Assembly (NCBI RefSeq): GCF_026914265.1
Contig: NC_069125.1
Span: forward strand, 26,325,595-26,389,594
Length of the DNA stretch: 64,000 bases
Source: Mya arenaria
Lineage: Eukaryota > Mollusca > Bivalvia > Myida > Myidae
Reading direction: 5' to 3'
Part shown: piece after piece, positions 1-64,000 of the stretch
Layout of the letters: every line of letters begins with the position of its first letter
Numbering within the stretch: position 1 is the stretch's first letter
The notes under the pieces: generated by a model
Seen by the model: only the letters and a program-made list of their open reading frames with translations
Databases searched by the model: none
Told to the model about the DNA's origin: nothing
Position numbers and translations under genes: made by a program

Positions 1-481
1 TTATTTTCTAATGAAACTGCTGACTTGTATCAGTCTTTGGTCTGTATTGTGCATCTATTCACACATTTTGTTTGCTCTTTTAAGCAAACATTACAATAAT
101 TGCAAATTCTATAAGCAATTAAACAAAACTTACTGCACATAGGATGCAGAATGATGTTTTATTTAGTGTGCATATGATTTTCAGCTTATGGACAAGAAAA
201 CATATACTTTAACAATCACAGCAACACAATGAGATCCCAATTTTAAAGAAATAATGCCACCTTTCATTAATTCATTAATTCATTCTATCAATCATTCATA
301 TATATTCATTAATTCATTCATTTATTCAATTTATTCATTGAAAAACTTGACATTTCTCAAGGCAAAATAAATAAAAAGTGAGCAGCTTTCATAAAGAATA
401 GAGCCTTTTCCCTTAATGCATTAAAAAACACAACCTTAATACAGTATAAATGTTTTAAAAACCCTAATTTATTGCTTATTT

Positions 482-620
482 TAATAGCCAGCCTGGTTGC
501 TGTAGCCACAGAGGAATTTTCAAGGACAAGAACCAGTGCTGGTAAAACTGTGGTCTCTGTGGTTTTCCATACCGGCTCTCGGCAAGGATTTTCAAGAAAG
601 GAATACCATCTCCAAGTAAG
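482..620 (+). other. Exon-like segment of the macrosatellite unit (one per unit)
   Basis: In each unit a pyrimidine-rich tract ending in TTTTAATAG precedes an open stretch that closes at a good donor (CCAA then GTAAGA, near 614). A further strong acceptor (TTGCTTGCAG, near 921) follows. In unit 1 the open stretch sits in a 70-codon ORF (472-684) with no family resemblance. It could be an exon of a non-coding transcript or chance; the near-identity of units means conservation between them proves nothing. Confidence 0.25.
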
Positions 621-1875
621 AAGAAATTCTAAGCATGTCTGGTTTGAATGCTTGCAAAATGCATCTGGGTACTCAATAAGATGAGGTTTACCTTTGAGTT
701 GTTAAAAACTGATTGCAAAATGTCCAAAAGACTATATATTCTATTAAATTTGTCCTGAAAATCTTTGAATTCATGAACTTTTCTGCATATTTATCACATT
801 TATGACTATATTAAAGGTTGTGTATGCCTCAAATGAGTGTTTACAGGCCTTTTTCAAACTTTAACAGTAGTGGCAGATAGTTTTATTTGTGTAAAACATT
901 GCTTTTGTGTCTTGCTTGCAGATCATGATGTGCCAATAAGCTCCAGTTAGCTGCGGCCTTTTCCCCAGGCGGTAGTCCTGCAATCTGAATCCAGGAGATG
1001 CAGCTCTGAATCCAATATTTCAGAAGAATGAAGATGTTAGTCAACTCTGTAGTGCTTGTTTGTGTGTAAATGATTCCAATGAGTGAGATTTATAGCAAAT
1101 CAGGTGTAAATAAGCATCTTATAGACAATAGTGAAGTGCTGTACTCTGAATTTAATGCCAAATCTAGCCTTCAAAACAGATTCTTAAAGTAATTTTTTTT
1201 TAAAAATGGGCATAATAATGCTATCTCTGCATTTTCTACATCATGTAGCCACCTCATACATGAAAACACTAGCAGTTGTCATGAATCTTTAAGTTTTGGT
1301 GTGTTTTTTGCCATTTCCTTTGTTGCGCCATTTGTCCCGGAAGCCAACAATTTGGCATATAGTGTTGTTTAGACTGTCTATTAACACATTATCACTAAAT
1401 TTCTTGTGTTAAACTGAACAGTTCTGTTACCTTTGTATATAAGTGGACCAGAAAAGCAAAATTTTGACAAGTTGAGGCATTTCAGTTGGGCTCTATGTCA
1501 TTTTTTATATAAAACACTAAGCCGATGAAGTGGAAAAACCTTATTTTGCTTAGAAAAAATCTTAAAAGAGTAGGCAGGCCAGTTTTGTGGTGCTGTTCTA
1601 TAGACACCATTAAAAGCTACAAGGAAAACTTTACTTGGTCAAATTATTCCAATGCATAAGGAAATAATGGCTCTTCAAAGGTTTGCGGCTTAACATTTGA
1701 GGGAAATGGCTGTTTCTGCTTTTTATGAAAATACCACAGGTGCTAATACTTGTCTCATTCATTTAGTGTTTGATATATCATTGCCAAACTTTCAGTATGT
1801 GTTGCATATAGCCTGAAGCTGAACTATAGGAGTTTTGAAGTCTGTTTCTGAAAAAATGTTGCTTAAATAGGCTCA

Positions 1876-2317
1876 AGACCACAGTTATCTGCCCCCCGTT
1901 GACCAAGATCCGGATGTGAATACAGAAACAAAGAGTGCTTGTGTTCAAGTATCAATATTTTATTAAAATTGAATGAAAAAGAAGCAAAAAATGTTCTTTT
2001 TGCAGAGAACTTGACTGAATTTGACACTCTATTGCAGAAATTGATAGTTTTCAATGTAAATATTGGAAAAATCATAGCTTGTGGAAGTCTGAAAATTAGT
2101 TGTTTGTAGCCGATTGACTCCCTGGCGGAAGGGTTATGTATTTGAACTCAATTTTGACAGTCGGGTCAATGGTCAACATGGTGTTTTCTTGTGATTATAT
2201 TTTGTGTCTTGAATTGTTCTAGAGATGCCATGTCCTTGTTTTTCAATTGGGGTGTGTATAAAGTCAAAAGCCAGGTTAGTGTCTATATGAAACATATAGT
2301 AAAAATAACTGTGGTCT
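1876..2317. repeat. Inverted-repeat-bounded segment inside the macrosatellite unit
   Basis: AGACCACAGTTAT at 1876-1888 is the exact reverse complement of ATAACTGTGGTCT at 2305-2317. The same pair occurs in every full unit. The roughly 440-bp segment could be an old MITE captured in the unit, because its ends are exactly where the unit 10 triplication breaks. No convincing target duplication is visible beyond a possible CA. Confidence 0.6.
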
Positions 2318-2677
2318 CACGCCTGATATAGAGGAAGCTTTTGGAGGGGTGGCCTATTTTAAATTGTTATAAATTCTTAATTTATACAGCTATCTGGTTG
2401 AAATTTGGCCAGTTGACAGTGCTTAGCCATAGAATATTGGTGTTTGAGTATGAAATGTGAAAATCTTATATTACATAATATAAATTAATAATATATAATT
2501 TTCTTATATATTTTTGACATTTTTAAAAAAAACTACTTTCACTTTCAATTTAATGTTTGGAAATAGTTCCAAATGATGGTAACTAATGAATGAAAGCCTC
2601 ACTTTCAATTCCAAAGTATAAATGGAGGGATTTTTTTAACATAGGAAGCAGACCCAGGAGGAACTGTCTGTTGAAGA

Positions 2678-2693
2678 CCCCCCCCCCCCCCCC
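2678..2693. repeat. Variable C run in the macrosatellite unit
   Basis: A run of C, 16 long here and 14 or 15 in the other units (near 12071, 14988, 17885, 20792, 23697, 26603, 29511, 32418 and 36212), then ACCAAGCTGCCCACC. The complementary G run could form a quadruplex. Length differences may be real slippage or sequencing error in a homopolymer. Confidence 0.8.
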
Positions 2694-4030
2694 ACCAAGC
2701 TGCCCACCAGAGGCCAAGCTGTACTTGGTGTTTGCCAACATGCTGTAATTTGTAAGTACTTCAAGATAATATATTAGAAAATGGTATCCAAACTGAAGTA
2801 CAAAGTGAGACAGTTTGGTCATAAAAGCCCATTGAGACTGTTTGTTCCATTCCTAAATGAATTTCTTTCATGTTGTCAATCATTTCTGATGTGGCTTTGA
2901 TAATAATATTATTTTCTAATGAAACTGCTGACTTGTATCAGTCTTTGGTCTGTATTGTGCATCTATTCACACATTTTGTTTGCTCTTTTAAGCAAACATT
3001 ACAATAATTGCAAATTCTATAAGCAATTAAACAAAACTTACTGCACATAGGATGCAGAATGATGTTTTATTTAGTGTGCATATGATTTTCAGCTTATGGA
3101 CAAGAAAACATATACTTTAACAATCACAGCAACACAATGAGATCCCAATTTTAAAGAAATAATGCCACCTTTCATTAATTCATTAATTCATTCTATCAAT
3201 CATTCATATATATTCATTAATTCATTCATTTATTCAATTTATTCATTGAAAAACTTGACATTTCTCAAGGCAAAATAAATAAAAAGTGAGCAGCTTTCAT
3301 AAAGAATAGAGCCTTTTCCCTTAATGCATTAAAAAACACAACCTTAATACAGTATAAATGTTTTAAAAACCCTAATTTATTGCTTATTTTAATAGCCAGC
3401 CTGGTTGCTGTAGCCACAGAGGAATTTTCAAGGACAAGAACCAGTGCTGGTAAAACTGTGGTCTCTGTGGTTTTCCATACCGGCTCTCGGCAAGGATTTT
3501 CAAGAAAGGAATACCATCTCCAAGTAAGAAGAAATTCTAAGCATGTCTGGTTTGAATGCTTGCAAAATGCATCTGGGTACTCAATAAGATGAGGTTTACC
3601 TTTGAGTTGTTAAAAACTGATTGCAAAATGTCCAAAAGACTATATATTCTATTAAATTTGTCCTGAAAATCTTTGAATTCATGAACTTTTCTGCATATTT
3701 ATCACATTTATGACTATATTAAAGGTTGTGTATGCCTCAAATGAGTGTTTACAGGCCTTTTTCAAACTTTAACAGTAGTGGCAGATAGTTTTATTTGTGT
3801 AAAACATTGCTTTTGTGTCTTGCTTGCAGATCATGATGTGCCAATAAGCTCCAGTTAGCTGCGGCCTTTTCCCCAGGCGGTAGTCCTGCAATCTGAATCC
3901 AGGAGATGCAGCTCTGAATCCAATATTTCAGAAGAATGAAGATGTTAGTCAACTCTGTAGTACTTGTTTGTGTGTAAATGATTCCAATGAGTGAGATTTA
4001 TAGCAAATCAGGTGTAAATAAGTATCTTAT

Positions 4031-4047
4031 TGTCCTTTCCGATAACT
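4031..4047 (+). repeat. ISL2EU left terminal inverted repeat
   Basis: TGTCCTTTCCGATAACT, identical to the reverse complement of 10495-10511. The next bases (CGATTATCTTTCCCTGA) still resemble the other end (TGGTTACTTCCCCTGA). Confidence 0.95.
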
Positions 4048-4149
4048 CGATTATCTTTCCCTGAATACTCTTCAAGTGGGCATGCGCAAAAAGCGGAAAT
4101 TTACTTCCGGGGACTACACAAACCAGGAAGTAAACAGCAACAAGTGAAA

Positions 4150-6166
4150 ATGGAAAGTAAAGATTCAAAACTAATAAAGAAAACGGGCAGGAAAACCCCT
4201 AAGTACTGTTGTATTTGTAAAGGAATTTACAGAGGAAAGGTTATTGATGGGAGAAAAGTGTCATTGCACCGTTTTCCTCAGAACAAACGTTTAAAACGTG
4301 TGTGGGTGCAGCGATGTAAAACGGTCATGAGATCGTTCCAGTGGAATGAACACAGACGATTGTGTAGTGAGCATTTTGTTGGCTTCAGAGGACCTTCATT
4401 CCAGCATACACTTCCATCTATGTTTCCAACTGAGACTGGTGCTACCAAAACCTTCCAGCCAACGGTATTTTTTATTTCTTATATTAGTTTAAGTTCTTCC
4501 TTACATGCACCTCAAAATGAATTATGTTATATCAACGGTGCTTAAAAACAATGTCACAGCACTTATTTGTAAATTTTGTAATTTAAGAAATGATTAAAGA
4601 ATTGTTTTCAAATACAGCCTGGAAAAATGTGTACCATATAGCCTGGCAGATTTTGTACTAAAACATTTATCTTATACAGTTTCATTTGCAATTTCAGCTC
4701 CTTGATGAAGACGTAGGTGATGATGATGATGGTGATACGGTCAATGACGATTTAGACCTAGAACTGTCAAATGATGATAGTATACAGCCACAACTGTCAT
4801 TTGTATCCCCTTCCGGGCATGCCATTGATACCTCTGTCCACCTGCATGATTACTGCATGGGACCAGTACTACAGCCACAGAATCAGTCCTTTAGGTATTG
4901 TTCAATATATATATATATTGCTTCTTGTGCTATGAAATCGATCTGATAAGTTAATTACTTCTGATCATTTTTCTTCATTCTTTAACAAAAATAGGAAAAT
5001 TTAAGTGTTTGTAAATGTTTAAGGCCAAAAAAACAAACATTTGGTTAGGGTTACCAGACTGTACATGTAAGATGTGGTAAATGGGTACATGATCAATTTG
5101 TATATGTTTCAGATGTTGTGGCACACAGACTGAGAACAACTGTGCAGTGATGGAAGTACAAACTGAAGAAAGTTTCCTGGGAAAAACAGCAGACTTCAGT
5201 TCACAAACAGAACATTCTACTAGAGACTTTGGTGTACAATGTCAGCTACCTATGCTCACATATGATGACGTAAAATACAATGACGATTTGGTCAGTTTTT
5301 ACACCGGAATCCCTAATCGAGTTGTGTTTGAAGCTTTGTTTGATGAAATCAAGGATGAAGCTGAAGTGCGGACATCAAGGCGGAAACTTAACTATAAAGA
5401 TTCAGATGGAGGACGGCCAAGAACTCTAAGTGTTCTGGATGAATTTTTCATGGTGCTGATGCGCCTACGTCTAGGTCTGTTATTTGAAGATCTAGGTACT
5501 AGGTTTTGCATATCCACTTCACAATGTAGTGACATTGTTGAAAGATGGATCAACTATTTACATGTACAATTATCCTTTCTTGTTCAATGGCCATCTCGTG
5601 AGGTAGTGAAAAATAACATGCCTGAACAATTTAAAGAGAAATATTCTAACACTAGAATTATTATCGACTGCACTGAAATTTACAGTGAAACATCCAGTTC
5701 TCTTTCTTTGAAAAGTTTAATGTACAGTGATTACAAGTCTCACATGACTCATAAGATTTTGGTGGGTATAAGCCCAAATGGTGTTGTAACTTTTGTTTCT
5801 GACTGTTGGGTGGGCTGTACCAGTGACAAGAAACTCACAGAAAAATGTGGACTCTTGGACTTGCTTGAAGAAGGAGACGCCATAATGGTTGATAAGGGTT
5901 TCACTATTACAGACCTTACTACTCCAAGAGGCATTCATCTCATTATTCCACCATTTAAACAGAAAGGAAAACAATTCTCTAAACGTGAGGTTCTCCTTAC
6001 AAAAGATATTGCAAGTTTACGAATACATGTTGAAAGGCAAATGGAGAGAATCAAGAACTTTCGAATATTGCATGGCAATATTCCTATAACACAGTCAAGG
6101 AGAATTTCTAAAGTGTTCAAAATATGCACATATTTGACAAATCTATGGCCACCACTTGTTCAATAA
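4150..6166 (+). CDS. ISL2EU transposase: THAP zinc finger plus DDE_Tnp_4 domain, three exons
   Basis: Cuts and rejoins the element's ends. I place exons at 4150-4464, 4698-4894 and 5113-6166. All four splice sites are GT/AG and the phases match (0, then 2), giving 521 residues with no internal stop. Residues 1-105 hold a THAP DNA-binding domain: CCIC early, LHRFP, then CSEHF and LPSMFP. Next comes an acidic linker (DVGDDDDGD), then a helix-turn-helix-like segment beginning GGRPRTLSVLDEF. The DDE_Tnp_4 nuclease follows, with likely catalytic Asp in IIIDCTEIY, Asp in IMVDKGF and Glu in HVERQMERIKNF. The ATG at 4150 is preferred because it directly precedes the THAP domain. An AATAAA signal lies at 6487. 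It looks functional. Confidence 0.9.
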
Positions 6167-6486
6167 TAACTCATGTGTCAATGAAAGCGTTTGTATATAT
6201 CAAGCATTAGATTTAGGGATAAAAACTTGTATACTTCTAACTAGAACAATGAAATTACAATTTTGTTTTAAAATCATTTTTTCGAGCAAGTTATATGATA
6301 ACATATGAGATTACACATTTGATTCAGGTTTGACAAAAATGGATAAGGAAATATGCTCATGTGAATGGATTTCAAGATTTGATTTGAAACATGTATGCAT
6401 TAACTGATCAATTTATTGATATAATTTTTTGTTTGTGAAACATCTGCTTTGTATTTTGTGGTTTTATTATTTGTAACATTTCTAAG

Positions 6487-6492
6487 AATAAA
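6487..6492 (+). terminator. Probable polyadenylation signal of the ISL2EU transposase gene
   Basis: AATAAA about 320 bases after the transposase stop codon, still inside the element and ahead of the nested MITE. Confidence 0.5.
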
Positions 6493-6767
6493 AGTCAAAG
6501 ATCACTTATTAAGTTTGGCTCTGAAATGAGTTTTTTTTTATTTGCCATGTGTAATTGATCTACCACGTACTTCAAATCATTAGTATTGAATTGCTTAAAG
6601 GATTTTTCAGTATGAACCATTTTCATATCAGTTTCATAATTGAACTAAGTGGAAATAAGAATAGGCAAGAGTGCCATAGATCAAACTGAAATGCCCGACA
6701 AATGTTAACTTTAAGATACATTAGATTAAAAAAACTAGCCCCATGCTAAATATGTCCCAATGTTTAA

Positions 6768-7263
6768 AGGGACTGTACACCAGATTGGCACCAATAAAGT
6801 TTTTTTCTGTAACAAATCTCAGGACAAATTATTTAATAAAATGTTTTACTCTTCTGATATGATAATGGTAAAGAAATACCAAAATGTAAAAGAAAATTGA
6901 GCTATGGATTGAACTAGTGTCACCAAAATAGCTGTCCAGTGTTGTATCCACTTTGCTACGAAGGCTTATCCGAAACCATATGAATGCTTAAGCTAATATA
7001 CCTTACTTGGTTATATCCCATGATATCATCAACTAGCAAATCACGCATAAGAATGAATTCTACTAGGTATACATACCCAGTAAAAAAAAATTAATGGAGA
7101 AATATGGAAAAAATAATGCGAAAATAAATTAATTGTATACTACGGTATGTGGTACTTCAGTTAGTTAGTTTCAATGCATTGTACACATTGATACCAAGTT
7201 TATGTCAGTTTTTGACAAGTTTCTTTTTTTTTTCGATATTTCATCACACGGTGTATAGCCCCT
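6768..7263. mobile_element. TTAA-target MITE nested in the ISL2EU element
   Basis: A 496-bp non-coding insert with inverted ends AGGGACTGTACACC and GGTGTATAGCCCCT (12 of 14 bases pair). It is bounded by TTAA at 6764-6767 and 7264-7267. TTAA duplications are typical of piggyBac and Kolobok elements, so it is probably moved by one of those transposases. It lies between the convergent 3' ends of the two ISL2EU genes and disrupts neither. Confidence 0.75.
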
Positions 7264-7702
7264 TTAAGTTTTGCACCCTGCAAACATAAGAAAGTAACAC
7301 TCATTTGTTGTTTTTAATTAGCAAGTCAGAAAAGGAGAACAACTCGACAGTCTTGAGTTATGGGCCGTGCAGTAGCTACATGCAAACCAATATTCAATTG
7401 AACATCTTCAATTGTTTTAGAGTAAAACTCAGCTACTTCTTTAAACAATGGCAATATAAACGCTATCACTATCCTGCACACAAAATGCAATAATAACACA
7501 CTTGAAAGGTTAAACATATGTCCATTTATTAAGCTCAGAAATACATCCCTGAAAACTAGATAAATGGAAAGGAAAAGTAGAAAAGGTCAAACATAAAACA
7601 AGGAAATAATTAAAGTAGATTTACAGCATCGCATAATCACAATATGTTGACAAAAGTACACATACTTTCAAAATACTGCCCAAAATTTAGATTTACAACT
7701 TT

Positions 7703-7708
7703 TTTATT
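7703..7708 (-). terminator. Possible polyadenylation signal of the YqaJ gene
   Basis: AATAAA on the minus strand about 160 bases past the stop codon at 7868. Another lies at 7525-7530. Confidence 0.35.
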
Positions 7709-7867
7709 CATGGTTTCAAATTATAGTAACAATACAGTCATTTTGGAGTTTCATTTTGAATATAGTTATGAAAATAACTGAAAGCAAACAAGATATTCAC
7801 ATAAATTGCCATTATTGATCATTCAAATGTACATGTATAAACAACACATAACTAGACGATGTACAAA

Positions 7868-10426
7868 TCAATTGAACAGACTCATTCCCCTTTTAACACG
7901 TTGTGCGTACAGTTCAGGAATGTATGATTCAAGGCAAAATCTGTCAAGTTGACACAACATTTTCAGCCAAAATGATTCACAAAATGCAATTCTCTGTATA
8001 GAAAGACCTACACATGTCCAAACTACAAAATCACACCATTTCCTCCCGGTGATTCCCATCTGCCCTTGGACCTGGTAGTAATATTTGTGTGTTTCCTTGA
8101 GTAACACCTTGCCATTCTCTAACTGACAAAAAAAATCATTGTCTTCACAGCATTCCTCAGGCGTTTGCATCCTCCATTTCTTAGAGGCAGGACACTTAAT
8201 CTCAACCAGACCAACACTTTCTGTACAATGTGAACAGAACACAAGCCCATCTGGACTGGCACCAAGGTAGGGTCTGTCGGCACATACAACTAGACCACTG
8301 TCTTTAACTGCTAGTCCTTTGTGGTCAGTTTGCATTGCTTTCGCATACATTCTCTTTGCAGCCTTCTCATGTTTAATTCCATATTCTGTGTACTTGCTTG
8401 TGAAATTGGAATACAACATCTGCCGCAGGAGTCCGTCAGGTTCAGTTGATTCTTTCCTACGACAGATGCTGCCAAAGTTTGAAGCTGTTAGGCGTTCTTT
8501 TCTGGCCTCTTGCCATTTCCCACTTTTTTGGCCCCTTGTTAAGATTTCAGTTAATTGAATTTCTTCAGCGCTTTGCTTCAAAGAGTCAAAATGATCCAAA
8601 AACACTGTCTTACTAGAACTGTCCCTCAAGTTTACACTATCATGGTAGTTGAATGGCACAGAATGTAACACAGGGAGATCTGGTTCATTTTCAGTTGTTT
8701 CAATTTCAAAGTTTTTTAACCAGCCTACATTCAACTTCGAACCAACCAGTTTCTGCCTAAATCTGTCAATGTTAACAGTGCATCCATTGATAGAGTTCAG
8801 TTCATGGTTTTTGTTTACAGAAACTTTACGTACTGACACGTTGTACAGTTTCTTCTTTGAGAACATAAGATCTTCAGATTTCCTAGGCGACAGCTTACGT
8901 TTCCGTGGTGCAGACAGCATGCTGAAGTTGTTCCAGGCACAGGGTTTGGATGTTGGAGCAAGGGTTTTTTTTACGCGTCAGGTCTTCAAGTCCATACAGC
9001 AGGGCACCAATATGGTTGCAGCATTCACCTTCACTAGATGAAAATAAAAAAATTCATTTACATGTGTGCCTTTTTACTTGTTATACTTACATGTATATTC
9101 CAAAACATTAAAGTTTGAAAATGGAGGTGAATACACAGTATTTTACACTTAGTATTTCCTGGTAGGCCATGAACATACAAAACACAAACAGTGCCATAAG
9201 TAAACACCAACACGGTGAAGGGAGTTCATTGAATCAATACATAAGCTCGCCTGTTCTTTCATTCAGAAAAAAATAGCAAAACTCAGCTAACCATGAAAGC
9301 CAAAATTATGACAGTTATAACATGTGCTTTTTTGTCTCTTGTAACAAGTGTACCAAGTTTGATAAGAAGATATGAAATAGTTTGAAGAATGCCCCAAGTT
9401 TAAGTATTTGATAATACTGACAAAATAGCCTAGCGTGTGTGGGTTTGACACCTTTCATCAATGCAGATCAGAGACTTTGATTTATCACAAATTAATTCAA
9501 CTTACCCAGCTGGACAGTTGCAGAACGCGGAGTGTATGCAGCCAGTCACTTTCGACAGAAGGATCCAGGGTTGGTACTCTGGTGACTTTCTTTTGTCTGC
9601 AGTTGGAAATGATGGCAGCACGGAAGCTTGAACATAACAGTGGCTGCACTCTTCGCTTATGAGATGGACCTGAAGAATAAATTATAAATAATATTTTAAT
9701 TTAAATGACAATAAATAAACAACATACATCATAGAACATATGAAAATTGTACAAAATACATTATTTTTTTTAAAATTAAGATAAGTATATAGTCAGTGTG
9801 GTTCGACACATACATGTGCTTGCATCCACCACACCCCCCTTAATTGTGGCTAGCCCCGCCTACATAAAAATGTTGAGTACATTTTTCACACCAAATTATT
9901 TTTATGTCCAAGTCAAAATAGTCCCCTTGAGCTAATTATATAACTAGATGAAGTAAACATGGCAGAAAAAACAGCCTCAGACTTATTATAAACTCACTAT
10001 TTGACATACCTCAACTTTCTGTACATGTCCGTCCACATAATAAGTCCTCGCCTTCAATTGACGTTTCGAGTCTCTTTTCAGTACAATGTAGTTGTATATA
10101 TCCTTTTCCTCTACAGCAGGAAACAGATCAATAGTGGACTTCCATGCCTTCAGTGTTGATGGCGGTGGAAGACCCTCGCCACATGGGAGGATAAAGCGTT
10201 CGGTTGCTCTTCTCTCTCTTTCTTCCCGATCTCTCTCCTCCAGCACGCGTTTGTCAGTTATAGAAAGTCTATATGCGCCTTTTATCCTCTCAATCAATTC
10301 GCATTTAAGACCTGATACATTCAATTTCCGGTTCGCAAGGTATCTTTTCAAATCGACGACCTTAAATGGTGTCAACTCATTGTTATTCATACACGCCCCA
10401 GTGATCTCATTGTCTACGTCGGCCAT
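7868..10426 (-). CDS. ISL2EU accessory nuclease: SAP, SWIM zinc finger and YqaJ domain, three exons
   Basis: Minus-strand gene with exons 10426-10010, 9669-9506 and 9033-7868. Splice sites are GT/AG and the first two junctions are in phase. Residues 1-139 contain a SAP-type DNA-binding helix pair (VDLKRYLANRKLNVSGLK). Exon 2 ends in CNCPAG and joins EGECCNHIGALLYGL, which forms a CxC...CxH SWIM zinc finger. The YqaJ-like recombinase/nuclease domain follows with YGIKHEKAA, LGASPDGLV and GLVEIKCP, the expected Glu, Asp and Glu-x-Lys metal-binding residues. The reading frame shifts by one at an A8 run (8964-8971 on the plus strand) between SWIM finger and nuclease, so the copy is either frame-broken or has a one-base homopolymer sequencing error. 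The predicted length is near 580 residues. Its exact role in transposition is not established. Confidence 0.85.
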
Positions 10427-10494
10427 CTTGCAAAATGTATTCCCCGGAAGTAGGAAATGGAGTAGCCTCCCTTAGAAATCAGGGGAAGTAACCA

Positions 10495-10511
10495 AGTTAT
10501 CGGAAAGGACA
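10495..10511 (-). repeat. ISL2EU right terminal inverted repeat
   Basis: Exact reverse complement of the left end, followed directly by the second AT of the target duplication and then normal macrosatellite sequence. Confidence 0.95.
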
Positions 10512-12299
10512 ATAGACAATAGTGAAGTGCTGTACTCTGAATTTAATGCCAAATCTAGCCTTCAAAACAGATTCTTAAAGTAATTTTTTTTTAAAAATGG
10601 GCATAATAATGCTATCTCTGCATTTTCTACATCATGTAGCCACCTCATACATGAAAACACTAGCAGTTGTCATGAATCTTTAAGTTTTGGTGTGTTTTTT
10701 GCCATTTCCTTTGTTGCGCCATTTGTCCCGGAAGCCAACAATTTGGCATATAGTGTTGTTTAGACTGTCTATTAACACATTATCACTAAATTTCTTGTGT
10801 TAAACTGAACAGTTCTGTTACCTTTGTATATAAGTGGACCAGAAAAGCAAAATTTTGACAAGTTGAGGCATTTCAGTTGGGCTCTATGTCATTTTTTATA
10901 TAAAACACTAAGCCGATGAAGTGGAAAAACCTTATTTTGCTTAGAACAAAATCTTAAAAGAGTAGGCAGGCCAGTTTTGTGGTGCTGTTCTATAGACACC
11001 ATTAAAAGCTACAAGGAAAACTTTACTTGGTCAAATTATTCCAATGCATAAGGAAATAATGGCTCTTCAAAGGTTTGCGGCTTAACATTTGAGGGAAATG
11101 GCTGTTTCTGCTTTTTATGAAAATACCACAGGTGCTAATACTTGTCTCATTCATTTAGTGTTTGATATATCATTGCCAAACTTTCAGTATGTGTTGCATA
11201 TAGCCTGAAGCTGAACTATAGGAGTTTTGAAGTCTGTTTCTGAAAAAATGTTGCTTAAATATGGCTCAAGACCACAGTTATCTGCCCCCCGTTGACCAAG
11301 ATCCGGATGTGAATACAGAAACAAAGAGTGCTTGTGTTCAAGTATCAATATTTTATTAAAATTGAATGAAAAAGAAGCAAAAAATGTTCTTTTTGCAGAG
11401 AACTTGACTGAATTTGACACTCTATTGCAGAAATTGATAGTTTTCAATGTAAATATTGGAAAAATCATAGCTTGTGGAAGTCTGAAAATTAGTTGTTTGT
11501 AGCCGATTGACTCCCTGGCGGAAGGGTTATGTATTTGAACTCAATTTTGACAGTCGGGTCAATGGTCAACATGGTGTTTTCTTGTGATTATATTTTGTGT
11601 CTTGAATTGTTCTAGAGATGCCATGTCCTTGTTTTTCAATTGGGGTGTGTATAAAGTCAAAAGCCAGGTTAGTGTCTATATGAAACATATAGTAAAAATA
11701 ACTGTGGTCTCACGCCTGATATAGAGGAAGCTTTTGGAGGGGTGGCCTATTTTAAATTGTTATAAATTCTTAATTTATACAGCTATCTGGTTGAAATTTG
11801 GCCAGTTGACAGTGCTTAGCCATAGAATATTGGTGTTTGAGTATGAAATGTGAAAATCTTATATTACATAATATAAATTAATAATATATAATTTTCTTAT
11901 ATATTTTTGACATTTTTAAAAAAAACTACTTTCACTTTCAATTTAATGTTTGGAAATAGTTCCAAATGATGGTAACTAATGAATGAAAGCCTCACTTTCA
12001 ATTCCAAAGTATAAATGGAGGGATTTTTTTAACATAGGAAGCAGACCCAGGAGGAACTGTCTGTTGAAGACCCCCCCCCCCCCCACCAAGCTGCCCACCA
12101 GAGGCCAAGCTGTACTTGGTGTTTGCCAACATGCTGTAATTTGTAAGTACTTCAAGATAATATATTAGAAAATGGTATCCAAACTGAAGTACAAAGTGAG
12201 ACAGTTTGGTCATAAAAGCCCATTGAGACTGTTTGTTCCATTCCTAAATGAATTTCTTTCATGTTGTCAATCATTTCTGATGTGGCTTTGATAATAATA

Positions 12300-15206
12300 T
12301 TATTTTCTAATGAAACTGCTGACTTGTATCAGTCTTTGGTCTGTATTGTGCATCTATTCACACATTTTGTTTGCTCTTTTAAGCAAACATTACAATAATT
12401 GCAAATTCTATAAGCAATTAAACAAAACTTACTGCACATAGGATGCAGAATGATGTTTTATTTAGTGTGCATATGATTTTCAGCTTATGGACAAGAAAAC
12501 ATATACTTTAACAATCACAGCAACACAATGAGATCCCAATTTTAAAGAAATAATGCCACCTTTCATTAATTCATTAATTCATTCTATCAATCATTCATAT
12601 ATATTCATTAATTCATTCATTTATTCAATTTATTCATTGAAAAACTTGACATTTCTCAAGGCAAAATAAATAAAAAGTGAGCAGCTTTCATAAAGAATAG
12701 AGCCTTTTCCCTTAATGCATTAAAAAACACAACCTTAATACAGTATAAATGTTTTAAAAACCCTAATTTATTGCTTATTTTAATAGCCAGCCTGGTTGCT
12801 GTAGCCACAGAGGAATTTTCAAGGACAAGAACCAGTGCTGGTAAAACTGTGGTCTCTGTGGTTTTCCATACCGGCTCTCGGCAAGGATTTTCAAGAAAGG
12901 AATACCATCTCCAAGTAAGAAGAAATTCTAAGCATGTCTGGTTTGAATGCTTGCAAAATGCATCTGGGTACTCAATAAGATGAGGTTTACCTTTGAGTTG
13001 TTAAAAACTGATTGCAAAATGTCCAAAAGACTATATATTCTATTAAATTTGTCCTGAAAATCTTTGAATTCATGAACTTTTCTGCATATTTATCACATTT
13101 ATGACTATATTAAAGGTTGTGTATGCCTCAAATGAGTGTTTACAGGCCTTTTTCAAACTTTAACAGTAGTGGCAGATAGTTTTATTTGTGTAAAACATTG
13201 CTTTTGTGTCTTGCTTGCAGATCATGATGTGCCAATAAGCTCCAGTTAGCTGCGGCCTTTTCCCCAGGCGGTAGTCCTGCAATCTGAATCCAGGAGATGC
13301 AGCTCTGAATCCAATATTTCAGAAGAATGAAGATGTTAGTCAACTCTGTAGTGCTTGTTTGTGTGTAAATGATTCCAATGAGTGAGATTTATAGCAAATC
13401 AGGTGTAAATAAGCATCTTATAGACAATAGTGAAGTGCTGTACTCTGAATTTAATGCCAAATCTAGCCTTCAAAACAGATTCTTAAAGTAATTTTTTTTT
13501 AAAAATGGGCATAATAATGCTATCTCTGCATTTTCTACATCATGTAGCCACCTCATACATGAAAACACTAGCAGTTGTCATGAATCTTTAAGTTTTGGTG
13601 TGTTTTTTGCCATTTCCTTTGTTGCGCCATTTGTCCCGGAAGCCAACAATTTGGCATATAGTGTTGTTTAGACTGTCTATTAACACATTATCACTAAATT
13701 TCTTGTGTTAAACTGAACAGTTCTGTTACCTTTGTATATAAGTGGACCAGAAAAGCAAAATTTTGACAAGTTGAGGCATTTCAGTTGGGCTCTATGTCAT
13801 TTTTTATATAAAACACTAAGCCGATGAAGTGGAAAAACCTTATTTTGCTTAGAAAAAATCTTAAAAGAGTAGGCAGGCCAGTTTTGTGGTGCTGTTCTAT
13901 AGACACCATTAAAAGCTACAAGGAAAACTTTACTTGGTCAAATTATTCCAATGCATAAGGAAATAATGGCTCTTCAAAGGTTTGCGGCTTAACATTTGAG
14001 GGAAATGGCTGTTTCTGCTTTTTATGAAAATACCACAGGTGCTAATACTTGTCTCATTCATTTAGTGTTTGATATATCATTGCCAAACTTTCAGTATGTG
14101 TTGCATATAGCCTGAAGCTGAACTATAGGAGTTTTGAAGTCTGTTTCTGAAAAAATGTTGCTTAAATAGGCTCAAGACCACAGTTATCTGCCCCCCGTTG
14201 ACCAAGATCCGGATGTGAATACAGAAACAAAGAGTGCTTGTGTTCAAGTATCAATATTTTATTAAAATTGAATGAAAAAGAAGCAAAAAATGTTCTTTTT
14301 GCAGAGAACTTGACTGAATTTGACACTCTATTGCAGAAATTGATAGTTTTCAATGTAAATATTGGAAAAATCATAGCTTGTGGAAGTCTGAAAATTAGTT
14401 GTTTGTAGCCGATTGACTCCCTGGCGGAAGGGTTATGTATTTGAACTCAATTTTGACAGTCGGGTCAATGGTCAACATGGTGTTTTCTTGTGATTATATT
14501 TTGTGTCTTGAATTGTTCTAGAGATGCCATGTCCTTGTTTTTCAATTGGGGTGTGTATAAAGTCAAAAGCCAGGTTAGTGTCTATATGAAACATATAGTA
14601 AAAATAACTGTGGTCTCACGCCTGATATAGAGGAAGCTTTTGGAGGGGTGGCCTATTTTAAATTGTTATAAATTCTTAATTTATACAGCTATCTGGTTGA
14701 AATTTGGCCAGTTGACAGTGCTTAGCCATAGAATATTGGTGTTTGAGTATGAAATGTGAAAATCTTATATTACATAATATAAATTAATAATATATAATTT
14801 TCTTATATATTTTTGACATTTTTAAAAAAAAACTACTTTCACTTTCAATTTAATGTTTGGAAATAGTTCCAAATGATGGTAACTAATGAATGAAAGCCTC
14901 ACTTTCAATTCCAAAGTATAAATGGAGGGATTTTTTTAACATAGGAAGCAGACCCAGGAGGAACTGTCTGTTGAAGACCCCCCCCCCCCCCACCAAGCTG
15001 CCCACCAGAGGCCAAGCTGTACTTGGTGTTTGCCAACATGCTGTAATTTGTAAGTACTTCAAGATAATATATTAGAAAATGGTATCCAAACTGAAGTACA
15101 AAGTGAGACAGTTTGGTCATAAAAGCCCATTGAGACTGTTTGTTCCATTCCTAAATGAATTTCTTTCATGTTGTCAATCATTTCTGATGTGGCTTTGATA
15201 ATAATA
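12300..15206. repeat. Macrosatellite unit 3
   Basis: Uninterrupted 2907-bp unit with a 9-T run near 13491 and 14 C in the C run. It carries the majority alleles at the sites that distinguish units 6-9. Confidence 0.95.
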
Positions 15207-18114
15207 TTATTTTCTAATGAAACTGCTGACTTGTATCAGTCTTTGGTCTGTATTGTGCATCTATTCACACATTTTGTTTGCTCTTTTAAGCAAACATTAC
15301 AATAATTGCAAATTCTATAAGCAATTAAACAAAACTTACTGCACATAGGATGCAGAATGATGTTTTATTTAGTGTGCATATGATTTTCAGCTTATGGACA
15401 AGAAAACATATACTTTAACAATCACAGCAACACAATGAGATCCCAATTTTAAAGAAATAATGCCACCTTTCATTAATTCATTAATTCATTCTATCAATCA
15501 TTCATATATATTCATTAATTCATTCATTTATTCAATTTATTCATTGAAAAACTTGACATTTCTCAAGGCAAAATAAATAAAAAGTGAGCAGCTTTCATAA
15601 AGAATAGAGCCTTTTCCCTTAATGCATTAAAAAACACAACCTTAATACAGTATAAATGTTTTAAAAACCCTAATTTATTGCTTATTTTAATAGCCAGCCT
15701 GGTTGCTGTAGCCACAGAGGAATTTTCAAGGACAAGAACCAGTGCTGGTAAAACTGTGGTCTCTGTGGTTTTCCATACCGGCTCTCGGCAAGGATTTTCA
15801 AGAAAGGAATACCATCTCCAAGTAAGAAGAAATTCTAAGCATGTCTGGTTTGAATGCTTGCAAAATGCATCTGGGTACTCAATAAGATGAGGTTTACCTT
15901 TGAGTTGTTAAAAACTGATTGCAAAATGTCCAAAAGACTATATATTCTATTAAATTTGTCCTGAAAATCTTTGAATTCATGAACTTTTCTGCATATTTAT
16001 CACATTTATGACTATATTAAAGGTTGTGTATGCCTCAAATGAGTGTTTACAGGCCTTTTTCAAACTTTAACAGTAGTGGCAGATAGTTTTATTTGTGTAA
16101 AACATTGCTTTTGTGTCTTGCTTGCAGATCATGATGTGCCAATAAGCTCCAGTTAGCTGCGGCCTTTTCCCCAGGCGGTAGTCCTGCAATCTGAATCCAG
16201 GAGATGCAGCTCTGAATCCAATATTTCAGAAGAATGAAGATGTTAGTCAACTCTGTAGTGCTTGTTTGTGTGTAAATGATTCCAATGAGTGAGATTTATA
16301 GCAAATCAGGTGTAAATAAGCATCTTATAGACAATAGTGAAGTGCTGTACTCTGAATTTAATGCCAAATCTAGCCTTCAAAACAGATTCTTAAAGTAATT
16401 TTTTTTTAAAAATGGGCATAATAATGCTATCTCTGCATTTTCTACATCATGTAGCCACCTCATACATGAAAACACTAGCAGTTGTCATGAATCTTTAAGT
16501 TTTGGTGTGTTTTTTGCCATTTCCTTTGTTGCGCCATTTGTCCCGGAAGCCAACAATTTGGCATATAGTGTTGTTTAGACTGTCTATTAACACATTATCA
16601 CTAAATTTCTTGTGTTAAACTGAACAGTTCTGTTACCTTTGTATATAAGTGGACCAGAAAAGCAAAATTTTGACAAGTTGAGGCATTTCAGTTGGGCTCT
16701 ATGTCATTTTTTATATAAAACACTAAGCCGATGAAGTGGAAAAACCTTATTTTGCTTAGAAAAAATCTTAAAAGAGTAGGCAGGCCAGTTTTGTGGTGCT
16801 GTTCTATAGACACCATTAAAAGCTACAAGGAAAACTTTACTTGGTCAAATTATTCCAATGCATAAGGAAATAATGGCTCTTCAAAGGTTTGCGGCTTAAC
16901 ATTTGAGGGAAATGGCTGTTTCTGCTTTTTATGAAAATACCACAGGTGCTAATACTTGTCTCATTCATTTAGTGTTTGATATATCATTGCCAAACTTTCA
17001 GTATGTGTTGCATATAGCCTGAAGCTGAACTATAGGAGTTTTGAAGTCTGTTTCTGAAAAAATGTTGCTTAAATAGGCTCAAGACCACAGTTATCTGCCC
17101 CCCGTTGACCAAGATCCGGATGTGAATACAGAAACAAAGAGTGCTTGTGTTCAAGTATCAATATTTTATTAAAATTGAATGAAAAAGAAGCAAAAAATGT
17201 TCTTTTTGCAGAGAACTTGACTGAATTTGACACTCTATTGCAGAAATTGATAGTTTTCAATGTAAATATTGGAAAAATCATAGCTTGTGGAAGTCTGAAA
17301 ATTAGTTGTTTGTAGCCGATTGACTCCCTGGCGGAAGGGTTATGTATTTGAACTCAATTTTGACAGTCGGGTCAATGGTCAACATGGTGTTTTCTTGTGA
17401 TTATATTTTGTGTCTTGAATTGTTCTAGAGATGCCATGTCCTTGTTTTTCAATTGGGGTGTGTATAAAGTCAAAAGCCAGGTTAGTGTCTATATGAAACA
17501 TATAGTAAAAATAACTGTGGTCTCACGCCTGATATAGAGGAAGCTTTTGGAGGGGTGGCCTATTTTAAATTGTTATAAATTCTTAATTTATACAGCTATC
17601 TGGTTGAAATTTGGCCAGTTGACAGTGCTTAGCCATAGAATATTGGTGTTTGAGTATGAAATGTGAAAATCTTATATTACATAATATAAATTAATAATAT
17701 ATAATTTTCTTATATATTTTTGACATTTTTAAAAAAAAACTACTTTCACTTTCAATTTAATGTTTGGAAATAGTTCCAAATGATGGTAACTAATGAATGA
17801 AAGCCTCACTTTCAATTCCAAAGTATAAATGGAGGGATTTTTTTAACATAGGAAGCAGACCCAGGAGGAACTGTCTGTTGAAGACCCCCCCCCCCCCCCA
17901 CCAAGCTGCCCACCAGAGGCCAAGCTGTACTTGGTGTTTGCCAACATGCTGTAATTTGTAAGTACTTCAAGATAATATATTAGAAAATGGTATCCAAACT
18001 GAAGTACAAAGTGAGACAGTTTGGTCATAAAAGCCCATTGAGACTGTTTGTTCCATTCCTAAATGAATTTCTTTCATGTTGTCAATCATTTCTGATGTGG
18101 CTTTGATAATAATA
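15207..18114. repeat. Macrosatellite unit 4
   Basis: Uninterrupted 2908-bp unit with a 9-T run and 15 C in the C run. Confidence 0.95.
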
Positions 18115-21020
18115 TTATTTTCTAATGAAACTGCTGACTTGTATCAGTCTTTGGTCTGTATTGTGCATCTATTCACACATTTTGTTTGCTCTTTTAAGCA
18201 AACATTACAATAATTGCAAATTCTATAAGCAATTAAACAAAACTTACTGCACATAGGATGCAGAATGATGTTTTATTTAGTGTGCATATGATTTTCAGCT
18301 TATGGACAAGAAAACATATACTTTAACAATCACAGCAACACAATGAGATCCCAATTTTAAAGAAATAATGCCACCTTTCATTAATTCATTAATTCATTCT
18401 ATCAATCATTCATATATATTCATTAATTCATTCATTTATTCAATTTATTCATTGAAAAACTTGACATTTCTCAAGGCAAAATAAATAAAAAGTGAGCAGC
18501 TTTCATAAAGAATAGAGCCTTTTCCCTTAATGCATTAAAAAACACAACCTTAATACAGTATAAATGTTTTAAAAACCCTAATTTATTGCTTATTTTAATA
18601 GCCAGCCTGGTTGCTGTAGCCACAGAGGAATTTTCAAGGACAAGAACCAGTGCTGGTAAAACTGTGGTCTCTGTGGTTTTCCATACCGGCTCTCGGCAAG
18701 GATTTTCAAGAAAGGAATACCATCTCCAAGTAAGAAGAAATTCTAAGCATGTCTGGTTTGAATGCTTGCAAAATGCATCTGGGTACTCAATAAGATGAGG
18801 TTTACCTTTGAGTTGTTAAAAACTGATTGCAAAATGTCCAAAAGACTATATATTCTATTAAATTTGTCCTGAAAATCTTTGAATTCATGAACTTTTCTGC
18901 ATATTTATCACATTTATGACTATATTAAAGGTTGTGTATGCCTCAAATGAGTGTTTACAGGCCTTTTTCAAACTTTAACAGTAGTGGCAGATAGTTTTAT
19001 TTGTGTAAAACATTGCTTTTGTGTCTTGCTTGCAGATCATGATGTGCCAATAAGCTCCAGTTAGCTGCGGCCTTTTCCCCAGGCGGTAGTCCTGCAATCT
19101 GAATCCAGGAGATGCAGCTCTGAATCCAATATTTCAGAAGAATGAAGATGTTAGTCAACTCTGTAGTGCTTGTTTGTGTGTAAATGATTCCAATGAGTGA
19201 GATTTATAGCAAATCAGGTGTAAATAAGCATCTTATAGACAATAGTGAAGTGCTGTACTCTGAATTTAATGCCAAATCTAGCCTTCAAAACAGATTCTTA
19301 AAGTAATTTTTTTTAAAAATGGGCATAATAATGCTATCTCTGCATTTTCTACATCATGTAGCCACCTCATACATGAAAACACTAGCAGTTGTCATGAATC
19401 TTTAAGTTTTGGTGTGTTTTTTGCCATTTCCTTTGTTGCGCCATTTGTCCCGGAAGCCAACAATTTGGCATATAGTGTTGTTTAGACTGTCTATTAACAC
19501 ATTATCACTAAATTTCTTGTGTTAAACTGAACAGTTCTGTTACCTTTGTATATAAGTGGACCAGAAAAGCAAAATTTTGACAAGTTGAGGCATTTCAGTT
19601 GGGCTCTATGTCATTTTTTATATAAAACACTAAGCCGATGAAGTGGAAAAACCTTATTTTGCTTAGAAAAAATCTTAAAAGAGTAGGCAGGCCAGTTTTG
19701 TGGTGCTGTTCTATAGACACCATTAAAAGCTACAAGGAAAACTTTACTTGGTCAAATTATTCCAATGCATAAGGAAATAATGGCTCTTCAAAGGTTTGCG
19801 GCTTAACATTTGAGGGAAATGGCTGTTTCTGCTTTTTATGAAAATACCACAGGTGCTAATACTTGTCTCATTCATTTAGTGTTTGATATATCATTGCCAA
19901 ACTTTCAGTATGTGTTGCATATAGCCTGAAGCTGAACTATAGGAGTTTTGAAGTCTGTTTCTGAAAAAATGTTGCTTAAATAGGCTCAAGACCACAGTTA
20001 TCTGCCCCCCGTTGACCAAGATCCGGATGTGAATACAGAAACAAAGAGTGCTTGTGTTCAAGTATCAATATTTTATTAAAATTGAATGAAAAAGAAGCAA
20101 AAAATGTTCTTTTTGCAGAGAACTTGACTGAATTTGACACTCTATTGCAGAAATTGATAGTTTTCAATGTAAATATTGGAAAAATCATAGCTTGTGGAAG
20201 TCTGAAAATTAGTTGTTTGTAGCCGATTGACTCCCTGGCGGAAGGGTTATGTATTTGAACTCAATTTTGACAGTCGGGTCAATGGTCAACATGGTGTTTT
20301 CTTGTGATTATATTTTGTGTCTTGAATTGTTCTAGAGATGCCATGTCCTTGTTTTTCAATTGGGGTGTGTATAAAGTCAAAAGCCAGGTTAGTGTCTATA
20401 TGAAACATATAGTAAAAATAACTGTGGTCTCACGCCTGATATAGAGGAAGCTTTTGGAGGGGTGGCCTATTTTAAATTGTTATAAATTCTTAATTTATAC
20501 AGCTATCTGGTTGAAATTTGGCCAGTTGACAGTGCTTAGCCATAGAATATTGGTGTTTGAGTATGAAATGTGAAAATCTTATATTACATAATATAAATTA
20601 ATAATATATAATTTTCTTATATATTTTTGACATTTTTAAAAAAAAACTACTTTCACTTTCAATTTAATGTTTGGAAATAGTTCCAAATGATGGTAACTAA
20701 TGAATGAAAGCCTCACTTTCAATTCCAAAGTATAAATGGAGGGATTTTTTTAACATAGGAAGCAGACCCAGGAGGAACTGTCTGTTGAAGACCCCCCCCC
20801 CCCCCACCAAGCTGCCCACCAGAGGCCAAGCTGTACTTGGTGTTTGCCAACATGCTGTAATTTGTAAGTACTTCAAGATAATATATTAGAAAATGGTATC
20901 CAAACTGAAGTACAAAGTGAGACAGTTTGGTCATAAAAGCCCATTGAGACTGTTTGTTCCATTCCTAAATGAATTTCTTTCATGTTGTCAATCATTTCTG
21001 ATGTGGCTTTGATAATAATA
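18115..21020. repeat. Macrosatellite unit 5
   Basis: Uninterrupted 2906-bp unit. It is the first unit from the left with an 8-T rather than 9-T run (near 19309). The C run is 14 long. Confidence 0.95.
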
Positions 21021-23926
21021 TTATTTTCTAATGAAACTGCTGACTTGTATCAGTCTTTGGTCTGTATTGTGCATCTATTCACACATTTTGTTTGCTCTTT
21101 TAAGCAAACATTACAATAATTGCAAATTCTATAAGCAATTAAACAAAACTTACTGCACATAGGATGCAGAATGATGTTTTATTTAGTGTGCATATGATTT
21201 TCAGCTTATGGACAAGAAAACATATACTTTAACAATCACAGCAACACAATGAGATCCCAATTTTAAAGAAATAATGCCACCTTTCATTAATTCATTAATT
21301 CATTCTATCAATCATTCATATATATTCATTAATTCATTCATTTATTCAATTTATTCATTGAAAAACTTGACATTTCTCAAGGCAAAATAAATAAAAAGTG
21401 AGCAGCTTTCATAAAGAATAGAGCCTTTTCCCTTAATGCATTAAAAAACACAACCTTAATACAGTATAAATGTTTTAAAAACCCTAATTTATTGCTTATT
21501 TTAATAGCCAGCCTGGTTGCTGTAGCCACAGAGGAATTTTCAAGGACAAGAACCAGTGCTGGTAAAACTGTGGTCTCTGTGGTTTTCCATACCGGCTCTC
21601 GGCAAGGATTTTCAAGAAAGGAATACCATCTCCAAGTAAGAAGAAATTCTAAGCATGTCTGGTTTGAATGCTTGCAAAATGCATCTGGGTACTCAATAAG
21701 ATGAGGTTTACCTTTGAGTTGTTAAAAACTGATTGCAAAATGTCCAAAAGACTATATATTCTATTAAATTTGTCCTGAAAATCTTTGAATTCATGAACTT
21801 TTCTGCATATTTATCACATTTATGACTATATTAAAGGTTGTGTATGCCTCAAATGAGTGTTTACAGGCCTTTTTCAAACTTTAACAGTAGTGGCAGATAG
21901 TTTTATTTGTGTAAAACATTGCTTTTGTGTCTTGCTTGCAGATCATGATGTGCCAATAAGCTCCAGTTAGCTGCGGCCTTTTCCCCAGGCGGTAGTCCTG
22001 CAATCTGAATCCAGGAGATGCAGCTCTGAATCCAATATTTCAGAAGAATGAAGATGTTAGTCAACTCTGTAGTGCTTGTTTGTGTGTAAATGATTCCAAT
22101 GAGTGAGATTTATAGCAAATCAGGTGTAAATAAGCATCTTATAGACAATAGTGAAGTGCTGTACTCTGAATTTAATGCCAAATCTAGCCTTCAAAACAGA
22201 TTCTTAAAGTAATTTTTTTTAAAAATGGGCATAATAATGCTATCTCTGCATTTTCTACATCATGTAGCCACCTCATACATGAAAACACTAGCAGTTGTCA
22301 TGAATCTTTAAGTTTTGGTGTGTTTTTTGCCATTTCCTTTGTTGCGCCATTTGTCCCGGAAGCCAACAATTTGGCATATAGTGTTGTTTAGACTGTCTAT
22401 TAACACATTATCACTAAATTTCTTGTGTTAAACTGAACAGTTCTGTTACCTTTGTATATAAGTGGACCAGAAAAGCAAAATTTTGACAAGTTGAGGCATT
22501 TCAGTTGGGCTCTATGTCATTTTTTATATAAAACACTAAGCCGATGAAGTGGAAAAACCTTATTTTGCTTAGAAAAAATCTTAAAAGAGTAGGCAGGCCA
22601 GTTTTGTGGTGCTGTTCTATAGACACCATTAAAAGCTACAAGGAAAACTTTACTTGGTCAAATTATTCCAATGCATAAGGAAATAATGGCTCTTCAAAGG
22701 TTTGCGGCTTAACATTTGAGGGAAATGGCTGTTTCTGCTTTTTATGAAAATACCACAGGTGCTAATACTTGTCTCATTCATTTAGTGTTTGATATATCAT
22801 TGCCAAACTTTCAGTATGTGTTGCATATAGCCTGAAGCTGAACTATAGGAGTTTTGAAGTCTGTTTCTGAAAAAATGTTGCTTAAATAGGCTCAAGACCA
22901 CAGTTATCTGCCCCCCGTTGACCAAGATCCGGATGTGAATACAGAAACAAAGAGTGCTTGTGTTCAAGTATCAATATTTTATTAAAATTGAATGAAAAAG
23001 AAGCAAAAAATGTTCTTTTTGCAGAGAACTTGACTGAAGTTGACACTCTATTGCAGAAATTGATAGTTTTCAATGTAAATATTGGAAAAATCATAGCTTG
23101 TGGAAGTCTGAAAATTAGTTGTTTGTAGCCGATTGACTCCCTGGCGGAAGGGTTATGTATTTGAACTCAATTTTGACAGTCGGGTCAATGGTTAACATGG
23201 TGTTTTCTTGTGATTATATTTTGTGTCTTGAATTGTTCTAGAGATGCCATGTCCTTGTTTTTCAATTGGGGTGTGTATAAAGTCAAAAGCCAGGTTAGTG
23301 TCTATATGAAACATATAGTAAAAATAACTGTGGTCTCACGCCTGATATAGAGGAAGCTTTTGGAGGGGTGGCCTATTTTAAATTGTTATAAATTCTTAAT
23401 TTATACAGCTATCTGGTTGAAATTTGGCCAGTTGACAGTGCTTAGCCATAGAATATTGGTGTTTGAGTATGAAATGTGAAAATCTTATATTACATAATAT
23501 AAATTAATAATATATAATTTTCTTATATATTTTTGACATTTTTAAAAAAAACTACTTTCACTTTCAATTTAATGTTTGGAAATAGTTCCAAATGATGGTA
23601 ACTAATGAATGAAAGCCTCACTTTCAATTCCAAAGTATAAATGGAGGGATTTTTTTAACATAGGAAGCAGACCCAGGAGGAACTGTCTGTTGAAGACCCC
23701 CCCCCCCCCCCACCAAGCTGCCCACCAGAGGCCAAGCTGTACTTGGTGTTTGCCAACATGCTGTAATTTGTAAGTACTTCAAGATAATATATTAGAAAAT
23801 GGTATCCAAACTGAAGTACAAAGTGAGACAGTTTGGTCATAAAAGCCCATTGAGACTGTTTGTTCCATTCCTAAATGAATTTCTTTCATGTTGTCAATCA
23901 TTTCTGATGTGGCTTTGATAATAATA
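21021..23926. repeat. Macrosatellite unit 6
   Basis: Uninterrupted 2906-bp unit. It is the first of four consecutive units that carry GAAGTTGAC instead of GAATTTGAC (near 23037) and GGTTAACATGG instead of GGTCAACATGG (near 23190). Confidence 0.95.
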
Positions 23927-26833
23927 TTATTTTCTAATGAAACTGCTGACTTGTATCAGTCTTTGGTCTGTATTGTGCATCTATTCACACATTTTGTTTG
24001 CTCTTTTAAGCAAACATTACAATAATTGCAAATTCTATAAGCAATTAAACAAAACTTACTGCACATAGGATGCAGAATGATGTTTTATTTAGTGTGCATA
24101 TGATTTTCAGCTTATGGACAAGAAAACATATACTTTAACAATCACAGCAACACAATGAGATCCCAATTTTAAAGAAATAATGCCACCTTTCATTAATTCA
24201 TTAATTCATTCTATCAATCATTCATATATATTCATTAATTCATTCATTTATTCAATTTATTCATTGAAAAACTTGACATTTCTCAAGGCAAAATAAATAA
24301 AAAGTGAGCAGCTTTCATAAAGAATAGAGCCTTTTCCCTTAATGCATTAAAAAACACAACCTTAATACAGTATAAATGTTTTAAAAACCCTAATTTATTG
24401 CTTATTTTAATAGCCAGCCTGGTTGCTGTAGCCACAGAGGAATTTTCAAGGACAAGAACCAGTGCTGGTAAAACTGTGGTCTCTGTGGTTTTCCATACCG
24501 GCTCTCGGCAAGGATTTTCAAGAAAGGAATACCATCTCCAAGTAAGAAGAAATTCTAAGCATGTCTGGTTTGAATGCTTGCAAAATGCATCTGGGTACTC
24601 AATAAGATGAGGTTTACCTTTGAGTTGTTAAAAACTGATTGCAAAATGTCCAAAAGACTATATATTCTATTAAATTTGTCCTGAAAATCTTTGAATTCAT
24701 GAACTTTTCTGCATATTTATCACATTTATGACTATATTAAAGGTTGTGTATGCCTCAAATGAGTGTTTACAGGCCTTTTTCAAACTTTAACAGTAGTGGC
24801 AGATAGTTTTATTTGTGTAAAACATTGCTTTTGTGTCTTGCTTGCAGATCATGATGTGCCAATAAGCTCCAGTTAGCTGCGGCCTTTTCCCCAGGCGGTA
24901 GTCCTGCAATCTGAATCCAGGAGATGCAGCTCTGAATCCAATATTTCAGAAGAATGAAGATGTTAGTCAACTCTGTAGTGCTTGTTTGTGTGTAAATGAT
25001 TCCAATGAGTGAGATTTATAGCAAATCAGGTGTAAATAAGCATCTTATAGACAATAGTGAAGTGCTGTACTCTGAATTTAATGCCAAATCTAGCCTTCAA
25101 AACAGATTCTTAAAGTAATTTTTTTTAAAAATGGGCATAATAATGCTATCTCTGCATTTTCTACATCATGTAGCCACCTCATACATGAAAACACTAGCAG
25201 TTGTCATGAATCTTTAAGTTTTGGTGTGTTTTTTGCCATTTCCTTTGTTGCGCCATTTGTCCCGGAAGCCAACAATTTGGCATATAGTGTTGTTTAGACT
25301 GTCTATTAACACATTATCACTAAATTTCTTGTGTTAAACTGAACAGTTCTGTTACCTTTGTATATAAGTGGACCAGAAAAGCAAAATTTTGACAAGTTGA
25401 GGCATTTCAGTTGGGCTCTATGTCATTTTTTATATAAAACACTAAGCCGATGAAGTGGAAAAACCTTATTTTGCTTAGAAAAAATCTTAAAAGAGTAGGC
25501 AGGCCAGTTTTGTGGTGCTGTTCTATAGACACCATTAAAAGCTACAAGGAAAACTTTACTTGGTCAAATTATTCCAATGCATAAGGAAATAATGGCTCTT
25601 CAAAGGTTTGCGGCTTAACATTTGAGGGAAATGGCTGTTTCTGCTTTTTATGAAAATACCACAGGTGCTAATACTTGTCTCATTCATTTAGTGTTTGATA
25701 TATCATTGCCAAACTTTCAGTATGTGTTGCATATAGCCTGAAGCTGAACTATAGGAGTTTTGAAGTCTGTTTCTGAAAAAATGTTGCTTAAATAGGCTCA
25801 AGACCACAGTTATCTGCCCCCCGTTGACCAAGATCCGGATGTGAATACAGAAACAAAGAGTGCTTGTGTTCAAGTATCAATATTTTATTAAAATTGAATG
25901 AAAAAGAAGCAAAAAATGTTCTTTTTGCAGAGAACTTGACTGAAGTTGACACTCTATTGCAGAAATTGATAGTTTTCAATGTAAATATTGGAAAAATCAT
26001 AGCTTGTGGAAGTCTGAAAATTAGTTGTTTGTAGCCGATTGACTCCCTGGCGGAAGGGTTATGTATTTGAACTCAATTTTGACAGTCGGGTCAATGGTTA
26101 ACATGGTGTTTTCTTGTGATTATATTTTGTGTCTTGAATTGTTCTAGAGATGCCATGTCCTTGTTTTTCAATTGGGGTGTGTATAAAGTCAAAAGCCAGG
26201 TTAGTGTCTATATGAAACATATAGTAAAAATAACTGTGGTCTCACGCCTGATATAGAGGAAGCTTTTGGAGGGGTGGCCTATTTTAAATTGTTATAAATT
26301 CTTAATTTATACAGCTATCTGGTTGAAATTTGGCCAGTTGACAGTGCTTAGCCATAGAATATTGGTGTTTGAGTATGAAATGTGAAAATCTTATATTACA
26401 TAATATAAATTAATAATATATAATTTTCTTATATATTTTTGACATTTTTAAAAAAAACTACTTTCACTTTCAATTTAATGTTTGGAAATAGTTCCAAATG
26501 ATGGTAACTAATGAATGAAAGCCTCACTTTCAATTCCAAAGTATAAATGGAGGGATTTTTTTAACATAGGAAGCAGACCCAGGAGGAACTGTCTGTTGAA
26601 GACCCCCCCCCCCCCCCACCAAGCTGCCCACCAGAGGCCAAGCTGTACTTGGTGTTTGCCAACATGCTGTAATTTGTAAGTACTTCAAGATAATATATTA
26701 GAAAATGGTATCCAAACTGAAGTACAAAGTGAGACAGTTTGGTCATAAAAGCCCATTGAGACTGTTTGTTCCATTCCTAAATGAATTTCTTTCATGTTGT
26801 CAATCATTTCTGATGTGGCTTTGAATAATAATA
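23927..26833. repeat. Macrosatellite unit 7
   Basis: Uninterrupted 2907-bp unit with the units 6-9 alleles. Its right junction has one extra A (TTTGAATAATAAT near 26821), shared only with the right end of unit 9. Confidence 0.95.
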
Positions 26834-29740
26834 TTATTTTCTAATGAAACTGCTGACTTGTATCAGTCTTTGGTCTGTATTGTGCATCTATTCACACATT
26901 TTGTTTGCTCTTTTAAGCAAACATTACAATAATTGCAAATTCTATAAGCAATTAAACAAAACTTACTGCACATAGGATGCAGAATGATGTTTTATTTAGT
27001 GTGCATATGATTTTCAGCTTATGGACAAGAAAACATATACTTTAACAATCACAGCAACACAATGAGATCCCAATTTTAAAGAAATAATGCCACCTTTCAT
27101 TAATTCATTAATTCATTCTATCAATCATTCATATATATTCATTAATTCATTCATTTATTCAATTTATTCATTGAAAAACTTGACATTTCTCAAGGCAAAA
27201 TAAATAAAAAGTGAGCAGCTTTCATAAAGAATAGAGCCTTTTCCCTTAATGCATTAAAAAACACAACCTTAATACAGTATAAATGTTTTAAAAACCCTAA
27301 TTTATTGCTTATTTTAATAGCCAGCCTGGTTGCTGTAGCCACAGAGGAATTTTCAAGGACAAGAACCAGTGCTGGTAAAACTGTGGTCTCTGTGGTTTTC
27401 CATACCGGCTCTCGGCAAGGATTTTCAAGAAAGGAATACCATCTCCAAGTAAGAAGAAATTCTAAGCATGTCTGGTTTGAATGCTTGCAAAATGCATCTG
27501 GGTACTCAATAAGATGAGGTTTACCTTTGAGTTGTTAAAAACTGATTGCAAAATGTCCAAAAGACTATATATTCTATTAAATTTGTCCTGAAAATCTTTG
27601 AATTCATGAACTTTTCTGCATATTTATCACATTTATGACTATATTAAAGGTTGTGTATGCCTCAAATGAGTGTTTACAGGCCTTTTTCAAACTTTAACAG
27701 TAGTGGCAGATAGTTTTATTTGTGTAAAACATTGCTTTTGTGTCTTGCTTGCAGATCATGATGTGCCAATAAGCTCCAGTTAGCTGCGGCCTTTTCCCCA
27801 GGCGGTAGTCCTGCAATCTGAATCCAGGAGATGCAGCTCTGAATCCAATATTTCAGAAGAATGAAGATGTTAGTCAACTCTGTAGTGCTTGTTTGTGTGT
27901 AAATGATTCCAATGAGTGAGATTTATAGCAAATCAGGTGTAAATAAGCATCTTATAGACAATAGTGAAGTGCTGTACTCTGAATTTAATGCCAAATCTAG
28001 CCTTCAAAACAGATTCTTAAAGTAAATTTTTTTTAAAAATGGGCATAATAATGCTATCTCTGCATTTTCTACATCATGTAGCCACCTCATACATGAAAAC
28101 ACTAGCAGTTGTCATGAATCTTTAAGTTTTGGTGTGTTTTTTGCCATTTCCTTTGTTGCGCCATTTGTCCCGGAAGCCAACAATTTGGCATATAGTGTTG
28201 TTTAGACTGTCTATTAACACATTATCACTAAATTTCTTGTGTTAAACTGAACAGTTCTGTTACCTTTGTATATAAGTGGACCAGAAAAGCAAAATTTTGA
28301 CAAGTTGAGGCATTTCAGTTGGGCTCTATGTCATTTTTTATATAAAACACTAAGCCGATGAAGTGGAAAAACCTTATTTTGCTTAGAAAAAATCTTAAAA
28401 GAGTAGGCAGGCCAGTTTTGTGGTGCTGTTCTATAGACACCATTAAAAGCTACAAGGAAAACTTTACTTGGTCAAATTATTCCAATGCATAAGGAAATAA
28501 TGGCTCTTCAAAGGTTTGCGGCTTAACATTTGAGGGAAATGGCTGTTTCTGCTTTTTATGAAAATACCACAGGTGCTAATACTTGTCTCATTCATTTAGT
28601 GTTTGATATATCATTGCCAAACTTTCAGTATGTGTTGCATATAGCCTGAAGCTGAACTATAGGAGTTTTGAAGTCTGTTTCTGAAAAAATGTTGCTTAAA
28701 TAGGCTCAAGACCACAGTTATCTGCCCCCCGTTGACCAAGATCCGGATGTGAATACAGAAACAAAGAGTGCTTGTGTTCAAGTATCAATATTTTATTAAA
28801 ATTGAATGAAAAAGAAGCAAAAAATGTTCTTTTTGCAGAGAACTTGACTGAAGTTGACACTCTATTGCAGAAATTGATAGTTTTCAATGTAAATATTGGA
28901 AAAATCATAGCTTGTGGAAGTCTGAAAATTAGTTGTTTGTAGCCGATTGACTCCCTGGCGGAAGGGTTATGTATTTGAACTCAATTTTGACAGTCGGGTC
29001 AATGGTTAACATGGTGTTTTCTTGTGATTATATTTTGTGTCTTGAATTGTTCTAGAGATGCCATGTCCTTGTTTTTCAATTGGGGTGTGTATAAAGTCAA
29101 AAGCCAGGTTAGTGTCTATATGAAACATATAGTAAAAATAACTGTGGTCTCACGCCTGATATAGAGGAAGCTTTTGGAGGGGTGGCCTATTTTAAATTGT
29201 TATAAATTCTTAATTTATACAGCTATCTGGTTGAAATTTGGCCAGTTGACAGTGCTTAGCCATAGAATATTGGTGTTTGAGTATGAAATGTGAAAATCTT
29301 ATATTACATAATATAAATTAATAATATATAATTTTCTTATATATTTTTGACATTTTTAAAAAAAACTACTTTCACTTTCAATTTAATGTTTGGAAATAGT
29401 TCCAAATGATGGTAACTAATGAATGAAAGCCTCACTTTCAATTCCAAAGTATAAATGGAGGGATTTTTTTAACATAGGAAGCAGACCCAGGAGGAACTGT
29501 CTGTTGAAGACCCCCCCCCCCCCCCACCAAGCTGCCCACCAGAGGCCAAGCTGTACTTGGTGTTTGCCAACATGCTGTAATTTGTAAGTACTTCAAGATA
29601 ATATATTAGAAAATGGTATCCAAACTGAAGTACAAAGTGAGACAGTTTGGTCATAAAAGCCCATTGAGACTGTTTGTTCCATTCCTAAATGAATTTCTTT
29701 CATGTTGTCAATCATTTCTGATGTGGCTTTGATAATAATA
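26834..29740. repeat. Macrosatellite unit 8
   Basis: Uninterrupted 2907-bp unit with the units 6-9 alleles. It is the first of three units with one extra A before the T run (AGTAAATTTT, near 28022). Confidence 0.95.
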
Positions 29741-32648
29741 TTATTTTCTAATGAAACTGCTGACTTGTATCAGTCTTTGGTCTGTATTGTGCATCTATTC
29801 ACACATTTTGTTTGCTCTTTTAAGCAAACATTACAATAATTGCAAATTCTATAAGCAATTAAACAAAACTTACTGCACATAGGATGCAGAATGATGTTTT
29901 ATTTAGTGTGCATATGATTTTCAGCTTATGGACAAGAAAACATATACTTTAACAATCACAGCAACACAATGAGATCCCAATTTTAAAGAAATAATGCCAC
30001 CTTTCATTAATTCATTAATTCATTCTATCAATCATTCATATATATTCATTAATTCATTCATTTATTCAATTTATTCATTGAAAAACTTGACATTTCTCAA
30101 GGCAAAATAAATAAAAAGTGAGCAGCTTTCATAAAGAATAGAGCCTTTTCCCTTAATGCATTAAAAAACACAACCTTAATACAGTATAAATGTTTTAAAA
30201 ACCCTAATTTATTGCTTATTTTAATAGCCAGCCTGGTTGCTGTAGCCACAGAGGAATTTTCAAGGACAAGAACCAGTGCTGGTAAAACTGTGGTCTCTGT
30301 GGTTTTCCATACCGGCTCTCGGCAAGGATTTTCAAGAAAGGAATACCATCTCCAAGTAAGAAGAAATTCTAAGCATGTCTGGTTTGAATGCTTGCAAAAT
30401 GCATCTGGGTACTCAATAAGATGAGGTTTACCTTTGAGTTGTTAAAAACTGATTGCAAAATGTCCAAAAGACTATATATTCTATTAAATTTGTCCTGAAA
30501 ATCTTTGAATTCATGAACTTTTCTGCATATTTATCACATTTATGACTATATTAAAGGTTGTGTATGCCTCAAATGAGTGTTTACAGGCCTTTTTCAAACT
30601 TTAACAGTAGTGGCAGATAGTTTTATTTGTGTAAAACATTGCTTTTGTGTCTTGCTTGCAGATCATGATGTGCCAATAAGCTCCAGTTAGCTGCGGCCTT
30701 TTCCCCAGGCGGTAGTCCTGCAATCTGAATCCAGGAGATGCAGCTCTGAATCCAATATTTCAGAAGAATGAAGATGTTAGTCAACTCTGTAGTGCTTGTT
30801 TGTGTGTAAATGATTCCAATGAGTGAGATTTATAGCAAATCAGGTGTAAATAAGCATCTTATAGACAATAGTGAAGTGCTGTACTCTGAATTTAATGCCA
30901 AATCTAGCCTTCAAAACAGATTCTTAAAGTAAATTTTTTTTAAAAATGGGCATAATAATGCTATCTCTGCATTTTCTACATCATGTAGCCACCTCATACA
31001 TGAAAACACTAGCAGTTGTCATGAATCTTTAAGTTTTGGTGTGTTTTTTGCCATTTCCTTTGTTGCGCCATTTGTCCCGGAAGCCAACAATTTGGCATAT
31101 AGTGTTGTTTAGACTGTCTATTAACACATTATCACTAAATTTCTTGTGTTAAACTGAACAGTTCTGTTACCTTTGTATATAAGTGGACCAGAAAAGCAAA
31201 ATTTTGACAAGTTGAGGCATTTCAGTTGGGCTCTATGTCATTTTTTATATAAAACACTAAGCCGATGAAGTGGAAAAACCTTATTTTGCTTAGAAAAAAT
31301 CTTAAAAGAGTAGGCAGGCCAGTTTTGTGGTGCTGTTCTATAGACACCATTAAAAGCTACAAGGAAAACTTTACTTGGTCAAATTATTCCAATGCATAAG
31401 GAAATAATGGCTCTTCAAAGGTTTGCGGCTTAACATTTGAGGGAAATGGCTGTTTCTGCTTTTTATGAAAATACCACAGGTGCTAATACTTGTCTCATTC
31501 ATTTAGTGTTTGATATATCATTGCCAAACTTTCAGTATGTGTTGCATATAGCCTGAAGCTGAACTATAGGAGTTTTGAAGTCTGTTTCTGAAAAAATGTT
31601 GCTTAAATAGGCTCAAGACCACAGTTATCTGCCCCCCGTTGACCAAGATCCGGATGTGAATACAGAAACAAAGAGTGCTTGTGTTCAAGTATCAATATTT
31701 TATTAAAATTGAATGAAAAAGAAGCAAAAAATGTTCTTTTTGCAGAGAACTTGACTGAAGTTGACACTCTATTGCAGAAATTGATAGTTTTCAATGTAAA
31801 TATTGGAAAAATCATAGCTTGTGGAAGTCTGAAAATTAGTTGTTTGTAGCCGATTGACTCCCTGGCGGAAGGGTTATGTATTTGAACTCAATTTTGACAG
31901 TCGGGTCAATGGTTAACATGGTGTTTTCTTGTGATTATATTTTGTGTCTTGAATTGTTCTAGAGATGCCATGTCCTTGTTTTTCAATTGGGGTGTGTATA
32001 AAGTCAAAAGCCAGGTTAGTGTCTATATGAAACATATAGTAAAAATAACTGTGGTCTCACGCCTGATATAGAGGAAGCTTTTGGAGGGGTGGCCTATTTT
32101 AAATTGTTATAAATTCTTAATTTATACAGCTATCTGGTTGAAATTTGGCCAGTTGACAGTGCTTAGCCATAGAATATTGGTGTTTGAGTATGAAATGTGA
32201 AAATCTTATATTACATAATATAAATTAATAATATATAATTTTCTTATATATTTTTGACATTTTTAAAAAAAACTACTTTCACTTTCAATTTAATGTTTGG
32301 AAATAGTTCCAAATGATGGTAACTAATGAATGAAAGCCTCACTTTCAATTCCAAAGTATAAATGGAGGGATTTTTTTAACATAGGAAGCAGACCCAGGAG
32401 GAACTGTCTGTTGAAGACCCCCCCCCCCCCCCACCAAGCTGCCCACCAGAGGCCAAGCTGTACTTGGTGTTTGCCAACATGCTGTAATTTGTAAGTACTT
32501 CAAGATAATATATTAGAAAATGGTATCCAAACTGAAGTACAAAGTGAGACAGTTTGGTCATAAAAGCCCATTGAGACTGTTTGTTCCATTCCTAAATGAA
32601 TTTCTTTCATGTTGTCAATCATTTCTGATGTGGCTTTGAATAATAATA
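29741..32648. repeat. Macrosatellite unit 9
   Basis: Uninterrupted 2908-bp unit. It carries the units 6-9 alleles, the extra A of units 8-10 and the extra junction A of unit 7. Confidence 0.95.
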
Positions 32649-34524
32649 TTATTTTCTAATGAAACTGCTGACTTGTATCAGTCTTTGGTCTGTATTGTGC
32701 ATCTATTCACACATTTTGTTTGCTCTTTTAAGCAAACATTACAATAATTGCAAATTCTATAAGCAATTAAACAAAACTTACTGCACATAGGATGCAGAAT
32801 GATGTTTTATTTAGTGTGCATATGATTTTCAGCTTATGGACAAGAAAACATATACTTTAACAATCACAGCAACACAATGAGATCCCAATTTTAAAGAAAT
32901 AATGCCACCTTTCATTAATTCATTAATTCATTCTATCAATCATTCATATATATTCATTAATTCATTCATTTATTCAATTTATTCATTGAAAAACTTGACA
33001 TTTCTCAAGGCAAAATAAATAAAAAGTGAGCAGCTTTCATAAAGAATAGAGCCTTTTCCCTTAATGCATTAAAAAACACAACCTTAATACAGTATAAATG
33101 TTTTAAAAACCCTAATTTATTGCTTATTTTAATAGCCAGCCTGGTTGCTGTAGCCACAGAGGAATTTTCAAGGACAAGAACCAGTGCTGGTAAAACTGTG
33201 GTCTCTGTGGTTTTCCATACCGGCTCTCGGCAAGGATTTTCAAGAAAGGAATACCATCTCCAAGTAAGAAGAAATTCTAAGCATGTCTGGTTTGAATGCT
33301 TGCAAAATGCATCTGGGTACTCAATAAGATGAGGTTTACCTTTGAGTTGTTAAAAACTGATTGCAAAATGTCCAAAAGACTATATATTCTATTAAATTTG
33401 TCCTGAAAATCTTTGAATTCATGAACTTTTCTGCATATTTATCACATTTATGACTATATTAAAGGTTGTGTATGCCTCAAATGAGTGTTTACAGGCCTTT
33501 TTCAAACTTTAACAGTAGTGGCAGATAGTTTTATTTGTGTAAAACATTGCTTTTGTGTCTTGCTTGCAGATCATGATGTGCCAATAAGCTCCAGTTAGCT
33601 GCGGCCTTTTCCCCAGGCGGTAGTCCTGCAATCTGAATCCAGGAGATGCAGCTCTGAATCCAATATTTCAGAAGAATGAAGATGTTAGTCAACTCTGTAG
33701 TGCTTGTTTGTGTGTAAATGATTCCAATGAGTGAGATTTATAGCAAATCAGGTGTAAATAAGCATCTTATAGACAATAGTGAAGTGCTGTACTCTGAATT
33801 TAATGCCAAATCTAGCCTTCAAAACAGATTCTTAAAGTAAATTTTTTTTAAAAATGGGCATAATAATGCTATCTCTGCATTTTCTACATCATGTAGCCAC
33901 CTCATACATGAAAACACTAGCAGTTGTCATGAATCTTTAAGTTTTGGTGTGTTTTTTGCCATTTCCTTTGTTGCGCCATTTGTCCCGGAAGCCAACAATT
34001 TGGCATATAGTGTTGTTTAGACTGTCTATTAACACATTATCACTAAATTTCTTGTGTTAAACTGAACAGTTCTGTTACCTTTGTATATAAGTGGACCAGA
34101 AAAGCAAAATTTTGACAAGTTGAGGCATTTCAGTTGGGCTCTATGTCATTTTTTATATAAAACACTAAGCCGATGAAGTGGAAAAACCTTATTTTGCTTA
34201 GAAAAAATCTTAAAAGAGTAGGCAGGCCAGTTTTGTGGTGCTGTTCTATAGACACCATTAAAAGCTACAAGGAAAACTTTACTTGGTCAAATTATTCCAA
34301 TGCATAAGGAAATAATGGCTCTTCAAAGGTTTGCGGCTTAACATTTGAGGGAAATGGCTGTTTCTGCTTTTTATGAAAATACCACAGGTGCTAATACTTG
34401 TCTCATTCATTTAGTGTTTGATATATCATTGCCAAACTTTCAGTATGTGTTGCATATAGCCTGAAGCTGAACTATAGGAGTTTTGAAGTCTGTTTCTGAA
34501 AAAATGTTGCTTAAATAGGCTCAA

Positions 34525-35853
34525 GACCACAGTTATCTGCCCCCCGTTGACCAAGATCCGGATGTGAATACAGAAACAAAGAGTGCTTGTGTTCAAGTAT
34601 CAATATTTTATTAAAATTGAATGAAAAAGAAGCAAAAATGTTCTTTTTGCAGAGAACTTGACTGAATTTGACACTCTATTGCAGAAATTGATAGTTTTCA
34701 ATGTAAATATTGGAAAAATCATAGCTTGTGGAAGTCTGAAAATTAGTTGTTTGTAGCCGATTGACTCCCTGGCGGAAGGGTTATGTATTTGAACTCAATT
34801 TTGACAGTCGGGTCAATGGTCAACATGGTGTTTTCTTGTGATTATATTTTGTGTCTTGAATTGTTCTAGAGATGCCATGTCCTTGTTTTTCAATTGGAGT
34901 GTGTATAAAGTCAAAAGCCAGGTTAGTGTCTATATGAAACATATAGTAAAAATAACTGTGGTCTCACGACCACAGTTATCTGCCCCCCGTTGACCAAGAT
35001 GCGGATGTGAATACAGAAACAAAGAGTGCTTGTGTTCAAGTATCAATATTTTATTAAAATTGAATGAAAAAGAAGCAAAAATGTTCTTTTTGCAGAGAAC
35101 TTGACTGAATTTGACACTCTATTGCAGAAATTGATAGTTTTCAATGTAAATATTGGAAAAATCATAGCTTGTGGAAGTCTGAAAATTAGTTGTTTGTAGC
35201 CGATTGACTCCCTGGCGGAAGGGTTATGTATTTGAACTCAATTTTGACAGTCGGGTCAATGGTCAACATGGTGTTTTCTTGTGATTATATTTTGTGTCTT
35301 GAATTGTTCTAGAGATGCCATGTCCTTGTTTTTCAATTGGAGTGTGTATAAAGTCAAAAGCCAGGTTAGTGTCTATATGAAACATATAGTAAAAATAACT
35401 GTGGTCTCACGACCACAGTTATCTGCCCCCCGTTGACCAAGATGCGGATGTGAATACAGAAACAAAGAGTGCTTGTGTTCAAGTATCAATATTTTATTAA
35501 AATTGAATGAAAAAGAAGCAAAAATGTTCTTTTTGCAGAGAACTTGACTGAATTTGACACTCTATTGCAGAAATTGATAGTTTTCAATGTAAATATTGGA
35601 AAAATCATAGCTTGTGGAAGTCTGAAAATTAGTTGTTTGTAGCCGATTGACTCCCTGGCGGAAGGGTTATGTATTTGAACTCAATTTTGACAGTCGGGTC
35701 AATGGTCAACATGGTGTTTTCTTGTGATTATATTTTGTGTCTTGAATTGTTCTAGAGATTCCATGTCCTTGTTTTTCAATTGGGGTGTGTATAAAGTCAA
35801 AAGCCAGGTTAGTGTCTATATGAAACATATAGTAAAAATAACTGTGGTCTCAC
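34525..35853. repeat. 443-bp internal tandem triplication in unit 10
   Basis: Three head-to-tail copies of 443 bp (34525-34967, 34968-35410, 35411-35853), each running from GACCACAGTTATC to CTGTGGTCTCAC. All other full units have this segment once. The two internal junctions read ATAACTGTGGTC, TCAC, GACCACAGTTAT: a 12-bp stem with a 4-base loop. The three copies share a 5-A rather than 6-A run after GAAGC; copies 2 and 3 share GATGCGG in place of GATCCGG. Confidence 0.95.
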
Positions 35854-36390
35854 GCCATATATAGAGGAAGCTTTTGGAGGGGTGGCCTATTTTAAATTGT
35901 TATAAATTCTTAATTTATACAGCTATCTGGTTGAAATTTGGCCAGTTGACAGTGCTTAGGCATAGAATATTGGTGTTTGAGTATGAAATGGGAAAATCTT
36001 ATATTACATAATATAAATTAATAATATATAATTTTCTTACATATTGTTGACATTTAAAAAAAAAACTACTTTCACTTTCAATTTAATGTTTGGAAATAGT
36101 TCCAAATGATGGTAACTAATGAATGAAAGCCTCACTTTCAATTCCAAAGTATAAATGGAGGGATTTTTTTAACATAGGAAGCAGACCCAGGAGGAACTGT
36201 CTGTTGAAGAACCCCCCCCCCCCCCACCAAGCTGCCCACCAGAGGCCAAGCTGTACTTGGTGTTTGCCAACATGCTGTAATTTGTAAGTACTTCAAGATA
36301 ATATATTAGAAAATGGTATTCAAACTGAAGTACAAAGTGAGACAGTTTGGTCATAAAAGCCCATTGAGACTGTTTGTTCCATTCCTAAAT

Positions 36391-39300
36391 TATTATTATT
36401 ATTATTATATACCATATTTCTATAGCACTCTTTTCATACATAAAGTATGTTCAAAAGTGCTTTACAATGTAATATAAAACAATAGACAAACTAAAATGCT
36501 TATAACAATATTAACGCTAGTCAATTAAAACAAAGTGTTTATGCATAGTACATATGTACAAAATTAATATAATATAAAATGTTTGAAATAACTATAAAAT
36601 AATAGAATAATAATTTCAGAGTTAGTGAAAACCAATAAAATTTAAAGATAAAGTAACAACAAGCTGTTAAATCCCGGATAGATCCATGCACTCGGAAATA
36701 AAATAATAAAACACTTATCGTCCATAATACTGTTTAAAATAGTGGGTTTTCAGAGCCTTCTTAAAACTTTGCAAGGTGTTACAGTCTCTGATGTCAGATG
36801 GTAGGGCATTCCATAACTTAGCTGATGCTGACTGGAAACTTCTGTCACCATAACGCGCCGTCCGACATTTAGGCACAACTAACGTCAGTGACTTATTTTT
36901 CGACCTCAGATTTCTGGATGCTCTGTATATTTCTAACATGTCCACAATGTACGCAGGCGATTGGTCATGGAGCGCTTTAAATGTGTGTGTTAGAATTTTG
37001 TACTCTACTCTGCATTGCACAGGGAGCCAATGTAGTTCCTGTAGCACGGGGGGTATATGGTCGTACCTTGCTGTCCTCGTAACAATTCTAGCTGCCGTAT
37101 TTTGAACAGTTTGTAGTTTGTTTAATATCTGCTTTGGAACACCGTACAGGAGAGCATTGCAGTAGTCTATGCGAGATGTAACAAGAGAGTTTACCAGAGA
37201 TTTGGTTGCGTTCAGTGTTAGATAAGGTCTTATATGGCCAATGTGTCGCAATTGTGCGTAAGAATTTCTACAAACACTATTGACGTGTTGATCCAGCTTC
37301 ATGTTTGAGTCAAGATAAGCGCCCAGATTCCTAACACTTGGTGATTGTTTGATTACAGAGCCATCGACGGTGACGGAGACATTTGAAACTGTTTTTGAGT
37401 TGTGCTCAGATGAGAATATGATTAATTCTGTTTTGTCCGCATTTAGCTTTAACATGTTGTTGTTCATCCATTTCACTATGTCATTCAGACAGTGTTCAAT
37501 GCGATTGACAGATTCTTCAATTGAAATTGTGTTTAATGGTTTGAACGATAAGTATAATTGCGAATCATCCGCATAGAAATGGTTGTCCAAGTCATGGTTT
37601 CTACAAATAGCTCCAACAGGCTTTGTGTACATTGTATAGTTTTTGGGGCCAAGAACAGACCCTTGGGGTACGCTGTACTTCATCAGCACTGGGTCCGAGA
37701 GTTCACCATTAATGGCTACTGTTTGATAGCGATCACTGAGGTAGGACCTCATCCATGTAAGTGGTGTCCCTGTGATACCGAAGTGATGTTCTAAGCGAGT
37801 AAGAAGCGTCTCGTGGTCAATTGTATCGAAAGCAGCCGACAGATCTAACATTACTAGAATAGTTACATTATTTCTGTCCAGTGATTGAAGAATGTCATTT
37901 TGAACTTTCAACAGTGCGGTTTCGGTTGAGTGGAATTTCCGATAGGCTGACTGGTTGACTTCATGAAGTTCATTGTTTTTTAGATGATTTTCAATTCGGA
38001 CATCTACCACTTTCTCCAAGATTTTTAATATAAAAGGCAAATTAGACACTTGCCTGTAATTTTTAAGAACATTTGCGTCTAGACTTGGCTTTTTAGAAGT
38101 GGTCTTATTCGTGAGTGTTTGAATGATCGTGGCACATATCCAGATTGTAGGGATGCATTTATGACTTTGGTCATCACAGGTGTAAGCTCATCAAGACATT
38201 CTTTAAGTAACCATGTTGGGATAGGATCCAATTCACATGATTTACTGGCTGACTTACGGATTATCGATTTCACTTCATCCTCCGATGTTGGTGTAAACTT
38301 ATCATATTTAACTCCTATATAATCAGCTTCTGTATCACCAACACCAGATGAAGACTGCTTTTGTGAGGTAATATTGTCTCTGATATTTTCGATCTTCCCA
38401 ATAAAGAAGTCGCTGAAATTCTGAGCGAGCTGTTTTGGAGACGAATGCAATGGTAAAATTACCTCATTTGTGTTTCCAAGAAGAGTTTTAGTTATTCTAT
38501 GCAGACTTTTCTGGTCACTCCCATAAGATTCAATTTTGCTTGTGTAAAAGTCAACACGGGCTTGTTTCAGCATCCTATTTACCACAGCGCATTGTGATCT
38601 ATAAATGTCATGATCAACTGAAAGTTTACTCTCACGCCATTTTCGTTCTAATTTGCGTTTCTGATGTTTTGCATCATGAAGCTGCTCAGAATACCATGGA
38701 CATGAAGGTCTTAACGTGATAGTTTTGGTTGTCAATGGAGCGTGCTTGTCCAAAATTAACGTCAGTTCATTTGAGTATTCTTCAATGAAGTTATCAATAT
38801 TTGAAGATATTCCTCGAGCGTTAAAAAGATCTGTTTTCCTAATATCGTCTCTAAATGAATTAATGTCAATCGAACGCAACTTTCGGTAAGTCACAGCTTT
38901 ACGAATTGGGGGTGGCTTGGAAGCTTCCACATGAAATGTAACTGCGAAGTGGTCACGTGAGATCCTTCCGTTGGAATCTGACAGACCAGGATCTATGACT
39001 TCAACATTTGAAATGACATTGTTATTATCTCTGGTTATCACTACATCCAGTGTATGTCCAGCAACATGGGTTGGTTCTGCAACATGTTGATGCATGCCAA
39101 AAGCATCTAAATTGCTATTAAACTTTTTGGTGTCACTATTTGTAGGTTGGTCGAGATGAAAGTTGAGGTCTCCTACAATTACTGAAGAGTTGCCTTCTGT
39201 AGCATGTTTCGATAAGAAAAGGGGCCATTCTTGCTCTAAAAACGTGTTTGCGTTCAGGCCATTTTCTCTTGATGGGGGTGGTCTGTAAATAACAGCAAGC

Positions 39301-39677
39301 CGTATTGAATGTTTGCCTATAACCACATTGCAATCCATGAACTCAAACTGAGAAAAATCATGGTCTTTGCTTGATGCAATAATGTTGATGTGTATGGAAG
39401 CTTTGTGAATGATGGCTACCCCTCCGCCTCGCCTACCTCTACGAGGGACATGCTTCATTTTGTAACCCTCTGGTACTAGTTCACTGGTGCATGACTTATC
39501 TACAGAGCTACCGAGCCAAGTTTCGGTTATGGCACAAATGTCAAAGTCCTTTGTAAGGATAAAATCACATATTGATAATGTTTTATTTTTAACTGATCGA
39601 GTATTTACGGAGCAAATTCTTATGTTTTTCTTCCCTGCTGTTTGTGTGCAGTTGTCGGGCTGAATACGTATTATGTT
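36391..39677 (-). mobile_element. CR1/L2-like LINE, 5'-truncated
   Basis: A 3287-bp retrotransposon on the minus strand inside macrosatellite unit 10, flanked by a TAAAT duplication (36386-36390 and 39678-39682). The 3' end (low coordinates) has a TAA microsatellite tail preceded by GTAAAGCACTTTTGAAC and AGAGTGCTATAGAAATATGG, like the conserved 3' ends of L2-type LINEs. No ORF1 is present and the 5' end falls just before the endonuclease domain, so the copy is 5'-truncated, as is usual. The second ORF is nearly full length. Confidence 0.92.
36715..39677 (-). pseudogene. LINE ORF2: AP endonuclease and reverse transcriptase
   Basis: The endonuclease half (39677-38079) shows ICSVNTRSVKNK, ITETWLGS, GGGVAIIHK, VIYRPPP, VVGDLNFH-like IVGDLNFHLD and SRDHFAVTF, in the order expected for an apurinic-type endonuclease. 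The reverse transcriptase half (38049-36715) has LDLSAAFDTIDHETLL, VPQGSVLGP, the catalytic FYADD, and a C-terminal region with HWLPVQCRVEYKIL and LWNALPSDIRD as in CR1/L2 proteins. The two halves are one ORF split by a single-base frame offset in a short T run (38090-38094, plus strand). Together they give about 970 codons. The open ORF runs through the insertion point into flanking repeat DNA, so the apparent first Met at 39707 is not part of the element. Confidence 0.9.
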
Positions 39678-39732
39678 TAAATGAATTTCTTTCATGTTGT
39701 CAATCATTTCTGATGTGGCTTTGATAATAATA

Positions 39733-41220
39733 TTATTTTCTAATGAAACTGCTGACTTGTATCAGTCTTTGGTCTGTATTGTGCATCTATTCACACATTT
39801 TGTTTGCTCTTTTAAGCAAACATTACAATAATTGCAAATTCTATAAGCAATTAAACAAAACTTACTGCACATAGGATGCAGAATGATGTTTTATTTAGTG
39901 TGCATGTGCATATGATTTTCAGCTTATGGACAAGAAAACATATACTTTAACAATCACAGCAACACAATGAGATCCCAATTTTAAAGAAATAATGCCACCT
40001 TTCATTAATTCATTAATTCAGTCTATCAATCATTCATATATATTCATTAATTCATTCATTTATTCAGTTTATTCATTGAAAAACTTGACATTTCTCAAGG
40101 CAAAATAAATAAAAAGTGAGCAATTTTCATAAAGAATAGAGCCTTTTCCCTTAATGCATTAAAAAACACAACCTTAATACAGTATAAATGTTTTAAAAAC
40201 CCTAATTTATTGCTTATTTTAATAGCCAGCCTGGTTGCTGTAGCCACAGAGGAATTTTCAAGGACAAGAACCAGTGCTGGTAAAACTGTGGTCTCGTGTG
40301 GTTTTCCATACCGGCTCTCGGCAAGGATTTTCAAGAAAGGAATACCATCTCCAAGTAAGAAGAAATTCTAAGCATGTCTGGTTTGAATGCTTGCAAAATG
40401 CATCTGGGTACTCAATAAGATGAGATTTACCTTTGAGTTGTTAAAAACTGATTGCAAAATGTCCAAAAGACTATATATTCTATTAAATTTGTCCTGAAAA
40501 TCTTTGAATTCATGAACTTTTCTGCATATTTATCACATTTATGACTATATTAAAGGTTGTGTATGCCTCAAATGAGTGTTTACAGGCCTTTTTCAAACTT
40601 TAACAGTAGTGGCAGATAGTTTTATTTGTGTAAAACATTGCTTTTGTGTCTTGCTTGCAGATCATGATGTGCCAATAAGCTCCAGTTAGCTGCGGCCTTT
40701 TCCCCAGGCGGTAGTCCTGCAATCTGAATCCAGGAGATGCAGCTCTGAATCCAATATTTCAGAAGAATGAAGATGTTAGTCAACTCTGTAGTAGCTTGTT
40801 TGTGTGTAAATGATTCCAATGAGTGAGATTTATAGCAAATCAGGTGTAAATAAGCATCTTATAGACAATAGTGAAGTGCTGTACTCTGAATTTAATGCCA
40901 AATCTAGCCTTCAAAACAGATTCTTAAAGTATTTTTTTTTTAAATGGGCATAATAATGCTATCTCTGCATTTTCTACATCATGTAGCCACCTCATACATG
41001 AAAACACTAGCAGTTGTCATGAATCTTTATGTTTTGGTGTGTTTTTTGCCATTTCCTTTGTTGCGCCATTTGTCCCGGAAGCCAACAATTTGGCATATAG
41101 TGTTGTTTAGACTGTCTATTAACACATGATCACTAAATTTCTTGTGTTAAACTGGACAGTTCTGTTACCTTTGTATATAAGTGGACCAGAAAAGCAAAAT
41201 TTTGACAAGTTGAGGCATTT
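39733..41220. repeat. Macrosatellite unit 11, partial right-edge copy
   Basis: The first 1.49 kb of the unit, then an abrupt switch to unrelated sequence at about 41220. This is the most diverged copy: a 6-bp duplication near 39901, substitutions near 40021, 40067 and 40122, small insertions near 40297 and 40793, and others near 41030 and 41127. Confidence 0.93.
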
Positions 41221-41632
41221 CTACTGTAAAAAGTATGATGAAGCTAAAAGAGGACTGGAAGAAAGAACTTTGCAAATACTATACAGATATTGCATACCCA
41301 TGCAGCAATTACGTTGGGGTTATTAGCGGGTGAAATAGAAGAAATAACGAATTGTGCGAAAGAAGAACTGATGGATTCATTAAGCTTATATCTGTCAGAA
41401 ACAAACAGGCTATAAATATTTAAATTTTATAAAAAATAATAAAAAATAATTCCCTTTTAAAAAACACAACTTTCCAAAATTCGATGAGTCCAAAAAAAAA
41501 AAGTAACAAGAGTACAAGTACATAGAATAAAGCACAAAGTTGATATCGGCAAAAATATTCGATAAAGTACATCGAGACCATAGGCGACGACGACGCCATA
41601 ATTCGACAAACAACAACAACAACAACAACAAA
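41221..41632. other. Array flank with microsatellite
   Basis: Sequence changes abruptly at the end of the array. Bases 41221-41420 contain short open stretches in different frames (for example one ending EELMDSLSLYLSETNRL at about 41416) that look like decayed coding DNA of unknown origin. A (CAA)n run lies at about 41609-41632. No gene can be supported. Confidence 0.4.
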
Positions 41633-41697
41633 GGACGCTATAAGGTTACCATTTATTTTACTTTTGTTGATCAAGTTAATATAACAACGGCATTTAA
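41633..41697 (+). repeat. Dispersed repeat, block 1, copy A
   Basis: GACGCTATAAGGTTACC onward is nearly identical, in reverse complement, to about 62465-62531. A more diverged copy lies at 56170-56245. The copies seem to be fragments of one dispersed family. Confidence 0.7.
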
Positions 41698-42849
41698 AAG
41701 AATAACATTTAATAATAATAACATTTTTTTTTATCTTGAAACCTTTTCTGACATTATTATTTACTAATAGTTATTGGGCAGTTTATTTTGCATTTGTCTT
41801 GCTTAAGAATGCTTTATTAACGCTCGTTAAGGATTTAATTGACATAGGACTATATCTTATTGTTTGCTTCAGATAGAGGAAGCAACTTAATCTGATATGT
41901 TTTTAACCAATATGTGTTGGTGTCACTTAAAATTCTCTTATTGCTCATGTTGAAAAACACACTTATAACTTTTTGTACAAGTTCCATTTTTATAAATAAA
42001 TCCTTTGTGTATAGAGTGAGTTATTTGTCAACTGTCTGATGCCATATTTTCGTAACAAATGGTGCATTATTTTAATGTTTGTTTAAATGGTAAAAAAATA
42101 TGAACAACTCGGAAAGCAAGTACTTAGTTCTAGAAACATTTCATTGAAGTTATTAGTCTAAACTTTATTTCTTCATGTTTCAACATCAAACTTTGAACAT
42201 GAAGTCATAAGGACAACAGTCACATGACCCAACCAACATTAAGATCAAGATAATCACATCTTACAACCATACAAGGCATATTTCTGCTGGAATATTTGAC
42301 AGAATTTATGTGTTTTTTATGCATTTCAACAAAACAATATACCTGGAAGAAGACCTAAGTTCACAAATTATGTCTTAAATTAACCTAACAAAAGCAACCT
42401 TAATAGCTATAATTTTACTTTTGAGACAAATATTCTTTGTTTGCATCCGGAATCTTGTTAAACTTTTTGTTAAAAAATACAACAGATTTTCTAAGAACAA
42501 AAATGTGTCTTCATGTTGTTTTTTGCTTTATGTTGAGTTAAACGTTTGTGTCTTTATTACTTATGATATCTGACTTGCAGAAATTATATCTTTAAAAAAG
42601 TTTCCTTGTTTGTTATTCTAGAACCTCCTTGATAAACAAATGATCATGAAATGTCTCATTATTGGTGTAATGCAACCCTTGAGCCTTACCTTTAAAGGGA
42701 AGGTCATGGTCAAATAAAGAAATATATAAGCAGGTTTCACATTTCTTTTGACCTCGCATGCAGTGGCATGAGCGAGCTATTCTGAAAAGTTCTCCGACAT
42801 CTTATATTCTTTTCAAGAATCATTTCAATGTTTACCATATACACAAATT
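41698..42849. other. No recognised feature
   Basis: AT-rich DNA with no ORF that resembles a family, no inverted-end element and no RNA gene that I can recognise. Confidence 0.5.
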
Positions 42850-43495
42850 CAGTGGCAAGTCTACCGGGGGTCACGGAGGGCCCGTGCCACCCCTCCCCCC
42901 TCACCCCCAGCGCGCTGGCAAGTTATGGTTTTTGTCGGCACATCTTTATTGATTTAACTGTACAGATAAGTTTTTTCACAATTTAAAGTTTATAGCGCTT
43001 TGAGCAAGAAAACAATTGAATCTGATGTTCGTGTTCCAGTGTTTATGGTAATATGCCAATTTCAAAATATATTTAATACTGTTTAGTTTACGACACGAAT
43101 CTCTTGAAAATGACATCAGGGCCCGAACATTCGATAATGATAAATAGGCGCCACATTTCACACAGACAGCTGATTAAAAGTAAACAACTATGGCTGCAGT
43201 TATATGTGTAAGTTTACTGTTTTACTACAGTTTCAATCCCGGCGACCCCGGTTCGATTCTTCTCACTGGCATGATATATTTTCTTTTATGAAAAGTTTAA
43301 CTTATATCACTTCAAGCTATCTTTTTAATAAAATTGTTCTGCCAAACTCCATTGACAGCAAAAACAAATGTTCGTTCCATATTAAAATTATGCATTCCAA
43401 AAAAGTTCTATAATTATGTTTATTATAATTTGTGCCCCCCCCCCCATAATAATAAGTTGTGCCCCCCCATTTAGAAAGTCCTTGACCTGCCTCTG
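42850..43495. mobile_element. hAT5-like non-autonomous element, 646 bp
   Basis: Ends CAGTGGCAAGTC and GACCTGCCTCTG pair as imperfect inverted repeats, flanked by the 5-bp duplication AAATT (42845-42849 and 43496-43500). C-rich runs sit near both ends (around 42885 and 43436-43469). Five-base duplications with CAG...CTG ends fit the hAT5 group, but no transposase is encoded, so the group is inferred. Confidence 0.6.
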
Positions 43496-44743
43496 AAATT
43501 GAGCTAAGCACTGTATTTATGTCAAAGCAGATCATTTTAGGGAAGCCTAATATCGTTAAATATTCCAATCAGTCATTGTATGTCTCGTGTATTTGTGTTA
43601 AATGTGTTCAAAACAATTCTTTGAAATTGGAAAATGAATTAAAACTTTGAAACAAAATATGAAGTGATGCACTTGAACCAAAATAACACAAAATGGCTGA
43701 CATCTTGTTTCACTAAATTAAAAAGACTACCTCACCATTTTTTCTTAAATTTCCATGTAAATTTTCTTTGATGACTATTAAGGTACATTGACCAATTGCT
43801 AAGAGCCCAAAGTCTGATGTTTGGCTTGTCAATAATCAGGTCTTATATGTTGCTGTTTCAAATCATATGATTAAATTCTTGCTTAAAACGTATATGTATC
43901 TCTTCAGCGTCTATGGGAACTTTGTGTAAACATCACAGGAAGCTGCATTAAAAGACAATTTCCAAAACAAGGGTGATTTTTTTTTTACCTAAGTAGACTT
44001 GTATTATTCTCTACCTGTATGTTCAAAGGTACTGGAAGTAATGGCTTTATTATGGGATGTTGCATAGAGCTTTTCTATTCAACCATATAACCCCCGGCTG
44101 GAAGACACTTAAATTATGCCACAACCTTTTGGAAGCAAATTTACCCTTTTGGGGATATTGGCAAAATTAGGGGAAAGACGCCCACCCATATACTATTCAG
44201 ATAATTGCCTTTTCCTAGGGGTATGTTTTTTTGGATAGCCCTAATAATACTATGATAGAACTGATGTTAATCCTAATGATTTTTGTCTACTTCAAAACAT
44301 AAAGAAGAGCTCTTACTCCCATATAAGATTTACAACAATTTATACAAATATAATTTTAATATGCCCCCCTAAGAAGAGGTTGAAATCAGTGATTTTTATG
44401 AAGAAAACAGAGTTTATTTAAAAGAAATTTGCAGAAAACTAGGTTTTTCTTCCATCACTCGTTCGTTACCTAGTCTTACACAACTGAATGTTTAGACACC
44501 TACACAATTGCACTGAATCTTCAAGTTCACCCTAAAATGTCTCATCTGGAGGTCAATGAAGTGTTTGTTATAAGAATAACAGTGAGATCATGAAATTATC
44601 CGCATATTCTGGGATGTCTTCTTACCACACTATTGAACTTTAAATCACTGGCTTGACTGAGAAAAAATGACCCAACATATGTAAATTACATTTTCTGGAA
44701 CCTTGCTGTCAGGGTCAGATTCAATATTCTTGTTTATCATATT
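43496..44743. other. No recognised feature
   Basis: AT-rich DNA without a supportable ORF, RNA gene or element with visible ends. Confidence 0.5.
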
Positions 44744-45414
44744 AAAGCTGCACTCTCACAGATATACCATTTTTACAACTATTTCTTTCAATTGGAGATA
44801 GTAACGTTTTGTGTAAATAGTGCTGACAAAAAATAGGATCACAGATTTTCATATTTCCATTCAAAATTTTCAATGTCGTATTGATTAAACTTACTTATGG
44901 TTCAAGAAAACAGCATAAAACATCAATATCTGAACTTAAAGCTGCACTCTCACAGATTTACCATTTTTACAACTTTTTAAAAAAAAATCATGGAAAGAGC
45001 ACATTTTTGCATGAATATCTGCAAACCAATTATAAGAGATTGCTTACAAAAGATCATATCACAGATTTTCATATTTCCATTCAAAAAAATTATGTTTTAT
45101 GGCTTATACCGTTACAAAGGGTTTAAGAAAAATGGATTAAAAAACATTTCTTGAACTTCAATATAAAAAAACAACCCATTTTTTGTCAGCAGTCTTATAT
45201 AATTAGTTTCAATGGATTTTCGTAAAACTTGGCTTTTTTTAAGACAAAAAATAAAAAAAAAGTGTCAAAACATTAAATCTGTGAGAGTGCAGCTTTGAAT
45301 ATTAAATCTGTGATTCATTTCTTGGTCAGCAGTCTTGTATTACTGGTTTCCATGGATTTTTGCAAAAATTGGCTATAAGTTGTCAAAACGTTCATTCCGT
45401 AAGAGTGCAGGTTT
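44744..45414. mobile_element. TTAA-target MITE, outer member of a nested pair
   Basis: Begins TTAA then AGCTGCACTCTCACAG (44742 onward) and ends GTAAGAGTGCAGGT then TTAA near 45416. Interrupted by a related element at 44938-45296. The family, with ends AGCTGCACTCTCACAG, is also represented near 63767. TTAA flanks suggest a piggyBac or Kolobok transposase supplied elsewhere. Confidence 0.65.
44938..45296. mobile_element. MITE of the same family nested in the previous one
   Basis: Runs from AAAGCTGCACTCTCACAG to CTGTGAGAGTGCAGCTTT, a near-perfect inverted pair at 359 bp. The left flank has TTAA; the right flank has TTGA. Its interior resembles that of its host, so this is a family member inserted in another. 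Confidence 0.7.
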
Positions 45415-45689
45415 AAATACTGAAGAATAACATACACCCTCCACAACTCTTGCTCATACTTTACACGTGTCTGTCATTCCATTAGTTGCAACATTTATTC
45501 AGTCATTTATTCAACTTTCATACTGCCCAGATTAAATGAGCACCATGGAAAGGTGTTTTACCCATGTAATATATGGAGTCAAAATCAATTGGAAGTCAAG
45601 GTTTATAATCCCACAGATTTGAAAGGTTTGGGGAAGGGAATATTGTTTTGGCGTTTACTGTCATTCTGTCCATCTGGAATCATATTTTG

Positions 45690-45945
45690 GTAGGTATTGA
45701 TAAGAAAATGATCAAAATTGGTCAGAATGTTCCTCATGATCAAACCTTGTCACTTGTAAAAGTGGGTCACATGGGGTCAGAAAGATCACTAAGTTAAATC
45801 TTAGAAAAATCTTTGGAACACACTTAAGGCATTATACATGGCCAATTATTCATGAAACTTAATCAAAATGTTTTCCTCGATGAACTCTTTGACATATTTA
45901 ACTCTGGGCCACGTGATAGAAAACTGGGTCACACCTCAGCAATAG
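45690..45945. repeat. Degenerate GGTCA-rich tandem repeat, about two units
   Basis: Two related segments of roughly 140 bp share phrases such as GGTCAGAATGTTCCTC versus ATCAAAATGTTTTCCTC and GTGGGTCACATGG versus CTGGGCCACGTGA. It looks like a decayed copy of a GGTCA-rich repeat common in molluscs. The rest of 45415-46686 shows nothing recognisable. Confidence 0.45.
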
Positions 45946-46686
45946 CCATTGTTGGAGGAAAACAATCTATATTCTCAGCATATCAAAGTGCAGATAGGCA
46001 AGTTCTAGGCTGATTTTCAACCTACGCATCTGTTCAAAGGTCCTGGAACTCACCTGATAAACAATCTCTGCATCAGATTTTGTATGTTCAATGTGTCAGC
46101 CAATGTGCATGTATTCTAAGTCAGTAAGATGCCTCTAGGAAATAATTTAAGTTTATGATTAAGATAGAGCTATTTTGCTACTCTCACTTCACCAATTTTA
46201 ATTAAGATCTTTCTTCATGTCATCTAAGTTTTACTTTAAATTTGGCCACATGTAACATAACAATTTTTTTCCAACATATATTTAATCATCCTTCAGCATT
46301 TGCTCAAAAGTGGGCGGCCACCTTAACGCCTCTCTGGTAACACGGGAATGGATCAATTTAAGCAATGAAAATTGATTTTACCAAAATAATGTATATTTAA
46401 ACAAATACATTTGCATAAATTTTCACCATAAGGATGATGACCCAGCTTCCTTTGTGTAGGTGATTAAAAATGAAAACTGAATTTGAAACCTAAAAGTACA
46501 CAAGCTTTTTATCAATTGTCATTAATAGCAAGTCAACAGTTTCTTGGTAGGTATATATATATATATTTAAATATATTTCGAAGATACATGTATATGATTT
46601 CATACAAAATACTTCAACAATTACCAAGACACAGATATAAAATAAAGAACATTTTACAAGGTACAGTTTTTTCTAAAGAAAAAACA

Positions 46687-49600
46687 TTACAAGTTATTTA
46701 TGTAAGAAGACAGCTGTACATAGAGATCTTTGGCCTCCTGAAAGTGGGAAATTTGTACTGGATCTGGTAGATTGTTTATTTCTCTGACCTGCTCCACTAT
46801 CTCTAAAAATTCTCCATCTAAATTTAAAAAATCATTTTCATATTCCTGGTGCAGATATTGCATTTCTTGCATCGAGCAGGCGTTTTTGTAATCTTCCACA
46901 CCTGCAAAATAAAATTATCACTTGCAAAGTCAAACTGCGTTGCCAATTATGCAAAACAATGGTAAATTTAAACAAGAGCTGTCACAGACACAGCGCGCTC
47001 GACTATTCCACTGTTTTCGGTGTATGGATTGAAAGGTTTTGGTGATACATGCATGGATCACTGTTAGATTAGATTTCAGTGCAATACATGATGTGCTGAG
47101 ATATTTACATAAATTGAATTGGAAAAGTTTTCAGGTAATTTCTAAGTCATAAAAGGGGCATAATTTTGTTAAAATGCTTGATAGAGTTACCCCCTTCTGT
47201 GACGGGTTAGGGGCATGATGGTGAAAAAGCGTGCAAAGTTTCAAAGCCATATGGACTTTGAAAATATTTGAGGTGGTACGCAAACTTTAACATAAGAGGT
47301 TACGCTGACGCTCAGGTGACTAGGATAGCTCTCCTTATTCTTAAAATAGTTGAGCTAAAAACAACAAGCATTCTTTATCATTACCCCAGTATACACACAA
47401 ACGCTCAAAAAGGCTATCTTGATTTTAAAATAGTTCATAATAATAAGGCTATTTTTTTTCTCATTAAAATATCTTAACTCAGATACAAAAGCGACTTCTA
47501 TTATGTACTCTGGCCTTAAATATTTGTTTCCGAATTTCTCTACCAATCCTATATCTTGACCCCAAACCAAGGCTTAAGCAGATTAGAGCAAAACCTGACG
47601 AGGATTAAGTCGAGATCTTTCTTATACTTACCAAGGGAAAACTATTTGCTCAATAAAATTAAATTTCTATTTACCTATCAAAGCATCCAAGTGTTTTATG
47701 GTAAAATCTTTAACTTTTTTTTAAACATACAAACATATAAAAAGTTTACCATATAATTCTACTTGTGTATGCAGAATGTCCGGAATGCCAGGAAGTGTAT
47801 CCCCCACTCTTTGATTGCGAATAGAATGGGTGTTCCAGAGATGCTTAATTTCATCCAGCTGCCTTCCAATAAATGGCAGGAGTGCATATTGCAGGCATAA
47901 TCTGAAAAGTATGAACTGAATCAATATCTTAAGATTTGACTTTAACTATGATTATTAAGAGGTGCTGTGACTGAAAAACAAGGACATTTTTTATGTTTTT
48001 TTTCATCACATCTTGTACAGCGCTCGAGTGAAAACAGCATTATCAAATCTTTCAGTGATTATCATGTTTAACCATAGATAATTCACTGGTATGTTGTTAT
48101 GTTTTACCTACCTTTGTATAGGATCTGCCCTTTCCAATCTATTGTCCCTCTCCAACAGCTGAAATAGTAAATAGAAATATTATTTTATTTCAGGATAACT
48201 GGTAGATTTTGATTTTGGAATTTAGGTTTTAGTACTACTTTTTAAAGTTTCAGCATTCACATATCTTTAAAAAAATATTTTTTTTAACTTGAGTGTTTGC
48301 CTACATGTGCATTATAGGCAAGGAATATTAATCCTTGTAAATTATTATGATACCAACCTTGATTTCATTCATCCAGTAGTCTGCCCGTGCATTTCTCAAG
48401 TAACCCCACCATCTCTCAATGCGCTGCAACATATAATTCAAAAGTTAAAATAAGATCAAACTATGCTTAAAAAAGATTCTACCAAGTATCAGAGAAATTA
48501 GTAAAATTTTCCAAAATGATCATGCAAAAGTTAAACAAACAGTCTAAAATCCAAATGGGCACAATTGCTAAAATTCATGTAGAGTTAACAGATCTGCAAT
48601 CATCACAGAGTTTAATGATGATGATAACTTGTAGGTTGGTTTGATACAGTCTTAAATTGAGGATGGATGACTGATTGACTGGATGGTCGGACAGACTGGA
48701 GGAAAACCAAAAGTCCTCTCCAGTCCAGTACAGGGCTTTTAAATTGTTGATACTGTTTTAAATCAAAATTCAATACCTGATTAGATGTGGATCGTCCATA
48801 TAAAAAAGCTCGTTCATTGTCCCTAAGAGCTCTTTGAGCTGCTGCCACTGCTCCATTTTCAGTGCCTCTGTCACCTCGGACTCTTAGAGGGAACCCTTCA
48901 AATTAAACATTAGATTGACATATTTAATCCACTCAGAACATCAGGACAATAATTGTATTGATTCACACAATAACACAGACATTTTTCTCCTGTTATTATA
49001 TACAAAATGTATCAAACCATCAACAAGATATTATACAAATATGTGTACTTACCACCTTCTTGGTTGACTGCTTCTATGAAGTATGATGCAATAACTTCTG
49101 GTCTTTTGTTTGTAATTCCTGCCTTTAACCACATCACCTTCCTGCTGAAACTAATTGATTTCATGATAGGTGTTATTTGATATACACAACAATATTATCA
49201 AAACTCATCACACTGCAGAAATTTCAAATGCAAATTGCAAGTAAATGCATGAAGTATGTTCAATAGCTTAAATCTTAAATAGCAGTATTTATATAAATAG
49301 TATCGTAGAATTGAGATTTGTTTTGTTTTTTTACAACTACAAACTACAAATATTAATTCTCTTTTTTAATGAACTGATTCAAGTCATTTACGACCTCATG
49401 TTCATTTTTTTTGTAAAGTTTTTGTAATAGCTGTGTTGTTTTAAAAAAAGAGTTTTAATTCTGGACATAACAAGAGCTGTCACGCTCGACTATTCTGCCG
49501 CTTTCAGTGTAAGGATTGAAAAGTTTTGGTGAAACATGCATGGATCACTGTTTGATTAGATTTCAATGCAATACATGATGTACGGAGATAATAACATAAA

Positions 49601-52600
49601 ATTTAATGTGGTTACATGCAAAATTTTAACCAGAATTTTTAAGTGCAATAATAAAGGGCCATTATTTGCAAAAGACAGACAGTTATCTTACTTGATTATT
49701 CAATTAGGTTGTGTGGTTTAATACCATTGTATAAAGTCTCAATGCAATACCTCAAGTAGTTGCATTGATTATTCAATTAAGTTGTGTGGTTTAATACCAT
49801 TGTATAAAGTCTCAATGCAATACCTCAAGTAGTTGCAGAGTTATTAACATATGTGTGCTTGCACGCAAAACCTTAACCAAGGGGTGATTAACCAAGGGGT
49901 GACACTGAAGCCGACGCTGATGCTTGGGTGAGTAGTATAGCTCTCCTTATTCTTCGAATAGTCGAGCTAAAAATGAAAAATAACAATTACCCATCTATGC
50001 ATCCATGTATATAGATCCCATAGGGAGCAAGCTTGTCATATCCATCTGAAACAGAATTAAAAAACATACACAATTATTTACTTCAAATGGCATGTTTTAA
50101 AAAAAATAGAACCAACAAACTCTCTCAATTGGCCATATATATATTGATATGAAATGTGTTATTGCCATTATTTCTTAAAATAAGAAATAACACATGACAC
50201 AACAGACATGAACAGTTACTGGATTGTATGAAAACAGATGATTTCTTGGCCATTCCCTTACTATTTTATGTTCCGCCGGAGAACAAATGAACGGAAAGAC
50301 AAACTGACGTCAGAAAAACTGAATTCGTCTCAATGATTTGCTAGAAATTTACAACCTTTATAAGGCAAAACAATACTAATTATGTGCATTTATTTTGTGT
50401 TTAATGCTGTAAAAGTACTTTTGCTTACTGGAACCACCTTTCTTAATATATTTACATACATAACAGATGGTTTGACAAATTTAGTTTTTTCTATTTAAAA
50501 AAACAAGAACTAAAATACTTGAACATACCCAAATGCCATACATAGTTTGGGCCCTGCAACAGAAATATGTTTCATCTCAATATTTCATGGACTAAGAACA
50601 ATTTTGACACATTCAAAATAAATACAAGTCTTTCTGATCCTTTATTGGAATATCTAAATGAAACCTTATCATAATCATAAGCATTCATCACATCAAACAG
50701 GGTCGCCCATCAAGCATGTCTTCAAAAATATGGCATGACCTTAAGTGTAATAAGTTTCCTTAAAGATGTTGGCGTGTTGATGGGCTCGGTGACTTATTGA
50801 CTAAAAAGTTTGATGACAAATGATTATTGGTGAAACTATATAAAAAGTCTTACAAAATTAGTTTCAAATATATAATATAATTTTGTGCATAAATTTAATG
50901 TTATCAATTACTGATCATAATATTTTACCTCAAGCATTAAGTGCTCTGACAGGTAAGCTTTAAATGGGTAAAAAAATGTTTCAGTAATTGGAATGTTCTC
51001 ATTGAAACTGCTTATGTTCAAAATTCCTTAAATCTTTTGGAATTTGCATTTTATTAGCTTACCCTCGAAATGTATTGGCGGCGTCTCAGTCTATGGCGTT
51101 TTCGTCTTTCCACTCCCTCTGGGTCAATTATTCGAACTAATTCTCTGCTTAGTTCCCTGAAAAGTATATCAAGAATACCTGCAAATCGCCCAGCATAGAA
51201 AAGTGAATGTTAAACTAAACAGACATATATCAAAATCAATCAAACAATAGTGTTCTACCCAGGGTGTAGTGCAGTGCCTTAATAGCTTAGAATGTGACCT
51301 TCACCAGAATAGTTTGTATAGATAATATAGTTTAATACATGGTCTGTAATGTCCTGAAATATGGTCTGTAATGTCACCAATTGCTGTTATGTCTGGTAGC
51401 TAATGCCCATGGTCGGTAATGTCTGTGACCTGTTTAAACTGTTTGTGTAGCTCTTGTATCAAACATGTATGCTATTATAATGCTGATTTTGTTGAAAGGT
51501 TACCACTCTAAGAACTTATAATATAATATATATAAATATAGCCAGGGCTTTTCTGCCCATTTTTGGAAAAAGACACTAGACATTTCTGAAAATTTGCATC
51601 AAATTGTGAAATTTAACAGTTAAAAATAAAAAGTGTTCTAGTCTCCTACGAATGAAGAAATTATTTAAAACAATTTCCCCTTAAAAAAGACCCAAACAAG
51701 CTGAAAGATCAATCCTTGTAGTGTAGTCATCACAATTGCAATAATTCATGGCGGATAATATTTAATACTGATCTCTGATTGTGATGAAAATCAATGATTT
51801 CTGAATTCAAGTATCCCCAAACTTTACATCACATAATGTTTTTAGGAGGTTGATTGAACCAGTACATGTAACAATACTTTCGCCATTTTTTATTTATTTT
51901 TTTAATTTTGGTTTGGATTTTTTTTCTTAAAATTGAGACAAATATCACTTATTTTGCTTTGGGAATGTGTCTGATAGTCAGACCTGTAGGTACTATAGAA
52001 AAAAAACAGTGAGAGTGTTTAGTAGGTGTGAGAACAATTATATTACCTTGTTATTCTCATATTGTGCTTTACTGACAACGTCCTTCGTAGCTGCTCTGAC
52101 CCAGCAACACCATTACTAATTTCACTCTGAAAAATATAATTGTATTATTAATATTAAAAAAAAGAAAAGCGGATAAGGAACAAATGCTGCAATACATAAT
52201 TCTGTTTCTGTTATATATGCTTATATATGCTTCTCACATGACTTCTATTTATTATGTTCCTCAAACATTAATCCTTACATCTAAGTTGCATCCACCTTTA
52301 ATTTGATATGTTAACTAAATCCCTTTAAAATGCCAGATTATTCTTATAAGTTGGGTTTTTAAACATAGTCAGTGTTTGACAATTTGATCCAATAAGCAAG
52401 TTAACTATGTTTTGTGTTACCGTGGCTTGATTAATAATGTTGACCACATTATCATCAAGTTGTCCTCTTCTCCGCAACCCGAGAGACGGTATCAGCTTCC
52501 TTTGCAGATAACTGAAACTACAAACACGTTACATAAAATACAATTAAATGCTATTAACCATTTGACATAAATTATCTTAAAGTGTAACATAAATATCTGA

Positions 52601-53643
52601 TGCAAAGTATTATGTACATGCAAATAGTGAAAATTGATATAAATGGTTATCAAAATATAAGTGTTTAACAATTTCATCTCAATACAAGTTATGCACCAGT
52701 CATTCAATTGTAATCACACACACCCCCCCCAAGGTCCGGGAATAGCCGGGATTTTGACTTTCGGTCCAGCCAACCCCGAGTAAAATCTCCGCCCTCCGGG
52801 GTCGGACTGATGGTCAAATCCCCGCCAAATTCCCCCGCGCCCCGGGGGCCTAGGTAAGGCAAATTCCCCGCTATATTTTGCCCGAAGTTAAAACCACCGC
52901 ATTCACCCGGCACTGCGGGGCCACCTGAAAGGTAAATACACGGCCCATGTCCCCGGCTATCCCCCGGCATACCCCCGGACCTTGGGGGGGGGGGGGTGGG
53001 GGCAGTGGTTACAATTGACTGGTGCATTAAGCAGATAAAACATTCTTTTCAAATTTCAAGGTTAAACAATTTCAGACATATTAAATAATTGACTCAAATC
53101 TCTTTAAGTTGATGTGCTGCCTGGATAGACAGACCACATAATAATTTTGGAATTATATTCACTGCCTGTGCCTTGAAAATTTAGATAAAAAGTCAACTTT
53201 GGGAAAAATACAAAATCAGGCCAAAATAGCTATGATAATGGCAATTTTACATTTTTTAAAATTATTTTTACAAACATTATAAGGTGAAAGACTTAGTCTT
53301 GTCAAGATTTTGTCTCTTTTTCAAGAATTTCATTGCCTTTTTATTCATAAATGTAATCTGCGTTTGTCAAATTGGCAAAAAAGCTATAAAATCTTGGGAA
53401 AAATTGAGTTTTTCGCAATGGAAAACAGCCTTTAGAAGGCAGTAAATTGCACCAAAAAATCACTGAATTTGATGAAATTACTGATTACATTTTATCAGTA
53501 TACCTTCGCTAACTCAGCAATTAATTTCTAGAATACATGATTCTTACCTTATGGTACACTCATGTCTGGTTTCTAGAAGATGGTGTATCACAACCTATAG
53601 TTGTAACCCAAGTGATGGTATTGTCGGATATGCTCCTTTATAT
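46687..53643 (-). CDS. Multi-exon integrase-core (rva_4-like) gene
   Basis: A spliced minus-strand gene of about 380 codons. Exons by GT/AG sites and matching phase: 53643-53548, 52511-52421, 52126-52047, 51156-51063, 50553-50529, 50045-49991, 49150-49053, 48895-48777, 48423-48358, 48158-48112, 47901-47750 and 46901-46687. Order of motifs: an HTH-like start (LGLRRRG), a basic stretch (RHRLRRRQY), NYVWHLDGYDKL with the first Asp, HGCIDGFSRKVMWLKAG, VRGDRGTEN with the second Asp, then RIERWWGYLR with the Glu 33 residues later, a WNTH segment, and an acidic C-terminus. This is the RNase-H-fold integrase core found in many mollusc and fish proteins (I believe Pfam rva_4). It could be a host gene taken from a transposon or a mobile-element relic. 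At least one exon does not read cleanly, so whether it is whole is open. The first exon may be incomplete. Confidence 0.75.
46972..47363. mobile_element. GAGCTGTCAC-family repeat, copy A
   Basis: Begins AACAAGAGCTGTCACAGAC and ends near TAGCTCTCCTTATTC...GTTGAGCTAAAAA. Shares its start, its middle (ACATGCATGGATCACTGTT) and its end with copy B at 49470-49975. Lies in the last intron of the integrase-core gene. Confidence 0.6.
49470..49975. mobile_element. GAGCTGTCAC-family repeat, copy B, with internal duplication
   Basis: The same family as copy A. GCTCGACTATTC near the start pairs with GAATAGTCGAGC near the end, which suggests a MITE. A 74-bp segment (TTGATTATTCAATTAGG onward) is present twice in tandem at about 49692-49839. 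It lies in an intron of the integrase-core gene. Confidence 0.65.
52692..53026. mobile_element. GC-rich fold-back MITE with TTA duplication, copy A
   Basis: A 335-bp insert with inverted ends TGCACCAGTC and GACTGGTGCA, extending inward through AATTGTAA(T/C)CAC and a C run to CCAAGGTCCGGG. TTA flanks both sides (52689-52691 and 53027-53029), which is typical of PIF/Harbinger. The interior is far richer in G and C (many CCCCG and CCGGG) than the AT-rich surroundings. It sits in the first intron of the integrase-core gene. A 107-codon minus-strand ORF here is a by-product of low stop frequency. Confidence 0.75.
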
Positions 53644-54533
53644 CTGTAAATTATCAGAAGACTACAGTGACAGTAAATAAATACTAAGTATACCGTGCAT
53701 ACCAGGAGTGATCCAGAAATGTAATTTATTCATAGTTTGGTAGAAGGAATTAAAAAATAAGTGTGCAACACATTTTGAATTTGTCTTTTGACCCGCTTCA
53801 GCAACAGATCTATGCAAGGTTGGAGCTCGTGTAATAATGATGTACGCGGCAAATTAAACAATGTAGTTTTACATACCTCGCAAATGAGTTACGCCATCAT
53901 TTTCTTGAATTAGGTGCATTTGCACAACTTTATACATTTGGCTACATTAAGTTAGCAGACTCATGCATAACTCTGTGCAAATTTTACGTAGAGATTTCTA
54001 TATTTCTCTAATGACACAAATAGATCTGATTATGACAGGAAAGCCGCGAATTTGTATTGCATGTAAAAGTTTATTCCCTGTGCTCACGGTTTACTGTAAA
54101 TTAATCCAGTTTTTAATGAAAATTACTTCAAGCTCTGAATAGTCTAAGTAACTACACTTGACTTTGTGTATTACACATGGCTTAAGCGTAATTTTGAGTA
54201 TAAATTATTGCTTGGTTCAAATTCGTCGGAGGATGTTGAACACAGCTTCCTTGATTGGACATTGCCATGATGCATCATTTAATCGATTACAATTTTTTAT
54301 TTGCGAATAGTTTTATTAAATAATATTATATATAGCTCACTCTTGGTATACTGTATACCGAGTATTATATATTACCTACAAAACATTACCAAGAATTATA
54401 ATTATGTTACTTATGTATTATATATTTTATGCTTAAATGTAATCAGCTGTTAATTCAGTGTCCTTTGTTGTTATTATGAAGTTTGGTTTGGTCCATTCTT
54501 ACCCACCAGTGAATACGTTAGATTAATCATTAT
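53644..54533. other. No recognised feature
   Basis: Upstream side of the integrase-core gene. I see no clear further exon, promoter motif or element ends. Confidence 0.45.
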
Positions 54534-54913
54534 CAGGGGCGTAGCCAGCGTTACGCACTTACGTAACATCAATTTGAGAAATGAAAAAAAAATATATCGC
54601 AAAAATGGCATCAAAATCGAGGGCATAGCTAAATATTGATATCAAAATATTATAAAGGGAAGAACAGGCTATAGTAAACATTGATTCTCTGTACTAGATA
54701 GCTTACTGTGGCTAAACCAATCACTTTGTTACTACGAAGTCAGCGGCCTCGAACCTATAAATCACTTCAAATACACATCAGTGCTCAACATGTTAGTTCC
54801 ATTTTCATTGTTGTCCCCTGGGACCCCCCCCGAGCACCTTCGGCTACAGGTGTAGTCGCCCTTCCAACCCCCCATCCGTGCGTAACATTCAGTAAAGGCT
54901 GACTACGCCCCTG
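54534..54913. mobile_element. hAT5-like MITE, 380 bp
   Basis: Ends CAGGGGCGTAGCCAG and CTGACTACGCCCCTG are inverted repeats (one mismatch in 15), flanked by ATTAT on both sides (54529-54533 and 54914-54918). The GTTACGC...GCGTAAC inner bases also pair in part. No transposase. Confidence 0.75.
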
Positions 54914-55413
54914 ATTATCATGCCTCTGATGAATGAGAATGATTATGGTCTCGAGTATATACATGTTAAATCTTTGATGGGAAGTTTGGATTCTGTCTTG
55001 GTTAAAAAATGATAAGGGTTTTGGGTGAAAGCTTCAAAATGAATACCAACAGGCGTGAGCGCTGTCAAGACCGTCTTCAATAACGGTCGTTTCACAACAA
55101 CCTAAATTGTTAATTGATCTAATTATTATTGCCTAAATTAGTAATCGTCTTATCAGATCTCCAGTATCGTTAATTTTAAAATCACAAACCAAAGACAAAC
55201 GAGTATTACATATATTTTTATAAAGATTAAAAGATATATGACGTTTAAAAATCACTTTCAATTCTATATTACAATGCAAAACAGCTTTAACAATGAAATT
55301 ATGCACATACCTTCTGTCATGCGCATTTTGTCACACTCTTAGTCCCCACGGCTATGAACTTTAAAAAAGACAATCAATCTCGCTAAATGCCGCGATACTT
55401 TGGCATAATCATT

Positions 55414-55780
55414 CCCGGGGAAATCTAATAATTATAATCTCCGGGTTTTTGACTTTTCATTCCCGGGGATAATAATTATGATCTCCGGAAATTTTGGTTG
55501 CACTTATTGATGATTATTATTATGATCTCCGGGTTTCTGACTCTTTTTCCGGGGATAATTAAAATTATGATCTCCGGAATTCTTGGTTGCAATTCCCGGA
55601 GATGATTATTATTATGATCTCCGGAATTCTGACTCTTTTTCCGGGGATAATTATAATTATGATCTCCGGGATTCTTGTGTGCAAATCCCGGAGATAATTG
55701 TAATTAAGATCTCCGGAGAATTAATTCCCGGGGATAATATTTTTTCTATTGAAATATATAGGCAAAATTATGATCTCCGG
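55414..55780. repeat. Array of about eight palindromes, period near 46 bp
   Basis: Units at 55414-55445, 55462-55488, a half unit ending at 55533, 55549-55577, 55595-55624, 55641-55670, 55687-55716 and 55727-55780. Each has a left arm CCGGGGAT or CCCGGAGAT, an AT-rich loop of about 13-14 bases, and a right arm ATCTCCGG. The last has a longer loop. Spacers alternate between TTTCTGACTCTTTTT and TTCTTGGTTGCAATT types, so the larger period is about 92 bp. An 80-codon ORF crosses it but is probably incidental. Function unknown. Confidence 0.85.
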
Positions 55781-55803
55781 AAAGGTGAACTCCGGCCTTC
55801 CAT

Positions 55804-56015
55804 ACTATTTATATGTAGAATATAATGGTACACTCGAGTTTCGGTGATCACTTGTCTGGAAATAAATATTTTGACTTGAGTGAAGTTTACGTAATTCGGA
55901 CGTTGTGTATTTTCGGATGATTGTCAAGTGGAAATGAATGTCTTATATGACTTCACCTTCTGTTATTATGACTGATGGTTAAAATGGGAAATTCAAATGA
56001 ATAGTGGAACAAGTA
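55804..56015 (+). repeat. Dispersed repeat, block 2, copy A (left arm of a large inverted repeat)
   Basis: Begins directly after the palindrome array. Nearly identical in reverse complement to 62272-62464, sharing for example GTACACTCGAGTTTCGGTGA and ATTCGGACGTTGTGTATTTT. The two arms are about 6.2 kb apart. Confidence 0.85.
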
Positions 56016-56169
56016 AATTGAACTATTACACTGTATTTATTGCATGATTTGATTGTTTGCTTAAAAATAAATGGGGATTTATGTTTTAGATTTTCCAAGT
56101 TTCTAGTTCTGATGTCGGAAGACGTTTGCTGCTCAACGACAAACATCAGGCCTAAAATGGCTATGCCCA

Positions 56170-56245
56170 ACGGCCATTAAAGGTTGCCATTTATTTTATT
56201 TTTGTTGATTCCATTAATGAAACAACGGTATTTGAACACTTTATC
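56170..56245 (+). repeat. Dispersed repeat, block 1, diverged copy
   Basis: AAAGGTTGCCATTTATTTTA onward resembles 41639-41697 and the reverse complement of about 62465-62525, with several substitutions. Confidence 0.6.
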
Positions 56246-56542
56246 TGTAGAAAATAATTACACAATTGATATCAGTTATTTCTTGACTAGACAGAAACTT
56301 GAGGCATAAAAGGTACAATTCCTATTATTTAGGACAAGTAACAATTCCCCAATCTTAATATATCAGCCTTGGAATAATTTTAACTTTTTGGTAATTGTGA
56401 AGGAGGACCATAGGGGTATGGCATTACAACACACCCTGCCCCTGTAATCAGTTTTTACTACTATTATTTCATTGACCTGGTTTGGGTTTATGTCTTGTCT
56501 GAAGCAATGTCACTGCAAAACATTTATTTGTTAAGTGTATTG

Positions 56543-56660
56543 GTTGCAATGGCCGAGAGGTCAGCTTATCAGACGCCGATTCAGAGGGTCCGGAATTTGA
56601 TCTCTACCTGAAGTTTTGATGAAAATAGTTCTGGTTATAATCAATAAATGGTTCTTTATT
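56543..56660 (+). mobile_element. Possible tRNA-derived SINE relic
   Basis: GCAATGGCCGAGAGGTCAGC resembles the 5' part and A box of a tRNA-Leu or tRNA-Ser, and GGTCCGGAATTTGATCTC resembles a decayed B box about 50 bases later. No clear tail or target duplication was found. Confidence 0.35.
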
Positions 56661-57707
56661 ACATACTTAAATCAGATTTTAAAACTACACATCAGTTCAT
56701 TGCTAAAAACCTAGTATACCTAGTATACAGTTTTGACCATTTAAGCTATCTAAACAATCTGATTTGAGCAATTGCAATCATAAGGATTGTATGAAATATA
56801 AAAAAATGTAATACATAGGAATAAAATACTTGTTTATTTTGTGCATCATTAAAATCTTAACACATGTCTTTTATAATTATCAGACCAAGAGATCACCCTA
56901 GGGACCAAATCGCTGGAATTGGATAGATGGGATAACTCGTCTTGCCAAATCCAAATATGAGGTAACTATGCTTCAAAGGCTCTTACATAGCTTACCGGTA
57001 ATGCTGTTACACATTTCTGACCATCGTGACATACATAAATCTGTATGTCTTGCGACTGTGAGTTCATCTAGATACAGAAGAAATCATTAATATAGAACTG
57101 TCTAATGTCATAATGCACCTTTTACTGATTTCAGAGACTAGATACCACAGGATGATTTAGTGTACTTTTCTTGTTTTATTATTAGGATAATTAAAAAAAT
57201 TCTGCTACATTTAGTGAATTTAACCTCCTTATGAACCAGATCTTCAAAGAATTGAAAGTATTACAGATAATACAATTACTTTCGTTTCTGGATGTTTTAA
57301 CAAGTTTGGTGTTTGGGGAAATATTTTCACTTGAGGAGAAAACTTTTATGTCACACCCACCTGCTCAGCAAATCGTATTTTGATGAGTAGTCAGTAAAGG
57401 TAATTATGTGAAAAACTATGTTTTTACAGTTCAGATTGTTATGAGGATGAATTAATATTAAATATATGTTTAAGATTTGAAGCTATTTTGGTTTCAGTTT
57501 ACTCTTGTCAAGTTCTGAGAGCTCAGTCAGTTATGTTAGACGACCTTCACATCCCATCCAGAAGAACCAAGGGGCAACTGATGCGGCCGAGCTTGCACAA
57601 AGACACAGATTTAATCTATTTATCTTACAATGTAAAAATTGTTGTCAATTACAAGCCTTAATCCTTGTTTAGTCTTGTTGTTTGGTGAAGGTAGTCATAT
57701 CTTCAGT
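56661..57707. other. No recognised feature
   Basis: Short exon-like stretches occur (near 56884-56961 between AG and GTAACT, and near 57498-57610), but none gives a recognisable protein. Confidence 0.45.
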
Positions 57708-57716
57708 CATCCTTAC

Positions 57717-58056
57717 GTCTGTATGGCCTAGTGGTAAACAATCTGCCTGCGGAGCGGGGGATAGTGGGTTCGATCCCTGGCCGCATCATACCAAAACTTT
57801 AAAAGTTGATACAAGTAGCTTTCTTGTCTGGCGCTCGGCATTTAAGCGTAGTGCTTGGTAAAGTGGTGTACTCACTACTGGTTTAACCCAGGAAAGTTGT
57901 ACCCCCTGTATCTGTGCTTTACACGTAAAAGAACCAAGGGGTCTCTTTGAAAAAGAACTATCTCTTCAGCATGCTGTCCCTGTTGGAAATAGGTGCTTGC
58001 ACTTTCACGGATTATCCTTGACCGAAAGGTCAAAAGAAAATTTTAATACATACATA
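57717..58056 (+). mobile_element. tRNA-derived SINE with CATA tail
   Basis: A 340-bp SINE. The head has a Pol III A box (TGGCCTAGTGGTAAACA) and B box (GGTTCGATCCC) in a tRNA-like fold. A body follows that includes AACCCAGGAAAGTTGTACCC and CTTGACCGAAAGGTCAAAAG, then a tail of TACATACATACA. It is flanked by the 9-bp duplication CATCCTTAC (57708-57716 and 58057-58065), which proves retroposition. The intact boxes and duplication suggest moderate age. Confidence 0.88.
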
Positions 58057-58065
58057 CATCCTTAC

Positions 58066-58724
58066 AATATAGTAAGCCAAAGCATTCTGTTGTTTGTCAA
58101 GCTCTGTGTTCAGGTTACCTTACTCTTCCTTTGACCTCAAGATCTCAAATAAGGAGTCATCTTGTGTCCTTCACCAATCTCTATACCAAGTGTTAGGACC
58201 AATCTAGTCTTGAGCATTTCTAGTTTGAAGCATTGGTCTACTGACAGAATTACCAGCATATGCAAAGTAATGCACACCCACTTGTTCAAAGTGGGACAGA
58301 ACTATCACAATAAATAGATGCTAACTGTCACTGTCACAAAACACTCCTGTCCTAATTTTATGACATCAGGTTTGGTGATAAGTGGTTGTATGTTAAGCAA
58401 AATTTAGAGAGCGGACACTGTGAAGAAATAGTTTGCCACTTCAATGGTCATATCTCTTAAGAGTGATAGTCTGATACAATAAATGGATATGGATGGTTAA
58501 ATGAACTTGTCCAAGATATAATGACAAAACACATTTTGACCTAACCTGTAGATAAGACCTAAATAAATTTGTTTGGTTAGGGCTACATCCTTTTCTGAAA
58601 TAGATAGGGTAGGTTTTCTTTTTATTAGGCTTTATTTATGTCATTTTTATCATTAGATAATGGTGTTAAAAGTTATCTTCCCTGTATAAGCATTAAGGTT
58701 TTAACTACAAAGTCAAAAGCGATT

Positions 58725-58728
<4 letters not shown>
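58066..58728. other. No recognised feature
   Basis: AT-rich DNA after the SINE. No ORF, RNA gene or element ends recognised. Confidence 0.45.

Positions 58729-58761
<33 letters not shown>
58729..58761. repeat. Run of 33 T
   Basis: Uninterrupted T run. It could be the A tail of a minus-strand retroposon, but no element body was recognised to its right. Confidence 0.9.
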
Positions 58762-58891
58762 CAAACTGACTATTAAGCAGTAGTGTTGGCGCCTATTCCT
58801 TAGGTAGGGTCGGGTAACCAAAGCATATGTATTTTTATAGGCCTTAAAATTGGGAAATGGGCTTCTAATTTAATTGAGCTGAGAACTTATG

Positions 58892-59030
58892 AACCAGTCA
58901 ATTGTAACCACGGGGATTTTACCATCAGTTTGTCCCCCCCAGGGCAGGCATTTTACCTGGGATTGGCTGGACCGAAAGTCAAAGTCCCCGCTATTCCCGA
59001 CCTGGGGGGGGGCATAATTAGTCACAATTT
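58892..59030. mobile_element. GC-rich fold-back MITE, copy B, reduced
   Basis: Starts TGAACCAGTCAATTGTAACC and contains GGCTGGACCGAAAGTCAAAG and CCCCGCTATTCCCG, all matching the element at 52692-53026 in one orientation or the other. It is shorter, and its right end has decayed. Confidence 0.6.
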
Positions 59031-59639
59031 CATCTTTTTAATACTTTCTGTACTGTGACATCCATATTCCACTTTATGTAGGTTGAAAGTTCAAACATGT
59101 TTGGCGAGCTTTATATTCTGTATCTATGGTGAAAGCTTACACACCCAGAAAGAAAACTCTTACGACAAATGGAAATAAACTGACACACTTGTCAATAAGA
59201 ATGTTTAAATCAGGTGATGTAAGTCATTGAACAGCAAACTTCTTCCAACACCAGAACCGGGAAATCTGAAACATAAACCATTTAATCTTTATGCAACCAA
59301 ACAAATCATGCAATAAAATAAAATACAGGTTTTAAATTATATTTACTTGCTCCACTAGTCTAAAATATTAGACGTGTTATACGGGATTCCTCCAATCCCT
59401 AACGTCTAAACGGGAATATGCAAAAAACGGGGGTGTTTTAAAAATATTGAAATTGTTTTTAAGTGAAGTATTTTATGGTTGAAATTGATCATAAAGAGTT
59501 ATATTCATATTTTACCATGTAAGTGAAATGTTATTTTGCACTAAACAAGCATTTAATGCATTAAAACAAGTTGTTTACCTTTCCAATAAAACGAAAGTTG
59601 ACTGACACAGACAACAATTATGCGAAGGGGAACAACTCG
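59031..59639. other. No recognised feature
   Basis: AT-rich DNA. I see no gene or element ends that can be supported. Confidence 0.4.
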
Positions 59640-59723
59640 ATACAATCGTAATAACTCGGCCTCCTCCGACAAAGCTTCGAGATAGACCTCGTTATACAAT
59701 CGTAACAACTCGGCCATGGCCGA
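59640..59723. repeat. Short direct repeat and 14-bp palindrome
   Basis: A 22-bp direct repeat, ATACAATCGTAA(T/C)AACTCGGCC, occurs at 59640-59661 and 59694-59715. The second copy runs into the perfect palindrome TCGGCCATGGCCGA (59710-59723). It is probably part of an unrecognised repeat. Confidence 0.6.
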
Positions 59724-59941
59724 AATGTTCCGAGCGATTTAAAACTGTGCCCTGAAGCCTTGCAGGTGCCCTTCATGTATATATCGTTATGTTTTGACAG
59801 AATGAAATGAAGAAAAGCCGTCAAACTCATAATTATAAGTTGGATATTTGTTTTTTTGTGTACGGAACTAATATAAAATAATATTATCTGGTAATATTTC
59901 TTGTTTTTATGATATTTTATAGACGCTATATGCTTTAACCC

Positions 59942-62151
59942 TAGTCATTCTAAAATGCCGTCCAGGCTTTTTTTTAATGATGGTTAGCCTGGACGTCATT
60001 CATAATAAAATTCGTAAACATGTTCAAAATGCCGATCAGAATTTGGTCGCAAATTTATTGAAATTATTCCAATTTAGTCTATTAAAACAAAAAAAGAACA
60101 CTTTACCTGTTAAAACTAATCCTTTTTACATCAATTGCACTATATATTATAAAATAATCACGTTCCGAATTGTTAAAACAACATACATTTTCAAACACCA
60201 TCAAAATTCACCAAACACCATTGTTTTCGTTAACGAATGTAGCCGAGAATATCCAAATGCATTTTCTTTTCTCTGCTTAAGGTTACACATGACTATTAGT
60301 TACTTTAGTACAGCTTAGTACGAGCTGTAGTGTCATTGGCAGTAGTTTTGTTAAGGCAACATATTGTAAACCTGTAAATTATTCAAAATAAATTAAGAAT
60401 GAAGTGTTTACAAACATTTATTACTTTTGTTAGCATATTGGAACAAGGTCATTTAGTTTTTTGCAAAATGAATCAAATAGCAATATCATTAAGTTTGTGG
60501 AATGTTATCATGCAAAGTATGGGAAGAATTTTCATTTGCATGCATGGCATTTTTTTCAGTTCGTATCATTATTTTCTATTCTTGTAATTTACCCCTCATT
60601 TGCGCTCACTTGGATGTCTTTGAACTTTTGTATGCTTAATATTCCTTTGTTTGGTTTCTTTAAAGCATCCAGATTCTGACACACAACAAAAAAACTTTTT
60701 TAAGTACTACTTGTCACAAACTTGTGGTAAGAGCAACCTCAGGTACCAACTGTGATTGTACGAGCTCTCTCCTCCCTACCTTTTTCCTACCAGTAGGCGA
60801 GTAAGTTTTCTGGTGTTCTCCAGTGAACGACCATTTGTATGTATGTTGACAAAAACCTGCCATGACGGTTTGAAATTCTGCAATTATTTGGAGGTTTTTG
60901 ATTGCCATCTTTTGACATAAAACATTTCTACATTTCTTTCCCACACGCACCTAGCCTCCCGTCTAAAAACGACCATACATTATAAATACTATATGTGTGC
61001 TTTTACTTTGTATGACAGAAATTAGAATACTGGGTAAAATTACCGGTTTGCCTTTATAAGCTTTGTTAAATTTTATAGCGTCTCTTTGAACCGCTGGCGC
61101 GTTCACGTCACAAACTGGGCATATGACCTTCTATAAGATGACATTTTAAATGTAAAGTCGGCGAAGATTGCACAAGTGTCCCATAACAACCCGAGGCATA
61201 TTCTATAAGAGCATGAAGGCCAATTCTCACACAGAGTCCCGGCTTTGTCATATTTTAACCCCTTAAACACATAAGCGTTACTTCTGTTTACCAATATAGT
61301 TCTTTAAAAAAACACACAACAATTCTAACTCTAGTTGTTTTCCTATAAGCTTTAAGCTTGACGATAAAACGCACTCTAGTCGGAAAAAAGCAAACAACAA
61401 TGTTCTGTAAATATGTTTTTCTATCAATTCCTTTAAAAATAGTAATTTCCTGAAGATTCCCTTTAGTTGAGTTTTGTATAGGTTTTTTGATGTGAGGAAT
61501 AAGGTATTTGTTAATATAAATATCATGAAACATCTGTTCTAGCAAAACTATATATATAGTATATACACATAATAAATTGATAAGTCAGCAAAATCTCTGA
61601 TTATTGTAAACTTGGATTCACTTAGTGTAACAATGCCGTTGATATACATGTTTTTTTTATATTTAGTCTTATTTTAAATACATGTGTATAATAGTATGCA
61701 TTGTCCACATTGCCCATAGAATAGTTTGTAAATAAATCTTGAATCCTGTATGTGACGATTAATGTTTTTCAAATTCATTAAGTACAAAAGTGTGGTAACT
61801 GATAATGATAGTGTTAGGGGAAGGTAATCCATACTAAAAATACTACTTCAGATTGAAACCTTAAAGTATAGTTGTGTGTAACCTTTTTTTCTTTTGGGCA
61901 GTAAGAAAGCTCCTGTCAACTAAAATCAGGTATTTAAATTACTTTTTTGAAGAAATAGCTTGTGAATTTGCAAAATGGATATGGTTATTGATAAGAATTA
62001 AGGTATTTATTGGCAGTCTTAAGCAATAGAATACAAATGAAGACCATTTCATTTCATAGACAGTTTTTACATGTTTACGAATTTTGTTATGAATGACGTT
62101 CCAGGCTAACCATCATTAAAAAAAAGCCTGGACGGCATTTTAGAATGACTA
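59942..62151. mobile_element. MULE-like non-autonomous element, 2210 bp
   Basis: The ends are inverted repeats of about 82 bp (59942-60023 and 62069-62151) that differ by about one indel and one substitution, beginning TAGTCATTCTAAAATGCCG. They are flanked by the 10-bp duplication GCTTTAACCC (59932-59941 and 62152-62161). Long inverted ends with a 9-11 bp duplication point to Mutator-like elements. Each end holds its own hairpin: GTCCAGGCT (59960-59968) faces AGCCTGGAC (59986-59994). The interior is AT-rich; its ORFs (longest 113 codons at 59977-60318) resemble no transposase, so it must be mobilised in trans. Confidence 0.82.
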
Positions 62152-62271
62152 GCTTTAACCCGTAATCCTGATCGGAACAACTACCCACTTTTGATACTAA
62201 ACAATTTGTACGTGAAGGAATTGCCATATCAAAAATCTAAAAAAAATCCGTCAACGTACAATTATTTGGAC

Positions 62272-62464
62272 TACTTGTTCCACTATTCATTTAAATTTCT
62301 CATTTTAATGGTGAAGTCATATAAGGCATTCATTTCCACTTGACAATCATCCGAAAATACACAACGTCCGAATTAAGTAAACTTCACTCAAGTCAAAATA
62401 TTTATTTCCAGACAAGTGATCACCGAAACTCGAGTGTACCATTATATTCTACATATAAATAGTG
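62272..62464 (-). repeat. Dispersed repeat, block 2, copy B (right arm of a large inverted repeat)
   Basis: Reverse complement of 55804-56015, with a few small differences. It is followed directly by block 1 in the same orientation. Confidence 0.85.
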
Positions 62465-62531
62465 TTCAAATGCCGTTGTTATATTAACTTGATCAACAAA
62501 AGTAAAATAAATGGTAACCTTATAGCGTCCA
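62465..62531 (-). repeat. Dispersed repeat, block 1, copy B
   Basis: Reverse complement of 41633-41697, nearly identical. Here blocks 1 and 2 are contiguous, so they belong to one family. Confidence 0.75.
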
Positions 62532-62740
62532 CTGGGCGCCGCCATTATTAGCAAGCAGGGAACCAGACTAGCAATCGGAACTCTTCGGCTAGTATCAAGA
62601 TATGGCCTCGGATATAATACGGGTCGTAAGAAAATAGTCCATCATGGCCGACCAAGAAGGTGTTCAAACAACCAAGAGATATGTTAGTCCAAAGACAGAA
62701 TGAGGAGCGAACTTTTACCACTTATTTGTGTGTAAGTGTT
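62532..62740 (+). other. Possible 5' exon of an unidentified transcript
   Basis: A locally CpG-richer stretch with an ATG at 62644 that opens a 19-codon ORF (MADQEGVQTTKRYVSPKTE), then a good donor (GTAAGT near 62732). A candidate second exon lies at about 63496-63567 (acceptor TTTTCAG, donor GTAATG). The ORF stops before the donor, so any transcript may be non-coding or start elsewhere. Confidence 0.2.
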
Positions 62741-63765
62741 ATTTTTTATACTTATTGTATTTTAATAAAATATAAAAATAGTTTTAAAAGAGCCCTAATG
62801 AGAAACTAATTGGAAATGTCATTAATTCTTAGTGGGTGGGGTAGTTCTGGCTTCCATAACTTAAATGTTGATATTTATTTTTTTGATGTTTACAACGCAT
62901 TCAAAAAGGTAATATATAACGTGTTCGCTGAAGTTCTTTAGCTTTGGGTGGGGTAAAGTCTTCTTTCATTTGACAGATTCTAATTTAGATTTTAGTAAAT
63001 AACAATTTTGAAGCACCAGTGATCAGTGGCACAAATTAAGAAAACAAATACTCTATTTGTTTTGTGTTTTTAATAACAAATAAGTCTGAATCTGACTTTA
63101 CTTAGATCGATAATGGGTTAGACTTTCTTTCTCAGTGTATTTATCTCATACATTTCATATCATTAACTTTATTTTTTTTATAATTAAAATTTACATTCTT
63201 TTAACCAAGGATGTATGGTTTATATGTCCGTAAGTGTTGGTAGCGAACAACTTAATGTAATGGCACAATTGAATACCTCGGCCCTGTTCACTAATATAGT
63301 TCTCTAAATAAATTAGATCTTCATTCTATTGGTTTAACAAAATGAGTTTGAACGCATAAACCAGCACACATTTCTTTCAAGACTAAATTCTTTGATATCC
63401 AGTGGTGGTGATGCAAAAACATTGAAAAATGCTGACATTTTTACTGTGCCAATGAAATGCAGACATTTAAATTTTAATCTTATTGTCATTTTCAGAGAAG
63501 AGTATGGTACCAGGGGTGCAGCTGACTCTGATTCCCGGCTTGTTCTAATGAAAAAAGGCAGATGAGGTAATGGTTGTGCTATTTTTGAAATTCGGACAAT
63601 AATTTAACAGTCAAGTATCCTATTGGTTTAAGCACAAAAGTACCTGCATGTTTGTACAATTAACCAACAAGGATTGACAGTATCAAAATATCAACATTGT
63701 AGATGAATTTAAACATGATAACAATTTCAATTCATATTTTTTAATTAACCAGTAGTCCAGAGCTA
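62741..63765. other. No further supported feature
   Basis: AT-rich DNA; apart from the exon-like stretch at 63496-63567, nothing recognised. Confidence 0.4.
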
Positions 63766-63766
63766 A

Positions 63767-64000
63767 AAGCTGCTCTCTCACAGATTGACAGTTCTTCTTG
63801 GTCATTCTTCAAAAGCCCAAAGAAGTAATTAAATTAAATTTACACATATAATTAATCATATGGCTTAAAGCAATAGCAAAAAAATATTTTCCAAACAATT
63901 GAAATCTGTTCTATTATGTGTGACCTTATATGACTAGTTGGAGGATTTTTTACCAAATTTTCAAACTTGTATATGAAAGACTGTGATCTGATATTATGTC
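63767..64000. mobile_element. Partial MITE of the AGCTGCACTCTCACAG family
   Basis: AAAAGCTGCTCTCTCACAG followed by ATTGACAGTTCTTC resembles the left end of the elements at 44744 and 44938. The other end is not visible and would lie beyond the window or be lost. Confidence 0.4.

Follow-up and report, generated by a model that had tools for sequence, protein, structure and literature searches.

A hairpin array in Mya arenaria is the end of a truncated IS3EU-like DNA transposon and a candidate row of transposase-binding sites

A stretch of 64,000 bp in the Mya arenaria genome (C4:26325595-26389594, hereafter the window) carries a tandem array of short palindromes. Are these palindromes hairpins that act in RNA or as DNA cruciforms, binding sites for a protein, a minisatellite without function, or part of a mobile element? 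The array and its right border comprise the following features.

55411..55804, plus strand: A-type terminal array, from the first unit to the terminus (sequence, TRF and repeat finder)
55437..55780, plus strand: eight outward-facing ATCTCCGG sites, exact in 8 of 8
55463..55735, minus strand: partner arms facing inward, six exact copies of CCGGAGAT or CCGGGGAT (site positions)
55784..55804, plus strand: terminus GGTGAACTCCGGCCTTCCATA (20 exact genome copies)
55805..55810, no strand: right flank CTATTT, the expected target duplication, its left partner having been lost with the left end (flank reading)

An earlier note on this DNA had described eight palindromes recurring every 46 bp. There are indeed eight exact ATCTCCGG arms (starting at 55437, 55481, 55525, 55570, 55617, 55662, 55709, and 55773) in steps of 44-47 bp, but the final step is 64 bp and only four units match CCGGRGAT-N13-ATCTCCGG exactly, with the perfect arm CCGGAGAT in two of these four. 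Among the remaining units, one has a 10-base loop beside an exact arm, in another the arm carries one mismatch, a third lacks a left arm, and in the last one the left arm lies 37 bases away from its ATCTCCGG. Both spacing and loop length (10-14 bases in array units) are non-rigid. The two types of arm and spacer proposed in the same note are borne out, as CCGGAGAT or CCGGGGAT stands upstream of ATCTCCGG, two spacer types alternate across the array, and the higher-order period of 92 (TRF score 356, 55431-55717) outscores that of 45 (score 230, 55411-55717); direct reading of the sequence and the repeat finder concur on the array. With up to two mismatches, the N13 pattern has eight matches, counted over both strands, versus 0.00 in 100 shuffles, and ATGATCTCCGG, with at most one mismatch, has ten versus a shuffle mean of 0.19. 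The inward partner arms begin 342, 256, 209, 164, 117, and 77 bases from the terminus. The array unit continues past 55780 as far as position 55804, where the element ends, and the terminus itself contains one more site variant (AACTCCGG), at 55788. The other full-length A ends (n=7) lose their match at query base 405-411, that is, at window position 55804-55810.

The earlier note advised a genome-wide search for the arm-N13-arm pattern. In the 1.216 Gb searched (18 contigs), CCSGRGAT-N13-ATCTCCGG has 54 forward and 59 reverse matches; the reversed control has none in either direction. Of the matches listed, many cluster in arrays that are paired in inverted orientation. Two array types can be distinguished, A (the window type) and B, with one at each end of paired copies. 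Between the two inverted arrays lies a body with a spliced transposase gene of the DDE type, and the target site is duplicated over 6 bp upon insertion. The suspicion that the array is part of an unrecognised element is supported, and these paired inverted arrays, termini, duplications, and transposase gene show the element to be a mobile one. Paired copies begin with TATGG and end with CCATA, and the terminus GGTGAACTCCGGCCTTCCATA is found at both ends of every one of the six larger pairs (12 ends) and at the window end. Genome-wide, the terminus has 20 exact matches and 47 matches with at most three mismatches (7 for the reversed control). Of these 47, we compared 13 over 451 bp (both ends of each of the six larger pairs plus the window end) and read 13 more, namely both ends of the copies at C9:1.78M, 3.17M, 9.49M, and on C17, and single ends at C9:13.3M, C6:58.8M, C10:24.7M, C4:57.83M, and C4:78.13M; the other 21 were left out.

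The ten paired copies read span 164 bp to 46.8 kb, and in six of them the 6-bp target duplication is exact. The lengths of the six larger pairs are 3,233 bp (C8), 9,178 bp (C3), 21,506 bp (C11), 24,571 bp (C10a), 37,396 bp (C14), and 46,760 bp (C10b), and five of them are flanked by exact duplications (AGTTTC, AATAAA, GTTTGG, GTTTCT, and AAATAC); the flanks of the C11 pair show no exact 6-bp duplication. The 359-bp C17 copy is flanked on both sides by ATATAC. The three short copies on C9, of 164, 164, and 171 bp, lie in one common flanking context, and no exact duplication was found around them; in one of these (L046), the element is inverted relative to another (L044, the third being L045), suggesting recombination between element ends. 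The seven A ends are mutually 98.7-100% identical (gaps excluded), so the family has probably moved recently; together with the exact duplications, this identity points to very young copies and suggests recent activity.

What the window holds is the A half of one such element, in which the B end is missing.

41695..55804, minus strand: truncated IS3EU-like copy, reduced to its A half and lacking both the B end and the BTB gene (alignment to other copies)

Pieces of this copy are 94.8-99.3% identical, mostly at least 96.5%, to the copies on C3, C8, C10 (two), C11, and C14, and the coverage of 41695-55804 by such pieces has gaps. Its last 451 bp are the same as those of the C10a copy (451/451). 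No second terminus is present within the window, and the nearest other terminus match on C4 is more than 30 Mb away. The array is thus no free-standing hairpin locus; it belongs to a large DNA transposon, of which the window holds a truncated copy, and forms the right end of that copy. To the left of the copy is a tandem array of units of about 2,907 bp (window 1-4030, 10512-34968, and 39678-41221), which are about 98.3-99.9% identical among the matches listed. An insertion in this array (4018-10471) has THAP, DDE_Tnp_4 (with HTH_Tnp_4), YqaJ, and SAP frames and presumably is an ISL2EU/Harbinger-type element. Another unit is interrupted at 36715-39761 by LINE-like frames (Exo_endo_phos and RVT_1), and a 443-bp sequence occurs three times, 99% alike, at 34520-35854 within the 2.9-kb array. 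Finally, a repeat at 59941-62156 shows 94.7% identity to a stretch within the 46.8-kb C10b copy, where it is probably an insertion.

The transposase gene of the window copy lies on the minus strand and reads away from the A end. Eight exons could be placed.

51063..51178, minus strand: exon e1 (AG/GT borders; one substitution versus C11)
50529..50553, minus strand: exon e2, encoding GPNYVWHL (AG/GT borders)
49991..50045, minus strand: exon e3, with the first catalytic D in DGYDK, by eye (AG/GT borders)
49053..49150, minus strand: exon e4 (AG/GT borders)
48777..48895, minus strand: exon e5, with the second D in RGDRGTEN, by eye (two substitutions versus C11)
48358..48423, minus strand: exon e6, with the catalytic E in RIERWW, by eye (AG/GT borders)
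47750..47901, minus strand: likely exon e7 (likeness to the C-terminal part of T429, by eye)
46687..46901, minus strand: likely last exon e8, ending in TAA (AG border and stop)

Exons e1-e6 join in frame into a 159-aa core containing WHLDGYDK, RGDRGTEN, and RIERWW, the D, D, and E residues being assigned by eye against T429. This spliced core matches the Pfam integrase core PF24764 (rva_4) with an E-value of 1.9e-27, whereas a single exon alone scores 19.8 bits, under the cut-off of 26 bits; the match of the core to rve (E 1.1e-4) is under the rve cut-off. The same exons are found in the C10a, C10b, C11, and C14 copies and in the window, with 0-3 substitutions per 846 bases versus C11. Divergence between copies did not differ significantly between exons (0-3/846) and introns (4-38/3,518-3,575) in any of four comparisons (lowest p 0.07). 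Neither a DNA-binding domain of the transposase nor its N-terminal exons were located. PF24764 has at least 150 matches in the genome (among the best 150 of 366 candidates) and none in 14 control genomes; the genome probably contains several IS3EU-like families.

To which group does the element belong? Helentrons and HINEs are not known to have target duplications or TIRs. Our element has both, which led us to reject a Helentron/HINE with a minisatellite core. Polinton/Maverick elements were also set aside. A 6-bp duplication is common to these and to IS3EU, and no Polinton polymerase or capsid was found in the four frames searched against Pfam (L032, two from L034, and L027, chosen among those of 110 aa or longer in the copy pieces), a search that spliced genes could escape. 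According to the parts of the literature cited here, IS3EU elements always have TA..TA termini and usually generate 6-bp duplications (PMC10045372), and fungal IS3EU/GingerRoot members combine TAYGG..CCRTA termini, 6-bp duplications, and passenger genes (PMC12730594). The Mya termini TATGG..CCATA conform to TAYGG..CCRTA at the 12 ends of the larger pairs and at the window end (PMC12730594), while the 6-bp duplication (exact in six of the ten paired copies read) and the DDD/E transposase, whose core matches PF24764 with catalytic residues recognised by eye, agree with both descriptions (PMC10045372, PMC12730594). By its termini, duplication length, and predicted integrase core, the element therefore appears to match the published IS3EU/GingerRoot description. 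What it adds to these descriptions, as far as the cited parts go (PMC10045372, PMC12730594), are palindromic subterminal arrays, a length of up to 46.8 kb, and a BTB-BACK-PHR gene.

The arrays are confined to the ends. A search of the C11 copy (21,506 bp, of which 99 bases are unread) for four versions of the motif gives 25 exact sites, every one of which starts within the first 294 bp or the last 370 bp, and the interior of about 20.8 kb has no exact site in the bases read. A-end sites occur within the last ~370 bp and B-end sites within ~440 bp, the upstream B copies being degenerate. Each end carries several ATCTCCGG copies aimed at the terminus, many of them paired, at a distance of about 21 bp, with an inverted copy. 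The outward arm is the better kept of the two in the window, where the partner arm within 8-14 bases upstream is exact in 5/8 units, differs by one mismatch in 1/8, and is absent in 2/8. In each of the seven A ends, eight of nine outward sites are exact, and the remaining one is the terminal AACTCCGG. Exact outward sites are fewer at the B ends: 6/11 in the C14, C3, and C11 copies, 5/11 in C10a and C10b, and 6/8 in C8. The inexact ones are one mismatch off and, in C14, mostly upstream. Among older or broken ends, outward arms are exact in 1/6 cases at C4:57.8M, 2/7 at C10:24.7M, 5/7 at C9:13.3M, and 6/6 at C6:58.8M; at the C4 relic end, the outward arm is no better kept than the partner arm.

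If the hairpin itself were the functional object, changes in one arm should be matched in the other. Among 31 distinct 29-base units, six were dropped (four with the arm AAATATAT because the last unit is stretched, one with CTGACTCT, and one with CCGGTACT). The remaining 25 palindromes show a single two-sided change, in one pair, a figure reached by 283 of 500 shuffles, and their stem covariation is 0.081 versus 0.077, reached in 119 of 500 shuffles. These results bear on the two hairpin readings put forward in the earlier note. A structured RNA or small-RNA source, in which the array would be transcribed and serial hairpins would act in processing, silencing, or termination, could draw on the folding of both strands, which is far stronger than in 100 shuffles (z -7.6 and -7.2). 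However, any palindrome array folds this well, compensatory changes are not in excess, partner arms vary or are missing, and an Rfam search of the window returned nothing at gathering score, so that we regard this reading as very improbable. We find it equally implausible that the array works through cruciform extrusion, with the DNA hairpin serving, for instance, as a signal for cleavage or recombination: two of the eight units do have perfect 8-bp arms around AT-rich loops, with near-perfect ones in others, and the inverted short C9 copy inside one flanking context does point to recombination between its ends, but one-sided arm changes are tolerated, covariation is not in excess, and terminal inverted repeats alone could suffice for inversion. 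An RNA or cruciform function of the array is not supported, nor is the notion of a selected stem.

A stronger competitor is a passive minisatellite, in which a unit that includes the terminal motif would have multiplied by replication slippage near the terminus, and the resulting array would spread with the element and do nothing. The array units share a recent duplication history, and their likeness is thus partly due to descent; this history and the two spacer types are what such amplification would produce, and the degeneracy of upstream B-end sites and of old ends also fits. Moreover, a 45-bp unit keeping ATTATGATCTCCGGG forms satellite-like arrays of 36.3 (L042, C6:10.9M) and 28.3 copies (L043, C6:13.1M) on C6, with no terminus seen nearby. 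Units related to the transposon end thus occur as satellites at two C6 places, which indicates that a related unit can also expand by itself. In these satellites, the outward motif is exact in 30/39 and 22/31 units and the partner arm has at least two mismatches in 39/39 and 30/31, figures that we set aside as support for the outward arm because each array probably derives from one founder unit. A further family (L054, C4:78127663) has nearly the same last 38 bp (two mismatches), but in the one copy read a different short-unit minisatellite replaces the array, which may therefore be dispensable; this family has five termini within 0.4 Mb (C4:78.1-78.5M), possibly local duplications. On the other hand, a passive array does not readily account for arrays at both ends with orientation toward each terminus kept, for the C11 interior free of exact sites, for outward arms exact in all eight window units, or for the retention of array sequence in deletion derivatives on C8 and C17, both with exact duplications. 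The C8 derivative has kept 2.9 kb of the A side but only 330 bp of the B side, the latter being almost entirely array and terminus. The earlier note had equated an array inside a transposon, or one lacking an excess of compensatory changes, with an ordinary minisatellite. Much of this was found, yet the array is terminal, fixed in orientation, and restricted to the ends, unlike a random interior minisatellite. All things considered, we judge the passive minisatellite unlikely, though clearly less so than either hairpin reading.

Exact arms aimed at the terminus, variable partners, and no compensatory excess are instead best read as a row of directional binding sites. We thus consider it probable, from sequence comparison, that the array is a subterminal row of directional, often paired, putative transposase-binding sites in an IS3EU/GingerRoot-type element. 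The palindromes would then be inverted pairs of putative protein sites rather than selected hairpins. Several observations count against this reading: outward sites are often inexact at B ends and at older or broken ends, a family with nearly the same last 38 bp bears a different minisatellite, C11 and the three short C9 copies have no exact duplication, spacing and loop length vary, the search for a DNA-binding domain in the transposase came up empty, and the likeness of the units is partly due to descent. The transposase, through a DNA-binding domain, would bind the outward site as its main site, and a second protomer would bind the inward arm. The dimeric protein evoked in the earlier note thus survives in conditional form, as the site geometry would suit a dimeric or multimeric protein. 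A row of sites would load many protomers, could distinguish a genuine end from places where so short a motif occurs by chance, and might help join two ends possibly 20-47 kb apart; autoregulation of the transposase gene reading away from the A end is also conceivable.

Comparable ends are known elsewhere. Hermes, a hAT element, generates an 8-bp duplication. In the cited part of the Hermes study, a quasi-palindromic pair of short sites is bound cooperatively by two domains, as measured, and the multimer supplies more domains for binding, but the sites are few and the domains are of BED type (PMC10368747). In Galileo/Foldback-type elements, tandem repeats within long TIRs hold several transposase-binding sites, with binding measured, and these repeats have been suggested to confer specificity and to compensate for the length of the element; Galileo differs by its P-superfamily THAP transposase, and the cited sections make no mention of 46-bp palindromic units (PMC3688188). 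CACTA/EnSpm elements, as far as the cited account goes, bear at either end a region of several hundred bp in which direct and inverted repeats are closely set, but differ by CACTA termini, a 3-bp duplication, and a different transposase (PMC8978399); a CACTA/EnSpm identity is set aside on account of the TATGG termini and the 6-bp duplication. We place the Mya element in none of these three. The earlier claim that no family like this had been described was accordingly too strong, since subterminal arrays are reported for CACTA, hAT, and Galileo in the parts of the sources cited above. In the literature, we found nothing closer than the IS3EU/GingerRoot, Galileo, Hermes, and CACTA comparisons, and no IS3EU paper mentioning "subterminal" was found in open-licence PMC literature (Repbase being outside this scope). 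Subterminal arrays as such are therefore well known, and what appears to be new is such an array in the IS3EU group.

A second gene is found in the C11, C14, and C10b copies and at one more place close to the beginning of C16. It is an open reading frame without introns, 434 codons long (416 counted from the first ATG in the searched piece; L032:5695-6996), with BTB, BACK, and PHR domains, and the four frames have a mutual identity given as 100%; an open-frame survey of the fetched pieces detected none in the C10a, C3, and C8 copies. In the PDB it matches BTB proteins, those of the BTB-Kelch type among them, with a best E-value of 1.7e-8. Outside these four places, the closest match among the best 100 of 111 candidates is a decayed relic (C4:57.84M; 35-55% identical, with stops), about 11 kb from an old array end, and further matches are at most 32% identical. 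Between gene and relic, Ka/Ks is 0.60 over 380 codons, with noisy low-identity stretches counted and stops skipped. The gene is possibly a long-term passenger. More tentatively, and with rather more doubt than confidence, we envisage an IS3-like, integrase-type animal transposon that moves 20-47 kb, including a host-like BTB-BACK-PHR adaptor gene, by means of a multimeric transpososome assembled on paired quasi-palindromic arrays, in which outward sites would be primary and inward sites cooperative.

An odd hairpin array becomes a testable transposon end. If the sites are what they appear to be, the idea of multi-site transposon ends would extend to the IS3EU group, and the Mya element would provide a system for asking how ends 20-47 kb apart are recognised.
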